From: Vicinamibacteraceae bacterium
GTDB taxonomy: Bacteria > Acidobacteriota > Thermoanaerobaculia > Multivoradales > Multivoraceae
Assembly (NCBI GenBank): GCA_012270995.1
Contig: JAAXHG010000201.1
Location: 57,682 to 121,681, forward strand
DNA: 64,000 nucleotides
Direction of reading: 5' to 3'
Shown: one piece after another, positions 1-64,000 of the stretch
How positions within the stretch are numbered: the first letter of the stretch is position 1
Layout: every line of letters begins with the position of its first letter
The notes under the pieces: model-generated
Told to the model about the DNA's origin: nothing
Databases searched by the model: none
What the model saw: the letters and a program-made list of their open reading frames with translations, nothing else
Translations under genes and position numbers: made by a program

Positions 1-2
1 AG

Positions 3-1289
3 CGGACCCTGGACTCGAGGGCGCCGGTGTCGACGTTCCTGGACGGCGCGCTCGAGCGCTGCGATCCGCGCGACCACGCGTTGCTGCGCGAACTCGTGCT
101 CGGGACGCTACGGTGGCTGCGCTTCATCGACCATGTCCTGGTCTTGGCCGCGCAGAGGCCCCTCGACCGCATTCAGCGGGCTTTGCTGGCGCCGCTTCGG
201 ATCGGCGCATACCAGCTCTTCTTCCTCGACCGCGTGCCACCCCATGCGGCGGTCAACGAGGCGGTCGAGCAGGCGGGAAACCGCACTCACGCGGGCGGCG
301 CCAGCTTCGTCAACGGCGTGCTTCGACGGATTGCCCGCTCGCCGCGCCGCGACGACTGGCCGGCCGACACCGTTGACCTCGCGACGCGGCTGGGAGTCCG
401 CTATTCCCACCCGGACCTGCTGGTCGAGCGCTGGCTGGGCATCTACGGCGAGGAGCGAACGGTCGACCTGCTGGGCGCCAACAACCTTCCCAAACCGCTG
501 CACCTGCTGGCGTTTCGGGACCGCGGCGGACGTGCGCTGCTGGCGGAGCAGTTGATCGACGACGACGTGGGGGTCGAGCCGTCGGTCCTGGCGCCCCACT
601 GCGTGACGGTCCGGTGGGGGAATCCGCTGACGACGGACGCCTACCGGCAGGGCGGCTTCTACGTGCAGGACGAGGCAAGTCAACTGGCTGCGATCGTGCC
701 GTCGCCGGCGCCCGGCGAGAGGGTGTTGGACGTGGCCGCGGCGCCGGGGGGCAAGACCTTCGCGCTCCTGGCGGAGCAGCCGGACCTCCGAAGCGTTGCC
801 GCCGACGTGTCCCTGGAACGCCTGCTCACGATGAGACGAAACGCCGGTCGCCTCAAGCTCCGGCCTCGGCTTCTGGCCGCTGACGGCGGCGCCCTCCCCT
901 TCGGTCCCGTTTTCGACCGAGTGGTCGTCGACCTGCCCTGCAGTGGAACCGGCACGCTGCGCAAACATCCCGAACTCAAGTGGCGGATCAGCGCCGGCGA
1001 GATCGAGCGGCTCTCGGCGGAGGGGCTGGCCATGGTTCGGGGCGCTTCGGAGTGCGTCCGCCCCGGAGGACTGCTCGTGGTCATCACCTGTTCCATCGAG
1101 CCGGAGGAGAACGAGGCCGTGGCCAGGGCGTTCCTGGAATCCCGAACCGATTTTCGCCGGCGGGATCTTCTGGCCGACCTTCGGCCTCCGGCGGACGAGC
1201 ACGTCGCTGGACGCGGGCTATGGCGTCTCCTGCCGGCCGCGGATCATGACGGTTTCACGGTCCAGGTGCTCGAGCGCAGCGCCGATTGA
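3..1289 (+). CDS. rsmB: 16S rRNA (cytosine967-C5)-methyltransferase RsmB/Sun family, 5'-truncated by window start
   Basis: Frame is open to the left edge; motifs VLDVAAAPGGKTFALL, DLPCSGTGTLRKHPELKWR and TCSIEPEENE typical of RNA m5C methyltransferases; NusB-like N-terminal part. Confidence 0.9.
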   Translation, partial: RTLDSRAPVSTFLDGALERCDPRDHALLRELVLGTLRWLRFIDHVLVLAAQRPLDRIQRALLAPLRIGAYQLFFLDRVPPHAAVNEAVEQAGNRTHAGGASFVNGVLRRIARSPRRDDWPADTVDLATRLGVRYSHPDLLVERWLGIYGEERTVDLLGANNLPKPLHLLAFRDRGGRALLAEQLIDDDVGVEPSVLAPHCVTVRWGNPLTTDAYRQGGFYVQDEASQLAAIVPSPAPGERVLDVAAAPGGKTFALLAEQPDLRSVAADVSLERLLTMRRNAGRLKLRPRLLAADGGALPFGPVFDRVVVDLPCSGTGTLRKHPELKWRISAGEIERLSAEGLAMVRGASECVRPGGLLVVITCSIEPEENEAVARAFLESRTDFRRRDLLADLRPPADEHVAGRGLWRLLPAADHDGFTVQVLERSAD

Positions 1290-1367
1290 AGAGCCGCGGT
1301 TCCCGTCCGGCAGGCGGCGTCCTCGGGACGCCTGGTGACCGCTAATGGCGATAAGTGCAAGTGGACA

Positions 1368-1397
1368 TTGACAAAGAGGGTCGTTCTGACCTAGATT
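1368..1397 (+). promoter_or_regulatory. Sigma70-type promoter upstream of HU gene
   Basis: TTGACA (1368-1373), 18 nt spacer, TAGATT (1392-1397), ~80 nt before the HU start codon. Confidence 0.55.
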
Positions 1398-1476
1398 TTC
1401 CGGGTACTCGGGAGTTAGCCGGAGAACTCCCCAGCATACCGGAAGTTCCACCCAAAGACTCGAAGGAGCACACTAG

Positions 1477-1752
1477 ATGGCCGGAAAGGCAGACATCGTA
1501 GAAGCCGTCGCCGTTGGCGCGAGCTTGAGCAAGAAGCAGGCGGCGGACGCCGTCCAGTCCCTGATCGACAGCATCTCCAGCCAACTGCAGAACGGTAATC
1601 GTGTGCAATTGCCCGGCTTGGGGAGTTTCTCGGTTTCGCACCGCCCAGGTCGCATGGGCCGCAACCCGAAGACCGGCGAGTCGATCCAGATCGCCGCGAG
1701 CAACGGCGTTCGCTTCAAGGTCAGCCGTCCGCTGAAGGACGCCCTAAACTGA
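1477..1752 (+). CDS. HU/IHF family DNA-binding protein
   Basis: 91 aa; KADIVEAVAVGASLSKKQAADAVQSLIDSI...LPGLGSFSVSHRPGRMGRNPKTGESIQIAAS is diagnostic of HU. Confidence 0.95.
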   Translation: MAGKADIVEAVAVGASLSKKQAADAVQSLIDSISSQLQNGNRVQLPGLGSFSVSHRPGRMGRNPKTGESIQIAASNGVRFKVSRPLKDALN

Positions 1753-1790
1753 CCCGCGCGGCCAGAGGGCCGCACGGGCACTAGGCACTC

Positions 1791-2474
1791 TCACCGCACC
1801 AGGCGGTAGAGGCGGGCGAGGCGCGCTGGCTTGACCCCGGCTGCAAACAGCAGCCAGATCAGCCAGTTCGTCGCCACGGTCCGGAGGACGCCGCGTTCGA
1901 TGAACCGGCGTGACGAGGTCGTGGCACGTCTCGAGATGATCGCGATCGATCCCTGTCGTCGGAGTCGCCGCATGAAGTCGAGGTCTTCGAGGATCGGAAG
2001 GTCCGCAAAACCCCCGCAGCCTGCGTAGGCCGCCGCTGTGGCGAACTGCGCCTGGTCTCCGAGCGGCAGGCGCAGTCGTTTCGTACGGAAGTCGACCAGG
2101 CGGCGACCCAGGCGGAGGAGCCGCGGCGCGGCTTCGAAGTCGACCAGGAATCCGCCGCCGATGGCGTCGCTGCCGATCGCCCGTTCGATCTCGGTCCGGG
2201 CCGAAGCCGGAAGGCGGGTGTCGGCGTGGAGGAAGAGCAGCACCTTGGCGCCGCCGTCGATGGCCAGGGCGGCGCCGGTGTGAAGCTGCAGTCCGCGGCC
2301 CGGCCGTGGCGCGGCCGCCACGATGGCGCCGGCCTGCCGGGCCAGTTCCACGGTGCGATCGCTGCTGCCGCCGTCGACGACGATCAGGTCGTCGCAGTGA
2401 TCGCGGGCGGCGGCGACGGCAGCCTTCACCGTACTCTCTTCCTCGAGCACCGGCATCACGATCGCAAGGCGCAT
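1791..2474 (-). CDS. Glycosyltransferase family 2-like protein (TIGR04283-like)
   Basis: MRLAIVMPVLEEESTVKAAVAAARDHCDDLIVVDGGSSDRTVELARQAG; LLFLHADTRLP. Confidence 0.8.
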   Translation of the reverse strand: MRLAIVMPVLEEESTVKAAVAAARDHCDDLIVVDGGSSDRTVELARQAGAIVAAAPRPGRGLQLHTGAALAIDGGAKVLLFLHADTRLPASARTEIERAIGSDAIGGGFLVDFEAAPRLLRLGRRLVDFRTKRLRLPLGDQAQFATAAAYAGCGGFADLPILEDLDFMRRLRRQGSIAIISRRATTSSRRFIERGVLRTVATNWLIWLLFAAGVKPARLARLYRLVR

Positions 2475-2518
2475 TCCTGGGGTAGGTTACCGGCGCGGGC
2501 TTCCTCGCACGGCAGTGC

Positions 2519-3001
2519 ATGGGCATGAGTTCCGACACCTCCTTCAGCCACCTCGATCGCCGCGGCCGCGCGGCCATGGTCGATGTCTCGGCCAAGGAGG
2601 TCACTCGTCGGGTCGCGGAGGCCTCCTGCCGCGTTCTGCTGTCGACCGACACCGTGGAGCGGCTGGGTCGGCTGCCCAAGGGCGACGCTCTGACGGTGGC
2701 GCGGGTGGCGGGAGTGCAGGCCGCCAAGAGCACGGCCACCTGGGTTCCCCTGGCTCATCCGCTGCCTCTGGACCAGGTGGAGGTGGAGATCGAACCGGGG
2801 GAGGGCGGCGTGACGATCCGGAGCCGGGTGGTGGCCACCGCGCGCACCGGCGCCGAGATGGAGGCGCTGACCGCCTGTGCGGCAGCGGCGCTCGCTCTCT
2901 ACGACATGGTCAAGGCGGTCGAACGCGGGGCCGTCGTCACAGATCTGCTGCTGGAGGCGAAGAGCGGCGGCCGGAGCGGCGAGTATCGTCGCGGCCGCTG
3001 A
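2519..3001 (+). CDS. moaC: Cyclic pyranopterin monophosphate synthase MoaC
   Basis: FSHLDRRGRAAMVDVSAKEVTRRVA...AGVQAAKSTATWVPLAHPLPLDQVEVE...TGAEMEALTACAAAALALYDMVKAVERG. Confidence 0.92.
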   Translation: MGMSSDTSFSHLDRRGRAAMVDVSAKEVTRRVAEASCRVLLSTDTVERLGRLPKGDALTVARVAGVQAAKSTATWVPLAHPLPLDQVEVEIEPGEGGVTIRSRVVATARTGAEMEALTACAAAALALYDMVKAVERGAVVTDLLLEAKSGGRSGEYRRGR

Positions 3002-3008
3002 GCGGACC

Positions 3009-4193
3009 GTGGCGATCCGTTCCGGTCTCGACCGCCTGCTCGACGACGCGGGACGTCTGAAAGGGCGCCGCTACATCCTGCTCTGTCACCAGGCATCGTT
3101 GAGTCGCGACGGCGTTCACGCGCATCTGGCTCTCGGAGCCGTCGAGCGGCCGGCGGCCCTGCTCGGGCCCGAGCACGGCTTCTACGGTGTCGAGCAGGAC
3201 ATGGTCGCCGCGCACAACGAGCGCGATCCGTGGACGGGATGTCCGGTCGTATCCCTCTACGGGGACGAGGCGGCGAGCCTGCGGCCTCGGCCTTCCGTCT
3301 TCGAAGATTGCGACCTGCTGGTGATCGACCTCCAGGACGTCGGTGCCCGCTACTACACCTTCGCGGCGACCGCGGTCTGGGCGGCCGAAGCCGCGCTCGC
3401 GGCGGACTGCGAGGTGTGGATCCTCGACCGTCCGAACCCGCTGGGGGGCCGGGAAGCCGAGGGCAACCTGCTGGACCTCGATTTCGCCTCCTTCGTGGGC
3501 GCCTTTCGCATGCCGCAGCGCCACGGGTTGACGCTGGCGGAGATCGTCCTTCTGGAGGCCCGGCGCCGCGGCTGGAGCACCAGGTCGCTCGCCGTCTTCG
3601 AGGTCGAGGGTTGGCGGCGTGAACAGACGTGGCGCGACACCGGCTGGCCGTGGACCGCTCCATCGCCGAACATGCCGACACCGGACACCGCCGCCGTGTA
3701 TCCAGGGCTGTGCCTCTTCGAAGCGACCACGGTGTCCGAGGGCCGCGGCACGACCCGTCCGTTTCACTTGGTCGGCTTGCCCGGCGCCGACGCGCCGGCA
3801 CTGGCCGGTCGCTGCCGGGAGCGTCTCGGGGCGGCCGGGCTGGGAGGCGTTTCCGTCGTCCCCGCCATGTTCAGGCCTCAGTTCCAGAAGCATGCGGGAA
3901 GGGTCTGCGCCGGCGTGGAACTCCGTGTGGTCGACGGAGAAGCCCTTGAGCCCGTGCGTCTCGGGTTCGAGCTCCTGCTCGCCTTTCGCGACGTGCTGGG
4001 GCCCGCTTTCGACTGGCGCGCCGAGCCATACGAGTTCGTTGCGGACACGCCGGCCGTCGACCTGCTCGCCGGTACCGACCGATTCCGGCTGGGTCTCGAA
4101 GCGCCGGATGCGCTGGAACGCTGGTTCGCCGGTTGGCGTGAGGATGAGAGGGAGTTCCGCGCGGAGCGCGAACCGGTCTTGCTGTACTCCTGA
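3009..4193 (+). CDS. DUF1343 / NamZ-type exo-beta-N-acetylmuramidase-like protein
   Basis: LLGPEHGFYGVEQDM...PVVSLYGDEAASLRP...DLLVIDLQDVGARYYTFAATAVWAAEAA...WILDRPNPLGG; GTG start proposed at 3009. Confidence 0.85.
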   Translation: MAIRSGLDRLLDDAGRLKGRRYILLCHQASLSRDGVHAHLALGAVERPAALLGPEHGFYGVEQDMVAAHNERDPWTGCPVVSLYGDEAASLRPRPSVFEDCDLLVIDLQDVGARYYTFAATAVWAAEAALAADCEVWILDRPNPLGGREAEGNLLDLDFASFVGAFRMPQRHGLTLAEIVLLEARRRGWSTRSLAVFEVEGWRREQTWRDTGWPWTAPSPNMPTPDTAAVYPGLCLFEATTVSEGRGTTRPFHLVGLPGADAPALAGRCRERLGAAGLGGVSVVPAMFRPQFQKHAGRVCAGVELRVVDGEALEPVRLGFELLLAFRDVLGPAFDWRAEPYEFVADTPAVDLLAGTDRFRLGLEAPDALERWFAGWREDEREFRAEREPVLLYS

Positions 4194-4287
4194 TGCACTG
4201 CCACAATCCGGCCGGCGGCGGGTCGCTCCCGGTCCGGCCGTTTGTAGTTGAGACCGACCGACCCGAGCCCGAACCGAGGTGCAGCCG

Positions 4288-5895
4288 ATGCCGCGGATCC
4301 TGATTGCCGATTCCCTGGCGCCGGCCGGCGTCGAGTTGCTGCGCGAGAGCGCGGAGGTGGACCAGCTTCGAGACGAGGACCGTCCACGGCTCGCCTCCTT
4401 GATCGCGGACTACGACGCGGTCATCGTGCGCAGCGGCACCGAGATCACGCGCGAGGTTCTCGAGGGAGGGGAGCGTCTCAAGGTGGTGGGCCGAGCCGGC
4501 GTGGGTGTCGACAACATCGACATAGCAGCGGCCACGCAGCGCGGCGTGCTGGTGATCAACGCACCGACCGCCAACTCGCTCTCCGCCACCGAGCACACCT
4601 TCGCTCTGCTGCTGGCGCTGGCCCGGCGGATTCCGTCCGCCGACGCCTCGCTCAAGGCGGAGCGCTGGGAGCGCAAGAACCACATCGGCAGCGAGTTGCA
4701 GGGAAAGGTGCTCGGCGTGATCGGTTTCGGCCAGATCGGCCAGCGGGTGGCAACCCGGGCGCGGGCCTTCGAAATGGAAGTGCTCGCCTACGACCCGTTT
4801 CTCCGGGCGGAGGTCGCGCGGCGGCTCGATGTGGCGCCGGTGACTCTTGACGATCTGCTCGCGGGGTCCGACTTCATCACCTTCCACACCCCGCTGACGG
4901 ACCAGACCAGGAACATGCTCGACGAGTCGCGCATTGCGCTGATGAAGGACGGCGCGGTCGTGATCAACGTCGGGCGCGGCGGCGTGGTCGACGGCGACGC
5001 GCTGCTGGCGGCGCTCGAGTCGGGCAAGCTCGCGGGTGCGGGTCTGGATGTGTTCCCCGTGGAACCGCCGTCGGACTATCGGCTCGCCGCCCATCCGAAG
5101 GTGGTGGCCACGCCTCACATCGGCGCCCAGACGACCGAGGCGCAGGAGCGCATCGCCACCGAGACGGCGCGCATGGTGCTCGCCGCGCTCCGCGGCTCGC
5201 TCGCGGTGTCGGCGGTGAACCTGCCGTTCCGGTCTTCCGGCTCCCGGGGCGAGCCCTTCCTGCGGCTGGGCGAGCAACTCGGGAGGCTGGCCGCGGTCGC
5301 ACTTGGCGGCAGCTTGCGGCGGGTCCAGGTCGATCTGTGGGGCATCGACGCCGAACTGCGAAAGTCGGTCGCCGTGGCGGCGCTCAAGGGCGCCCTGATC
5401 CCGTCCTGCGGCGAGGGAGTGAACTACGTCAACGCCGAGCGCACGGCCGCCGACCGCCGCGTCGAACTCGTGCAGGCCACGCACAGCGACCAGGCCGCCT
5501 ACGCCCACCTGGTGCGGGTGCGCGCGGTCGGCGCCGAGCCGGCGACCGGCGCATGGATGGCCGACGGCGTGGCCGAGGTCTCGGGCACGACCTACCGCCA
5601 CGGCGAGATCCACGGCGATCTGCGGGTCGTCTCCTTCGCCGGCTTCCGGCTCGAGTTCCAGCCCCGCGGCCTGCTGCTGTTCCTGCGCAACCGCGACGTG
5701 CCGGGCTTCGTCGGCCGGTTGGGCACCCTGCTCGGCGACGCCGGAATCAACATCGCCGACATCCACCTGTCCCGGGAACCGGACGGTGACGCCATCGCCG
5801 TGCTGCGGCTCGACCAGGTCCCGGACGATGCCTGCATGGCCGCGTTGCTGGCCGTGGACGAGGTGATCGCGGTCGACTTGGTGGACCTCACCTGA
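4288..5895 (+). CDS. serA: D-3-phosphoglycerate dehydrogenase (long, ACT-domain form)
   Basis: NAD-binding GVIGFGQIGQRVATRARAFEMEVLAYDPF, VINVGRGGVVDGDAL, HIGAQTTEAQERIA and a C-terminal ACT domain (VPGFVGRLGTLLGDAGINIADIHLSRE). Confidence 0.95.
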   Translation: MPRILIADSLAPAGVELLRESAEVDQLRDEDRPRLASLIADYDAVIVRSGTEITREVLEGGERLKVVGRAGVGVDNIDIAAATQRGVLVINAPTANSLSATEHTFALLLALARRIPSADASLKAERWERKNHIGSELQGKVLGVIGFGQIGQRVATRARAFEMEVLAYDPFLRAEVARRLDVAPVTLDDLLAGSDFITFHTPLTDQTRNMLDESRIALMKDGAVVINVGRGGVVDGDALLAALESGKLAGAGLDVFPVEPPSDYRLAAHPKVVATPHIGAQTTEAQERIATETARMVLAALRGSLAVSAVNLPFRSSGSRGEPFLRLGEQLGRLAAVALGGSLRRVQVDLWGIDAELRKSVAVAALKGALIPSCGEGVNYVNAERTAADRRVELVQATHSDQAAYAHLVRVRAVGAEPATGAWMADGVAEVSGTTYRHGEIHGDLRVVSFAGFRLEFQPRGLLLFLRNRDVPGFVGRLGTLLGDAGINIADIHLSREPDGDAIAVLRLDQVPDDACMAALLAVDEVIAVDLVDLT

Positions 5896-5915
5896 AGGGG
5901 CCGGCCCGGCCCTCG

Positions 5916-6632
5916 TCAGCCCGAAAGAAAGGCGGCGATGCCGGCGTCTTTCAGGCGCTGCAGCGCGGCGTCGGCCGCTTGCCTGCGCTTGCGCTCGATC
6001 TGGACGCGGTGCACTCCTCGTCCTCTTCTGATCTTCACGTTGTCGAGGTCGAGTTCGCGGCGGAGGCGGCGGGCCAGCGCCACGGCGCTGCTGCGCTCGC
6101 GAAAGGCGCCAGCCTGGATCGTGAAGCCGCCCTGGCGGTCCCGGTTCGCCTTGCTCGCGCGCCGGCCGGGGGCGGGATAGGAGATCGGCAGTTGACGCCT
6201 CTTCGGCGCCAGGCGCACGACCTTGATGCGGACGTTCGCGAGACCCTGGCCGAACATCTCGAGCTGTCGCGCGGCGCCGACGGAGAGGTCGATGATCCGG
6301 CCCTTGACGAAGGGGCCGCGGTCGTTGATCGGTACCTTGAGCTTCTTGCCGTTGTCGCGGTTCTTCACCTGGACGACCGTGCCGAGCGGCAACTGCTTGT
6401 GTGCGGCCGAGATGCGGTTCATGTCGTAGATCTCGCCGCTGGCGGTCGGCCGGCCGTGGAAACTGCCGCCGTACCACGATGCCAGTCCTTTCTGGGTGGA
6501 TCCGCGGTTCGGCGACTCGAGGCGGGTGGTCGAGGCGCAACCGGCCAGCAGGCCGGCCGCGAAGACAGCGGCGACCGCGGATGCGAGCGGGCGTCGGGTG
6601 CGGTCTTCGGAGAGCGAGCGTGGCCGGTACAT
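5916..6632 (-). CDS. rlpA: RlpA-family septal ring lytic transglycosylase-like lipoprotein with SPOR domain
   Basis: Lipobox LLAGCAS; GLASWYGGSFHGRPTASGEIYDMNRISAAHKQLPLGTVVQVKNRDNGKKLKVPINDRGPFVKGRIIDLS; C-terminal SPOR-like repeat. Confidence 0.9.
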   Translation of the reverse strand: MYRPRSLSEDRTRRPLASAVAAVFAAGLLAGCASTTRLESPNRGSTQKGLASWYGGSFHGRPTASGEIYDMNRISAAHKQLPLGTVVQVKNRDNGKKLKVPINDRGPFVKGRIIDLSVGAARQLEMFGQGLANVRIKVVRLAPKRRQLPISYPAPGRRASKANRDRQGGFTIQAGAFRERSSAVALARRLRRELDLDNVKIRRGRGVHRVQIERKRRQAADAALQRLKDAGIAAFLSG

Positions 6633-6644
6633 CGCGCTCGCTAG

Positions 6645-8075
6645 CTAGACCCTCGGCGCCTCGACGGCAGCGGCGCGGTGCTTCGCCAGCGCCGGTTCGA
6701 CGTCCTCGGCGAGGAAGTCGTCCACCTGCTGCGCCGAGCGGCCGGTGAAGGAATCGGCGTCGACCAGAGACTCGAGTTCGTCGCGACCGAGTCCGAACGC
6801 CGGATCGCCCGCGATCAGGTCGATCAACGGGTTCGGCTCCCCCGCCGAAACCCGCGCGTAGGCCTCGAGACTGTGCCGGCGAATTCGCTCGTGCAGCTCC
6901 TGCCGGTCGCCGCCGCGCAGCGACGCCTCCATCAGGAAGGTCTCGGTGGCCATGAACGGAAGTTCGCTCCTGACCCGGGCCGCGGTTGTCGCTTCGTTCA
7001 CCCGCAGCCCCTGGGCGATGTTCGCGGCCAGGAGCAGCACGGCATCGACGGTCAGGAAGCAGTCGGTCAGCACCAGGCGCCGGTTCGCCGAGTCGTCGAG
7101 GCTGCGCTCGAGCCACTGCGTGCCGGCGTTCAGCGCCCCGTGGAGGGAGTCGCTCATGACCCGTCGCGACAGCGAGCACATGCGCTCGGCCCGTACCGGG
7201 TTGCGCTTGTACGCCATCGCCGAGGAACCGACCTGGTGTTCGTCGAAGGGCTCGGAGAGTTCTCCCACGCCCTGGAGCAGCCGCAGATCGCCGCCGAACT
7301 TGTGGCAGCTTTCCGCGGTGCCGGACAGCGTGTGCAGTACCTGGCTGTCCTGCTTGCGCGGGTAGGTCTGGCCAGTGATCCGCCAGCTCGCCTCGAAGCC
7401 GAGCGCCGAGGCCACCCGGGCATCGAGTTCGCGGACCTTGCCGTGATCGCCGCCGAACAGGGTGAGGAAGGAGGCCTGGGTGCCCGTCGTGCCCTTGGCG
7501 CCCCGGCAACGCAGCCGGTCGCGACGGTTCGCCACCTCCTCGAGGTCGGTCAGGAAGTCCTGGAGCCAGAGGCAGGCGCGCTTTCCCAGCGTGGTCAACT
7601 GGGCCGACTGGAAGTGGGTGTAGGCGAGCGCGGTCGTGCTCCGCTCCCTGCGCGCGAAGTTGGCCAGCTCGCCGACCGTGGCCGCCAGGCGCCCCGCGAC
7701 CAGGTCGAGAGCATCCCGGACGATCAGCGCGTCGGTGTTGTCGGTGATGAACGCCGACGTGGCGCCGAGATGCAGGATGCCGCCGGCGTCGCCGCTGACC
7801 TCGGCGAAGTGCCGCAAGTGGGCCACCACGTCATGGCGGGTTTCACGTTCCAACTGTGCGACGCGCTCCAGGTCAAGCTCGTCCGCGTGCTCGCGCAGCG
7901 CTTCTAGTTGCCGTTCGCTGATCGGCAGCCCCAGCGCCGCCTGGTTCTCGGCCAGACAGATCCAGAGCCGCCGCCAGGTCCGGAACCGGTGCCGGGCCGA
8001 GAACAGCCGCGCCATCTCCGCGCTCGCATAGCGCTCGTGAAGCGGATTCTGCGGCGCGTCCCTGGCTTCGGCCAT
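6645..8075 (-). CDS. purB: Adenylosuccinate lyase
   Basis: RHDVVAHLRHFAEV...ILHLGATSAFITDNTDALIVRDAL and signature SSAMAYKRNPVRAERMCSLSR. Confidence 0.93.
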   Translation of the reverse strand: MAEARDAPQNPLHERYASAEMARLFSARHRFRTWRRLWICLAENQAALGLPISERQLEALREHADELDLERVAQLERETRHDVVAHLRHFAEVSGDAGGILHLGATSAFITDNTDALIVRDALDLVAGRLAATVGELANFARRERSTTALAYTHFQSAQLTTLGKRACLWLQDFLTDLEEVANRRDRLRCRGAKGTTGTQASFLTLFGGDHGKVRELDARVASALGFEASWRITGQTYPRKQDSQVLHTLSGTAESCHKFGGDLRLLQGVGELSEPFDEHQVGSSAMAYKRNPVRAERMCSLSRRVMSDSLHGALNAGTQWLERSLDDSANRRLVLTDCFLTVDAVLLLAANIAQGLRVNEATTAARVRSELPFMATETFLMEASLRGGDRQELHERIRRHSLEAYARVSAGEPNPLIDLIAGDPAFGLGRDELESLVDADSFTGRSAQQVDDFLAEDVEPALAKHRAAAVEAPRV

Positions 8076-8138
8076 GTCCGCAGTCTACCAGCGTAAGTCG
8101 TTGGTGGGTCTGCGTTTACCGTCAATCTGCTCGCTCCT

Positions 8139-9059
8139 CTACGCGCGGTCGAGGAGGCGCAGCATGAGGGCCTTTTGGGTGTGCATGCGGTTCTCGGCCT
8201 GGTCGAAGACGCGGCTTTGGGGGCCGTCGACGACGGAGGCGGTGACTTCCTCGCCCCGGTGGCACGGCAGGCAGTGGAGGTAGATCGCGTCGCTCCTGGC
8301 CCGGGCCATGAGGTCGTCGTCGACGGTGTAGCCCTCGAAGTCGGCGAGGCGCTGCTCTCGTTCCTTCTCCTGGCCCATCGAGGTCCAGACGTCGCTGTAG
8401 ACGGCGTGCGCGCCGGCGGCGGCGGTGTGCGGGTCGGCTCCGGTTTCAATCCCGGCGCCGGTGTCGGCGGCGAGCTGGCGCGCGAGCTCCAGGTACTTGT
8501 CGGCTATTTCGTACCCCGGCGGCGAGGCGATGGAGAAGTCGAGGCCGCCGCGGGCGCAGGCGATCATCAGCGAATGGGCGACGTTGTTGCCGTCGCCGAT
8601 GTAGCTGATCCGGCGCCCGCGCAGGTCGCCGAACTCCTGGCGGATGGTCATCAGGTCGGCGAGCGCCTGGCAGGGATGCAGCTCGTCGGTCAGTCCGTTG
8701 ATCACGGGCACCCTGGCGTGCTCCGCCATCTCGACCACGGTGCCGTGTTCGAAGGTGCGCAGCATCAGGAGGTCCACGTAACGGGACAGGACGCGGGCGG
8801 TGTCGGCGATCGTCTCCCCGCGGCCGATCTGCAGGTCGCGGGTCGAGAGGAAGACCGCCTGACCTCCGAGTTGTCCCATGCCCACCTCGAAGCTGACTCG
8901 GGTTCGCGTGGACGACTTCTCGAAGTAGAGGCCGATCGACTTGCCGTGGAGCGCGCTTCGATGCGCAGCGGGCCTTTCCTGGAGTTCCAGGGCGAGGTCG
9001 AGGATCGACTCGAGCTGGCCCTCCTCGAGGTCGGCGATCGAGAGCAGGTGTGCGGGCAT
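8139..9059 (-). CDS. argF: Ornithine carbamoyltransferase
   Basis: FEKSSTRTRVSFEVGMGQLGGQAVFLSTRDLQIGRGETIADTARVLSRYVD; HPCQALADLMTIRQEFG; YLHCLPCHRGEEVTASVVDG. Confidence 0.93.
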   Translation of the reverse strand: MPAHLLSIADLEEGQLESILDLALELQERPAAHRSALHGKSIGLYFEKSSTRTRVSFEVGMGQLGGQAVFLSTRDLQIGRGETIADTARVLSRYVDLLMLRTFEHGTVVEMAEHARVPVINGLTDELHPCQALADLMTIRQEFGDLRGRRISYIGDGNNVAHSLMIACARGGLDFSIASPPGYEIADKYLELARQLAADTGAGIETGADPHTAAAGAHAVYSDVWTSMGQEKEREQRLADFEGYTVDDDLMARARSDAIYLHCLPCHRGEEVTASVVDGPQSRVFDQAENRMHTQKALMLRLLDRA

Positions 9060-9185
9060 GTGAAACGTCCTCCGTCGGGCCGGATCGTGTGGGGCGGGCT
9101 AGACTGCCTGTCCCTTGGCTCTTTCGGCGCGAATAATACACCACTCAGACGCACGATTATTCACCGTGCGTCCGGATGCCGGCAG

Positions 9186-9755
9186 ATGAGCGGCGAAGCT
9201 CTCAGCCAGCGGCAGTGGGTGCTCGTCACCGGAAACGCGAACAAGCGGCGCGAGGCGGAGCGGATCGTGGGCCGCCGGTTGGAGACGGCGGCGATCGATC
9301 TGCCGGAGATCCAGTCGGGCGACCTGATCGAGGTGCTGCGGTTCAAGGCGGAGGCTGCCTGGCAGCGGCTCGAGCGGCCGGTCGTGGTCGAGGAAACCGG
9401 GCTGGAGCTTTCGTGCATGAACGGCTTCCCGGGGCCCTTGGTCAAGTGGATGCTCGAGGCGGTAGGCGACGAGGGCATCGCCCGGGTGGCGATCCGGGCC
9501 GGGGATCCGCGCGTCGTTGCGCGCTGCGCGATCATGTTGCGTGACGGCCGGAAACAGCTGATCGCCCAGGGAGCGACCAGCGGCAGGTTGGTGCTGCCCC
9601 CACGCGGCGAACATGGTTTCGGCTGGGATCCGGTCTTTGAACCGGACGGCCTGGAGGAGACCTACGCTGAACTGGGCGATGACGTGAAGGACCGGATCGG
9701 GCACCGCGGCCGCGCCTGGCGCCGGTTCATGCGCGGGGTTCAGCCGGCAGCCTGA
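9186..9755 (+). CDS. RdgB/HAM1-type non-canonical purine NTP pyrophosphatase
   Basis: VTGNANKRREAERIVGRRLE, VVVEETGLELSCMNGFPGPLVKWML, GFGWDPVFEPDG; start proposed at ATG 9186. Confidence 0.82.
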   Translation: MSGEALSQRQWVLVTGNANKRREAERIVGRRLETAAIDLPEIQSGDLIEVLRFKAEAAWQRLERPVVVEETGLELSCMNGFPGPLVKWMLEAVGDEGIARVAIRAGDPRVVARCAIMLRDGRKQLIAQGATSGRLVLPPRGEHGFGWDPVFEPDGLEETYAELGDDVKDRIGHRGRAWRRFMRGVQPAA

Positions 9756-10360
9756 GCGCTGGGCCGCTTGCGCAGGGCGGCCAGCACGGTAGCCACCTGG
9801 CCCCGCAGCTCTTCCAGGTTGCCGGCGTTCTCGATCACGAAGTCCGCGACGGCGCGCCGCTCGTCGCTGGTGGCCTGTGCTGTCATCCTCGCTTCAGCCT
9901 GGTGGCGTCCCAATCCGCGTTCGACTGCCCGTTCGAGACGGAGTTCGGACGGCGCCTCGACCGTGATCACGGCGTCGTAGCGCCCGCGCCCCCCGCCTTC
10001 GGCCAGCAGAGGGACCTCGAACACGACGATGGCGTCGTCGTCGTCGCCGGCGGCGTCGAGGACTTCCAGGTACCGCTGCCCGACCAGGGGATGGATCACC
10101 TGCTCCAGGCGCTTCCGGCTGGCCGGGTCGGCGAACACCGCCCGGCCGAGTGCGTCCTTGTCCACGGAGCCGTCGGCCTTGAGCATTCCAGGCCCGAAGA
10201 GGTCGGCAACCGCGTGGGCTCCGGGCTGGCCGGGGCGATACAGCTCGGCGACCAGGGCGTCGGCGTCGGTGACCACGCAGCCCAACTCCGCCAGCATTGC
10301 GCCGACCGTCGACTTGCCGCTGGCGATACCGCCGGTGAGCCCGACCCGTAGAGCAGTCAT
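9740..10360 (-). CDS. coaE: Dephospho-CoA kinase
   Basis: MTALRVGLTGGIASGKSTVGAMLAELGCVVTDADALVAELYRPG; VFEVPLLAEGG. Confidence 0.93.
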   Translation of the reverse strand: MTALRVGLTGGIASGKSTVGAMLAELGCVVTDADALVAELYRPGQPGAHAVADLFGPGMLKADGSVDKDALGRAVFADPASRKRLEQVIHPLVGQRYLEVLDAAGDDDDAIVVFEVPLLAEGGGRGRYDAVITVEAPSELRLERAVERGLGRHQAEARMTAQATSDERRAVADFVIENAGNLEELRGQVATVLAALRKRPSAQAAG

Positions 10361-10410
10361 GGTGGAGCGAGAATACGCCGCCGGGACCTTCGATGGGACC
10401 GTCGCTCATC

Positions 10411-10439
10411 TTGACAAGGCCTGGTTGGGACTCTACGAT
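10411..10439 (+). promoter_or_regulatory. Sigma70-type promoter for the rplM-rpsI operon
   Basis: TTGACA (10411-10416), 17 nt spacer, TACGAT (10434-10439), ~120 nt leader before rplM. Confidence 0.55.
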
Positions 10440-10558
10440 CCCCGTTCCTCTGCGCGAGGAGGTGCGGTAGGAGTATGTCCACTCCTTACGTCTTGCTGCG
10501 CGCAACGGAGTGCCGGCATCCGGAAAGCAGGGGTCGGTCGGACAGGGTAGGAACACGA

Positions 10559-11032
10559 ATGACTGCAATAGCCAGAGCAAGGACGGCGAACCCGACTTAC
10601 AGCCCCAAGGTGGGCGAGATCGAGCGCCGCTGGTACGTGGTGGACGCGGACGGCGCGACGCTCGGACGTCTGGCTACGCGGGTGGCTCGCATCCTGACGG
10701 GCAAGGACAAGCCCACGTATGCCCGCCATATCGATGTCGGGGACTTCGTCGTGGTCGTCAACGCCGAGAAGGCGGTTCTGACCGGCGGCAAGGACGACAA
10801 GAAGGTCTACTACCGCCACAGCGGACAGCCCGGAAAACTCAAGTCAGAGACCGCTGGCCGTCTGCGCGGCCGCCGGCCCACCAGGCTGGTGGAACTGGCG
10901 GTGCGGGGGATGCTGCCCAAGAACCGCCTGGGCCGCAGGCAACTGAGGAAGCTCAAGGTCTATGCCGGAGCGGAACATCCGCATGCGGCACAGCAGCCGG
11001 AACCGATCGCGATCGAAGGGAGTCCGAGTTGA
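10559..11032 (+). CDS. rplM: 50S ribosomal protein L13
   Basis: [50 protein letters not shown]...[12 protein letters not shown]...[13 protein letters not shown]. Confidence 0.96.
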
Positions 11033-11418
11033 CGGAAGCGAGTTATGGAACGGGTCGCCGCAAGACGGCCACGGCGCGCGTCTTCTTGCGCCCGGGAAGC
11101 GGCGAGATGACGGTCAACGGCATGGGGATGGACAACTACTTCAGCAGCGAAGTGCTGAAGATGATCGTCCGCCAGCCCCTGCAGGTGGTCGAGAAGGAGG
11201 GCGATGTCGACATCTCATGCACGGTCCGCGGCGGCGGGAGTTCGGGCCAGGCAGGGGCTATCCGGCACGGCCTTTCGCGTGCGCTGGTGGACTTCGATCC
11301 GGAGCTTCGCGAACCGCTCAAGGCGGCCGGGTTCATGACCCGCGATCCGCGGCGCAAGGAACGCAAGAAGTATGGTCAGAAGGGTGCGCGCGCGCGCTTC
11401 CAGTTCAGCAAGAGATAG
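11029..11418 (+). CDS. rpsI: 30S ribosomal protein S9 (TTG start overlapping rplM stop)
   Basis: [26 protein letters not shown]...ARFQFSKR terminus. Confidence 0.96.
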
Positions 11419-11431
11419 CGGGGACAGGTTC

Positions 11432-12280
11432 TTGGCTCACGTCACGATGAAGGAGATGCTGGAAGCCGGCGTCCACTTCGGTCATCAGACGAGGCGCTGG
11501 AATCCGAAGATGCGCAGCTACATCTTCGGCCGGCGCAACGGCATCTACATCATCGATCTTCAGCAGACCCTGCAACGGTTCCGCGAGGCTGCGGAGTATG
11601 TCGAGCACATGGCTCGCATGGGGCGCCGATTGCTGTTCGTCGGCACCAAGCGGCAGGCCCAGCAGGCGGTCGAGGAGGAAGCGCGGCGTTGCGGCCAGTT
11701 CTACGTCACCCATCGGTGGCTTGGCGGCACGCTGACCAACTTCGTCACCATCCGCGCCTCGGTCGAGCGCCTCCAGGACACGGAGAAGAAGCTCGCCGAC
11801 GAGGAGAGCCTCCTGACCAAGAAGGAACGCCTCCGGCTCGAGCGCGAGCGGGACAAGATGGTCCGCAACCTGGACGGAATCCGGGAGATGGAACGGCTCC
11901 CGGACGCTCTCTTCGTCGTGGATCCGCGGCGTGAGCACATCGCGATCGCGGAGGCGAACAAGTTGAACATCCCGGTCGTGGCGATCGTGGATACGAACTG
12001 CGACCCGGAGCTCGTGGACCACGTGATTCCGGGTAACGACGACGCCATCCGGACGATTCGACTGTTTGCCGGCCGGATAGCCGACTCCTACATCGAGGGC
12101 GCCGCCGCCTGGAGCAAGGGTGACGAGGGGCAAGTGGAAACCGCGGCAGCCGTCGAGGCGGACGGCGAATCTCCTGGGCCGGTGACAACCTCGGATCCGG
12201 AGGCGCCGGCCGAGCCGGTCGAGTCAGCCGCCGAGCCGACCGAGGTAGCGGAGCCCGCGGCGGCCAGCGGCAGCGCCTAG
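11432..12280 (+). CDS. rpsB: 30S ribosomal protein S2 (TTG start) with acidic/Ala-rich C-terminal extension
   Basis: [43 protein letters not shown]...[13 protein letters not shown]...[30 protein letters not shown]. Confidence 0.96.
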
Positions 12281-12375
12281 CGCCCTGAAACCCCGACGAT
12301 TCTCTCGTCCGGCGCCGGCGCCCAGTTGAAGTTCGAGTCCGGGGCGCCTGGAGCCCCCTTAGGGAGAAGGAAGCG

Positions 12376-13017
12376 ATGAGCACAGTGACAGTCGCGATGG
12401 TCAAGGAACTCCGCGAGCGGACCGGTGCGGGCATGATGGACTGCAAGAACGCCCTGGTCGAGACCGGCGGCGACGTTGAGGCGGCTCTCGACGCGCTGCG
12501 CAAGAAGGGCCTGGCCTCCGCGGCCAAGAAGGCGGGCCGTGCCACGAGTGAGGGTCTCGTGGTCTCCTACATCCACGCCGGCGGCAAGATCGGCGTGCTG
12601 CTGGAGATCAACTGCGAGACGGACTTCGTGGCCCGCACGGATGACTTCCAGCAGTTGGCGCACGACCTGTCGCTTCACGTGGCCGCCAGCCAGCCGCGGT
12701 TCATCGGTCGCGACGAGGTGACCGCCGACGTCCTGGAACGGGAGAAGAGGATCCACCGGGAACAGGCCATCGAGTCGGGCAAGCCCGAGCACATCGTCGA
12801 GCGGATCGTCGAAGGTCGCATCCGCAAGTTCTTCGGCGAGACCTGCCTCCTGGAGCAGCCGTTCGTCAAGGACACGGAGCGGACGGTCCAGGACGTGCTC
12901 AAGGAGGCAATCGCCAAGCTGGGCGAGAACATGCGCATCTGCCGTTTCGCCAGGTTCCAGCTCGGCGGCGACTCGACCGTGGCCGCGGCCGTCTCTCCGG
13001 CTGAAGATCCGTCCTGA
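12376..13017 (+). CDS. tsf: Elongation factor Ts
   Basis: [57 protein letters not shown]. Confidence 0.96.
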
Positions 13018-13024
13018 TCATCGG

Positions 13025-13750
13025 ATGACAGTCGCCGCTTCCGAGCCGGCCTACCGCCGCATCCTGCTCAAGCTGTCGGGGGAAGCCCTGATGGGCGACA
13101 AGCCGTTCGGCATCGATGAGGCCGTGGTGGCGAGGATCGCCGGTCAGATCCGGGATGTCTTCGAGCTTGGCGTGGAGATCGGCATCGTCGTCGGAGGGGG
13201 CAACGTGATCCGAGGTCTGGCCGCGAGCCATCGCGGCGTCGAGCGGGCGACCGGCGACTACATGGGCATGCTGGCGACGGTGATCAACAGCCTGGCGATG
13301 CAGGACGCGTTGGAGAAGGCCGACGTTCCGACCCGGGTGCAGACGGCGCTGGAAATGAAGAGCGTTGCCGAGCCGTTCATTCGCCGCCGGGCGATCCGGC
13401 ACCTGGAGAAGGGCCGCGTCGTGATCTTCGGCGCCGGCACAGGCAACCCGTACCTGACGACGGACACCGCGGCCGCGCTCCGCGCCAATGAGATTCAGGC
13501 CGAGATTCTGCTCAAGGCAACGCAGGTCGATGGCGTCTACAGCGCCGATCCGCGCCGGGACGCCGGGGCGAAGCGTCTGCCCGAAGTGACCTACCAGGAA
13601 GTCCTGGAACGCAACCTGGGCATCATGGACGCGGCCGCGATCAGCCTGTGCCGTGAGAACGACCTGCCGATCGCCGTGTTCGACCTGGGCGCGCCCGGCA
13701 ACATCCGTCGTGTCGTTCTGGGCGAGAGGGTCGGTTCGCTGGTCAGGTGA
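13025..13750 (+). CDS. pyrH: UMP kinase
   Basis: [26 protein letters not shown]...[14 protein letters not shown]...[20 protein letters not shown]. Confidence 0.95.
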
Positions 13751-13829
13751 GGACCGGCGGAACGGCTGGCGCCTGAAGGATCGGGTCCCTTCGTGCGGCT
13801 ACAATCCGCCGCCTGGGGAGGCTGAGGTC

Positions 13830-14384
13830 ATGCAGGAGCTTTTCTTGGAGATCGAGCTCAAGATGAGGGATGGCGTCGACCACCTTCACGAGGAGCTGAA
13901 GACACTACGGACCGGTCGGGCTTCGACCGCGCTGCTCGATGGAGTGACGGTCGAGTACTACGGTACGCCGACGCCGCTTAATCAACTTGCGAGCCTGTCC
14001 GTCGCCGACGCCACGCTGCTCGTGGCGCAGCCGTTCGATCCGACCCAGATCGCGGCGATCGAACGCGCGATCCTGGTGGCCGATCTGGGCCTGAATCCCT
14101 CCAACGACGGCAGGATCGTTCGTGTGCCGGTGCCTCCTCTCACGCAGGAGCGGCGCCAGGAAATGGTGAAGCGCGCCCACGAGATCGCCGAGCGCTTCCG
14201 CAACTCGGTGCGGGGCGTCCGGCGCGAGGGCAACGATCGCCTGAAGCAGATGGAGAAGGCCAAGGAGATCTCGCAGGACGACGAGCGGCGGGGGTTCGAC
14301 GAGATGCAGAAGCTCCATGACCACTACATCGGTCTGGTGAATCAGGCTCTGGCGAACAAGGAGAAGGACATCCTCGAGATCTAG
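13830..14384 (+). CDS. frr: Ribosome recycling factor
   Basis: HEELKTLRTGRASTALLDGVTVEYYGTPTPLNQLASLSVAD...NDGRIVRVPVPPLTQERRQEMVK. Confidence 0.95.
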   Translation: MQELFLEIELKMRDGVDHLHEELKTLRTGRASTALLDGVTVEYYGTPTPLNQLASLSVADATLLVAQPFDPTQIAAIERAILVADLGLNPSNDGRIVRVPVPPLTQERRQEMVKRAHEIAERFRNSVRGVRREGNDRLKQMEKAKEISQDDERRGFDEMQKLHDHYIGLVNQALANKEKDILEI

Positions 14385-14405
14385 GATGCTCGCGGCGAGT
14401 GAGTC

Positions 14406-15599
14406 TTGACCACCTGCGCCATCGTTCCGGCCGCGGGCGGCGGCCGGCGGTTCGGCGGCGACACCCTCAAGCAGTTCGTGCCGATCCTGGGCAGACCGGT
14501 ACTCGCTTGGGCGATCGAACGGCTGCTGGCGGCGCCCGAGTTGGAGCAGGTCGTGATCGCCGTCCCGCCGGGTCGCGTGGCGGAGACCCGGGAGATGCTG
14601 CGGCGGGAGGTTCGCGTGTCGCGTGACGTGGACCTCTTCACGGCCGAGGGCGGACGGCGCCGGCAGGACTCGGTGAGAGCCGCACTGGTGGCGGCGGAGG
14701 TCGCCCCGTCGGACTGGGTGGCGGTGCATGACGGCGCCCGGCCCTGTCTGGCCCCGGCCGACCTGGCGGAGGTGCTGCGCAGCGCCGCCGGCAGCGGCGG
14801 CGTGGGTGCCGTGCTCTGCCGCCCGGTGAGCGACACTCTGAAGACTGTCGAGGGTGGCCGCCTCCGCGAGACGGTCGACCGCTCCGGTCTGTTCCGGGCC
14901 GAGACGCCGCAGGTCTTTCGGGCCGGAGACCTCTGTGAAGCGCTTGACCGGGCGGAGCGGGAAGACCTGGAGGTCCGCGACGAGAGCAGTCTGTTCGCGC
15001 CGGGCTCGGTGACCGCCGTCGCAGCGTCGCACCCGAATCCGAAGCTCACCAGCGCTTCGGATCTGCCGGCGATCGAAGCCTTGCTTCGGAGGGAGCACGG
15101 GGCCTCGAACGAAGTCGAGAGGACCGTTGGCCACGGCTACGACGTCCACCGGTTGCGGCCGGGACGGCCCCTGATCCTCGGTGGCCAGCGCATTTCCCAC
15201 GAACTCGGTCTCGACGGTCACAGCGATGCGGACGTCGTGCTCCATGCGATCGGCGACGCCCTGCTCGGCGCCGCGGGGCTCGGCGATCTGGGAGTCCACT
15301 TTCCGCCGTCGGACGATGCCTGGCGCGGGGCCGACAGCTCGGACCTGCTGCGCAGGATCGTGGGGCGGGTGCGGGAGAACGGGTTCGAGGTCAGGAACTG
15401 CGACGTTACGCTAATCGCCGAGCGGCCGCGCATGGCGCCCTACCGCGCGGCGATCGAGGACCACGTCGCGCGGTTGCTCGGGCTGGACGCCGGGCGAATG
15501 AACTTCAAGGCGACGACCCATGAGGGATTGGGACCCCTAGGTCGAGGCGAGGGCATGGCGGCCGAGGCCGTCGTGCAGATCGAGAGGCGGCGCGGATGA
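14406..15599 (+). CDS. ispDF: Bifunctional IspD-IspF (MEP pathway)
   Basis: N-terminal IspD (AIVPAAGGGRRFGGDTLKQFVPILGRPVLAWAIERLL; HDGARPCL) fused to C-terminal IspF (GHGYDVHRLRPGRPLILGGQRI...LDGHSDADVVLHAIGDALLGAAGLGDLGVHFPPSD). Confidence 0.93.
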   Translation: MTTCAIVPAAGGGRRFGGDTLKQFVPILGRPVLAWAIERLLAAPELEQVVIAVPPGRVAETREMLRREVRVSRDVDLFTAEGGRRRQDSVRAALVAAEVAPSDWVAVHDGARPCLAPADLAEVLRSAAGSGGVGAVLCRPVSDTLKTVEGGRLRETVDRSGLFRAETPQVFRAGDLCEALDRAEREDLEVRDESSLFAPGSVTAVAASHPNPKLTSASDLPAIEALLRREHGASNEVERTVGHGYDVHRLRPGRPLILGGQRISHELGLDGHSDADVVLHAIGDALLGAAGLGDLGVHFPPSDDAWRGADSSDLLRRIVGRVRENGFEVRNCDVTLIAERPRMAPYRAAIEDHVARLLGLDAGRMNFKATTHEGLGPLGRGEGMAAEAVVQIERRRG

Positions 15600-16381
15600 G
15601 CGGGCCGAAAGGTCCCGAGCCTTCTCGCGAGCCCGTCGCCCGCTGGCGGCTCGGCTTCCAGCCGGTTCGCGAGATCCTCCGCAGCCGCCCGCACGAAGTC
15701 GTCGAAGTCGTCATCGGGAGGGCGCCGGGGGAGCGCCGGCGGACGATCGAGGGTCTCTGCGCGCGACACGGCGTACCGGTTCGAAGCGTCGCCACCGCCG
15801 ACCTGCGGTCGCGGCTCGACGCCGTGGGAGGCGACCACGTGGCGGCACGCGGCTTCGCGGCCTGCCTGGCACCCCGGAGGCGGGGTGGAACGCCGCTCGC
15901 TCCGGCCGACCCCAAACTCCTGGTGCTGGTCGAGGACGTGCAGGATCCACGGAACCTGGGCGCGCTCTTACGGGTGTGCGAGGGCGCCGGGGTCGGTCGC
16001 GTCCTGATCCGCGACCGTGGCGCGGCGCCCCTGTCCCCGGCGGCCGCGGGCGCCGCCGCGGGCGCGGTCGACTGGCTGGCCATCGAACGGATCACCAACA
16101 GCGCCCGGGAGATCGAGCGACTCAAGCAGGACGGTTTCTGGGTGTATGGCGCCGACGCCACGGGCGACGCGCCCTGGACCGTCGACCTGAGCGGCCGGAT
16201 CGCGCTCTGCATCGGCGGTGAAGCCCGCGGCCTACGCCGCCGCACGAGAAGTCTCTGCGACGGCCTTCTCGGCCTGCCGATGCGCGGCCACGTGGAGTCC
16301 CTGAACCTCTCCACCGCCGCCGCGGCGCTGCTCTACGAGGCGGTGCGCCAGCGTCTTGTCAGGCCGGAGGGCCTGGCGTAG
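15596..16381 (+). CDS. rlmB: SpoU/TrmH-family RNA 2'-O-methyltransferase (RlmB-like)
   Basis: LVLVEDVQDPRNLGALLRVCEGAGVGRVLIRDRGA...CIGGEARGLRRRTRSLCDGLLGLPMRGHVESLNLSTAAAALLYEAVRQR. Confidence 0.88.
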   Translation: MSGPKGPEPSREPVARWRLGFQPVREILRSRPHEVVEVVIGRAPGERRRTIEGLCARHGVPVRSVATADLRSRLDAVGGDHVAARGFAACLAPRRRGGTPLAPADPKLLVLVEDVQDPRNLGALLRVCEGAGVGRVLIRDRGAAPLSPAAAGAAAGAVDWLAIERITNSAREIERLKQDGFWVYGADATGDAPWTVDLSGRIALCIGGEARGLRRRTRSLCDGLLGLPMRGHVESLNLSTAAAALLYEAVRQRLVRPEGLA

Positions 16382-16422
16382 ACTCCGGCGTCGCCGTGGC
16401 GCCAAGCGCCTCGCAAGCGAGG

Positions 16423-16497
16423 GCCGGCATAGCTCAGTGGTAGAGCAACTGCCTTGTAAGCAGTAGGTCCTCGGTTCGAATCCGGGTGCCGGCTCCA
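16423..16497 (+). tRNA. tRNA-Thr(TGT)
   Basis: GCCGGCA/TGCCGGC acceptor, anticodon loop CTTGTAA, TTCGAAT T-loop, encoded CCA. Confidence 0.95.
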
Positions 16498-16510
16498 TGG
16501 GGAAGTTGCC

Positions 16511-16597
16511 GGAGGCGTGGCCGAGCGGTCAAAGGCAACAGACTGTAAATCTGTCGGGCAAAGCCCTACGGTGGTTCGAATCCATCCGCCTCCACCA
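16511..16597 (+). tRNA. tRNA-Tyr(GTA)
   Basis: GGAGGCG/CGCCTCC acceptor, ACTGTAAAT anticodon region, long variable arm, encoded CCA. Confidence 0.95.
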
Positions 16598-16617
16598 CTT
16601 CCTCCCCACGCGGGTGC

Positions 16618-16690
16618 GCGGGAGTAACTCAGGGGTAGAGTCACAGCCTTCCAAGCTGTTGGTCGCGGGTTCGAATCCCGTCTCCCTTTG
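16618..16690 (+). tRNA. tRNA-Gly(TCC), acceptor 3' strand atypical
   Basis: GCGGGAGTAACTCAGGGGTAGAGT...CAGCCTTCCAAGCTG...CGCGGGTTCGAATCCCGTCTCCC; the 3' strand reads CTCCCTT instead of CTCCCGC and no CCA is encoded. Confidence 0.8.
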
Positions 16691-16711
16691 CTGACGCCGT
16701 TTTGAAGCGGT

Positions 16712-16742
16712 CGCCGGCCCTTGGCCGGCGGCGTTTTGTTTG
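16712..16742 (+). terminator. Intrinsic terminator after the tRNA cluster
   Basis: CGCCGGCC-CTT-GGCCGGCG 8-bp stem followed by GCGTTTTGTTT; a second GCCGCC-TTC-GGCGGC hairpin at 16744-16758. Confidence 0.65.
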
Positions 16743-16919
16743 TGCCGCCTTCGGCGGCGTTCTTTGCAGTAGGGAAGATCGCCTAGACGGCGGCGATCGC
16801 TCGCAGCGGTGCCATGTCATCCGCATGTACAGAACCTCGCCACGCCGGGGTGGTTCTCTGGGTGCGCGGACCTTCTGGTCCGCATCAAGCGCGACGCCGC
16901 GAAGCGGCGAGCGCGAGTC

Positions 16920-17387
16920 TTACTCCGCCGCCACCACCGCCGTTGCCTCCACTTCGATCAGCAGCGACGGGAACACCAACCCCGTTACCCCAACCCAGGT
17001 AGCCGCGCGCGGCGGGTCGAGTTGCAGCACCTTGGCCTGTGCCCGGCCGACGGTCCGCACTTTCTCCGGGTCGATGTCCTTGATGAAGACGGTCGTCTTG
17101 ACGATGTCTTCGGCGCTCGCTCCGGCCTGCTCCATGCGCTTGACGACGTTGGTGAAGGCGATCTCGGCCTGCTCGGCGAGAGTCGCCGCGGGCGCGTCCG
17201 CGCCGTCGGCCACGCCGATCTGGCCCGAGAGGCGGATCGTGGTGACGCCGTTGGCGGTCGTCTTGGCGATTTGGGAGAAGCCCTGCTGCGAGCCGAGGAA
17301 TTCCGTCTTCAGTTCTTGTGCCTTCGTGCTGCCGGTCGCGACGAGGAGGACGCCGAGGAAGAAGGCGAGGGGAGTGTGTCTCTTCAT
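16920..17387 (-). CDS. RidA/YjgF-family protein with predicted signal peptide
   Basis: MKRHTPLAFFLGVLLVATGSTKAQE leader; IRLSGQIGV...LAEQAEIAFTNVVKRMEQAGASAEDIVKTTVFIKDID...PRAATWVGVTGLVFPSLLIEVEATAV. Confidence 0.82.
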   Translation of the reverse strand: MKRHTPLAFFLGVLLVATGSTKAQELKTEFLGSQQGFSQIAKTTANGVTTIRLSGQIGVADGADAPAATLAEQAEIAFTNVVKRMEQAGASAEDIVKTTVFIKDIDPEKVRTVGRAQAKVLQLDPPRAATWVGVTGLVFPSLLIEVEATAVVAAE

Positions 17388-17494
17388 TTTGCGGGCTCCT
17401 GGAGCCGGGCCGTGTCGGCCGTGTGAAGTCAGCGGTTGAATGTCGGGATGCCTACGATAGCGCGCTTGGTACGCTGCCGGCGGAGGTGCCGCTG

Positions 17495-18523
17495 ATGAAG
17501 CGTGGTCGTTCAGTTCCCGGCCTGGTGGCGTTGTCCGCCTCGGTGATCATGTTCCTGCCCGCGCCCGGACGGGGAAGCGACGCCCAGTGGGTCACCTACC
17601 CGGGCGGCGACGGCCCCGGCGCCGGCCGCAAGATCGTCCTGATCGCCGGAGACGAGGAGTACCGCTCCGAGGAGGCGATGCCGATGCTGGGCAAGCTGCT
17701 GTCGGTTCGGCATGGATTCGAGTGCGTGGTCCTGTTCTCGATCGACGCCGAGACCGGAGCGATCGATCCGGAGGAGCAGACCAACATCCCGGGTCTCGAA
17801 GCCCTCGGCGACGCCGACCTGATGGTGATCGCGACGCGTTTCCGCGAGCTGCCCGACGAACAGATGAAGCACATCGTCGACTACGTCGAATCGGGGCGGC
17901 CCATCGTGGGCTTGCGGACCGCTACCCACGCCTTCCTCTATCAGCGCAATCCGGACAGTCCGTACGCGCACTGGCACTTCCGCAGCGAAGAGTGGCCGGG
18001 CGGATTCGGCCAGCAGGTGCTCGGCGACACCTGGATCAACCATCACGGCCGTCACGGCCAGGAAAGCACGCGCGGCGTGGTCGCTCCGGGCGCGGCCGGC
18101 CACCCGATTCTTCGGGGCATAGGCGACGTCTGGGGCCCGACCGACGTCTACGGCCTCAGGAACCTCGGCGACGACGCGAACGTCCTGCTGCTAGGGGCGG
18201 TCCTCGCCGGCATGTCGCCCGACGATCCGCCGGCCTCTGGTCCCAAGAACGACCCGATGGTTCCGATCGCCTGGACCCGTTCCTACACCGGCGCGGGCGG
18301 CAAGGCCGCGCGCGTCTTCACGACGACGATGGGCGCCTCGGTCGACTTCGAGAGCGAGGGACTCCGCCGGCTGCTCGTGAACGCGGTGTACTGGGGTCTC
18401 GGCTTGGAGGACCGGATTCCCGACCGCAACGACGCCCGGGTCGTCGGCGCGTACGAACCGACGATGTACGGCTTCGGCAGCCACGCCGTCGGCGTCATGC
18501 CGTCGGTCCACGCGCTGCCGTAG
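17495..18523 (+). CDS. ThuA-like domain protein, secreted
   Basis: Signal-like N-terminus; IVLIAGDEEYRSEEAMPML...ADLMVIATRFRELPDEQMKHIVDYVESGRPIVGLRTATHAF...FTTTMGASVDFESEGLRRLLVNAVYWGLG. Confidence 0.75.
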   Translation: MKRGRSVPGLVALSASVIMFLPAPGRGSDAQWVTYPGGDGPGAGRKIVLIAGDEEYRSEEAMPMLGKLLSVRHGFECVVLFSIDAETGAIDPEEQTNIPGLEALGDADLMVIATRFRELPDEQMKHIVDYVESGRPIVGLRTATHAFLYQRNPDSPYAHWHFRSEEWPGGFGQQVLGDTWINHHGRHGQESTRGVVAPGAAGHPILRGIGDVWGPTDVYGLRNLGDDANVLLLGAVLAGMSPDDPPASGPKNDPMVPIAWTRSYTGAGGKAARVFTTTMGASVDFESEGLRRLLVNAVYWGLGLEDRIPDRNDARVVGAYEPTMYGFGSHAVGVMPSVHALP

Positions 18524-18539
18524 CGCAACCGAACCGGGC

Positions 18540-20138
18540 TCATCGAGCACCGCCGCCGACGGGATCCTGTGCGAAGGCTTTTCTCGCGAGCACGGGCGAC
18601 AGATCGTAGAGGAACCCTCGCCGCCACCACCGAGCTCCGGTGCGTGGTTCGCTGAACGCGTAGTCGTAGAGACGGAGTCGCACGTAGCGCGGGGGCTCCG
18701 CCGGGCGCGCCGCTTCGCCGAGCAGCCACAGAACCGCCGGTTCGCCTTCGAACAGCCGCTCGACGAAGGAACCCAGCCAGTCCGCTCCGGCCGGGTCCAG
18801 GGCCGCGAACCACATTTGCCAGTCGAGGCGCGGCATGTGTGGGAACGCGGCGCGTGGCGGGCGGTCGAGGTCGCCGGGCTTGAACCGGAAGGCGAGTTCG
18901 CTCCAGGCTGCGCCGTCGGCACTCGTCTCCACGACGATCTCCGGGCGCGACGTCGTCATCGCGCGGAAGAGGCCATAGCCGTTGATGGAGCGGAAGGGCG
19001 CGATGACCCGGAGCAGGGGAGCGGCGGGATCGACGAGGGCCCGGTCGATGAAGTCGGCCGTGACGGCCGCTGCCGGTGGCGTCTCGGGTCCGCGGGGGAG
19101 GGAGCGGGTGAGCTCGCGCATGGTGGTCAGCAGGCTCAGGAGGAGGATCACCGTCGCTACGGCCCAACGGACGCGGATCCCGGGCCGGGCCCGAGCGCGA
19201 CCGCCGCCCCCGGCAGCGGCGGCCTGCAGCCCCGATGTCCGCGTCCATCCGCCTACAGTCCCCGCGCCCAACCAGGACAGGCACAACACCGCGGTGAGCA
19301 GATTGAAGAACCCGTAGTTGCCGGTGGCCGCGATCAGCAACTGGAGCAGGAGCAGCACTCCCATTCCGGGCAGCCTCAGGCGCCGGAAGAAGACGAACCA
19401 CGGTGCCGCCAGCTCGACCGCGAACATGACCAGCACGGACAGACGATGGAACCACTCCGGCAGGTGATGCGCGTACCAGCTCGCCGCCACGGGCAGCGGC
19501 TGGGTGAAGTAGTGGACGTCGAGCGCGGTCAGTTGCCACCAAGTCGGGTCCAGGCTGAGCAGCTTGACCGCGCCGGACAGGAACATCAGCTTGACCACCA
19601 GGATCCGGAAGAGCCACATCCCCGGTCGGGCGGCCCCGGGGTTCGGCGCGACTCGGAACGCGGCGCGAAGGGACGTCGTGAGTGGCCGCGGTTCGGCACC
19701 GACCGCAGCGCCGGCCGGTCCCCGTTGCGGCCAGCCCAGTGGCGCCAGCACGACGGCGCACACGGTCGCCTCCAGCAGCAGCGTGTCCCACTGGAAGGCA
19801 AGAAAGGTCTGGCCGCCCCAGACCAGCGACAGGTAGCAGATCCAGAGGGCAGCGAAGATCGGTGCGGTCACCAGGCCGGCGATGGCCAGTAGCGACAGAA
19901 GGACACCGACCGCACAGAGCACATGGAGCGCTGTGTCGCCGGCGCCGAACCAGAGCAGTGACGGGGCGCCCAAGAACCGTTCGAGCGCCCCGGTGCCGAG
20001 TACCCGTTCGAGATAGGCGAAGAAGTCCCCTGCCGGGAGAATGCCCCGCGATCCGATCAGGCCGTCGATCTGGACCCATAGGGAGACGAAGGCAACCAGG
20101 TGGACTCCGGCGAGGAGTCGCAGAAGCAGTCGCGGCAC
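18540..20138 (-). CDS. Lipase maturation factor family-like membrane protein
   Basis: Multi-spanning; GSRGILPAGDFFAYLERVLG...YLSLVWGGQTFLAFQWDTLLLEA...FLSGAVKLLSLDPTWWQLTALDVHYFTQPLPVAASWYAHHLPEW...LDWQMWFAAL; GTG start proposed. Confidence 0.82.
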   Translation of the reverse strand: MPRLLLRLLAGVHLVAFVSLWVQIDGLIGSRGILPAGDFFAYLERVLGTGALERFLGAPSLLWFGAGDTALHVLCAVGVLLSLLAIAGLVTAPIFAALWICYLSLVWGGQTFLAFQWDTLLLEATVCAVVLAPLGWPQRGPAGAAVGAEPRPLTTSLRAAFRVAPNPGAARPGMWLFRILVVKLMFLSGAVKLLSLDPTWWQLTALDVHYFTQPLPVAASWYAHHLPEWFHRLSVLVMFAVELAAPWFVFFRRLRLPGMGVLLLLQLLIAATGNYGFFNLLTAVLCLSWLGAGTVGGWTRTSGLQAAAAGGGGRARARPGIRVRWAVATVILLLSLLTTMRELTRSLPRGPETPPAAAVTADFIDRALVDPAAPLLRVIAPFRSINGYGLFRAMTTSRPEIVVETSADGAAWSELAFRFKPGDLDRPPRAAFPHMPRLDWQMWFAALDPAGADWLGSFVERLFEGEPAVLWLLGEAARPAEPPRYVRLRLYDYAFSEPRTGARWWRRGFLYDLSPVLARKAFAQDPVGGGAR

Positions 20139-20247
20139 GGCGCCTATCCTGCCCGAGCGCCGCCAAACCCGTCGCAGGCTCCGTGTTTGGCCCCAGGTGG
20201 CATACTGCGGCGCCTGACGACGAACCGATCCGGCGGGGGGAAGCACG

Positions 20248-21390
20248 ATGGAGATGGAGACCTTCGATCTGGAGCGGCAACAGTCGCTCTGGGAACATCG
20301 CGTCGACATCAACCTGAGCGAGAGCGGCGTCGAACCGCTGACGCTGGCCGGCCTGGCGGCGCTGGGGTTCGATCTGGACGGACTGCACTCGGTGCCGCTC
20401 GAGTACATCCAGTCGAATGGCACGCCGGAGCTGCGCTCGCAGCTCGCCGGGCACTACGCGGGGGCGACGATCGAGAACCTGCTGGTGACGACCGGCTCGG
20501 CCGAGGCGAACTACGTGGCCGTGCAGGTCCTGGTCGGGCCGGCCGACGAGGTGGTCGCCATCGTGCCGAACTACCTGCAGGTAGGTCTGGCGGCCCGTGG
20601 TCTCGGGGCGGTGGTGCGAGACATACCCCTCCTCCCCGGCGCCGACGAATCGACCTGGTCGCTCGACTGGGACGCGTTCGAGGACGCCGCCTCTGAGCGG
20701 ACGAAGCTCATCTACCTGAGTCATCCGAACAACCCGACCGGCCACGTGTTCACACCCTCCGAGCTGGATCGCATCGCCGCCGCCGCGGAACGGGTCGGCG
20801 CCTGGGTGCTGTCGGACGAGGTCTACCGCGGCGCCGTCCACGATCTTCTGCCCGGAGAGGAGACCCCCGGCATGTGGGGGCGGGGCGAGCGCGTCGTCGT
20901 CGTTTCGAGCCTGTCCAAGGCCTACGGTCTGCCGGGCGCCCGCCTGGGCTGGATGGCCGGTCCGCCCGGGTTCGTCGAGCGCTGCTGGTCGAGGCGCGAT
21001 TTCACGACAATCGCCCCCGCGGCGCTTTCCGACCCGATCGCCCGTTTCGCTACGGCGCCGTCGAACCAGGAACGGCTGTTCGAACGGGCGCGGCGGATGA
21101 TGCGCGCGAACCGCGCGATCTTCCGCGACTGGACCGGCCGGCAGAACGGCGCGATCGGCTACCGGGAGCCGCGGGCCGGGGCCTACGGCTTCGTGCCGCT
21201 GCTTCAGAACGGCCGCCCGGCCGACTGCGCCGCCTTCGCCGAACGGCTCCGCCGGAACCGCAGCGTCCTGCTGGTCGCGGGCCGCTGGGCCGGCATGCCG
21301 GGCTACCTGCGCTTCGGTCTGGGTGTCGAGCCGGCGGCCTTCGCGGAGGGCCTGCGCCGGGTCGAGCTGGAGCTCCGCAGCGCGAGCTAG
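20248..21390 (+). CDS. Class I/II PLP-dependent aminotransferase
   Basis: LIYLSHPNNPTGHVFTPSELDRI...VLSDEVYRG...VVVSSLSKAYGLPGARLGWMAGP (PLP lysine SLSKAYG). Confidence 0.9.
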   Translation: MEMETFDLERQQSLWEHRVDINLSESGVEPLTLAGLAALGFDLDGLHSVPLEYIQSNGTPELRSQLAGHYAGATIENLLVTTGSAEANYVAVQVLVGPADEVVAIVPNYLQVGLAARGLGAVVRDIPLLPGADESTWSLDWDAFEDAASERTKLIYLSHPNNPTGHVFTPSELDRIAAAAERVGAWVLSDEVYRGAVHDLLPGEETPGMWGRGERVVVVSSLSKAYGLPGARLGWMAGPPGFVERCWSRRDFTTIAPAALSDPIARFATAPSNQERLFERARRMMRANRAIFRDWTGRQNGAIGYREPRAGAYGFVPLLQNGRPADCAAFAERLRRNRSVLLVAGRWAGMPGYLRFGLGVEPAAFAEGLRRVELELRSAS

Positions 21391-21399
21391 AGTCGCTTC

Positions 21400-22305
21400 G
21401 TGAGCACCACCCGGCTTCGGCGCGCCGTCCACTTCGTTCCCGGCGGCAACGAGCACATGCTGGCGAAGTCTCTGGGTCTTATGGCCGATACGCTGATCCT
21501 CGATCTTGAGGACGCCGTGACGCCGGATCGGAAGGTTGAGGTTCGCCGCGAGGTAGCCGGCTGGCTCGAGGCGACGGACTTCGGCGGCAAGGAGCGGGCG
21601 GTACGGATCAACGACCTGATGACGCCCTGGGGCCGGGAGGACGTCGGGGTCACGATGGAGCACCCGCCCGACGCCTACGTCGTACCCAAGGTGAGCGGCG
21701 TCGATGACGTGTTGCGGGTCGATCGGCTGGTTGCCCAGCTCGAGATGGCCCACGGCCACGACCTGGGCGGCATCGCGCTGATCCTGATCGCTACCGAGAC
21801 GGCCGGCGGGGCGCTGAATCTCGCTCACCTGACAGCGACCAACCGCGTCTCGGCGCTGACCTGGGGCGCCGAGGACCTGTCCGTCTCGATCGGCGCGAGT
21901 CGGCGTCGGGACGAGCGCGGCGAGTACCTGGACGTGTTCCGTTACTGCCGGTCGATGACCCTGTTGGCCGCCCGCGCCGGCGGCGCCCAGCCCATCGACA
22001 GCGTGTTCACCGACATCGGCGACCTGGACGCCCTGCGCCTCGACTGCCAGCGGGCGGCCTGGATGGGCTTCGAGGGCAAGATGACGATCCACCCGAACCA
22101 GATCCCGATCGTCAACGAGGTCTTCACGCCGAGCGAGGAGGAGATCGCCGCGGCGGCGGCTCTCGTCGCCGCATTCGAGGAGAACGAGGCGCAGGGTCGA
22201 ATGGCGTTCCGCCACGAGGGCCAGATGGTGGACGCCCCGCACCTGCACCGCGCCGAGCGCCTGCTCGACCGAGCGCGCCAGGCCAGCGCGGTCCGGGGCG
22301 AGTGA
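21400..22305 (+). CDS. HpcH/HpaI aldolase / citrate lyase beta-like CoA ester lyase
   Basis: RRAVHFVPGGNEHMLAKSLGLMADTLILDLEDAVTPDRKVEVRREV...VPKVSGVDDVLRVD...WMGFEGKMTIHPNQIPIVNEVFTPSEEEI. Confidence 0.9.
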   Translation: MSTTRLRRAVHFVPGGNEHMLAKSLGLMADTLILDLEDAVTPDRKVEVRREVAGWLEATDFGGKERAVRINDLMTPWGREDVGVTMEHPPDAYVVPKVSGVDDVLRVDRLVAQLEMAHGHDLGGIALILIATETAGGALNLAHLTATNRVSALTWGAEDLSVSIGASRRRDERGEYLDVFRYCRSMTLLAARAGGAQPIDSVFTDIGDLDALRLDCQRAAWMGFEGKMTIHPNQIPIVNEVFTPSEEEIAAAAALVAAFEENEAQGRMAFRHEGQMVDAPHLHRAERLLDRARQASAVRGE

Positions 22306-24611
22306 GACAGTTTCATCGGCGCTGCCTGGCCGCTCCGTTGCTGGCCGCATGCCTGTGGCTCGTCAGTTGCGGTCCTGGTCCGGTGACGGTCGAGGTCGCT
22401 GACCTCGTCTCGGAGTTCCGGTACGCCGAGGTCGAACACGAGCGCCCGCTGATCGACCTGGGGACTCCCTCTGCGGCGGCTGCGCTCGTTGGCGGCTGGT
22501 CGTGGAACGAGACGGATCCCGCCGGCAACACCTTCGTGTGGGCGGTCGGTCCGCGCTCGGCGATCAGCGTCTACCTCGCTTCGGCACGGGACCTTGAGGT
22601 GCGGATGCGGTGCCGGGCGTACCGCTACCCCGGCGCCCCGTCGCAGCGCCTCGCGGTGCTCTGGGACGGTCTGGAAGTCGCCGACCTGGAGTTGACCCGG
22701 GGTTTCGCGGAGCGCGACTTCGTGGTGTCGGCCGCTCTGGCCGTCGCCGGTGAGCACCGGGTGGAACTGGTGCCGAGCTACTTCGGACGGCCGCCGGAGG
22801 CGGCTGCCTCCGCCACGGAGCCCCGGCGTTCGAGGAAACTCTCGTTCGCCTGCGACCGGATCGAACTGGGTGACGGTCCGACCCCGGGAGAGGCCCGGGC
22901 CGAGTCGGACACGCTGTGGATTCCGGCGGCCAGCGAAGTCTCGTTCTTTCTGGAATCCGAGCAGGACCTTGAGCTTCGGTGGCAGGGGTTCTCGCCGCGG
23001 GGCGGCAGCGGCCTGGAGGTCGTGTGGGAGGTCGAAGGCGCCGCGCCGGCCGGCACGGTCGTCGGCAGGGATGCGGACACCGTCGTCCGTCTTCCGCTGC
23101 CGCCCGGCCGCGCCGATCCTCCGCCCGCGAAGCTGACGTTGCGCGCGTCGGCGCGGCGCAGCGAAGATGCCGGGCGGCAGCCGGAGGCTGGCGACGAGGC
23201 GGGGATCGTCCTCCGTGCGCCGAGGCTGGTCGCCCGCATGCTGTCATCGACACCGGCCGGGGAGAAGAGGCCTGCCGCGGGCCTGGAGACCGCCGCGACA
23301 GGAGGAGTGCCGTCTTCGCCTCGCGGAGAACCTCCACCCGAGTCGATCCTGCTCTGGATCGTGGACACGCTGCGGGTCGACCGGCTTGGCTTCCATGGCC
23401 ACCAGCGGCCCGTGTCGCCCAACTTCGACGCCCTGGCGGAGCGCTCCACCGTCTTCGAGCGGGCCGTGGCGCAGTCTTCCTGGACGCGGCCCACGGTGGC
23501 GACGCTGCTCACCGGCGTCGGCCCCGAGCGGCATGGCATCCGCGAGTTGAACCATGGGCTCGACGGCTCGTTCGCCACGTTGCCGGAGCGTCTGCGGGAA
23601 CTCGGCTACGCGACGGCGGGCTTCTCGGCGAACGCGAACGTCACCGCCGACACTGGCTTCAAGCAGGGCTTCGACCGTTTCGAGTACGGTGCCGTCGACG
23701 TCGACACCCTGGCCGGGTGGGCGCTCGACTGGCTCGACGACGTCGCGGCCGAGACGCCGGACCAGCCGTTCTTCCTCATGATCCTCGGCGTCGAACCGCA
23801 TGCTTCCTTCGATCCGGCCGAGCCCTTCCGCGAGCGCTTCGCGGCCGCCGTCCGGGACAGGGGCCTCGGCACGGTGGAGCACATGAGGGCGTTGAGCAAC
23901 AGGCGAATCCCCTCGACACCGGAGGTGGTGGACCAGTTGTTCCTGCTCTACGACGCGGAGATCGCCTGGAACGACCATGTCTTCGGCGAGTTCCGGCGGG
24001 AGCTGGACCGGCGGAGCCATGATCCAACGATCGTCGTCGTGTCCGACCACGGCGAGGCGTTCGAGGAGAGGGGGGTCTTCGGTCACGCCTGGGATCTGCA
24101 CCGGGAGGTGCTGGACATTCCCTTCCTGATCCGCCGGAGCGGTCAGGGCGAGGGCCGCCGCGTGTCGGCGCCGGTTCAGCAGGCCGACCTGCTGCCCACG
24201 CTGATCGAGATCGCGGGCGGCGAGGCCGGGCCGGGAATCGAGGGCGACAGCCTGCTGCCGCTGCTCGATGCCGGGTCCGCGGCAGGCGGGTTCGAGGGCC
24301 TTGCCGACCGTCTCCTGCTGTCGACGATGGACACCTTCCGGCGGCCCGCCGCGTCGCTTGTCCGCGGCCGGTACAAGCTGATCGAACTGCGCCGCGCGGG
24401 GCATGCCCCCAGCCGGCAACTGTTCGACCGGACGGCCGACCCGGAGGAGTTGCACGACCTGGCGGCGGAGCGGCCGCTACTGGCCGGCGTCATGGCGCGG
24501 CGCCTGCGTGAGCAGTTGGACCTGGCCGCCGGTTCGGCCGTGGACGCGGTGGAAGTCGAGCTGGATGAGGACACGCGTCGCCGGCTTGAGGCTCTCGGCT
24601 ACATCGAGTAG
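22302..24611 (+). CDS. Sulfatase-like hydrolase lipoprotein
   Basis: Lipobox LVSCGPG; SILLWIVDTLRVDRLGFHGHQRPVSPNFDALAERSTVFERAVAQSSWTRPTVATLLTG...VVSDHGEAFEERGVFGHAWDLHREVLDIPFLI. Confidence 0.85.
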   Translation: MRQFHRRCLAAPLLAACLWLVSCGPGPVTVEVADLVSEFRYAEVEHERPLIDLGTPSAAAALVGGWSWNETDPAGNTFVWAVGPRSAISVYLASARDLEVRMRCRAYRYPGAPSQRLAVLWDGLEVADLELTRGFAERDFVVSAALAVAGEHRVELVPSYFGRPPEAAASATEPRRSRKLSFACDRIELGDGPTPGEARAESDTLWIPAASEVSFFLESEQDLELRWQGFSPRGGSGLEVVWEVEGAAPAGTVVGRDADTVVRLPLPPGRADPPPAKLTLRASARRSEDAGRQPEAGDEAGIVLRAPRLVARMLSSTPAGEKRPAAGLETAATGGVPSSPRGEPPPESILLWIVDTLRVDRLGFHGHQRPVSPNFDALAERSTVFERAVAQSSWTRPTVATLLTGVGPERHGIRELNHGLDGSFATLPERLRELGYATAGFSANANVTADTGFKQGFDRFEYGAVDVDTLAGWALDWLDDVAAETPDQPFFLMILGVEPHASFDPAEPFRERFAAAVRDRGLGTVEHMRALSNRRIPSTPEVVDQLFLLYDAEIAWNDHVFGEFRRELDRRSHDPTIVVVSDHGEAFEERGVFGHAWDLHREVLDIPFLIRRSGQGEGRRVSAPVQQADLLPTLIEIAGGEAGPGIEGDSLLPLLDAGSAAGGFEGLADRLLLSTMDTFRRPAASLVRGRYKLIELRRAGHAPSRQLFDRTADPEELHDLAAERPLLAGVMARRLREQLDLAAGSAVDAVEVELDEDTRRRLEALGYIE

Positions 24612-24729
24612 TGGCTGGTCAACTCCGTCCAGCCGCGATCACCACCAGAAACTGCTCAGAAGACTGGCCAAGGTTCAAGATCGACGGGCATGCTAAGCTC
24701 CCCGCACCCACAGTCGGAGGTCCTCCACA

Positions 24730-25057
24730 ATGAAGAGAGCACGTTGGTTCCGGAGCGTGCTGTTCGTGATCCGTCGTAGCCGCGGCACAACGGATGGGGC
24801 CCGAGTGGCTGATTCTGGGGCCTACGACGGGTCTGCCGGTGGCTGGTGCGATCGTTGCGCTGTGGCCAGCCGCGGCGACGCGAAGCCAGTCGGATGCGAT
24901 CGGCTCGACCCGTACTTCGTGGACGAACGGCGAGGGCGGCTTCGTCTTCGACAACGTGCCCTCCGGGGAGTGGGTGCTGGAAGTCAACCGACGTCCAGGT
25001 TCTCGACGGAGACTCCGCGTGGAACCGGGCCGCGAACTCGTGGTGGCCGTGCAGTAG
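24730..25057 (+). pseudogene. Probable decayed secreted protein with carboxypeptidase-regulatory-like domain
   Basis: A signal-like N-terminus in one frame (MKRARWFRSVLFVIRR) and TTGLPVAGAIVALWPA...GGFVFDNVPSGEWVLEVN in another frame suggest a frameshift. Confidence 0.4.
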
Positions 25058-25230
25058 TTCCCGGGTGAGGAGGTCCCGGTTCTTGGACAGTCTCGAAGCA
25101 CCGCCAAGGTGTGCTTCGCCTGCCGCGCCCGCCACTCCGAAGCGCCGGAACGTCGGGGCTGCCATCGTGAAGATCAGGCCCGTGGAGTGAATCGGGACGG
25201 TTGCGTGAAGTTGGGCGTTCCGGGGCAGGT

Positions 25231-25746
25231 TCAGCGCAGGGCGAGCGCGATGATGCCACCGACCATCGGCGCCATCAGGGCTAGCACGGTACCGAACATC
25301 CACTTGAGTGCCCTCAGCTCGCTCCTGAACTCGCCCCGCAGCCCATCGATCTCGCCCCGTAGCCCGCTCATCTCGCCCCTCAGCCCGTCCATCTGGCCGA
25401 CGATCTCCTGGCGGAAGCTCTCGAAGCGGTCCCGGACCTCCTGGCGCAGGGCCTCCATCGCCTTCTCAAGAGCGTCGATTCGGGCTGAGTTCTGCGCCAC
25501 GGTCGTCGCGAGGTCGCTCAAGTCGCTGCGGACGTCGGCGATGTCCTGCTTGAGCTCGGTGCGGACGTCGGCGAGGTCCGTCGTCAGTGTGCCCTGGACC
25601 GAAGCGACATCCTGCTTCGTTGCCAGCGCTTCCTGACTGTCACCGATCATCTGGAGCAGCGCCTCCGCCTGAGCTGAGTCGAAACCGGCTGCTTCGAGCC
25701 GTTGTCTGTCCGCCTTGCCGGACGATTTTAGCGCGTAGCGTTCCAT
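25231..25746 (-). CDS. Coiled-coil membrane protein (DUF1640/CCDC90-like)
   Basis: MERYALKSSGKADRQRLEAAGFDSAQAEALLQMIGDSQEALATKQDV...heptads...C-terminal TM helix LKWMFGTVLALMAPMVGGIIALALR. Confidence 0.6.
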   Translation of the reverse strand: MERYALKSSGKADRQRLEAAGFDSAQAEALLQMIGDSQEALATKQDVASVQGTLTTDLADVRTELKQDIADVRSDLSDLATTVAQNSARIDALEKAMEALRQEVRDRFESFRQEIVGQMDGLRGEMSGLRGEIDGLRGEFRSELRALKWMFGTVLALMAPMVGGIIALALR

Positions 25747-25869
25747 ATCTTGGCCTCCTGTTGACCAAGACGGATCTTGGGCGCTGGAGCCGAGTCGCGC
25801 GGCGTCTGCCTGGAGGCGGCGTCTGCCTGGAGCGTGGAGAGTCGGCGCGTTGTTATAGTCCTCTCTCGC

Positions 25870-26634
25870 GTGAACAGGTCCTTCCTCTCCGCGGGTTTCC
25901 TGCTCGCGGTCGCCTGGCTTCTCTCCGCCGCCGCCGCGGCGGCTCAGCCGGCCGACCCGCCGCTCGACGTGCTGATGCGCGCCACCGACGACGCGATGCG
26001 GGGAGAGTCCAGCGAGAGTCGGATCACGATGCGGATCAGAACCGAGCGCTGGCAGCGGGAGTTGCGGCTCCACGTCGTCTCCGAGGGCAGCGAGAAGGCG
26101 CTGGTGCGGATCGAAGCGCCTCCGAAGGAGCGCGGCACGGCGACGCTCAAGGTCGAGCAGAACATCTGGAACTACCTGCCGAAGGTCGACCGGACGATCA
26201 AGGTGCCGGCGTCGATGATGCAGGCGGCGTGGATGGGCAGTCACTTCACGAATGACGACCTGGTCCACGAGTCGCGGTACAGCGAGGACTTCGAGTGCGC
26301 CTACCGGGAACGGCCGGCGGACGCCTCCGGCCACTGGCTGGTGCGCTGCATCCCGCTGCCGGACGCTCCCGTCGTCTGGGGCGCGATCGACGCCCGGTTC
26401 AGAGCGCAGGACATGCTGCTCGACCAGGCGGAGTACTTCGACGAGCGTGAACGGCTGGTCCGTACGATTCGTTACGACGAGTTCGGTCCGCTGGGCGGCC
26501 GGACGCTCCCGCGCCGGATGCGGGTGATTCCGGCGGACGATCCGGACGAGTTCACCGAGATCGTCTACGAGGAACACAGCTTCGACGTCGATCTGGCGCC
26601 GGCCACGTTCTCGCTGCAGTCGCTGCGGCAATAG
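25870..26634 (+). CDS. Outer-membrane lipoprotein-sorting (LolA-like) protein
   Basis: Signal peptide; ESRITMRIRTERWQRELRLHVVSEGSEKALVRIEAPPKERGTATLKVEQNIWNYLPKVDRTIKVPASMMQAAWMGSHFTNDDLVHESRYSEDF. Confidence 0.8.
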   Translation: MNRSFLSAGFLLAVAWLLSAAAAAAQPADPPLDVLMRATDDAMRGESSESRITMRIRTERWQRELRLHVVSEGSEKALVRIEAPPKERGTATLKVEQNIWNYLPKVDRTIKVPASMMQAAWMGSHFTNDDLVHESRYSEDFECAYRERPADASGHWLVRCIPLPDAPVVWGAIDARFRAQDMLLDQAEYFDERERLVRTIRYDEFGPLGGRTLPRRMRVIPADDPDEFTEIVYEEHSFDVDLAPATFSLQSLRQ

Positions 26635-26749
26635 CCGCCGCCAGACCAGCTTCATACTCGGCCCCAGCCCCCACCTCACCCATGAGCCCGCGCACGAGCA
26701 CCCGATCCGCTGCTTTCACCGGCGAGCGCTCGTGGCCTGGTCCAGCCGG

Positions 26750-27976
26750 ATGAAGATCCTCCGCATGGCCTGGCGCAACCTGTGGCGGAACGGTCGCCGC
26801 ACGCTGGTCACCGTCGCCGCGATGACCCTGGCCCTGTGGAGCATGGTGCTCTACACCTCTCTGATGGAGGGGATGCTGAGTAGCATGGAAACCACCCTCC
26901 TCGACGTGGAGTTGGGGGAGATCCAGGTTCACGCCGACGGCTACCGGGAGCGGCCGTCCATCTGGGAACGGATCGAAGATCCGGACGCGCTGCTCCAGGC
27001 CCTGGACGAGACCGGACTGCGGTCGACCGCGCGCCTGCTCGGCGGCGCTCTGGTCGCTTCGGGTGACGTCTCGACCGGCGCCCTGCTCAAGGGCCTGCGC
27101 CCGGAACGCGACGCCCTGGTCAGCGAGGTCCATCTGCGGCTCGATCGGGGAGAGTGGCTGGATCCGGCGGACGCGAAGGGCGTGGTGCTCGGCTACCGGC
27201 TGGCCCGGACGCTGGCGGTCGAGGTCGGCGACGAACTCGTGGCGCTCAGCCAGGCGACCGACGGCAGCATGGCGAACGACCTGTTCCGGGTACGCGGCGT
27301 GCTCCAGAGCCTGAGCGAGGAGACCGACCGCGCGACCGTGTTCCTGCTCGAGGACGAGTTCCGCAACTTCTTCGCGCTGGAGGACGGCGCCCACCGGGTC
27401 ATCGTCCGCAGCTCCGAGGGTCAGGATCTCGCCGCGGCCGCGGGCCTCGTCGAGCAGGCCGCGGCCACGAGCGCGCCGGGCGTCGAGGTCAGGAGCTGGC
27501 GCGACCTCCTGCCGGGCCTGGCGAACGTCTTCGACTCGGCGCAAGCCGCCGTCCAGGTCGTGGCGTTCGTCGTGTACGTCGTGATCGCGATCCTCATCCT
27601 GAACGCGATGCTGACGGCCGTCTTCGAGCGGATCCGCGAGTTCGGGGTGCTGAAGGCGATCGGCGTCTCGCCGCGGCGGGTGCTGGCGCTGATCCTGGTC
27701 GAGGGCGCGCTGCAGTCGGCACTGGCGATCGGCATCGGTCTGGTCGCCAGCCTGCCCGCGCTCTGGTTCGTCACGACCCGGGGGATCGACGTCGGCGGCC
27801 TGGGCGGAACGGCGATCATGGGCGTGGCGATGGATCAGATCTGGACCGGCGCGGTTTCTCCGCTGACGATTGCCGGGCCCGTCTTCATCCTGCTGTTCGT
27901 CGCGGGGGTGGCGCTGCTGTTTCCGGCGATCAAGGCGGCCCGGATCAATCCGATCGAGGCCATCCACCACCAGTAG
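26750..27976 (+). CDS. ABC transporter permease (FtsX/MacB-like), paralogue 1
   Basis: MKILRMAWRNLWRNGRRTLVTVAAMTLALWSMVLYTSL...MLTAVFERIREFGVLKAIGVSPRRVLALILVEG...AARINPIEAIHHQ. Confidence 0.9.
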   Translation: MKILRMAWRNLWRNGRRTLVTVAAMTLALWSMVLYTSLMEGMLSSMETTLLDVELGEIQVHADGYRERPSIWERIEDPDALLQALDETGLRSTARLLGGALVASGDVSTGALLKGLRPERDALVSEVHLRLDRGEWLDPADAKGVVLGYRLARTLAVEVGDELVALSQATDGSMANDLFRVRGVLQSLSEETDRATVFLLEDEFRNFFALEDGAHRVIVRSSEGQDLAAAAGLVEQAAATSAPGVEVRSWRDLLPGLANVFDSAQAAVQVVAFVVYVVIAILILNAMLTAVFERIREFGVLKAIGVSPRRVLALILVEGALQSALAIGIGLVASLPALWFVTTRGIDVGGLGGTAIMGVAMDQIWTGAVSPLTIAGPVFILLFVAGVALLFPAIKAARINPIEAIHHQ

Positions 27977-28003
27977 CGGCGGCTCGAGGGAAGGGAGACG
28001 AGC

Positions 28004-29251
28004 ATGAGCGGACCCAACGTGGCGACCCTGGCCTGGCGCAACCTGTGGCGCAATCGCCGGCGAACCCTGCTGACCCTGGGCTCGATCATCTTCGGCGTAT
28101 TCCTCGCCGTCGTGTTCACCGCCATGCAGGACCGCAACTGGAAGGACATGATCGACCTCGCCGCCAGGCTCGGGGGCGGTCACGTCAGCCTCCAGCATCC
28201 GGAGTACCTCGACAAGCCGACACTGACCCGCACGGTCGTTCGCGGCGAGGCGCTCGAGGCCGCGCTGGAGTCGGAGGCGCGCAGGATCCGGCACGCCGTC
28301 GACCGGGTGATCGGTCCGACCATGCTGGCGACGGCGGGCGAGACCTTCAGCGCCGCCTTCATCGCCTTCGATCCGGAAGCCGAGGACGAGACAACGCTCT
28401 CGATCCTCGAGGCGATCGACGAGGGCTCGGCTCTCGAGCCGGGCGACCGGAACGGCGTGATCCTGGGCCACCGTCTGGCCAGCAACCTGGGGATGGAGTT
28501 GGGCGACAAGGTGGTCTACACGCTGACGGACAAGCACGGAGAAATCGTGAGCGGTCTCGCGAGGTTGCGGGGCACGCTCCGGACCAACGCGCCGACGGTC
28601 GACGGCGGCTTCTGCCTGCTGCCGATCGACACGGTGCGCGACCTGCTCGGCTACGGCGAGGACGAGGCGACCCTGGTCGCCGTGTTCCTGGAGGATCAGC
28701 GGCGGAGTGCCGGCGTCGCCGGCCGGCTCGGTCGCGAGCTCGGCGGGACGGCGGCCGCCGTTCCGTGGAACACGAGTCAGCCGCAACTGGCGGCGTTCAT
28801 CGCGCTCAAGGTGGGCGGGGCGGTGGTCATGGAGATCCTGATCGCCATCCTGGTCGCGGCGGGCATCTTCAACACGATGTTCGTCAGCGTGATGGAGCGG
28901 TTACGGGAGTTCGGGATCATGCTGGCGATCGGCTGGAGCCCGGGCCGGCTGTTCCGGATGATCATGATGGAGAGCGCGTGGCTGGCCGTGCTCGGTCTGG
29001 CCGGCGCCTTCCTGATCACCCTGGGCCCCTACCTCTACCTGTCTTCCACCGGCCTCGACATGACCGCGATCTACGGTGGCACGGTGGAAGTCGCGGGCGT
29101 TGGCCTGGATCCGGTGCTGAAGATCGGGATCTTCCCGCGCAACGCGGTCCTGATCGGGCTGTTCGCGGTGCTGGCGACCATCGCATCCGGGATCTACCCG
29201 GCGTGGCGTGCGGGTCGGGTGCAGCCGGTCGAGACGATCAAGGTGGTGTGA
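28004..29251 (+). CDS. ABC transporter permease (FtsX/MacB-like), paralogue 2
   Basis: VATLAWRNLWRNRRRTLLTLGSIIFGVFLAVVF...MFVSVMERLREFGIMLAIGWSPGRLFRMIMMES...GRVQPVETIKVV. Confidence 0.9.
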   Translation: MSGPNVATLAWRNLWRNRRRTLLTLGSIIFGVFLAVVFTAMQDRNWKDMIDLAARLGGGHVSLQHPEYLDKPTLTRTVVRGEALEAALESEARRIRHAVDRVIGPTMLATAGETFSAAFIAFDPEAEDETTLSILEAIDEGSALEPGDRNGVILGHRLASNLGMELGDKVVYTLTDKHGEIVSGLARLRGTLRTNAPTVDGGFCLLPIDTVRDLLGYGEDEATLVAVFLEDQRRSAGVAGRLGRELGGTAAAVPWNTSQPQLAAFIALKVGGAVVMEILIAILVAAGIFNTMFVSVMERLREFGIMLAIGWSPGRLFRMIMMESAWLAVLGLAGAFLITLGPYLYLSSTGLDMTAIYGGTVEVAGVGLDPVLKIGIFPRNAVLIGLFAVLATIASGIYPAWRAGRVQPVETIKVV

Positions 29252-29252
29252 C

Positions 29253-29945
29253 GTGGACGCCCAGCCGATCATCGCGCTTCGCGACGTCACCAAGGTCTAC
29301 CGTCAGGGCAGCGTCGACGTACATGCCCTGAGGGGCCTGACGATGGACGTCGAAGCCGGCGAGTTCACGGCGATCTGCGGGCCTTCGGGCTCCGGCAAGA
29401 CGACGATGCTCAACCTGATCGGCGCCCTCGACGCGATGACCTCGGGCTCGATCGCGCTCGAGGGACGGGAACTGGCGAGCCTGAACAAGAAGCAGTTGAG
29501 CGAACTCCGCCGCGACCGGATCGGCTTCGTGTTCCAGGCCTACAACCTGATGCCGGTGCTGACCGCCTACGAGAACGCGGAGATGGTGCTCTGGGTTCAG
29601 GGTGTGGACGCTGCGACCCGGCGCGAGCGGGTGATGGGTCTTCTGGAACAGGTGGGGCTCAAGGGAATGGAGAACCGGCGGCCCTCGGAACTTTCGGGCG
29701 GGCAACAGCAGCGGGTCGCGATCGCCCGCGCCATCGCCAGCAACCCGGCGGTGGTGCTCGCCGACGAGCCGACCGCCAATGTCGACTCGGAGACCGCGGA
29801 GACGCTGCTCGACCTGATGGAGGAACTGAACAGGGAGCAGGGCGTGACCTTCGTGTTCTCGACCCACGATCCGCAGGTGATGGAGCGCGCCCGGCGGGTG
29901 GTCCGGCTTGTCGATGGAAGGGTCGCGAGCGACGAGCGGCGGTGA
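29253..29945 (+). CDS. ABC transporter ATP-binding protein (LolD/MacB-like)
   Basis: ICGPSGSGKTTMLNLIGALD, VFQAYNLMPVLTAYENAEM, LSGGQQQRVAIARAIASNPAVVLADEPTANVDSET; GTG start proposed. Confidence 0.93.
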   Translation: MDAQPIIALRDVTKVYRQGSVDVHALRGLTMDVEAGEFTAICGPSGSGKTTMLNLIGALDAMTSGSIALEGRELASLNKKQLSELRRDRIGFVFQAYNLMPVLTAYENAEMVLWVQGVDAATRRERVMGLLEQVGLKGMENRRPSELSGGQQQRVAIARAIASNPAVVLADEPTANVDSETAETLLDLMEELNREQGVTFVFSTHDPQVMERARRVVRLVDGRVASDERR

Positions 29946-31206
29946 CCTGTTGCGGCTCGCCGCTGCCGGTGGGTTGCTGCTTCTTGGAGCCGTGTCGCCG
30001 GCCACCGGGCAGACGGTGGTGGGCGGGGACGTGCGCGTCTTTGCCTTCCGGGTGCTGGAGGCGACAGACCTGGCCGGTGACGCGGAGCCGGCCGAAGGGA
30101 ACGGCGCGGCGGCGGGCGCCGGCGGCGTCGAACTCGGGATTCTGAGGCTCAAGCTCGACTCGCGTTGGCAGGCTTCATCCGGGAACCGCTTCCGTTTCGA
30201 GCTGCACGGCCTAGCGCAGGCCACGTCGCCGCCCGGAAGCGGAGCGGTGACCTCGATTGCCACCGGCGGCACGCGGCGCTTCTTCGACCTGGAGCGGGAC
30301 TCATTCAGTGGAGGCGATGTGGCCGGAACGACGGAGATCGACCGGCTCAACCTGCGCTGGGACCGGCCCGGGTTCCGCGTGGTCGTGGGCCGCCAGGCGA
30401 TCACCTGGGGGGTGAACTACTTCTGGCCGGTCCTCGACCTGTTCGCGCCGTTCGCGCCGCAGCGCATCGACCGCGACTACAAGCCCGGAGTCGACGCGCT
30501 CCGTTTCACCGTCCCGGTGGGCGACTTCTCCGAGGTCGAGGTCATCGCTGCCGGCCAGGGCACGCGCACGCCGGACGATCTCAGTTTCGCCTCGCTCGGC
30601 CGTTTCCACAGCGAGCTGGGCGAGGGCCCCTCGAGCGTCGACTTCGGCTACATGGTGGGCGGTTTCCATCGCGATTTGGTCCTCGGCGGCTTCTTCTCGG
30701 CCGATGTCCGCGGCACCGGCCTGCGCGGCGAAGTCTCCTGGACCAGTCCGGGCTGCGATGCGGAGAGCACCCATCCCGTCTTCGGTTGCGGCGACTTCTG
30801 GCGCGTCACGGTGGGCGTCGACCGCCTCCTGACGCCCCGGCTGACCCTGATCGCCGAGGCGAGCTGGAACGGTTTCGGAGCCGGCGGGCCGGCGGACTAC
30901 GCGCGACTTGCCGAGGCGGACCGGGTGCGGCGGGGCGAGGTCGTATCGCTCGGCCGGCGCTACGCCGGGATCTCCCTCGGATGGCAGGCCCACCCGCTGC
31001 TGACCATAAGCGGCGCCGTGCTCTACAACCGGGACGATGCCTCGGCCCTGTTCCAGCCCGGCATCACCTGGTCCCTGTCCGACCACGTGTCGATCGGCGC
31101 GGGTCTCATCGGATCGACCGGACGCGGCGTTCGGGACGGTGTCCTCGGCAGTGAGTACGGCGCGGTACCGGTGGTGGCCTGGTCGTCCCTGACCGCGTAC
31201 TTCTGA
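29908..31206 (+). CDS. Predicted outer-membrane porin-like protein
   Basis: Signal peptide; alternating beta-strand pattern (FRVVVGRQAITWGVNYFWPVLDLFAPFAPQRIDRDYKPGVDALRF) ending in aromatic F (SSLTAYF). Confidence 0.65.
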   Translation: MSMEGSRATSGGDLLRLAAAGGLLLLGAVSPATGQTVVGGDVRVFAFRVLEATDLAGDAEPAEGNGAAAGAGGVELGILRLKLDSRWQASSGNRFRFELHGLAQATSPPGSGAVTSIATGGTRRFFDLERDSFSGGDVAGTTEIDRLNLRWDRPGFRVVVGRQAITWGVNYFWPVLDLFAPFAPQRIDRDYKPGVDALRFTVPVGDFSEVEVIAAGQGTRTPDDLSFASLGRFHSELGEGPSSVDFGYMVGGFHRDLVLGGFFSADVRGTGLRGEVSWTSPGCDAESTHPVFGCGDFWRVTVGVDRLLTPRLTLIAEASWNGFGAGGPADYARLAEADRVRRGEVVSLGRRYAGISLGWQAHPLLTISGAVLYNRDDASALFQPGITWSLSDHVSIGAGLIGSTGRGVRDGVLGSEYGAVPVVAWSSLTAYF

Positions 31207-31304
31207 GTGCGAGTCCGGTGTGGGAAACCGGGATCGGTCGGTCGGCCGGTTCCATGCAAGTAGACACAGCGGCTTGCCGCAGCGCTGACGCGCAGGGAAC
31301 AGCG

Positions 31305-31336
31305 TGTTGTTCCGTGGAAGTGTTGTTCCGTGGAAG
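31305..31336. repeat. Perfect tandem duplication 2 x 16 bp (TGTTGTTCCGTGGAAG)
   Basis: Read directly: 31305-31320 and 31321-31336 are identical. Confidence 0.95.
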
Positions 31337-31343
31337 ACGCGGC

Positions 31344-33503
31344 CTACTTCCGTAGGTGGTGCATCGAGGGATCCGCTACGAACGGGCTCGGCTCGCCGAA
31401 GCTGAACACCATCAGTTCCTTCTTTGCCCGCGTCGCCGCAACGTAGACGAGCGCTCTCTCCTCGGTCTCGGCAGCGATGCGGCCCGCTTGGTCGCCCCGA
31501 CTTTGGACGGCTGCACGCAGCGGGACGAGGCCTGAGTTGACGCTCGCGATCGCCACGCGGTCGAACTCCAGCCCCTTGACGCGGTGCATGGTGGCTACGC
31601 GAACGCCCTCCTTCTCCCGGTCATCCAGGTGATCGGGCGCCAGCACCAGGACCGGGAGGCCGCGGTCGTCGAGGCTCGCCGCGAGCGCGTCGCGCTCCGC
31701 TATCGTCCGGGCGACCACGCAGGCGCTCCGCAGCCCCTCGCCTCGGTCCTTCAGCTTCAGCGCTCCGAGCCACTCGACGAGGGCGGCGGTCTGTTCCTCG
31801 CGGGTCTCGAACGGCCGCACTTGCGGTTCGGGTCCCAGCGTGAGCGACTTGATGCCCTGGTTGTCGTCGAGGCCGCCGTCCAGATCGTCGATGCCGCGGC
31901 CGGCAAGCAGGCCCGTCGCCCAATCCCACGTCTGCCGCGTCGTGCGGTAGTTGAGTCGGAGCTTGCTGGCGCGGCCGCGAATCTCGATGCCGCAGCGCCC
32001 GAGCACGACCCGGTTCCGGCCGTAGATGCGCTGGTGACCGTCGCCGACGATGAAGAGGTCGTCCGCCCCCGGGGAAACCATGGCGCGGATGAGGCGGTAA
32101 GCCTGCGAGCCCATGTCCTGCGCTTCGTCGACGATGACCGTCGCGTAGTCCAGCGCCGACCGGTCTTCCTCCATCAGCGCGGCGGCGTCCCGGTAGGCGT
32201 CGTCGACCTCCTTCAAGCCGCGCTCCGCGAGCTGGGCCCGGTACTCCTCGAACACCCGCCAGACCTTGACCCGCGCCGCCCGGTGCAGGCGCGTGCCGCG
32301 ACCGACGCGGGACACGCGCCGGTACTCGGCCTCGGTGGTGACGCCGTTCGGAAGCACGACCCGCTCCCACTCGTCCCGGTAGAAGGCGTTCCCAAGGTCC
32401 AGATCGCCGGGCTTCTGATCGAGAGCCGACTCCCAGGACTCCCGATGCCGCCCGAAGACGATCCGGGATTCGTAGCGGCGACCGCGCAGGAAGCCGACCA
32501 CCCAACGGTCCAGGTTCGTTACCTCGATGCGGCCCATCTCTTCCGGCGAGCAGATGGACCGCAGGTTGTTCTCGATGTCGGCGGCCAGGTTTCTGGTGAA
32601 CGTCGTGAACAGGATGCGGCCGCCGTTCGGGCTGTTGCGGGCGAGCCAGCGGGCACGGTGCATCGCAACCACGGTCTTTCCGGTCCCGGCGCCGCCGAGA
32701 ACTCTCGCTGGACCGCTCCAGTTCCGTTCGACGAGTCGGCGCTGCGACGGATGCAGAAAGACGCGCCAGCGCTCCAGGGGCGCGTTCAGCATGGCCTCGA
32801 GTTCCATCTCGTCGTCCACGACGACGAATCGCGCCTGCGAATCGGGCCGGTTCAGTGCCTTCTCGAAGTCGGCCGTGTCGACCGGCTCGCGGGCGGCCTC
32901 GCGTTCCCGCACGAGCCTCTCGTAGGACTCGCCCGCCAGGTAGAGGAAGAGAGCTTCATACGCTTCAACCGGCAACCGCGCCTGCATGGCGTCGAGTTCC
33001 AGGTCGTCGCCCACCGCGCGCACCTCGGGCACCATGGCGGCGGGAACGCCGAGACGCGTCAGTTGACGGTCGCGCAGGTCCTCGAAGGCCGACGATCGAT
33101 CGGCCGCGGGCGCCGCGGCGTCCTCATCCGTCGCCGTGCCGCCGGCAGGGGCGCCCGTTTGGGGTTCGTAGATCTGCAGCGCTCCGGTCTCGACGTTGAT
33201 GCGGCATTCGTGCCTCTCGGCCCAGTCGTAGGCGTCGTCATGCTTGGCGGCCCACAGGAGCATGTGGACGTTGCCGCGGTCGGGCTTGAGGACGATTGCC
33301 CGATAGCCGCGGTCGATGCGCAGCGACCGCATGTGCGGATCCCGAGCCCCGCGGATTCGCTCGTAGTTCAGTCCACTGGCCGTCGAGTCGACGTTGAACT
33401 TCGAGATCAACGACCGTACGTTCCTCTGCTGAGGCCGCGGCAACCGGGCGTACGCCCCCAGGAAGTCGCTGGACATCGCCATCGTCGCGCTGCTGGGCAT
33501 CAA
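31344..33503 (-). CDS. UvrD/Rep-type superfamily 1 helicase with N-terminal RelE/ParE-like segment
   Basis: GGAGTGKTVVAMHRARWLA; YATVIVDEAQDMGSQAYRLIRAM; KLRLNYRTT; VRVATMHRVKGLEFDRVAI; N-terminus FLGAYARLPRPQQRNVRSLISKF...MRSLRIDRGYRAIVLKPDRGNVHMLLWAAKHDDAYDWA. Confidence 0.88.
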   Translation of the reverse strand: MMPSSATMAMSSDFLGAYARLPRPQQRNVRSLISKFNVDSTASGLNYERIRGARDPHMRSLRIDRGYRAIVLKPDRGNVHMLLWAAKHDDAYDWAERHECRINVETGALQIYEPQTGAPAGGTATDEDAAAPAADRSSAFEDLRDRQLTRLGVPAAMVPEVRAVGDDLELDAMQARLPVEAYEALFLYLAGESYERLVREREAAREPVDTADFEKALNRPDSQARFVVVDDEMELEAMLNAPLERWRVFLHPSQRRLVERNWSGPARVLGGAGTGKTVVAMHRARWLARNSPNGGRILFTTFTRNLAADIENNLRSICSPEEMGRIEVTNLDRWVVGFLRGRRYESRIVFGRHRESWESALDQKPGDLDLGNAFYRDEWERVVLPNGVTTEAEYRRVSRVGRGTRLHRAARVKVWRVFEEYRAQLAERGLKEVDDAYRDAAALMEEDRSALDYATVIVDEAQDMGSQAYRLIRAMVSPGADDLFIVGDGHQRIYGRNRVVLGRCGIEIRGRASKLRLNYRTTRQTWDWATGLLAGRGIDDLDGGLDDNQGIKSLTLGPEPQVRPFETREEQTAALVEWLGALKLKDRGEGLRSACVVARTIAERDALAASLDDRGLPVLVLAPDHLDDREKEGVRVATMHRVKGLEFDRVAIASVNSGLVPLRAAVQSRGDQAGRIAAETEERALVYVAATRAKKELMVFSFGEPSPFVADPSMHHLRK

Positions 33504-36500
33504 TCTTCCTCCGCAATCGCCTTCGCTATCTCACGCGCGAGACCGTCCAGGTCGTCCGCGTCGCCGGACACTACCCGCCATCCCGCCGAGACGAGCGCGC
33601 CGGCCTGTTCGGGCTCGTCCGGCCACAAGGCGGCGACCCGCCGTTCGGGCCACGCCAGCTCCGCTTCCGCGAGCACGACGCCGTCCTCGCCGCACAGCTC
33701 GAAGCCGACCTCAGGCGGAGGCGCGCCGCCCCGCGAGAGCGCTTCCAGCACGGGGAGCAGGTCGGGCGCGACCAACTCCAGAGCCTCCTTCCACAGGGCT
33801 TCGACTTCTCCAGGCGCCCGCGCCGGGTCCGAAACTCCGTCAAGGGCATCGTAGAGCCGCTCCTCGATCCCCTTCCGGGTCGTCCACCAGGCGCCCGGCA
33901 GGAACTGCAGGAGGTTGAACAGCCGGAGCACGCCGTTCCAGACCCGCCGGTAGTCCCCGCGGGCGCGCCCGTCCGTGTCGTCTCGGAGGTACACGGCGGC
34001 TCGCATGCCGTCCGGGTCGCCTTGCTCTACGGCGGCAGGTGGCAGCGCCACCAGCAGGTCCGCGTTTTCCGGCGCCGTTCCGGCCCACGCCCCTCGACCG
34101 GCGACCGCGACCGGCCGTTCGAGGTCGGCGAGCGCGGCACGGGCCTCGTCGGGCAGCGTCTCCGCCGCTCTGCTCTCGAAGCGGGACCGCAAGCCCGGGT
34201 CGAGCATCTCCCGGCTGTCGAAGAGTCCACACAGGGACGCGAACACCGCCCGTTTCCAATGCTCGGGGTCGGGTTTCGCCAGGTAACGCGCGAGCAGCTT
34301 CAGCGACGACTCCACCGCGAACCGGGCCCGCAAGGCTGCAACGCCCCAACTCTGGTCCAGAGCAACCTGGAGGTCCGTATCGCCGTTGCCGGCGAGGTCG
34401 AAGGTCGAGTCGACGGCGGCGTCTTCGACCACATCCCGCCAGGTGAGCGACCACGCCAGGTAGCCGGCGCGCACGAGCGCCATCCGCTTGAGCGAGTCGT
34501 CGTCGGTCCTGTCGCGATGGAACTCGAAGCCGTCCGTGAACACGGCAATCGGCTGCTGTCTGCTCGTCGTACGCGCGGGGCGGATGACGAAGTCCGGCCG
34601 GCTCGGGGCCGCGACGCCGTCCGCGAGTCCAAGATCGACCTGCGGCGCCATGTACCAGGTCGAGCCCGCCACCGTCAGAACGTAGCCCGGGCAGCCTCGC
34701 ACCAGGTCGCGTCGCAGCCGAACGGGTTCGCCGTCAACCCTGACCTGGGAAAGCGCGGCAACGAGTCGCTCCTCCAGTTCGCTCTCGAGCGGCTGCGCGA
34801 AGTTCACCGCGGCGAGCCCCTCGACCTCCTCGAGGTCCTCCCTCTGGGCCAGGATCGCCTGGAGAATCTCCACCGCCGCGGTTCTGGACGTGCTCGCCAT
34901 GTCGCGTCCGCGCCGATACGCGAACACGCAGCGATAGCAGCCGTCCTTTTCCGGGTCCTGGTTGCACGGGCAGGACACAAGCGCGTCCAACGCCGTCTCG
35001 AACACGCCGAGCAGCTTCGACGGCTCGCTCATCAGTTCCTTTAGGTAGCCGGTACCGCCGGGCACCGTGTCGTAGAGCATCAGGTACCGGCGACGGGTGT
35101 TCGTTCCGGCGTCCGGGTACTCGCTCGTCATCGCCCGCAGATGGTCGATCCGGCCGCTGAACCAGCGCTTCAGGCCGAGTTCCAGGGACGCGACGAAGGA
35201 AGCGACGCGGCGCTCGGTTCCAAGCGCCGCCCCCGCGGGAAGCAGCATCCGGACCGCCTCGGACCGGAACTGGCGATACAGGTAGAGGCAGTCCTCGATG
35301 TCGCCATCGCCGCTTTGCCCGGCGCCCGCGACGGCGCCGAACGCGCTCGGCCCGGCCCCGGCGCCGCGTGTCCTTGCCGCCGGGCTTCGCGCGGGACACG
35401 TCCGGGCGTGGACGGGATCGTCGTCGCGGTCCCCCTGGACCTTGCCGCAGCGTGTGCAGACGCGGAAGCCGTCCCGCGGCAGTTCGACGCCGGCGAACAT
35501 CGTCGGCTGACCTCCCTGGCCCAGCCGACCGAAGTTCATCTCGCGGAACGTGGCCGACGAGATGTACTCGAAACCGAACGGCCGTTCGCTGTTCGGCATC
35601 GCGTAGGCGCGCTCGACCGCCCGCGGCTCGAAGTCGGCGACAAGCTGCCGGGTGTAGAACAGCGGTTCCCGATCGTCCCGCTCGTCGACGATGCGGCTGC
35701 GCCGGTCCGGCGTGAAGGCATGCACGAGGCGAAGCGGCAGCATGCTCCGCCGCTGGCCCGCGTCGGCCCACATGCCGTCGCCGCAACGAGGGCAGGCGCC
35801 GTGCTCGTCCTTGACGTCCACCCGCTCGCAGTAGCTGCAGGACGCGCAAAGCCGCCACGTCTCGATCCCCGACAGCCGCAGATCGATCCGATCGATCCGG
35901 ACGCGGCGGCCCCCGGCGTAGAAACGGTTCTCCGGGGCGAGCTCGCCGAGAGCGGAGGCCGCCGGCCGCATGTACTCGTACGTGTCGTACTCGAATCCGG
36001 CGTCGCCCGCGGCAGCGCCGTAGCCCCCCGACTCTTCGCGCCGCCGTTCCCGGCGCCGGTAGATGACCGACTTCAGCGTCACGCCCGCTTCCGGAAACGC
36101 GTAGTTCGGCAGAAGCCCCTCGTCGGTCAGGAAGTTGAAGGTGTTGCGGCCGTTCAGGTCGCGCAGCAGGCGCTGGAGGCCGCCCCGTTCCTGAGCCAGT
36201 TCCCTGATCTCGTTCCCGGTCGCCTCGTCCGGCGGGTCGCGCCGCAACGCCGCGATCCGGCGGCGCAGCGCCTCGATCTCGGCGCGAAGCGACTTCCGCT
36301 CTTCGGCCACCTCCAGAAACCGCTCCAGCAGGCGCAGCCGCAATGACGGTTGACCCTCCGCGTCGCCCAGCAGGAACCCGCGCAGGTACGTCTTCGACGC
36401 CTCGTCCAGGCTGTCCGAGAAGGCGGAGAAGAATCCGTCGAGCAGGGCCTCCGCGCGCTCCCGTACGAAGTCGAACAAGGGATGGGGGAAGCGGTCCAGC

Positions 36501-39500
36501 GCCTTCCCTTCGACGCTGTCGAGCACCGGGCGAATCCTGCGCGGCACGGCATCCTCGGCGATGCCGGTGGCCGCCCATCCGTCGAAACAGAACGCCGTGA
36601 GCTGCCGCTCCAGCACGGCCGACGCATTGAGGAACACGCCGGGCGGCTCGACGCTGCCGCCCAGCATGTCGAGCGGCTCCTCGTAGAAGTAGAGATCGTG
36701 CGGGCGGCCGGCGGCCACGGTCAGCGTGAACGCGTTGCCGTCGCGCCTGCCGGCACGCCCGATGCGCTGGACGTAGTTCTGCCGCGCCGGCGGAACCGAG
36801 CAGAGCACGACGGTCGACAGGTCGCCGATGTCGATTCCCAGTTCGAGGGTCGGCGTGGCCGACAGCACGTTCGGCGCCCACGGCTTCGATTCCGGGTCGG
36901 CGAAACGCTCCTGAAGCTCGGCGCGCTCTTCGCGCGTGAGCAGCGCCGTGTGCTCGGCGGCCACGAGCCGGCGGATGGCGGTCTTCCGGTACAGCCGGCC
37001 GAACCACGAGGGCGCCGACGCCGCTTCGTGGCCGCCGTAGACGTCGTCCGCCGCGAGGTCGAGGCAGGGGACGCCCCGCCAGATGTCCACTTCCCGCGCT
37101 GGGACCACCAGCACGCGGTTCGACTTCTCGCAGCGCATCACGGCGACACGGGACGTCGCGTAGAGGGAAGCCGGGTCGAGAGCCCACGCCTGGGCGCCGC
37201 CGGCATCGACGCGCCGAACCAGGCCAGCCGATTCGAGCGACTCCAGCGCGGCCGCCAGGACATCCGGGGCGTCGTGGGTAGCCGAGAGGGGGTCGAGGGG
37301 CGAAAGGACCTTGATCGTCCAGTTCCTGTACCAGGACCGGCGCGACGGGCGCCCCAGGAGGGGCGCCAGCCCATCGCCCTTCACGGGCCGGTCAGCCGGG
37401 AAGACGGGCAGCGGGGAGCGCGGGCCGAAGTCCTGGAGCGCGCGTTGTCTGGTCAGCCACCAGCGGCTGGCGCCGCTGGCGAGGAATCCCTCCACCAGGT
37501 CGCTCCAGATCGCCCCACGGTTCTTCATGCGCCGCAGGATGCCGAGCAGCAGCGCCCGCACCGTCTCGACTTCGATCTCGCGGAAACCGCCGATCTCCCG
37601 GATGCGGGACCAGGCCTCACGGCGCGCCCGGTCGAACCGTTCGCGGTCCACGCCGATCGCCGCCGCGCGCGTGCGTTCCAGCGTTCGTCCGATCGTCGAC
37701 CGATGGCCGAACTCGGCGAACGCCTCCCAGCGGAGGCGGCGCGCCACGAGCTCGGGCAGGTCGGAACCCCGCGGCAGCCGGCCTCGGCGCCGCAGGGCGG
37801 CGAAGTCCCGGAGCCACAGCCGGTCCGGGGCGATGAACTCACTGACGAAACGCTCCGCGCCGAAACCCGCCGTGCCCGCGTTTCCGCCGCGCCAGCGGGC
37901 GACGACGCGGCCGTCGTCGGTCGCGCCGCCGATCAACTCCGACAGACTGATCTCGCCGTGCTCCTCGACCACCTGAGCGATGGCGGCCCGCACGTTGTTC
38001 GGCCAGGTGCGGGCCGCGACGAAGCCGGCCCTGTGGGCGGCGTCCTGCACGTTGTCGGAGAACGCGATGACCTTGCGGTCGTCGTTGTGGCGCGAAGCGA
38101 AGGTCTGGCCGAGCGCCACGCCGAGCAGGCTGGACGCCCGGGCGCCGAAGACGATCAACGCCTCCCCGGCGCCGCAGTAGGGGCAGTCCCGGCTGAGTTG
38201 CATCTTCGAGCCGCGCCCGCCGCCGATGGCCCTCTTGACGACGGCATCCGGGCGGAACACGCGCAGCACCTGGTCCCCGCCGCAACCGGCGCAGGGCTTG
38301 CCGGCATTCTCGGGCCTCGCCGTGAGCCGGCCGCAACCGCCGCAGATCGTCCCGTCGATGCCCCTGGCGGGCGACGGCGCCTCGCCCGGGAAGAAGTACT
38401 GCACGTCGACGTCGCGAGCGAAGAACCTGTTGTAGAAGACGCGCAGGTCCCGTTCGACGCGTTCCTCTCCGCCGCGCTTGACCGCGCCCCAGCCGGTCGC
38501 CCGGCACTCGCGGCACTGGATCAGCGGCAGGTGGACCGACCGGTCGTCCGGCTTCAGGTCGTCCGAATGACGCAGTCGATGCGGCGCGCCCGAAACGGCG
38601 CCATCTCCGGCCGCCGCGTCGCTCGAGGTCTCATCCCCGGCTTCGACCGCGGCGTCTTCGTGGGAACCCTGCGCCGAGGCAACGTCGTAGACGCTGCACA
38701 CCATGCGGCGGAGCTCGCGCACCCAGAGATGCAGGCCGACCTGCAAGAACGGCAAGAGCCGGTCCGACTCTTCGCCTCCCTCGCGCCGCCGCGCCACCGA
38801 GATCAGGGCGCACAGACCGTCGAGCACCGCGAGCGCCTCGCTTCCGGCGGCAACCGGCAGGCTTCGGCGGAGGCGGTTCGCGACCTCCACGACCGGCATG
38901 GCCCGCCCGTCGAGCACCCTGAGCAGGTTGACGAACGTGGCGTGCTCGCGCAGGCGGTCGGCCAGCGCGACGCGCCAACCGTCCGACTCGAAGCCGCCCT
39001 CGATGGGCACGTCGAAGAACAGTTCGTGCAGTCCGCGGATGTAGTCCTCCGCCGACTCCCGCCGGCGGTCGAGAACGTCTGCAAGGTCGGCCGCAAGGTC
39101 GGCGCCAGGCATCAGGTACCCGCCGATCAACGAACCGCCCAGGAACTCGTCGATGCTCTGCCGGGTTTCGCCGACGATGGAACCCGGCTCGAACGGCTGA
39201 GCGAAGATCCGGGATGCGTACTCGCGCAGCTCCGGCTCGGCGCCCTCGCCCCCCAGGGTCGCCGAGGTGCCGGCGCAGATCAGGCCCTCGCTCGCGCCCA
39301 GCCGTGCCCGCAGACGCCGAATGAGGCAGGCGAGGTCCGTGCCCTGCGCGCCGTCGAACGCGTGCAGCTCGTCCACCGCCAGGTAGCGCAGCGTTCCCGG
39401 CTCGTTGAACCGCCAGAGCCGCTGGTCCGAGGGCCGAACCAGCAGGTAGTCGAGCATCTTGTAGTTCGTGAGCAGGATGTCGGGAGGCTGCTCCAGGAGG

Positions 39501-40066
39501 CTCTCCCGGTCGGCGACGATGTGCTCCGGCCCCATCCCCACTTGCGGGGCGCGCGCCGCCTGGCCGATGAAGAGCCCCGCCGTGACGCGGCCGCGCAGAG
39601 ACGGCGTCCCGTAGATCGTCTTCGCGATGCGCCGCGCCTGGTCCGTCGCCAGAGCGTTCATCGGGTAGATGAGGATCGCCTTGATCCCTTTCCGGCCCTC
39701 CGGCGTGCTCGCCTGTTCGCGGCAGTAGTCGAGAATCGGCAGCAGGAAGCACTCCGTCTTCCCCGACCCCGTGCCGGTGGCGATGACCGTCGAGCGCCCC
39801 GCATCCGCCGCGAGCCGCGAGAAGGCGGTCCGCTGGTGGCGGTACGGCGTGTAGCCGAGAGGGATCTCCGGGAACGGCTCGCCGCCTTCCGGCGCGTGCC
39901 GGTACGGCAGGGCGATGGACAGATACGGACCCTTGACCAGGTTCTCGGGCTCCGTCAGGAAGTCGTCGATGACGCCCGCCAGCTCCGGGTTGGACGGACC
40001 GAAGCCGGTCCTGAGGAAGGACCGGAGAGCGTCGGCGACTTCCGAGGCGACGGCGGAGGGGATCAT
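33500..40066 (-). CDS. Giant DEAD/DEAH-box helicase with DUF1998/MZB C-terminal region (DruE / DrmA-DrmB-like)
   Basis: 2188 aa; YRHQRTAFSRLAADAGRSTVIATGTGSGKTECFLLPIL; YLAVDELHAFDGAQGTD; LGIDIGDLSTVVLCSVPPARQNYVQRIGRAGRRDGNAF; YDTVPGGTGYLKELM...CPCNQDPEKDGCYRCVFAYRRGRD; several CxxC motifs. Confidence 0.85.
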   Translation of the reverse strand: MIPSAVASEVADALRSFLRTGFGPSNPELAGVIDDFLTEPENLVKGPYLSIALPYRHAPEGGEPFPEIPLGYTPYRHQRTAFSRLAADAGRSTVIATGTGSGKTECFLLPILDYCREQASTPEGRKGIKAILIYPMNALATDQARRIAKTIYGTPSLRGRVTAGLFIGQAARAPQVGMGPEHIVADRESLLEQPPDILLTNYKMLDYLLVRPSDQRLWRFNEPGTLRYLAVDELHAFDGAQGTDLACLIRRLRARLGASEGLICAGTSATLGGEGAEPELREYASRIFAQPFEPGSIVGETRQSIDEFLGGSLIGGYLMPGADLAADLADVLDRRRESAEDYIRGLHELFFDVPIEGGFESDGWRVALADRLREHATFVNLLRVLDGRAMPVVEVANRLRRSLPVAAGSEALAVLDGLCALISVARRREGGEESDRLLPFLQVGLHLWVRELRRMVCSVYDVASAQGSHEDAAVEAGDETSSDAAAGDGAVSGAPHRLRHSDDLKPDDRSVHLPLIQCRECRATGWGAVKRGGEERVERDLRVFYNRFFARDVDVQYFFPGEAPSPARGIDGTICGGCGRLTARPENAGKPCAGCGGDQVLRVFRPDAVVKRAIGGGRGSKMQLSRDCPYCGAGEALIVFGARASSLLGVALGQTFASRHNDDRKVIAFSDNVQDAAHRAGFVAARTWPNNVRAAIAQVVEEHGEISLSELIGGATDDGRVVARWRGGNAGTAGFGAERFVSEFIAPDRLWLRDFAALRRRGRLPRGSDLPELVARRLRWEAFAEFGHRSTIGRTLERTRAAAIGVDRERFDRARREAWSRIREIGGFREIEVETVRALLLGILRRMKNRGAIWSDLVEGFLASGASRWWLTRQRALQDFGPRSPLPVFPADRPVKGDGLAPLLGRPSRRSWYRNWTIKVLSPLDPLSATHDAPDVLAAALESLESAGLVRRVDAGGAQAWALDPASLYATSRVAVMRCEKSNRVLVVPAREVDIWRGVPCLDLAADDVYGGHEAASAPSWFGRLYRKTAIRRLVAAEHTALLTREERAELQERFADPESKPWAPNVLSATPTLELGIDIGDLSTVVLCSVPPARQNYVQRIGRAGRRDGNAFTLTVAAGRPHDLYFYEEPLDMLGGSVEPPGVFLNASAVLERQLTAFCFDGWAATGIAEDAVPRRIRPVLDSVEGKALDRFPHPLFDFVRERAEALLDGFFSAFSDSLDEASKTYLRGFLLGDAEGQPSLRLRLLERFLEVAEERKSLRAEIEALRRRIAALRRDPPDEATGNEIRELAQERGGLQRLLRDLNGRNTFNFLTDEGLLPNYAFPEAGVTLKSVIYRRRERRREESGGYGAAAGDAGFEYDTYEYMRPAASALGELAPENRFYAGGRRVRIDRIDLRLSGIETWRLCASCSYCERVDVKDEHGACPRCGDGMWADAGQRRSMLPLRLVHAFTPDRRSRIVDERDDREPLFYTRQLVADFEPRAVERAYAMPNSERPFGFEYISSATFREMNFGRLGQGGQPTMFAGVELPRDGFRVCTRCGKVQGDRDDDPVHARTCPARSPAARTRGAGAGPSAFGAVAGAGQSGDGDIEDCLYLYRQFRSEAVRMLLPAGAALGTERRVASFVASLELGLKRWFSGRIDHLRAMTSEYPDAGTNTRRRYLMLYDTVPGGTGYLKELMSEPSKLLGVFETALDALVSCPCNQDPEKDGCYRCVFAYRRGRDMASTSRTAAVEILQAILAQREDLEEVEGLAAVNFAQPLESELEERLVAALSQVRVDGEPVRLRRDLVRGCPGYVLTVAGSTWYMAPQVDLGLADGVAAPSRPDFVIRPARTTSRQQPIAVFTDGFEFHRDRTDDDSLKRMALVRAGYLAWSLTWRDVVEDAAVDSTFDLAGNGDTDLQVALDQSWGVAALRARFAVESSLKLLARYLAKPDPEHWKRAVFASLCGLFDSREMLDPGLRSRFESRAAETLPDEARAALADLERPVAVAGRGAWAGTAPENADLLVALPPAAVEQGDPDGMRAAVYLRDDTDGRARGDYRRVWNGVLRLFNLLQFLPGAWWTTRKGIEERLYDALDGVSDPARAPGEVEALWKEALELVAPDLLPVLEALSRGGAPPPEVGFELCGEDGVVLAEAELAWPERRVAALWPDEPEQAGALVSAGWRVVSGDADDLDGLAREIAKAIAEED

Positions 40067-40190
40067 GGGCGGCTAGGATCGGTGACCGCCACGGGCGGCC
40101 CGCGAGACCGAGGGCACTCTAACCCCAGTCGTCCGCCCCGGAACTCGACAGCCGTGCGCTCTGGGGCTAACTGTTGTAGCGTGCCGAGGA

Positions 40191-40430
40191 ATGCGGCCTC
40201 GACATCCGAAGAAGGAGGTCGAGGCCGCGCTGGCCGAGGCGGAGGCGGCGGGCTGGACCGTGACGCAGACGCCACGCGGCCATCGATGGGGCGTGATGAA
40301 GTGTGGTGAAGCCAGTCGGTCGGGATGCCAGCCGTCGATCTGGTCGACGCCCAAGGACCCAGGCGACCACGCCAAACGGCTACGGCGCGCCATCAAGCGC
40401 TGCCCCCACGGCTGGAACCGACCGGATTAA
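40191..40430 (+). CDS. Small toxin-like protein of an uncharacterised TA-like pair (SIWSTPK-x-PG-x-HA motif)
   Basis: 79 aa MRPRHPKKEVEAALAEAEAAGWTVTQTPRGHRWGVMKC...CQPSIWSTPKDPGDHAKRLRRAIKRC; a HicA-like basic fold is suspected, by motif only. Confidence 0.55.
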   Translation: MRPRHPKKEVEAALAEAEAAGWTVTQTPRGHRWGVMKCGEASRSGCQPSIWSTPKDPGDHAKRLRRAIKRCPHGWNRPD

Positions 40431-40444
40431 AGGAGGACAGACCG

Positions 40445-40942
40445 ATGCCGACCCAGCGATTCACCCTCATCGTCGAGGGTCCCGACCTGCAGTCCGAACC
40501 GCTCATCGACGAGTTGTTCGAAGCTGGCTGTGACGACGCCACGATCGGCCGGTGCGACGGCGTCCAGTACGTCGACTTTGACCGCGAGGCCACCGATCTT
40601 GGCGCCGCGGTTCTCTCCGCGGTGCGAGATGTCCAGCAGTTCGAGGGCGTTCACGTGACGGGCATCATCGACGTCGAGCCTGCCCCGACGGCAGAAGCCG
40701 CGCCCCAGTCGCAGACCGCCTGCGTCACGCTCCTCGCAGCAGCGCAGAGGCCTGCCTGCCTCACGGACGCCGCTGCGTTCTCGGAGAACGTGTACGTGGC
40801 TTGGCGTCGGACTGACCTGGCACGCCCTTCTCGAGTCGGCTCGGCAAAGAAGTGGCACATGGCGAGCGCCGAGTTGCTGGAGCCAGCACTGGCCTGGGCT
40901 TTCGTCGCGAGTGTCTCGACTTCTCTCCGGCCGGCGGGATAG
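40445..40942 (+). CDS. Partner (antitoxin-like) protein, C-terminal half possibly frame-disrupted
   Basis: SD AAAGGAGG (40430-40437); MPTQRFTLIVEGPDLQSEPLIDELFEAGCDDATIGRCDGVQYVDFDREATDLGAAVLSAVRDVQ. Confidence 0.5.
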   Translation: MPTQRFTLIVEGPDLQSEPLIDELFEAGCDDATIGRCDGVQYVDFDREATDLGAAVLSAVRDVQQFEGVHVTGIIDVEPAPTAEAAPQSQTACVTLLAAAQRPACLTDAAAFSENVYVAWRRTDLARPSRVGSAKKWHMASAELLEPALAWAFVASVSTSLRPAG

Positions 40943-41061
40943 GGCCGTCAGGCTAGAGCAGCGGTTCCTCTGACGACGGTGCCTGCGAGTCGCGCCCATC
41001 ACGCCATCGTGTCCGCGACGTTCCATCCACCCGCGGTCGCTCGGCCAGCCATCCGACACAG

Positions 41062-44000
41062 GTGTGGTCTACAGTGACTGATCCAAAGCCCTCGACGAAG
41101 ACAGCACTAGCCATGCGAAGCGGGGATCAGTGTGCTCATCCGGATTGCGGGCAGCGCCTCACGCACCAGCCAGGGCCCTCCGCTACCACGACCATCGTCG
41201 GAGAGATGTGCCACATCCACGGCAGAAAGCCCGGAAGTGCGCGGTGGAATCCGGAGCTGACCGAGGAGCAGATCCGGGATTCCTCCAACCTGATCTACCT
41301 CTGTCCGAACCATCACACGATGGTGGACAAGAACCCCGATACCTACACGGCTGACCTACTGCGAAAGTGGAAGAACGACCACGAGATCAAGGTGACGGCG
41401 GCCAGGATTGAGGATGCTGCCCGCGAACCGCGGGTGGAACCCTCTGTTCGTTTCCCCACGTCCCTTGTGGATCGGGAAGTTGAAGCCGCACTTCTCTCCA
41501 TCAGGCAAGGCCGCCTTTTTCCCGACTTCGATACACGGGTTCGTTGTCTGCGACTCGGCACGGCCCTAACGAAGGGCGATTATGTAGGTGGCACGGCCGC
41601 CATCCGCTGCCGCGCTCTGGCTTGGTGTGCCCGGGTCCTGAGCCGGACCGATGAGGCGGAGACCGCGAAGGAGCATCTCCGTGAGGCGCGCCACTTGGGT
41701 GCCCCCGAGGAAGTCGTGATCGCGGAAGCGCTCACTCGGTCGCACGGAGGCGAGCACACAGTCGCCTTTAGGGCCCTCGCTGACGTGCACTCGATGACGG
41801 CGCAGTCCGCTGCTTTGATCGTAGCGGCCGACCGAGATGGTCCGGCAGGGGCCGTGCGATGGGCCACGGACGCCGGCGTCTCGGCGGTCGATTTGGACCC
41901 GGACGGCAAGTACGTGCTGCTCGCCTACCTCCTTGATCTCGGCCACTGGGAAGCGGCGTTCTCGACTCTCGACGCGGTGACGGAGGACGACCGCGCTGGC
42001 GCACCGGCCCTTGGCAGGCTGACGGGCTTCGCGAGCCTCCTGCGGGCCGTGCCGCACGATCTTCGTTCCACCGTGGCCCAAGGCGTCCCGTTCTTCGCAG
42101 CGGACTTTCCTCTAGCGGCGGATCGTGAAGCGCTGCGGACTCGCAGCCGCGCTTGGCGCCACTTCCGTGGCGCCGCCGAAGCCGCTCGTGGCTTGGGCTG
42201 CGCTCTGACCGCGGAGACGTGCGAAGAGTACGCCCTATGGCTCGAACTGCTCGATCCGGGCCGCAGGAACGAGGCGCGAATGGAATTGCAGATCAAGCTC
42301 CAGGACCTCGGCGCCAACCTCCGCTTCGTGCGATTGGCATTGCAATTCGGCATGCCGGTTGACGTCGCGACGGTCGAACGGGAGATTCGACGCGAAGTTG
42401 CAAGAAGAGGCTCCAGCACGGAGGGCACGGCGATCGCCCGGCTGGCGATCGCCCTGAAGCAAGAGACGGCCGGAGCGTTCGCGGAGTACGTCGAGCGGCA
42501 CCGGCAGGAACTCGCCGGCCATGTCGACGACCGAGCGCTCGCCTCTCTGGAAGTAGCTGCCCTGTCGCGCGCCAAGCGCTTCGACCAAGCGCGGCTCAAG
42601 CTGAGCAAGCTCGTACGAGGAGGGCTCGATGATGCCGAGGCGGACCGGCTTCGCGACGCAATCGCCAGGGGCGAAGGTAGCGACACGACGGTTTCACTGA
42701 GAAGGCGTTTCGAAGAGACCGGCACGTTAGGGGATCTCGCTGACCTCGTCGAGGCGCTCTCCGTTCAGGGCGAACTCAAGGAGTACTGCAAGTACTGCGC
42801 GCTCCTTTTCCAGGAGACTCGCGCTCCTGACGTTGCCGAACGGCTGGCCAACGCGCTGATGCATGCACAGGACTACCCGGGACTTGCGGCCTTTCTGGAG
42901 TCCAACGCGGATCAGGTCGAGCAGTCCGAAGCGTTGCGGCTCGCCTTCTGCTGGTCGCTGTTCTGGCAGGGCGCCTTGCCAGAGGCCCAGGAGGCCTTGG
43001 CCAGCTTCAGCGGCAAGCGGAACCAGCCGGATTACCGCAACCTGCAGATCCAGTTGGCGCTCTCCCTGGGTGACTGGGAGTCGGCATTGGCGGTCGTCGA
43101 GAGCGAGTATCGATCCCGCGAACGAAGACGTGGGCGGGAGTTGCTGGACATCGCGCAACTTGCCGGCGCCTTGGGATCGCCGCGCGTGAAAGCGCTGGCG
43201 TCAGCTGCGGCCCAGAAGGCTGAGGACAAAGCGGAGTTCCTCTTGGCTCTCCACATGCTGGCGGTCAAGGGCGGGTGGGATCACGAGCCGGAGGCTGTTG
43301 CCTGGCTGCACCGCGCGGCCGAACTCTCTGGGCCGGACGGTCCTGTTCAGACCGCACCTCTCAAGACGATCGCTGAGAGGATGCTCCCGTGGCGCGAGAG
43401 TCGCGTCAACGTGCTCGGGAAACTGGACGCGGGCGAGATCCCGGCTTTCGTGGCCGCCGAGTTTCTCAACTGTGGCCTCTCGGACTTGATGCTGCGCCCG
43501 GCCATTGCCAATCTGGCCGAGCCGGACCCCCGCAGACGGCGTCCGGTACCAGCGTACAGCGGCAAGCGGTCCAGGGTGCGCTGTGAAACGGCGCGCCGGG
43601 CGATCTTCGAGCCGACCGCACTCTTGACCTTGGGCTATCTGAACCTGCTCGACCAGGGTCTGGACGCTTTCGACGCGGTCGAGATTCCCCACTCGACGCT
43701 GAGGTGGCTCCTGGACGAGAGGACGGCAGCGTCCTTCCACCAGCCCAGCCAAGTAGAGGATGCTCGCCGGATCCGGGACCTGATCCAGGACGGGGCGGTC
43801 CTGGTGGCCCGATCAACGGGACGTCTGGACCGCGAACTTGCTTCCCGGATAGGTCCCGAGCTCGCTTCGCTGATCGCTGAAGCCGAGACGACTGAACATG
43901 CGGGCAGACAGCGTCTGGTCGTTCGTCCGTTTCCGGTTCATCGTGTCGGATCGCTTATGGATGAGGAGGTCGATCTTTCGGCCCACTATCCCGCGCTCAC

Positions 44001-45159
44001 CGGCTGCCAAGCGGTCGTTGACAGCCTGCACCAGCAGGGCCTCCTGACCGAGGAGAGGCACCAGGCCGCAGTTTCGTATCTGCGTCTCCAGGAGAAGCCA
44101 TGGCCTCGGCAGCCAGAGATCAGCGCGTCCGCCGTTCTTTACTTGGACGGTCTGGCGGTGACCTACTTGCTTCGGTTGGACATGATTGGGCTACTGCGAG
44201 ACGGCGGCTTCACGGTCTACGTCCCAGATGGCGATGTTCGGAGGATGTACGACCTGCTCTCCTACGAAGTCGCCTCAAGCAAAGTGAAGGCGATCTTGGA
44301 GCGCATCCGAGTCGCCCTCCGTTCACGGATCGAAACCGGGCAGGTGGCCGTCGGCCCTTTCCTGCCTCTCGCTGCATCCCAGGAAGGCTCGCGTACACAA
44401 CATCCCACCATGGAAGTGATCGCCTTGGCCGATCGCGCGGACGTCATCGTCTCCGACGACCGGTTCGGCGGTGGCTACGCGACAATCGGCGAGGGCGACG
44501 AGGTGGCGTTGACTGCCACGACGCTCGACCTTCTCGATACCCTCGCATCGACCGGAGCGACATCGCAGGAGGACCGGCGACGCCACAGGACCCGGCTTCG
44601 GCGTGCCGGCTACCTGTTTGTGCCAGTCGAGGAGGACGAGATTCTGGTTCACCTTCGCGACGCGGAAGTCGGACACGAGCGCGTCTTGGAGATGGCAGCA
44701 CTGAGGGCTGTGCGAGAGAACCTCCTGATCTCCCGCATGGGCGGCTGCCTCCAATTGCCCGACGAGGGGCCTTGGCTCGCAGCGACGATGACGGCCTTCA
44801 TTGTCGCCTTGAAGGCGATGTGGAAGGACGGGCTTGAACTCGCTGATGCGCGGGCCAAGTCGGACTGGATTCTGGATCAGATCGACCTCCGAGGTTGGAC
44901 TCACCGGCTACCCTTGGACAGTGCGAGCCGGACCATGGATGGACACCGAGCGGAACAACTCATCCGGCTCTCGCTGGCGCCGCCAGAGGCCTCGGCGACG
45001 GTGAGCGCGGAGTATTGGGAATGGGTCGATAAGCGACTGCTGAAGCCGATCCAGGTGGCTGAACCGGCCCTTTACGCTTGGCTCGCCGAGCAGTTCTTCC
45101 TCACGGTCTCGCGAGTGGCCGACAGGGCTGCTGAGAACCCGGAGCACGACGATGGATGA
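41062..45159 (+). CDS. HNH-nuclease / helical-repeat / tandem PIN-like multidomain protein (1365 aa)
   Basis: HNH: CAHPDCGQRL...GEMCHIHGRKPGSARWNPELTEEQIRDSSNLIYLCPNHHTMVDKNPDTY; long alpha-helical repeat middle; C-terminal IFEPTALLTLGYLNLLDQGLDAF...IPHSTLRWLLDE and VLYLDGLAVTYLLRLDMIGLL...ALADRADVIVSDDRF. Confidence 0.7.
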   Translation: MWSTVTDPKPSTKTALAMRSGDQCAHPDCGQRLTHQPGPSATTTIVGEMCHIHGRKPGSARWNPELTEEQIRDSSNLIYLCPNHHTMVDKNPDTYTADLLRKWKNDHEIKVTAARIEDAAREPRVEPSVRFPTSLVDREVEAALLSIRQGRLFPDFDTRVRCLRLGTALTKGDYVGGTAAIRCRALAWCARVLSRTDEAETAKEHLREARHLGAPEEVVIAEALTRSHGGEHTVAFRALADVHSMTAQSAALIVAADRDGPAGAVRWATDAGVSAVDLDPDGKYVLLAYLLDLGHWEAAFSTLDAVTEDDRAGAPALGRLTGFASLLRAVPHDLRSTVAQGVPFFAADFPLAADREALRTRSRAWRHFRGAAEAARGLGCALTAETCEEYALWLELLDPGRRNEARMELQIKLQDLGANLRFVRLALQFGMPVDVATVEREIRREVARRGSSTEGTAIARLAIALKQETAGAFAEYVERHRQELAGHVDDRALASLEVAALSRAKRFDQARLKLSKLVRGGLDDAEADRLRDAIARGEGSDTTVSLRRRFEETGTLGDLADLVEALSVQGELKEYCKYCALLFQETRAPDVAERLANALMHAQDYPGLAAFLESNADQVEQSEALRLAFCWSLFWQGALPEAQEALASFSGKRNQPDYRNLQIQLALSLGDWESALAVVESEYRSRERRRGRELLDIAQLAGALGSPRVKALASAAAQKAEDKAEFLLALHMLAVKGGWDHEPEAVAWLHRAAELSGPDGPVQTAPLKTIAERMLPWRESRVNVLGKLDAGEIPAFVAAEFLNCGLSDLMLRPAIANLAEPDPRRRRPVPAYSGKRSRVRCETARRAIFEPTALLTLGYLNLLDQGLDAFDAVEIPHSTLRWLLDERTAASFHQPSQVEDARRIRDLIQDGAVLVARSTGRLDRELASRIGPELASLIAEAETTEHAGRQRLVVRPFPVHRVGSLMDEEVDLSAHYPALTGCQAVVDSLHQQGLLTEERHQAAVSYLRLQEKPWPRQPEISASAVLYLDGLAVTYLLRLDMIGLLRDGGFTVYVPDGDVRRMYDLLSYEVASSKVKAILERIRVALRSRIETGQVAVGPFLPLAASQEGSRTQHPTMEVIALADRADVIVSDDRFGGGYATIGEGDEVALTATTLDLLDTLASTGATSQEDRRRHRTRLRRAGYLFVPVEEDEILVHLRDAEVGHERVLEMAALRAVRENLLISRMGGCLQLPDEGPWLAATMTAFIVALKAMWKDGLELADARAKSDWILDQIDLRGWTHRLPLDSASRTMDGHRAEQLIRLSLAPPEASATVSAEYWEWVDKRLLKPIQVAEPALYAWLAEQFFLTVSRVADRAAENPEHDDG

Positions 45160-47113
45160 TGCGAGGGAGATTCGAGAGGCGACGGCCTTGCTCGCACTGA
45201 GCTGCATGCCGCCATCCCTCCGAGAGACGCTGGCGCGTGACGCCCGGATGCGTGATGGCTATGGCATCCGGATCGACACCATTCTCGAGCTTGGCCATTC
45301 GGAATTCAGTGTGCCGGTCCCCGAAATCGTGCGCGGCGTCAAGAGCGCTCTCGACGGTGCCTCGGAAGCAACCATCCGGGACAAGGGCGGAAGCGACTGG
45401 CTAGTCGAAGCGGAGACCGGCGTCGACCAGCCGACCCTCTTCATCGTCCGAGGTGAGCAGAGAGTCGGCATGCATGCGTGGCTGACGCTGTCGCCGGACC
45501 GCGGTACGAGACTTCGTTGTCTCGACGCCCTTGCCGCCGATACCGGTCTACCGCCGAAGGCCTGCTCGTCTTGGCGGCGGATCCTCAAGGAAGGGAGCCT
45601 CCGGGGGGAGGAGGTGCCAGACTTCCTCACGGACCTCCATGCTACGGCCCGCGTCCAGGAGGAGTTTCTCGCCAATGGCGTCGGCGGGCCTGGGCTGAAC
45701 TCGCTGCTCGCCGCGCCTCCGTCCCGGGCCTACTTCGAGAGGCTCGTCGGCCCGCGGGGCGACAGCGATTCCATCCAGCTTCACGCGGCGGCCGGCGGCG
45801 AGGAACGCCTCCGGGAACTGGCCGCCTGGAAGCCATATGAGGGCTTCTTGCAGAGTCTCTACATGGCCGCGCATCCCGATTTGAGCGCTCGCATTGGGGT
45901 CGACGGCCTGAGCAGCGAGCAGCTCGAGCGGGCGTTCGACTTCATTCGTCGCGCGGGCGACCGAGTTTCACAGCTTGGCGCCATCGAGGTCGGGCTCCGG
46001 GTTTCCGTCGACCGGCCGGAAGTGAGTCCGGCGCTCAAGGAACTGGTGGAGTCGATTCGTGCAGACGACACGACTGGAAGCGCCAGTGGCTTCCGCGGCT
46101 ACTCGCTCCTTTACGTTCTTGTGTCGAGCGAGCTCGCGACCCGCCAGCAGCTCGCCGGCGAACCTCCCTTCTACCGCCGTCTGGCAGCCATGGCACAGGC
46201 AGGTGTGATTCAGCGGCAGATGGCCGCTGCGGGCATCGCGCTCGAGAACTCCGCCATCGGCTCGGTCGTCGGGGAGTACTTCCTGCAGTCCCTCGTGGAC
46301 CTCAGGCTGGAGCCGCGCCGGTTTCCCGCCCTCGGATCAGCGGATCAACTGCGAAACCACTTCTTTGGGCGAATCGCGCGAGCCGCCGAGCGCTACGAGA
46401 ACGAAGTGGACCCGGATCTGATCCGCGACCTGGCGCAGGTGATGGGCCCCGAGCAGCTTCGAGAGGCCGGGAGCAAGTACGTCTTGTACGCCCCCGGACC
46501 GCTTGGAGAACTCGAGGAAGGCCGGGAGTTGCCAGCGGAGTTTGCCCAAGCGATCCAGGCCCAGCTTGGCGCCGGGAAGGCCGCCACCCCCGCCGGCTTT
46601 GCTGCGCTCAGAACCTCGGCGGCGAGCTTCCGTGTCGGCAATGCGCAGGCGGATCTAGCGGCGGACGTGCTCGCGGGTTCGGATTTCCAGTTGGAAGAAG
46701 TCAGTAGCCGCTCGGAACTGGTCGCCACTCTGGGGCACTTGGCGTCCGTTGCCGCCGTCGCGCGAAGCGAGACGCTCGCGGACACGCTTCGGGTTGCAGT
46801 CAGAACGTCCCGTCAAGACCCTGATCTCAGGACCGAGCTCAACGAAGCGGTTACGGCCTTGCTGGTCGCCGCCGCGAGCCGGGCCGACATCGGGGATTGG
46901 GCGAGTTTCGTGGGAGACTGCCTTACGGAACTCGCGTTCAGCGACCTGACCGGAGACGAGGGCGGGGTCCTCCACGGCTATGTGCGTCGGCTTTGCGAGA
47001 TGGTCCCCGAACTCTGGGCTACCTGCGGAACTGCGGACGCAGCACTGCTCGCGTACATAGGTTCGCCGGCAAGCAAGGAAGACAAGCACGACGAGGGGCG
47101 CGGCGCCCACTGA
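45152..47113 (+). CDS. Uncharacterised 653-aa protein translationally coupled to the HNH/PIN protein
   Basis: Long open frame whose start overlaps the upstream stop by 8 nt; no family recognised. Confidence 0.6.
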   Translation: MDDAREIREATALLALSCMPPSLRETLARDARMRDGYGIRIDTILELGHSEFSVPVPEIVRGVKSALDGASEATIRDKGGSDWLVEAETGVDQPTLFIVRGEQRVGMHAWLTLSPDRGTRLRCLDALAADTGLPPKACSSWRRILKEGSLRGEEVPDFLTDLHATARVQEEFLANGVGGPGLNSLLAAPPSRAYFERLVGPRGDSDSIQLHAAAGGEERLRELAAWKPYEGFLQSLYMAAHPDLSARIGVDGLSSEQLERAFDFIRRAGDRVSQLGAIEVGLRVSVDRPEVSPALKELVESIRADDTTGSASGFRGYSLLYVLVSSELATRQQLAGEPPFYRRLAAMAQAGVIQRQMAAAGIALENSAIGSVVGEYFLQSLVDLRLEPRRFPALGSADQLRNHFFGRIARAAERYENEVDPDLIRDLAQVMGPEQLREAGSKYVLYAPGPLGELEEGRELPAEFAQAIQAQLGAGKAATPAGFAALRTSAASFRVGNAQADLAADVLAGSDFQLEEVSSRSELVATLGHLASVAAVARSETLADTLRVAVRTSRQDPDLRTELNEAVTALLVAAASRADIGDWASFVGDCLTELAFSDLTGDEGGVLHGYVRRLCEMVPELWATCGTADAALLAYIGSPASKEDKHDEGRGAH

Positions 47114-47134
47114 CCCAAGTAACGCTCGCCGAGG

Positions 47135-50100
47135 CTACTTGAAGCGCTCTTCGAACTCCGTCCACGCGATCCGGTAGTCCGTCTCCCGGTCGCAGCAGTC
47201 GAACGGGGCGTGGTACTCAATGGCCCGCTCGACGGGGCCGCCGGGGAGGGTGTCGTCGGTGATGTCGCGCGTGACCACCCCCTGCTGCAGGTCGTGGATG
47301 TCCTCCCAGCCGAGGGTGAGGCTGCTACGGACGGCGGACGGTGTGCGAAGGCCGTAGGCCGTGTCGCCCTTGCGGGCCTTTCGGGGCAGGCCCACGCCGG
47401 GGAGGCCCTTGGAGACGGTGAAGACGATGCGGCCGTTGCGGTCGTACCAGGTGTCGGCTTCGTACTGGCGCATGACGGGGAACTGGACGCGGTAAATCGT
47501 CAGGAGTTCTTCCAACGTCAACCCGAGGGCCATTGCAGCGAGGACGTCAATCTCGAGGAGGGCTTGCCGCCGGGCGTAGTCGGTCCGCAGAGCTACGTCC
47601 CACCGCCACTCTGGCGGGAGTTGGGCGAAGTCCTGGGGCAGACGGGGATCCTGTTTCGCCCAGGTGTCCGAGCGGAAGGCTTCGATGGCTGAAGCGCCAC
47701 CGCCCGGCGCGAGGCTCTCCGGACCAAAGCTGGCTCCGCGACCAACCGCCCGGCTACGGGCGCACGTTGATTCTTCCGCGCAGATCTCGGACCACAAGTC
47801 TGCGTAGTGCGTGGTCAGGCAACAGAGACGCAGCGCCCTGATTCGGAGGGCGTCCCGAATGCGCGGGTCGGAGGTGTCGTCGAGGACCGGAAGGCGGCTC
47901 AGCCACGCCAAAAGGACGTCACTCGCGCCGGTGCTCTTGATGAAGAAGTCGAACACGACGGAACTGGCCAGGGCAGAGAGATCCACGCAACTCGCGGCAT
48001 GCCGGAAGACGGTTGCCACGTTCGTGTGAATGAGCGCCACCTCTCTGGGGACGACGGCGCAGATCAGGGAGCGCTCGGACGCAGGGCCTGTCATCCTCCG
48101 GTTGATGAGCCGGTAGTAGTCGGTCGCCTTCTTCGGAACCTCTTCGCCCGCGTCTCGCCACGTCACGCGTGGCGTGCGACGCTCATACTCGACCCGGTCG
48201 CAGGCCGGCAAGTAGTTCGTCCGCGGCAGGTAGTCGTCCGGAAGCGTCGTCAGGTCCAGAACGTCGTAGTGGGCCTTCTCCGTGCAAATCCGCCGGGGCG
48301 TTTTGCTGAGCGGGTTGCCCACGAAGAAGTGTGGACCGGACAGGATGAGCTGTGCCGGAGTCTCCGGGAACTGTGTCTGCCTCCGGATGATCCCGTCGCG
48401 TCGGTCGAGCGTCTCGTTCCAGTGAGCGGTCGTACAGTAGGCAGCCTCTCCAGCGTCGCCGAGGCACCTTGGATGCGAAGCGAACTTCCGCAGCACACCG
48501 AGCAGCAGTCCCGCGTGAAGAGCAGGTAGCCGGGCCCTGACGGCCGGCGTTCCTGGTTCGTCGTACAGCTTGGCAAAGACCTCAAGCGCCTCCTGGTCGA
48601 CACGAACGATCCGGCCGCCGTGCCCGGCCGTGGCCCAGCGGTACTTGTCGTCCTTGATGCCGGGAACGGCCCCGCGTCCATCGTGCTCGAAACAGGCGTC
48701 GACCGTCGCCGGCGCGAACAGGTTGGCGATGTGGGCGAACCCCGGCTTCTGGCGCGGCCTGCCGTGTACGTTGACGCTGAACAGGGCGCGGTCGGGAATC
48801 GGAAACAGCATGAGCGAGTTCTGGAACTGAAAGTGCGCCTGCAGCCTGAGGTAGAGCGCCTCCCGAAGCGGCCCGCCCTTCGGGTCGTCGTAGACGCCCT
48901 CGGGATGCAGGTAGCCGACGACTCCGCTCGCGGCCGCGACCATCCACGCTTGCGGCAGGAAGCACTTGTAGAGGTTCGTCTTCTGGCCGGCGAGAAGCGG
49001 GTAGTTCTGGCGGGCGTTCAGGAAGGCCTGCGTCGCCTCGGCCTGTTCGACCTCCGCGAGCCAGGCCGCCCGAACGCCGGCGGCGCGGCCTGCCCCAGCC
49101 CCGAGCGGCGCGCCGGGGCGGCCGCCAGCGCCGCCGCCTCGCGCTGCGCGACTGTCGCGTCCTGGCCCGGCGGCGCGGGAGTCGCTGGTCGGTGGGTTCG
49201 ATGGGTTCGTGGTCGGCGCCTCGGACCGGTTCGCCAGCGGCCCCGGGGCGGAAGAGTCGGTGTTCTGACGGCGTCTGGACTCTTCGAGCGAGGCGCCCCC
49301 GCCGGCCAGCAGACTGGTCCGCATCTCGGCAATCCGGGTCGCGGAGTAGCCGCGCAGCGCGAGCAGCGGATTGTAGTCCCCCAGTACTCCGCTTTCCTTC
49401 CACTCCACCTTGACCCAAGGCGGATTTCCCAGCACAAGATCGAAGCCGCCTCTGACCCGCCCGTCGGGACCGTTCCCGTAGAAGAGGTCGGCAAACGCCA
49501 GCTCCCAATGGTGGAAACGGCGCCGCGACGCCAACTCGTCCACGAACTGGAGCCGCGGGAACTGCTCGAACAGCTTGCCGAGGTCCAGCATCCCGATCTC
49601 GTTCGCGATCCGCCTGGCGATCGCGTCCGCGTGCTCCGCGTACTCTTCGCCGAAGAGGTCGGCGGTCTGGTTCGGGCCGAGGCCGGGCTCGTACACCGAG
49701 CCGGTGAGCACGAGCGAGATCTCGTTCAGGAAGTCGTCGCGGTCCGGCAGTTGGTCCGCCTTCTCGATGGGCCAGAACCAGAGCGCGCACCAGTAGTCCA
49801 TCGCCAGCTTGAGGCGACGGTAGGGGCTGGCGGTGCGCCCGCTCTCGCTGAGGACGCCCTGGGCTCGGATGCGGTCCTTCCAGGCGTTCGCCGTGCGGCG
49901 CTCGCGCTCGGCGGGGGCCCGGCCCCACACGGGCAGGGTGTCCTCGGTTTCCCGGTGGTCGCGGGCGAGTTGCTCGGCATGAAGGGCCCAGAGTTCGTCC
50001 ACCCGGTCGGAGAGCCTCTCCAGCTCGGCAATCTGCTCTGGGGTGAAGGGCTGAAGGAAGCCCTTGCGCCATTCCTTGATCCGCTCGAAGTTCCCGGGCG

Positions 50101-52378
50101 CCAGTTCCTTCGCCGCCTTGTTGCGGTAGTTCGCCATGCCCGGGTCGGGGACCAGGAAGTGATACACGGTCCCGGGCGGTCGACGCGGCGCGCGGGTTCG
50201 CGCCTTGCCGGAACTTCCCATCCCCGCGTCGTCGCCGCTCCCGGCGCCTGACCCGGCCGACGCGGTCAGCGGCTCGACCCGCTCCGGCGGCTCGTTGAAC
50301 CAGAGGTCGGCCTTCCGCTCTTGCCGGCCCAGACGCGCCGAGGGAAACGCCTGCCGTCTCGCGCCCACGAGCGAGTTGCCGCACAGGAGCTGGTAGCCGA
50401 ACCAGGGCACGTGGCCGTCCCGGTGGATGCAGTTCAGCCACAGCGAGACCTCGGCCAGTTCCAGCGCCACCGGGTTCAGGTCCACGCCGTAGACGTTGCG
50501 GTCGGCGATGTAGTGCCGGACCTTCTGGAGTTCGTCGGCGTACTCGTCGTGCCCGATGCGCCGGCCCAGTTCCGCCTGCTTGCGGTCGAGGTACTTCTCG
50601 GCGAGCTGGTTGACGGCCTCGTTGAGGAACGCCGCCGAGCCCATCGCCGGCTCGCACACCGTGAGGTCCAGGATGCGGTCGGCGGGCATGTCGTCCGGGA
50701 TCAACTCCTTGAGCGAGTACTTGACGACGCAGCGCGTGAGCGACTCCGGCGTGTAGTAGCTCGCCGTCTTCTGCCGGTCGCGGCCGGCCAGGCGGTAGAC
50801 GAACGAGCCTCTCCGATGGACCCGGAGCTTCCTCCGACCCTGTTCGTCTCGGTCGTAGACCTTCTCTTCGTCCTCGTACTCGCCGAGGTCGCGCGCCGGC
50901 ACGAACCAGGCGCTGGCGAGCACGTCCGGCTTGTCTCCCGCCTTCTTCACCTCGTACAGGTCCTCTTCGGCGAAGAAGCCCCGGTAGGAGAGCAGCGCCT
51001 CGTAGACCGCGCCCAACTGGTTGATGCCGAGTTGGCCGTAGGAGATGCGCCCGCGCCGTCCGCGGCGGCCCTTGGCCGGACGGCTCAGGGACATCAGCCT
51101 GATCACGCGCTGGAGCACGCGGTTGCGCAGCTTCACGCGGTCGAGCAGCGGCGTGGCGCCGTCCCGGAACAGCCGGCTGTCGAGTGCCCTCATCCGGAAG
51201 CCGTGGCCGCGGCCGCCGCCGAGCGCGAACTGGCTGCCCTCGTCGCCGAAGCCGTCGCGAACGAGCCGGAACAGCATCTGGACGCTGTGGTGCAGGTAGT
51301 AGCCGTCGAGCGACTCGTCGCTCGTCAGGCGCACCAGTTCGAGGTCCCGCAGCCGTTCCAGGCCGTAGCCCTTCCGGTACGCCTCGGCGTCGATGGGCGC
51401 GTAACCGAGATCCGGCCTCGCCTCGATGTAGAAGAGGAACAGCAGCCGGTACATGTAGCGCAGGCACTCCAGACCGAGTTCGCCGGCGAGCTGGTCGTCG
51501 AGGCGGTAGACGCGGTCCTTGCTCACTTCGCGCAGGTACCGAATCGCCTCGTTGCCGATCAGCTCGATGGACTCTCGAAGCGCGTACTTCAGGTCCTCGG
51601 AAACGGCGAAGGCATGCTTGTGGCTGTTCTCGTCCAAGCTGTCGAGGAGGCTTCCGCCCTGTTCGGGGACGAGGCATTCGCGGTGCAGAAGGGCCGCGGC
51701 GGCCCTGAGCGTGGCGCCGTCGCGGCGGCCGAGAATCTCGTCCAGGTCGAAGCGCAGCAGGCGGTTGTGGGTCCACTTCCCGCGTTCGATCAGGAGGATC
51801 TGACCCGCGGAGAGCAGCACGACCCAGCGAGGAGGGCGCTCTTGGCCGAAGATGCGGCGGGTGACGATGTCGTTCCAGGTCTCCCTGAGCAGCGCCTCCG
51901 GCGGCGGCGCCTCGCCGTGGTACTGGGCGCGGTGCGGCCTGAGGGTGAGCGGATCTTCGTCTTCTCCCGCGGCGTCATAGACGCCGAGCGCCAGCAGGTT
52001 GACCGCGCCGTACTGGCGCGCGGCGTGCAGCACCGGCACTTCGCCGCCGTCCTCGAGAGCGTGGTTTCCAGGCTCGTACTCGTAGCCCAGGGCCGCGAGA
52101 AGCTGACGAAACCAGGCCCGCTGACGCTCCACGCGGGCTTCGTCGCGCCGCTCGCGCATGTAGCGGCCCCGGAACCGCAGGTAGTCGCCGGCCAGGCCTC
52201 GCAGGGCCTCGTACGGAGGTCGGGCGCCGGCGGAAGCGCCGCCCGCCGCCTTCGCTTCGTCGCTCCAGCGGGAGACGGTGTCCCCGATGTCTCTGGCGAA
52301 GATCTCCGAGAGGTAGTGCTGACTGTAGAACTCGTTCTCGTTGTGGATGCCGGGGAACGTGGTTGCGGCGGCGGGCAT
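47135..52378 (-). CDS. Large N6-adenine-type DNA methyltransferase (Eco57I/DrmMI-like)
   Basis: 1747 aa; motif I DLTVCEPAMGSAAFLNEAVNQLAEKYL; YGVDLNPVALELAEVSLWLNCIH; motif IV FDLVLGNPPWVKVEWKE. Confidence 0.85.
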   Translation of the reverse strand: MPAAATTFPGIHNENEFYSQHYLSEIFARDIGDTVSRWSDEAKAAGGASAGARPPYEALRGLAGDYLRFRGRYMRERRDEARVERQRAWFRQLLAALGYEYEPGNHALEDGGEVPVLHAARQYGAVNLLALGVYDAAGEDEDPLTLRPHRAQYHGEAPPPEALLRETWNDIVTRRIFGQERPPRWVVLLSAGQILLIERGKWTHNRLLRFDLDEILGRRDGATLRAAAALLHRECLVPEQGGSLLDSLDENSHKHAFAVSEDLKYALRESIELIGNEAIRYLREVSKDRVYRLDDQLAGELGLECLRYMYRLLFLFYIEARPDLGYAPIDAEAYRKGYGLERLRDLELVRLTSDESLDGYYLHHSVQMLFRLVRDGFGDEGSQFALGGGRGHGFRMRALDSRLFRDGATPLLDRVKLRNRVLQRVIRLMSLSRPAKGRRGRRGRISYGQLGINQLGAVYEALLSYRGFFAEEDLYEVKKAGDKPDVLASAWFVPARDLGEYEDEEKVYDRDEQGRRKLRVHRRGSFVYRLAGRDRQKTASYYTPESLTRCVVKYSLKELIPDDMPADRILDLTVCEPAMGSAAFLNEAVNQLAEKYLDRKQAELGRRIGHDEYADELQKVRHYIADRNVYGVDLNPVALELAEVSLWLNCIHRDGHVPWFGYQLLCGNSLVGARRQAFPSARLGRQERKADLWFNEPPERVEPLTASAGSGAGSGDDAGMGSSGKARTRAPRRPPGTVYHFLVPDPGMANYRNKAAKELAPGNFERIKEWRKGFLQPFTPEQIAELERLSDRVDELWALHAEQLARDHRETEDTLPVWGRAPAERERRTANAWKDRIRAQGVLSESGRTASPYRRLKLAMDYWCALWFWPIEKADQLPDRDDFLNEISLVLTGSVYEPGLGPNQTADLFGEEYAEHADAIARRIANEIGMLDLGKLFEQFPRLQFVDELASRRRFHHWELAFADLFYGNGPDGRVRGGFDLVLGNPPWVKVEWKESGVLGDYNPLLALRGYSATRIAEMRTSLLAGGGASLEESRRRQNTDSSAPGPLANRSEAPTTNPSNPPTSDSRAAGPGRDSRAARGGGAGGRPGAPLGAGAGRAAGVRAAWLAEVEQAEATQAFLNARQNYPLLAGQKTNLYKCFLPQAWMVAAASGVVGYLHPEGVYDDPKGGPLREALYLRLQAHFQFQNSLMLFPIPDRALFSVNVHGRPRQKPGFAHIANLFAPATVDACFEHDGRGAVPGIKDDKYRWATAGHGGRIVRVDQEALEVFAKLYDEPGTPAVRARLPALHAGLLLGVLRKFASHPRCLGDAGEAAYCTTAHWNETLDRRDGIIRRQTQFPETPAQLILSGPHFFVGNPLSKTPRRICTEKAHYDVLDLTTLPDDYLPRTNYLPACDRVEYERRTPRVTWRDAGEEVPKKATDYYRLINRRMTGPASERSLICAVVPREVALIHTNVATVFRHAASCVDLSALASSVVFDFFIKSTGASDVLLAWLSRLPVLDDTSDPRIRDALRIRALRLCCLTTHYADLWSEICAEESTCARSRAVGRGASFGPESLAPGGGASAIEAFRSDTWAKQDPRLPQDFAQLPPEWRWDVALRTDYARRQALLEIDVLAAMALGLTLEELLTIYRVQFPVMRQYEADTWYDRNGRIVFTVSKGLPGVGLPRKARKGDTAYGLRTPSAVRSSLTLGWEDIHDLQQGVVTRDITDDTLPGGPVERAIEYHAPFDCCDRETDYRIAWTEFEERFK

Positions 52379-52382
52379 CGGC

Positions 52383-55277
52383 TCAGTTCTCCCCCGCTCC
52401 GGCCCCCGTCATCGCGCAGATGACCTTGATCCAGGGTTCCCGCTCGGTCGTCATCGTGTCCTGGACCCAATCGAGGTAGTCGTTGAAGATCCGGTCGATC
52501 TCGAGTCGGCCCTTCTCTCTGCGGGCCTGTTTGAAGGGTTCCGCCTGGGCGGACCGGTCCACGTCCCGCCTGAGCCGCTTCAGGCGGCGCGTCTTCAGCC
52601 GTTCGAGATCCCGGAGTTCCTGTTCCAGCTTTGCGTTGACGTCGTCCTCGAACCGCTTGCGACGCTCCACGAAGTGCGCGCGGGCGCGCTCGACCGCGAC
52701 CGGCAGGAGTTCCCCGAGACTCTCGACATCCGCCGGCAAACCGGGATTCGGGATCGCCCCTCGGTCCAGCCCCGTCCGTTCGAGCGGATCGTCGAACGGA
52801 ACCAGCGAATCGAGCGCGTCCCCGCGAAAGCGCACGCCGACCCACTCGTAAACGAGCGGATGGCTCTTGCGGTTGGGCACGAGACCCGACAGCACGAACA
52901 CGATCTCGTCTCGCTCCAGGCCCCCAAGGCCGGCCAGCACGGGCGCTTCGTGCCGGCCGAAGAGGGCCAGCATCCGGTCGTTCAACCACCCGACCACGGG
53001 GTTCAGCCGCCAGAGGTAGTGCAGGCGCGGCCAGGTCGTCTCGTTGCGGCGACTCTCGCCGATGGCCTCGTTCATGCGCTCGCGATCGGCCGTGAGTTCG
53101 AAGCGCCAGTTCTCCGGGACGATTTCGCGCGACAGGTAACCGAACCGGTGGCGCAGGTCGTCGGGTGCGTCGAGCGTCAAGGTCATCGAATCCCGGTTCG
53201 CCTCGAAGCGCAGGTCGTTGCCGCCGCCGGCTTGCCGCCGAAGACGATGCAGGGCCTCCTCGCAGTACCCCAGGTCGCCATCGAAGAGCGACTTCGGCGC
53301 CTCCGGGGCTTCGCCTGGCGCCGCGGACGCCTCCTCCGCGCCGCCCTTGCCGAGGAACAGGGCCAGCAGATCGTCGCCCGCGTTCGACCTCGGCTTCAGA
53401 CGCTCGTCGAAACGCCTCGCTTCCTCGCCGCTGGCTATCGCCCCGGCGGTGATCGCCTCCTCCTCTTCGATGTCATGGACGTTCATGAACGCGGAGGGGT
53501 CGCCGACGTTCCTGTACGCCTGTTCGTCCTTCTCCTGGAGCACCTCGAGGATGCGCATGTCGCCGCGGATCGTCTCGTTGGCGCTCCGGGCGACGAGGTA
53601 GACGATCCGGGGTTCGCGCTCCTGGCCGTAGCGGTCGATCCGGCCGTTCCGCTGCTGGAACACCATGAGCGACCACGGCATGTCGAAGTGGATCAGGCGG
53701 TGGCACTGGTAGTGCAGGTTGATGCCCTCGGACGCCACGTCCGAGCAGAGCAGCAGGCGCACCGGACGCTTCGCGGCGCCGAAGTCCTCCACCACCCGCT
53801 GCTGTTCGATATCGCTCATGCCGCCGTGGAGGATCTCGATCTGGTCGTCGCGGGGCTTCGGCGTCAGATCCCGCCGGAGGCGGTCGTGAAGCCAGTGCAG
53901 GGTCTCGATCCGCTCGGTAAAGACGACGAGACGGTCGGCCGGAGCCTTCGCTTTCCAGCGGAACGGCGCCCCTCCCTGGATTGCCGCGAGCAACGCCCGG
54001 TACTTGGCGTAGTCGTCCGGACCGATGCGGTTCAGAGCCGATCGCAGCTTCTCCAGCGAAGCGACCTCGGCCGCGATTCCCTCGTCCGGCTGGCTCTCCA
54101 GCTCTAGCCGGCGGCGCGCGATGCGGTGGTCGACGGTCTGGACGCAGGCTGCCGGACTGGAGAAGAGCGCCTTCTCCAGCGTCACGACGAAGAGGTCCCG
54201 ACGAGTCGAACCCGTACGGTTCGCCACCCGCACCGCCAGCAGGGCATCGTAGGCCGCCTCCTCGGCGGCGGATGCGTCGAAGGCCCGCCGATAAGCGGTC
54301 CGGTCCCGAAACGCCTCGCGGACCTCGTGCTGGATGTCCTTCTTGAAACGGCGAACGACGAGACCCTTGCCGCGAAAGTCCTCCGCGGTGTAGTCGTCCG
54401 GGTCCGCGATGGCCGTAGGGTCCAGCATGTTCACCAGGCTGGCGAAGCTCCTCGCCTTGCCGTCATGCGGAGTGGCCGAGAGCATGATCAACGTGTCGGA
54501 GCGCCGCGCGAGCAGCCGGGCCAGGTGGCTGCGCAGGGAGGCCGTGCCGCGGTCGGCCACGTTGTGCGCCTCGTCGATCACGATCACGTCCCACCAGGCC
54601 TCTTCCAGATAGGCGCGGTATTCCGAAGCCTGCTTCAACGTGTCGATGGAGATGATCGTCTTGTCGTAGTAGTGGAACGGGTTGTGGTTGGTCGGGATGC
54701 GCCGCCGCACCCGCTGGATTCCGATCGAGTCGAGGCGGACAAGCGGGATCGTGAAGCGGTTCCAGAACTCCTTCTGGAACTGCGTGAGCATGCTCTTGAG
54801 GACCAGCGCCAGAATGCGCCGGCCCCGCCCCCGCGCGATCAGCTCGCTGACCAGGATGCCGGCTTCCAGCGTCTTGCCGAGGCCCACGGCGTCGGCGATC
54901 AGGATGCGCTGACGTGGCCGGGCGAGGGCCTGGCGAGCCGGGTCGAGCTGGTACTGGACCAGGTCCATGGCGGCCTGATGGCCGACGCGGATGCGCTCGT
55001 CGTTGGGCACGGTCGCGCGCAGCTGGCTCTCCATATACAGGCGGCTGTCCACGAAGGAGGGCGAGGAATCCAGAGTCAATCGGGTCTCGGCCGGATCGAG
55101 AAACTCGATCTCCTCCAGGGAATCGAGGAAGACCGCCTCCTGCTCGCGGACAAGTTCCGAAACGCCGTCGCAGACGAGCTGGTACCCGCCTTGCGAGGCC
55201 ATGTCGACGCGGCGCACGACCCATTCCGCGTCGCGGACGAGGACGCGGCTGCCGGGGGCCGGAACGCGTGAGGTCAA
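52383..55277 (-). CDS. SNF2-family helicase (DrmD-like)
   Basis: ILIADAVGLGKTLEAGILVSELIARG; DVIVIDEAHNVADRG; LIMLSATPHDGKARSF; RLIHFDMPWSLMVFQQRNGRIDRYGQ. Confidence 0.85.
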   Translation of the reverse strand: MTSRVPAPGSRVLVRDAEWVVRRVDMASQGGYQLVCDGVSELVREQEAVFLDSLEEIEFLDPAETRLTLDSSPSFVDSRLYMESQLRATVPNDERIRVGHQAAMDLVQYQLDPARQALARPRQRILIADAVGLGKTLEAGILVSELIARGRGRRILALVLKSMLTQFQKEFWNRFTIPLVRLDSIGIQRVRRRIPTNHNPFHYYDKTIISIDTLKQASEYRAYLEEAWWDVIVIDEAHNVADRGTASLRSHLARLLARRSDTLIMLSATPHDGKARSFASLVNMLDPTAIADPDDYTAEDFRGKGLVVRRFKKDIQHEVREAFRDRTAYRRAFDASAAEEAAYDALLAVRVANRTGSTRRDLFVVTLEKALFSSPAACVQTVDHRIARRRLELESQPDEGIAAEVASLEKLRSALNRIGPDDYAKYRALLAAIQGGAPFRWKAKAPADRLVVFTERIETLHWLHDRLRRDLTPKPRDDQIEILHGGMSDIEQQRVVEDFGAAKRPVRLLLCSDVASEGINLHYQCHRLIHFDMPWSLMVFQQRNGRIDRYGQEREPRIVYLVARSANETIRGDMRILEVLQEKDEQAYRNVGDPSAFMNVHDIEEEEAITAGAIASGEEARRFDERLKPRSNAGDDLLALFLGKGGAEEASAAPGEAPEAPKSLFDGDLGYCEEALHRLRRQAGGGNDLRFEANRDSMTLTLDAPDDLRHRFGYLSREIVPENWRFELTADRERMNEAIGESRRNETTWPRLHYLWRLNPVVGWLNDRMLALFGRHEAPVLAGLGGLERDEIVFVLSGLVPNRKSHPLVYEWVGVRFRGDALDSLVPFDDPLERTGLDRGAIPNPGLPADVESLGELLPVAVERARAHFVERRKRFEDDVNAKLEQELRDLERLKTRRLKRLRRDVDRSAQAEPFKQARREKGRLEIDRIFNDYLDWVQDTMTTEREPWIKVICAMTGAGAGEN

Positions 55278-55508
55278 GGTGCCGAGGATTCTAGAAGCAA
55301 GGCGGGAGCGGCGAATCCGCCGCGCCGAGGGCCAGGAACCTGCCCGGCGATGAAGCCGAGCCGTCTTTACGGGTTGTTCACGAACCGTCGGCTACGCTCC
55401 GCGGGCGTGGAGCACCCAGCTGGCGCTCGTCGCGCCGCCTTTGAACCGGACGGCGCGCCTTCCGAGGCGCACCGGCCGGAACCTCGGATTGCACGGAGTT
55501 CCAGTCGA

Positions 55509-56396
55509 ATGAAGACAACGAAAACCGCCTTCGCCTCGTGCCTCCTGGCGCTTGCCGCCGCCGTGACTGCCGCCTGCGGCGGCGGCGGTTCTCGCAGCGT
55601 GATCCAGAACAAGGGCTCGGACACCCTGGTCAATGTCGCTCAGGCGTGGGCCGAGGAGTACGCCGCGGTGGCGCCCGGTATCGCGGTCGCGGTGACCGGC
55701 GGCGGGTCGGGCACCGGTATCGCGGCCATGATCAACGGCACGGTCGACATCGCGAACTCGAGCCGCAAGATGAAGGACTCCGAGCTCGACCTGGCGCGCG
55801 GCAACGGCGCCGAGCCGATCGAGTTCGTCGTCGGCTACGACGCCCTGGCGGTATACGTCCATCCCGACAACCCGCTGGACGAGGTGTCGCTGGAGCAGTT
55901 GGCCTCGCTGTACGGCGAAGGCGGCGAGATCGAGTCCTGGAGCCAGTTCGGCGTCGAGGTGCCGGGCTGCGGCAGCGACGAGATCGTCCGGGTCAGCCGC
56001 CAGAACAACTCCGGCACGTACGTCTACTTCCGCGAGGCGGTGCTGGGCGACAGGCGCGACTTCCGGCTCGGCTCGCGCGACATGCACGGCTCCAAGGACG
56101 TGGTCGACCTGGTCGAGAACACGCCCTGCGCCATCGGCTACAGCGGCCTCGCCTACGCGACGGACCACGTCAAGATGCCCTGCGTCAGGACGGGCGAGGG
56201 CGGCGACTGCGTGTCTCCTTCGGTCGAGACCGCGATCGACGGCTCCTATCCCATCGCGCGTCCGCTGTTCATGTACACCGCGGGCGAGCCCCAGGGCGCC
56301 ATTCGCGAGTACATCGGTTGGGTGCTGAGCGACGAGGGCCAGTGCATCATCTACGACAAGGGCTACGCGCCGCGCGGCGACGTGGACTGTTCCTGA
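55509..56396 (+). CDS. pstS: Phosphate ABC transporter substrate-binding protein
   Basis: Lipobox-like AAVTAACGGGG; IQNKGSDTLVNVAQAWAEEYAAVAPGIAVAVTGGGSGTGIAAMINGTVDIANSSRKM. Confidence 0.9.
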   Translation: MKTTKTAFASCLLALAAAVTAACGGGGSRSVIQNKGSDTLVNVAQAWAEEYAAVAPGIAVAVTGGGSGTGIAAMINGTVDIANSSRKMKDSELDLARGNGAEPIEFVVGYDALAVYVHPDNPLDEVSLEQLASLYGEGGEIESWSQFGVEVPGCGSDEIVRVSRQNNSGTYVYFREAVLGDRRDFRLGSRDMHGSKDVVDLVENTPCAIGYSGLAYATDHVKMPCVRTGEGGDCVSPSVETAIDGSYPIARPLFMYTAGEPQGAIREYIGWVLSDEGQCIIYDKGYAPRGDVDCS

Positions 56397-56449
56397 ACGG
56401 GAACGGCTCCCGGGAATGACGCGGCGTTCCACGTTCCCCGGCTGACGTC

Positions 56450-57403
56450 TTGCCTGAGTTGGCGCAGGCCGCGGACCGGCGGGATGCCGCGTGGTGGATC
56501 GACCGCATGGTCCAGATCCTGGTGCTGGCCGGCGGGCTGTCGGCGATCGTCTTCATCGCCGGGATCTTCGTGTTCATCACGCGGGAAGGCGCCGGCTTCG
56601 TCTTCGACCGTTTCGATTTCCGCGAGTTCTTCGGCTCGCCGCGCTGGACGCCGACCTCGAGCCACAACCCGACGTACGGCGCGCTCGCCCTGATCGCCGG
56701 CACGGCCTCGGTGACCGGACTCGCCATGGTCGTGTCCGTGCCGTTCTCGCTCGGGGCCGCGATCTACATCGGCGAGTTCGCGACCGGCCGGGTGCGCGAA
56801 ACGCTCAAGGTGCTCGTGGAGCTCCTGGCCGCGATTCCCTCGGTGGTCTGGGGGTTCATCGGGCTGTCCATCATGAATCCGCTGATCATCAGGGTCTTCG
56901 ACGTGCCGGTCGGTCTGAACGTGCTGAACGCCGGGGTCATCCTGGGACTGATGGCGGCCCCGATCATGACCACGATCGCCGAGGACGCCCTGAAGGCCGT
57001 CCCGGACACCTATCGCGAGGCCGCCGAAGCGATGGGGGCGACCCGCTGGCAGGTGACCTTCAGAGTGGTGCTTCCGGCCGCCCGCAACGGCCTGGTCGCG
57101 GCGACGCTGCTGGGCGTCGGCCGGGGCTTCGGTGAGACGATGGCGGTGCTGATGGCCAGCGGCCACTCGATCAACCTGCCGACGAGCCCCTTCGACTCGG
57201 TGCGGGCGCTGACGGCGACGATCGCCGCCGAGCTCGGCGAGACGGCCGCCGGTTCGGACCACTACGGGGCGCTTTTTGCTCTCGGCATCTTCCTGTTCCT
57301 GGTCACCTTCGCGATCAACTTCGCCGCCGACGTGTTCGTGCGGGGCGGCCAGCGCAAGCACCGCCGCCGCGGCCGCCGGCCGGCCGCGTCGGCGAATCCG
57401 TAG
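56450..57403 (+). CDS. pstC: Phosphate ABC transporter permease PstC
   Basis: VSVPFSLGAAIYIGEFATGRVRETLKVLVELLAAIPSVVWGFIGL...EAAEAMGATRWQVTFRVVLPAARNGLVAATLLGVGRGFGETMAVLMASG; TTG start. Confidence 0.92.
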   Translation: MPELAQAADRRDAAWWIDRMVQILVLAGGLSAIVFIAGIFVFITREGAGFVFDRFDFREFFGSPRWTPTSSHNPTYGALALIAGTASVTGLAMVVSVPFSLGAAIYIGEFATGRVRETLKVLVELLAAIPSVVWGFIGLSIMNPLIIRVFDVPVGLNVLNAGVILGLMAAPIMTTIAEDALKAVPDTYREAAEAMGATRWQVTFRVVLPAARNGLVAATLLGVGRGFGETMAVLMASGHSINLPTSPFDSVRALTATIAAELGETAAGSDHYGALFALGIFLFLVTFAINFAADVFVRGGQRKHRRRGRRPAASANP

Positions 57404-57412
57404 CGAGGCGCC

Positions 57413-58282
57413 ATGTTCGAAGCGACCGCAAGGAACCGCCGCAACCGGAAGGTCGAGGGTCTGCTCCGGCTTCTCTTCCTGTGGATGACCTGCATGCTCA
57501 TCCTGCCGGTCGCCCTCATCCTGGGGGTGCTCGTCGTGCGTGGAGGGCCGGCCATCTCGTGGGAGTTCCTGTTCACCCAGCCGCTCGACAACATGACCGC
57601 GGGCGGCATCCTGCCGGCCCTCGTGGGCACCGTGTGGCTGGTCGTCGTCGCCCTGATCGCCTCGGTGCCGGTCGGCGTGGCGGCCGCGCTCTACCTGAGC
57701 GAGTACGCGCCGGACAACCGGCTCACGCGGGCGATCAACCTGGCGATCATCAACCTGGCCGGCGTACCGTCGATTGTCCACGCGCTCTTCGGCCTCGGCG
57801 CTTTCGTCATCTTCTTCCGTTTCGGCACCAGCATCCTGGCGGCCAGCCTGACGCTGGCGGTCATGACGCTGCCGGTGGTCATCGTCGCCACCAGGGAGTC
57901 GCTCCAGACCGTGCCGCTCGCCTTCCGTGAGGCGTGCTGGAACATGGGCGCCACCCGCTGGCAGACGATCCGCAAGATCGTGCTGCCGAACGCGATCAGC
58001 GGCATCCTGACCGGCGTCATCCTGGAGGTGTCCCGCACGTCGGGTGAAACCGCCCCGATCATGTTCACCGGCGCTGCGTTCTTTCTTCCCTTCCTGCCGC
58101 AGGGAGTGCTCGACCAGACGATGGCGATGTCGCTGCACCTGTTCGTCATCTCGACCCAGGTGCCGGACGTGCCGGAGCACATGCCGTTCGGCGTCGCGCT
58201 GGTCCTGATCTCGATGGTGCTGGCGATGAACGGGCTGTCGATCGCCTTCCGCGTCTACCTGCGGGGCCGCAAGAAGTGGTGA
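57413..58282 (+). CDS. pstA: Phosphate ABC transporter permease PstA
   Basis: ASVPVGVAAALYLSEYAPDNRLTRAINLAIINLAGVPSIVHALFGLGAF...REACWNMGATRWQTIRKIVLPNAISGILTGVILEVSRTSGETAPIMFTG. Confidence 0.92.
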   Translation: MFEATARNRRNRKVEGLLRLLFLWMTCMLILPVALILGVLVVRGGPAISWEFLFTQPLDNMTAGGILPALVGTVWLVVVALIASVPVGVAAALYLSEYAPDNRLTRAINLAIINLAGVPSIVHALFGLGAFVIFFRFGTSILAASLTLAVMTLPVVIVATRESLQTVPLAFREACWNMGATRWQTIRKIVLPNAISGILTGVILEVSRTSGETAPIMFTGAAFFLPFLPQGVLDQTMAMSLHLFVISTQVPDVPEHMPFGVALVLISMVLAMNGLSIAFRVYLRGRKKW

Positions 58283-59064
58283 GCGTTCCGGTCCAGGCGA
58301 GCGAGGCAGCCGACTACGCGATCGAGGTCGAGGACCTGGCGATCCGCTACCACGGCAAGCCGGCGCTTTCCGATGTCACGCTCCAGGCGCCGAGGCACGA
58401 GATCTTCGGCATCATCGGTCCGGCGAACAGCGGCAAGACGTCCTTTCTGCGCGCCATCAACCGGATGGACCTGATGACGGCGGGCATGGAGGTGTCCGGC
58501 AGCGTGCGGGTCGAGGGGCGGGACGTTCGCGGTTGGCGCAATCCCTACGCGTTGCGGCGGCGAATCGGCGTCGTCTTTCCGCTGCCGGTGGGCCTGCCGC
58601 TCTCGATCTACGACAACGTCGCGCTGTCGTCGCTGCTGCGGGGCACGCGGAAGAAGGCCGAGCTGGACGTGATCGTCGAACGCTGCCTCCGCCGCGCGGC
58701 GCTCTGGGACGAGGTGAAGGACCGGCTCGATTCCCTGGGCAGCCTGCTCTCCGGCGGGCAGCAGCAGCGGCTGACGATCGCCCGCGCCCTGTCGCAGGAT
58801 CCGTCCATCCTGCTGCTCGACGAGTTCTCGATCGCGGTCGATCCGGTGACGACGATGCGGATCGAGGAGGTGCTTTCGGAGCTCAAATCCGAGATGACGA
58901 TCGTGCTGGTCACGAATCTCGTCCAGCAGGCGCGGCGGCTGGCTTCTCAGACCGCCTTCTTCCTGACCGGCGAGCTGGTCGAAGTGACCGAGACGGAAGC
59001 CATGTTCGAGGGCGGCGCCAAGGACCCGCGCACGACGGCCTACGTCGAGGGGAAGTTCGGATGA
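58279..59064 (+). CDS. PstB-like ATPase with degenerate Q- and H-loops
   Basis: GPANSGKTSFLRAINRMDLMTAGMEVSGSV; GVVFPLPVGLPLSIYDNVAL; LSGGQQQRLTIARAL; ILLLDEFSIAVDP; IVLVTNLVQQARRLA. Confidence 0.9.
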   Translation: MSVPVQASEAADYAIEVEDLAIRYHGKPALSDVTLQAPRHEIFGIIGPANSGKTSFLRAINRMDLMTAGMEVSGSVRVEGRDVRGWRNPYALRRRIGVVFPLPVGLPLSIYDNVALSSLLRGTRKKAELDVIVERCLRRAALWDEVKDRLDSLGSLLSGGQQQRLTIARALSQDPSILLLDEFSIAVDPVTTMRIEEVLSELKSEMTIVLVTNLVQQARRLASQTAFFLTGELVEVTETEAMFEGGAKDPRTTAYVEGKFG

Positions 59065-59873
59065 GCGCGGCGGAACCGATTCTCCCGGACATTGCCGCCG
59101 CCGACGCCTCGGCGGCGATCCTCGTCGAGAAGCTGAACCTCTGGTACGGCGACTTCCAGGCCCTGCTCGACGTGGACCTTCGAGTGCGGGCCGGCGCGAT
59201 CACCTCCCTGATCGGCCCTTCCGGCTGCGGCAAGACGACGCTGCTCCGGTCGGTCAACCGAATCAACGAGCGTCTCGGTTATGTCCGAACAACCGGCGGC
59301 ATCCGGCTCTGGGGACTCGACGTGCTCGATCCCATGGTCGAGCTGGCGCAGCTCCGCAAGCAAGTGGGCATGATCTTCCAGCGTCCCAACCCGCTGCCGC
59401 TGTCCGTGCGCGACAACGTCCTGTTCGGAACCCGCGTCCACCTTCCGGACGGGCGGCCGCCGAACAAGGCCGAGAGCGACCGGATCGTCGAGGAGGCCCT
59501 GCGTGAGGTGCTCCTCTGGGACGAACTGAAGGACTCGCTAGACCGCCGCGGCACCGAGCTCTCGCTCGAGCAGCAGCAGAAGCTGTGCATCGCCCGCCTG
59601 CTGCCGGTCAAGCCGAAACTCCTGCTGATGGACGAGCCCTGCTCGGCCCTCGATCCCGCCGGCACGGAAGCCGTCGAGGAGCTGATCTGGAAGCTCCGCG
59701 GTGACTACACGATCCTGATCGTCACCCACAACATGGCGCAGGCCCGCCGGGCCAGCGAGGAATGCGTGTTCATGCTGCTCGGCGAGATCATCGAGCACAG
59801 CGACACGGCCTCGATGTTCCTGAATCCGGCGAACAGCCAGACCGCGGCCTACGTCGAGGGGCGGTACGGCTGA
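59061..59873 (+). CDS. pstB: PstB-like ATPase with degenerate signature motif
   Basis: LIGPSGCGKTTLLRSVNRIN; GMIFQRPNPLPLSVRDNVLFG; LSLEQQQKLCIARLL; LLLMDEPCSALDPAG; ILIVTHNMAQARRASEECVFM. Confidence 0.9.
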   Translation: MSAAEPILPDIAAADASAAILVEKLNLWYGDFQALLDVDLRVRAGAITSLIGPSGCGKTTLLRSVNRINERLGYVRTTGGIRLWGLDVLDPMVELAQLRKQVGMIFQRPNPLPLSVRDNVLFGTRVHLPDGRPPNKAESDRIVEEALREVLLWDELKDSLDRRGTELSLEQQQKLCIARLLPVKPKLLLMDEPCSALDPAGTEAVEELIWKLRGDYTILIVTHNMAQARRASEECVFMLLGEIIEHSDTASMFLNPANSQTAAYVEGRYG

Positions 59874-59932
59874 AGACGCTCCGATTCGGCGCCGTTGGTG
59901 GGACGAACCGCAGCGCCGACCTCCTCCGCGCT

Positions 59933-60487
59933 TCAGTTCCGCAGCCGCCGCCGTCGCCGCCGGTCGCCGAACCCTGAAGAGCCGCCGGCGCGTTCCCGGA
60001 TCCGCTGGCGCATCGCTTCCCGGTTCTCTTCCTGCATCTTCTTGAACTCCTTGAACTGCTCCTTGGTCAGGACGTTCTTGAGTTCCTTCCGGGTCTCCTT
60101 CCTCAAGGCTTCGAGATCGTCTCCCAGCGCTCGAAGCTGTTGCAGGTCCTGCCGGTTTCCCGCTCCGCGCCGGCCGGCGCCTCCGCGCCTCCGCGCGTCG
60201 CCGTCGCCACGCGATGCGCCGCCATCGCGCAGGTCGATGCCGTGCTTCTCCAGCACCGCCATCTGCTTTTCCGTGCTGGCGCGGAAGATCGGTCGAACCT
60301 GCTCGACCTGTTCGTCCGTGAGCTTCAGTCGCGCCTTCGCTTCCTCCAGGCGCTCCTGGAGCTGCGCGAGTTGCTCGCCGCCCGGCTCTTGGGCGGCGCC
60401 GGCATCGGCCGAAGCCGCGAACAGAACCAGCGCGAAGGCGCTCGCCGCAAGCGCGCGGGCCCCGCGGGTATCTTGAGATCGGGTCAT
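59933..60487 (-). CDS. Secreted Spy/CpxP-like or LTXXQ-like basic protein
   Basis: Signal peptide; LEEAKARLKLTDEQVEQVRPIFRASTEKQMAVLEKHG...RKETRKELKNVLTKEQFKEFKKMQEENREAMRQRIR. Confidence 0.65.
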   Translation of the reverse strand: MTRSQDTRGARALAASAFALVLFAASADAGAAQEPGGEQLAQLQERLEEAKARLKLTDEQVEQVRPIFRASTEKQMAVLEKHGIDLRDGGASRGDGDARRRGGAGRRGAGNRQDLQQLRALGDDLEALRKETRKELKNVLTKEQFKEFKKMQEENREAMRQRIRERAGGSSGFGDRRRRRRLRN

Positions 60488-60704
60488 GGGGTTGCTCCCT
60501 TTGATGGTCGTGCTATTGGCGCGGGGCCGTCGGTCCCGGGCGGAGGGAGCCTACTACGCCATGGCGCCTCCGGAGCGATGGTCGGCCGTTCCATTCCGAG
60601 AGACGGAGCCCATCGGTAGAGTTGCGGTCGCGCGCCGCGCCGGGGACCAACTCGCGACCGGGAGAAACGGCCCGCGCCGCGGTGGAATCCCAAGAGAGGC
60701 AGTC

Positions 60705-62846
60705 ATGAACAATCGTCGCGTGGTCCTCGCGGTCCTGTTGGCCGGCGTGGCGCTGACCGCAATCGTCGTCTGGTTTCTGGTCCGACCGAACGGCGGCGGG
60801 GCCGCCCCGAGCGCCGACCGCCCCGTCCCGGCCGTGACCGCGCCGGCACTGGCGCCGGCCGGCGAGGGTCAACGGGTCTTCCGGATCGACCCGTCCCGGT
60901 CGGCGGCCCGATATCAGGCGTTCGAGGAGTTCCTGGACGCAACGGTCGGGTCGCCCGTCGGCGAGACCGCCGCGATCGCCGGAGACATCCTGATCGAGCC
61001 GGACAACCCGGAGAACAGCCGATTCGGAACGATCGTCGTCAACGTGGAGTCGCTGGTGTCGGACAGCGCCATGCGCGACTCGCGGCTGCGCAAGGAGTAT
61101 CTCGAGTCGACCGCGTATCCGGAGGTCGAGATGCGTTTCGGGAGGCTGCTCGAGCCGCCGGAGTTCTTCGAACCGGGGCGGGAGTACGGTCTGCGGCTCG
61201 AAGGGGAGCTGACCGTCAAGGGCGTCACGGCGCCCACGGTCTGGGACGTGACCTTCGAGTTCGACGAGGCGCTCCTTCGAGGCTCGGCGAGGACCGGGAT
61301 CCTGATGTCCACCTACGGCGTGGGCCCCATCAGCATCGCCGGCCTCCTGAAGACGCGGGACGACGTGTCGCTTTGGGTCGACCTCGTCGCCTTCGACCTC
61401 GCGGCCGGAAGCGACGCGGACGTGCCTGCCGACAGACACCTCACGTCGATGAGCGTCGATGGCGTCGATGGACCGAGCTTCGCCGAGGAGATTCTCCCGA
61501 CGCTCGGCGCCGCCTGCGCGAGCTGCCACCAGCCGGGGGAAGTGGGCGCCGGCGTCTGGTCTCTGGCTACCGCCGCGGACGCGGCGGAGTACGCCGACGC
61601 CCTGGCGCTGGTGACCCGGCTCGGCTACATGCCGCCCTGGAAGCCGGGCGGCGCGACGCCGAAGCTCCTTCACGAGCGCACGCTCACGGTCGAGCAACGG
61701 GCGAGCCTGCAGCAGTGGGCGGCCGCCGGCGGCCCGCTGGACGTGGCGCCGGACACCCCGGTGCCGTCGAGCCGGACGGACGCGGTCGAGGTGCGGGCCG
61801 ACCTCGTTCTCGGGATGAGCGAGCCGTACGAGGGAACCGGCGAGCTCTCGGACGACTACCGCTGCTTCCTGCTGGACCCCGGTTTCGAGGAAGACACCTT
61901 CATCACCGGGTTCTCGCTTCAGCCCGGCGAGCGGCGGGTCGTCCATCACTCGCTCGTCTACCTGGCCGGCGCCGACGCGAGGGAAGACGCGGAGTCCGCC
62001 GCGGCCCGGGACGAGCGTTACGGCTGGGAGTGCTTTGGAGGGCCGGGCATCCCGGGAGTCGGCGGCGTGATCGCCAGTTGGGTGCCGGGCCAGAGCGCGA
62101 CGACGCAGCCGGAGGGCGCCGGCTTCCTGGTGCCGGCGGGGAGCTTCTTCGTCTTCCAGTTGCACTACAACTACGCGGAGCAGGTACTGGCCGACCGGAC
62201 CAGCCTCGTCCTTCAGACCGAGCCGGCGGACGGGGATCTCCTGGCCCTGCAGTCGGCGCCGCTGATCGCGCCGGTGGAGATCCCTTGCATCGACCCCGCC
62301 GTCGGCCCGCTCTGCGAACGCAGGCAGGCGATCCGCGCGCGGCGCGAGACGGAAGGATTGCGCGCCTCGCTCATGCCGAATCTGCTGCTCCGCCTTTGCG
62401 GCCGGACCGCCGCGGAGTTCGCGGAGCAGGAAGGGCCGACGGTAACCAGTTGGTGCGACGTTCCGATGCGCTACGACGGCAAGATCGTCGAGGTCGGCGG
62501 TCACATGCATACGATGGGCAGCAGCTTCTCGCTGACGCTGAACCCGGACACGAGCGACGAGCAGGTGCTGTTCGAGATTCCGCAGTGGGACTTCAACTGG
62601 CAGGGCCGCTACCAGTACGAGACCCCGGTTCGGGTCGCCGAAGGCGACGTGGTCCGCATCAGTTGCACCTGGAACAAGGGCGCCGGCGAGGACCGGAGGT
62701 ACACGATCTGGGGTGAAGGGACTCGCGACGAGATGTGCCTGAGCGCCCTCACCGTGCTGCCGGACGATCCGGCTTCCGTGCCTTCGCGCCGAAGCGGCCT
62801 GGCGCTGGGCTTCAGGAGACTCCTCGACCGCCTCGACGGTCGGTGA
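60705..62846 (+). CDS. YceI-domain / CxxCH haem site / PHM-like copper monooxygenase fusion
   Basis: N-terminal YceI-like (FRIDPSRSAARYQAFEEFLDATVGS...PEVEMRFGRLLEPPEFFEPGREYGLRLEGELTVKGVTAPTVWDVTFEF); CASCH; VVHHSLVYLAG and VGGHMHTMGSSFSLTLNPD. Confidence 0.7.
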   Translation: MNNRRVVLAVLLAGVALTAIVVWFLVRPNGGGAAPSADRPVPAVTAPALAPAGEGQRVFRIDPSRSAARYQAFEEFLDATVGSPVGETAAIAGDILIEPDNPENSRFGTIVVNVESLVSDSAMRDSRLRKEYLESTAYPEVEMRFGRLLEPPEFFEPGREYGLRLEGELTVKGVTAPTVWDVTFEFDEALLRGSARTGILMSTYGVGPISIAGLLKTRDDVSLWVDLVAFDLAAGSDADVPADRHLTSMSVDGVDGPSFAEEILPTLGAACASCHQPGEVGAGVWSLATAADAAEYADALALVTRLGYMPPWKPGGATPKLLHERTLTVEQRASLQQWAAAGGPLDVAPDTPVPSSRTDAVEVRADLVLGMSEPYEGTGELSDDYRCFLLDPGFEEDTFITGFSLQPGERRVVHHSLVYLAGADAREDAESAAARDERYGWECFGGPGIPGVGGVIASWVPGQSATTQPEGAGFLVPAGSFFVFQLHYNYAEQVLADRTSLVLQTEPADGDLLALQSAPLIAPVEIPCIDPAVGPLCERRQAIRARRETEGLRASLMPNLLLRLCGRTAAEFAEQEGPTVTSWCDVPMRYDGKIVEVGGHMHTMGSSFSLTLNPDTSDEQVLFEIPQWDFNWQGRYQYETPVRVAEGDVVRISCTWNKGAGEDRRYTIWGEGTRDEMCLSALTVLPDDPASVPSRRSGLALGFRRLLDRLDGR

Positions 62847-62921
62847 CGGCCGACCGGGTGGATTGGTGGCTGCTACCGAACGGCAGTCGGAGGAGAGGAG
62901 TCGCCGAGGCTCGCTCTGGCC

Positions 62922-64000
62922 TTACTGCGAGATCGGTCGCGTCGCCTTGCCGCCGTGGACGGTGGGTTCCGCGCACCATTGGCGGCGCAGCAGGTCGAGT
63001 GGGCCGAACAGGTCCTCCGGCAGCCCCAGCAGGTCAATGAGCACCGCCCGGTCGAGCGCCTTGCGGTTCTCGTCGCGGTAGACCTCGTTGGCGGGTAGAA
63101 GCTTGGCGTGCCGGAAGTCGTCCAGGATGCGGTCGGCGTGGACGATTCGCTTCTCGTCGAGTGCGCGCGGGTCGAGCGTTAGGAGTTCCGACAGTCGGCT
63201 GATCGTCATCCGGGCGCGGCCCTGCTGCTGGAGGCTTCCGAGCCACCAGAACCCCATCAGGCCCAACGTGGTGTTCGCCCACAGCAGCACCGCCGATTCC
63301 CAGGTGGCGTCGTTCAGACGGTAGCTGGGCCACGCCGTTCCGCCCAATGTCTTCCGAGGCGTGACGCAGGCGGCGAGGGACTGGGAGTTCAGTCGAAAAT
63401 CGAGATTGAAGTGGAGCCTCGTAGCTGTCTTCTGCCAGGTCCGGACCGCTCGCCGCTCACACTTCGGCTTCGGCTCTCCGAACGAATCCGGCGCCACCTC
63501 CAGGCACCGCTCGCGACGGGCGTCGTGCGCCCAGAGAGTCGGGTAGGTCGGTACCTGCTCCTTTTCCCACTTGCACTTGCGGATCTCGAACGGTCCGCGC
63601 GGTTCGTCGCCGGCCTTTGGGGGCGCTCCGTTGATGTCGCGGTGGACGAGGCCGCGTTCACCAATGAGACCGAGAGTCGTAACCGGAACGCCGTGCAGGG
63701 GTTCCAACTGCGGCAGAACGAGTTGCCCATCGACCAGCGCGAGCATGGTCCGGGCCAGACCCAGTTCGACGACCGAGGCGGCACCCCCGTTGTCGAGCAC
63801 GGTGCGCACGAAGTTGCCGCTGCTCTCGCTTGGCGTGAGCGCCACGGAGCCGGCAGCGCCGTTGGCGCGCTGAATCCCGCGAGCGACCGTGACCGCTTCC
63901 AGAAGCGTGGCGGGTCGTTGACGCAGGTTGACAAAAAGCGTTTCGACTTCTTTCTCGGGGTCGGGAATGTATTTCTTTCGTTCTGCCTTTTGCTTTTGTT
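62922..64000 (-). CDS. C-terminal part of a large DNA methylase-like protein, 5' end beyond window
   Basis: Frame remains open (no tta/cta/tca in frame) from 63845 to the right edge (QKQKAERKKYIPDPEKEVETLFVNLRQRPATLLEAVTVARGIQRANGAAGS...); LLWANTTLGLMGFWWLGSLQQQGRARMTISRLSELLTLDPRAL...ILDDFRHAKLLPANEVYRDENRKALDRAVLIDLLGLP. Confidence 0.65.
   Translation of the reverse strand, partial: QKQKAERKKYIPDPEKEVETLFVNLRQRPATLLEAVTVARGIQRANGAAGSVALTPSESSGNFVRTVLDNGGAASVVELGLARTMLALVDGQLVLPQLEPLHGVPVTTLGLIGERGLVHRDINGAPPKAGDEPRGPFEIRKCKWEKEQVPTYPTLWAHDARRERCLEVAPDSFGEPKPKCERRAVRTWQKTATRLHFNLDFRLNSQSLAACVTPRKTLGGTAWPSYRLNDATWESAVLLWANTTLGLMGFWWLGSLQQQGRARMTISRLSELLTLDPRALDEKRIVHADRILDDFRHAKLLPANEVYRDENRKALDRAVLIDLLGLPEDLFGPLDLLRRQWCAEPTVHGGKATRPISQ

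Follow-up and report, generated by a model that had tools for sequence, protein, structure and literature searches.

Positions 41062 to 47113 of the window (the whole 64,000-nucleotide stretch of Vicinamibacteraceae DNA analysed here) raise the question of what a protein with several nuclease motifs and the partner encoded by an overlapping gene do together. Gene A (41062..45159, forward strand) encodes an HNH / TPR-like repeat / HTH / PIN1 / PIN2 protein of 1365 aa from GTG 41062, and its true start is probably GTG 41074 (codon 5; 1361 aa), where the L010 orthologue begins. Gene B (45152..47113, same strand) encodes the 653-aa partner, and both open reading frames were found where the initial annotation had placed them, with the stop of A and the start of B overlapping by 8 nt (45152..45159). 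A and B are considered real genes because orthologous pairs with 24-69% identity occur in other genomes and dN lies well below dS (for gene A against L011, dN 0.42 and dS 1.60).

Domain architecture of protein A

The exchangeable effector position at the N-terminus of A is occupied by an HNH nuclease domain (residues 9-115; 41086..41406, forward strand) with H51, N76 and H85 and cysteines at 24, 29, 50 and 81. The HNH motif first read from the sequence belongs to a real domain, as these residues match PDB entry 9om4 ('HNH endonuclease') with an E-value of 1.6e-18, and the H51-N76-H85 triad is conserved in 4/4 HNH-bearing relatives read. The same segment also matches SAVED-domain chains and the PADLOC effector models PDC-M68A and SduA.

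Downstream, residues about 130-765 (41449..43356, forward strand) form a TPR/PPR-like helical repeat scaffold. Designed PPR proteins in the PDB match it with an E-value of about 1e-6 and a TPR_19 match is weak in A, with clearer TPR matches in relatives, which bears out the earlier description of this stretch as helical repeat-like. It is followed by an HTH domain (residues 768-836; 43363..43569, forward strand) that matches PF24407, HTH_upst_double_PIN, at 63.3 bits (curated cut-off 27; E 2.7e-17), then by two PIN segments and a C-terminal helical region (residues 1166-1365; 44557..45156, forward strand).

The presence of two C-terminal PIN-like segments, as the initial annotation had proposed, is supported by profile comparisons. 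PF20698 matches A in two stretches at 39.4 bits (cut-off 27.8; E 8.9e-10), hhalign aligns the PIN1 profile with that of PIN2 (P 6e-4), and the order of helices and strands together with the placement of acids fits a PIN domain. PIN1 of a Methylophaga relative reaches 20.8 bits against PF20698, under the cut-off, and a Foldseek search with an AlphaFold model of A built from a five-sequence alignment gave no PIN match (best E 0.39). The PIN1-like domain (residues about 846-960; 43597..43941, forward strand) has E850 in place of the conserved aspartate and R955 where the third acid would be; position 850, the first catalytic position, is D in 16 of the 17 sequences compared and E in the window's A. 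PIN2 (44140..44556, forward strand; PF20698 at residues 1027-1135) carries D1029, E1080, D1132/D1133 and D1156. Because PIN1 has E850 for D and lacks the third acid, the sequence suggests that PIN1 is probably not catalytic in the window and that PIN2, which contains the VSDDR segment, is probably the active RNase. The PIN acids are conserved among relatives, and each clade has one better-equipped PIN: unexpectedly, it is PIN2 that has the catalytic acids in 10/10 members of the window's clade, and PIN1 in 7/7 members of the cyanobacterial-type clade.

The partner gene and the exchangeable effector

Protein B had at first been placed in no family, but its orthologues carry PF24388, Permuted_GreAB-C. 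The window's own B scores 16.2 bits against a cut-off of 27, and the corresponding residues of six orthologues exceed that cut-off (L008 28.0, L012 51.6, L014 31.7, L015 39.6, L026 54.8 and L027 32.0 bits). In B, a permuted GreAB-C-like alpha/beta domain (residues about 44-106; 45281..45469, forward strand) precedes alpha-helical repeats, and strands are predicted at residues 44-106 with pLDDT of about 51-76. Profile comparison by hhalign of the B N-terminus with 27 real GreA/B C-domains found nothing, even when these were tandem-duplicated for permutation, and a reversed control scored at least as well. Similarly, a Foldseek search for the GreAB-C fold with an AlphaFold model of B (five-sequence alignment) returned helical repeats only.

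A search for conserved gene pairs, suggested at the outset, showed that A adjoins B with an overlap of 4-11 nt in 8/8 split loci from Acidobacteriota and Proteobacteria, and B was never seen apart from A in the relatives examined. Fusions occur as well: a betaproteobacterium encodes A and B as one 2014-aa protein, and in the L027 fusion the B profile covers residues 1370-2012 (E 5e-204). The cyanobacterial relatives are also single-gene. The C-termini of these cyanobacterial-type forms resemble B by hhalign (E 8.6e-6, probability 83%). They were not reached by the B profile alone, and an ordinary BLAST search with B against the fusion in L009 found nothing, whereas a profile-profile comparison with more rows did match.

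Judged from sequence, the core of A (TPR-like repeats, HTH and double PIN) is constant and its effector N-terminus is exchangeable. This position holds a DUF676-type alpha/beta hydrolase in L008, L012 and L014, a caspase in L018, PNP_UDP in L009, and restriction-like N-termini with a GIDL...QCK pattern in L016, L017, L019, L029 and L030, of which L016 and L030 give weak Mrr_cat matches under the cut-off. In L026, the effector is absent from the N-terminus.

The overlap of two genes in fixed order, nuclease first, and the greater conservation of B (about 69% versus 51% for A, both to L011) would suit a toxin-antitoxin system that pairs a nuclease toxin (A) with a dedicated inhibitor (B) released on infection. 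However, A and B form one polypeptide in L027, with weaker homology in the cyanobacterial-type forms, and B stays constant across effector enzyme types and in the effectorless L026, unlike an effector-specific antitoxin. A toxin-antitoxin pair is therefore unlikely, although an intramolecular brake is conceivable.

Somewhat less probable still is activation by a messenger in the manner of CBASS Cap5, with the TPR/B part sensing a nucleotide signal in place of SAVED. The N-terminal HNH type of A is shared with Cap5-type (SAVED-HNH) proteins and with the PDC-M68A and SduA effectors, and the nearest solved relatives of the domain include SAVED-domain proteins. This HNH type is, however, widespread in defence proteins, and in A it is carried on a TPR-double-PIN core that elsewhere bears non-nuclease effectors. 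Moreover, no SAVED match was found in A outside the HNH part, and the four large flanking genes, which encode helicases and a methyltransferase, include no CD-NTase or other cyclase.

Neighbouring genes and distribution

In the window, A-B sits between a DruE-like helicase and a type IIG-like methyltransferase, and remnants of both neighbours lie beside it in two sister genomes (L011 and L013), an arrangement that could make it the nuclease arm of a Druantia/DISARM-like helicase-methyltransferase locus. A-B is on the opposite strand, however, and is full length in the sister genomes where its neighbours are degraded, while L008, L012, L014, L015, L026 and L027 have no such neighbours. Furthermore, GC3 is 0.75-0.77 in A-B against 0.87-0.89 in the flanks, and dS is 0.9-1.6 against 0.35-0.6. 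No uninterrupted (empty-site) form of the flanking locus was found. Membership of A-B in this locus was accordingly rejected as very improbable, being already largely refuted by intact pairs without those neighbours, and the significance first attached to a position inside a restriction-like locus, between its two halves, is likewise unsupported.

The pair is sporadic, with 4 genuine matches in 297 genomes of the phylum, 4 in 21 of the genus and 6 in 369 of the L012 class. A fifth match among the 297 phylum genomes, L006, proved to be an ankyrin protein and not a PF24407 relative. One broad genome scan used narrow peptide patterns and hence returned four loci only. Relatives also occur on plasmids, and scans of phage genomes and IMG/VR found none. 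PIN and GreAB-C domains are present in housekeeping proteins, but a housekeeping RNA-processing or transcription-termination factor is scarcely credible given this sporadic occurrence, the plasmid-borne members and the variable effectors.

Relation to a predicted conflict class and possible mechanism

The closest known counterparts are conflict systems of the TPR-GreAB-C-PIN class, predicted in eLife 2021 (PMC8195603, Figure 2K). The paper names 13 effector kinds, including HNH, for this class, in which GreAB-C precedes a single C-terminal PIN in a mostly standalone gene with few conserved neighbours (PMC8195603). A-B shares with these systems a TPR-like scaffold and a PF20698 PIN, both present in A, a putative GreAB-C-type domain, rapid divergence, and occurrence in cyanobacteria and other bacteria. 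It also shares the swappable N-terminal effector, here HNH, DUF676 hydrolase, caspase, Mrr-like REase, PNP or none. Unlike them, A-B consists of two overlapping, operonic genes conserved as a pair in 8 loci, and has two PINs with an HTH (PF24407) before them. Its GreAB-C-like domain is permuted (PF24388) and, instead of standing between TPR and PIN in one protein, lies in gene B after the PINs and before a long helical region.

On balance, the assignment of A-B to the TPR / GreAB-C / PIN predicted conflict (immune) class, as a variant split into two genes, has, in our view, about an even chance of being correct. The initial annotation had proposed a conflict or abortive-infection effector, a role that a repeat scaffold bearing nucleases of two types, with an obligate partner, would fit. 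That proposal gains from effector swapping, sporadic occurrence, conserved pairing, fusions and the published prediction, and loses the support it had drawn from placement in a restriction locus.

PIN-containing defence systems are also known from DefensePredictor. The PIN RNases of DS-3 and DS-5 are required for phage defence, and DS-5, which has two genes, works only with both components and behaves unlike a TA pair (PMC13092281). Compared with A-B by architecture and not by homology, they differ in a split PIN and a DUF5830/AcrIF4-like partner (PMC13092281). The RNA polymerase step is a published hypothesis for the TPR-GreAB-C-PIN class, as prediction only (PMC8195603), and the literature searched yielded no experiments on any member of that class or of A-B, RNA polymerase binding included. 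Pfam curators had already seen the domains concerned, since PF24407 and PF24388 exist, with A above the cut-off for the former and B orthologues above that for the latter. Searches of the open literature for split pairs, 'double PIN' and 'permuted GreAB-C' found no description of the pair or of a mechanism.

GreA and GreB dock at the secondary channel of RNA polymerase. The mechanism considered likely for the split pair is modelled on this. A and B would form one complex, the GreAB-C-like domain of B would dock on RNA polymerase, and during infection PIN2, through D1029, E1080, D1132/D1133 and D1156, would cut transcripts that are exposed or backtracked. The TPR scaffold would sense the trigger and, should transcript cutting fail, could release the HNH domain to degrade DNA as a suicide effector. 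A further-reaching and rather doubtful reading is an immune nuclease that rides transcribing RNA polymerase by way of its permuted GreAB-C partner and in which different lineages use different copies of the two tandem PINs for catalysis. The catalytic copy would be PIN2 in the HNH/hydrolase clade and, after a switch, PIN1 in the cyanobacterial-type clade or the reverse, with the other copy always a regulatory or structural pseudo-nuclease.

The split form means that the transcription-facing constant part, B, can be expressed, removed or swapped apart from the nuclease part, so that a single pull-down and a handful of point mutants can test the RNA-polymerase hypothesis. In addition, the reciprocal PIN pattern provides a precise and falsifiable prediction of the active PIN in each clade. 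If true, A-B would provide immunity by attacking virus transcripts at the polymerase and would keep a swappable suicide module in reserve.

Domain composition and the predicted catalytic PIN

The two overlapping genes of the initial annotation are present, namely A (41062-45159, forward strand, 1365 aa) and B (45152-47113, forward strand, 653 aa), with an overlap of 8 nt. Both are real genes under selection, since orthologous pairs occur elsewhere and dN/dS lies well below 1, and the start of A is likelier to be the GTG at 41074 (codon 5) since the orthologue in the related locus L010 begins there.

The N-terminal HNH, helical-repeat middle and two C-terminal PIN-like segments originally read in A were all supported by profile comparison. 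For the HNH domain (residues 9-115), matches include a solved HNH endonuclease (E 1.6e-18) and SAVED-domain proteins and, in PADLOC, PDC-M68A (4.5e-33) and several endonuclease effectors. The middle part is TPR/PPR-like. Furthermore, A scores above the cut-off for PF24407, the HTH upstream of the double PIN, and for PF20698, the PIN of the TPR-GreAB-C-PIN system, which PIN1 of a Methylophaga relative also matches below the cut-off. PIN1 and PIN2 look like tandem copies, as aligning their profiles places D850 against D1029 and, in one pairing, position 955 against D1132.

AlphaFold models built from five sequences per alignment reached pLDDT 73 for A residues 755-1365 and 55 for B. The predicted element order of PIN2 is PIN-compatible, D1029 following the first strand and D1132 the fourth. 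Foldseek of these models found no PIN in the PDB for A and helical-repeat matches only for B, and so the assignment of PIN and GreAB-C-type folds rests on profiles and motif conservation, not structure.

Across 17 sequences, all ten members of the window's clade carry the PIN2 acids D1029 and E1080, which none of the seven in the other clade has, and an acid at PIN1 position 955 shows the reverse distribution (0/10 and 7/7, respectively). Every one of the 17 has an acid at 850 and at 1132, whereas position 886 is acidic in all ten members of the window's clade and four of the seven others. As acids are kept in opposite PINs, each clade appears to have retained one PIN with the better acid set, the choice of PIN having switched between them. 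The 17 rows are related, so the clade counts and the Fisher value computed from them are non-independent evidence and the reciprocal pattern may be one evolutionary event. The aspartates of VSDDR, initially taken to represent the PINs, lie in PIN2, the predicted catalytic copy; PIN1 of the window is probably inactive, which fits its E850, unlike the other 16 sequences.

Partner B, gene fusion and effector exchange

The partner need no longer be regarded as unplaceable. Window B reaches only 16.2 bits against PF24388 Permuted_GreAB-C (cut-off 27), but its orthologues score above the cut-off over the same residues (L008 28.0, L012 51.6, L014 31.7, L015 39.6, L026 54.8, L027 32.0), and on this homology B probably belongs to the permuted GreAB-C family. 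The remainder of B is predicted to be helical. Our own profile comparison of B with real GreA/GreB C-domains found no relation, that link being the Pfam curators'.

Eight split loci (window, L008, L010, L011, L012, L014, L015, L026) have B immediately after A, the two genes overlapping by 4-11 nt. In plasmid records B was found only where A adjoins, and both B matches among 339 genomes of L012's class sit with A. In the betaproteobacterial locus L027, A (with HNH) and B form a single protein of 2014 aa, in which the B profile covers residues 1370-2012 (E 5e-204). In the tree this fusion falls beside split L026 (support 100/99) within the split clade, so split and fused states interconvert. The single-gene forms, cyanobacterial and related, end in ~700 aa that are remotely related to B (hhalign E 8.6e-6, probability 83%). 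That A and B act as one unit is thus supported strongly by L027 and more weakly by the cyanobacterial forms.

The N-terminus of A varies between loci: HNH in the window, L010, L011, L013 and L027; a DUF676-type alpha/beta hydrolase in L008, L012 and L014; a caspase in L018, on a Leptolyngbya plasmid; a PNP_UDP phosphorylase in the single-gene form L009; and a restriction-endonuclease-like domain (GIDL...QCK) in L016, L017, L019, L029 and L030, of which L016 and L030 match Mrr_cat weakly, below the cut-off. L015 and L028 have hydrophobic N-termini or ones without an assigned family, and L026 has a short leader only, with no effector. The same rule of effector swapping holds for the published TPR-GreAB-C-PIN systems, where HNH, REase and PNPase are among the effectors (PMC8195603). 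The caspase-type member (L018 1-2145) lies two genes downstream of a multiubiquitin/ThiF/DUF6527 cluster on the same plasmid.

Genomic setting and distribution

A-B is inserted, on the opposite strand, into an apparent four-gene defence locus of one orientation (31344-40066 and 47135-55277, reverse strand). On one side lie a 2188-aa DruE-like MZB helicase (33500-40066) and, beside it, a UvrD-like gene (31344-33503); on the other are a 1747-aa type IIG/DrmMI-like methyltransferase (47135-52378) and a DrmD-like SNF2 gene (52383-55277). In the sister genomes L011 and L013, the helicase, methyltransferase and SNF2 neighbours are short remnants with 82-94% identity to the window's, and A (51% identity) and B (69%) are full length; the flanking locus decays in both and A-B persists. 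Remnants beside intact A-B span L011 3838-4877 and 13785-15051, with equivalents in L013 and L044. At synonymous sites the remnants differ by 0.35-0.59, B by 0.9 and A by 1.6 (a rough ranking, as dS above 1 is saturated), and GC3 is 0.75-0.77 in A-B versus 0.87-0.89 in the flanking genes. These differences argue that A-B is a module of its own, which was probably exchanged at this site. As such, the meaning first given to its placement between two halves of a restriction-like locus is not supported, and a role for A-B as nuclease arm of the flanking helicase/methyltransferase locus is very unlikely.

Two small genes lie just upstream of A on the forward strand (40191-40430 and 40445-40942; 79 and 165 aa; the longer frame starts at 40325). 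By eye the pair resembles HicA/HicB, and Pfam gave it no clear family. The larger is kept upstream of A in L010, L011 and L013 (~55-59% identity) and was not seen in distant relatives. The window also holds a tRNA cluster at 16423-16689 (forward strand; Thr-TGT, Tyr-GTA, Gly-TCC).

PF24407 has four genuine members in 297 genomes of the phylum (a fifth match being a false positive) and occurs in 6/369 genomes of the class of L012; the A profile is found in 4/21 genomes of the genus. It is also carried on plasmids, four of eight predicted to be conjugative. Such patchy occurrence suggests a defence gene and disfavours a housekeeping role.

Relation to TPR-GreAB-C-PIN systems

Architecture, gene overlap, fusion, effector swapping and acid conservation are directly established. 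The domains were already known to Pfam curators under two family names (PF24407, PF24388), and a search of the open literature turned up no description of the split pair, of the evidence from fusions or of the switch between PINs. In the TPR-GreAB-C-PIN class a single protein, usually the product of a standalone gene, carries GreAB-C between its TPR and PIN parts; A-B differs in both defining features and is therefore not a strict member.

The sole PF01272 GreA/B C-domain match in the window's genome (G000:C142:9393-9572) lies inside a 711-aa frame, with similar frames of 718-738 aa in three other genomes (G015, G026, G029); the assembly, which is incomplete, yielded no canonical short GreA.

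In the model published for the parent class (PMC8195603), GreA/B-C would act at the secondary channel of RNA polymerase by engaging the beta' coiled coil. Cleavage of the extruded transcript is there assigned to the PIN, and the N-terminal effector would serve as a suicide back-up. Given the PIN family, effector rule and predicted GreAB-C-type domain in common, A-B reads as a variant of these systems and probably works like them: it would be a two-subunit machine acting at RNA polymerase, with HNH as its lethal DNase.
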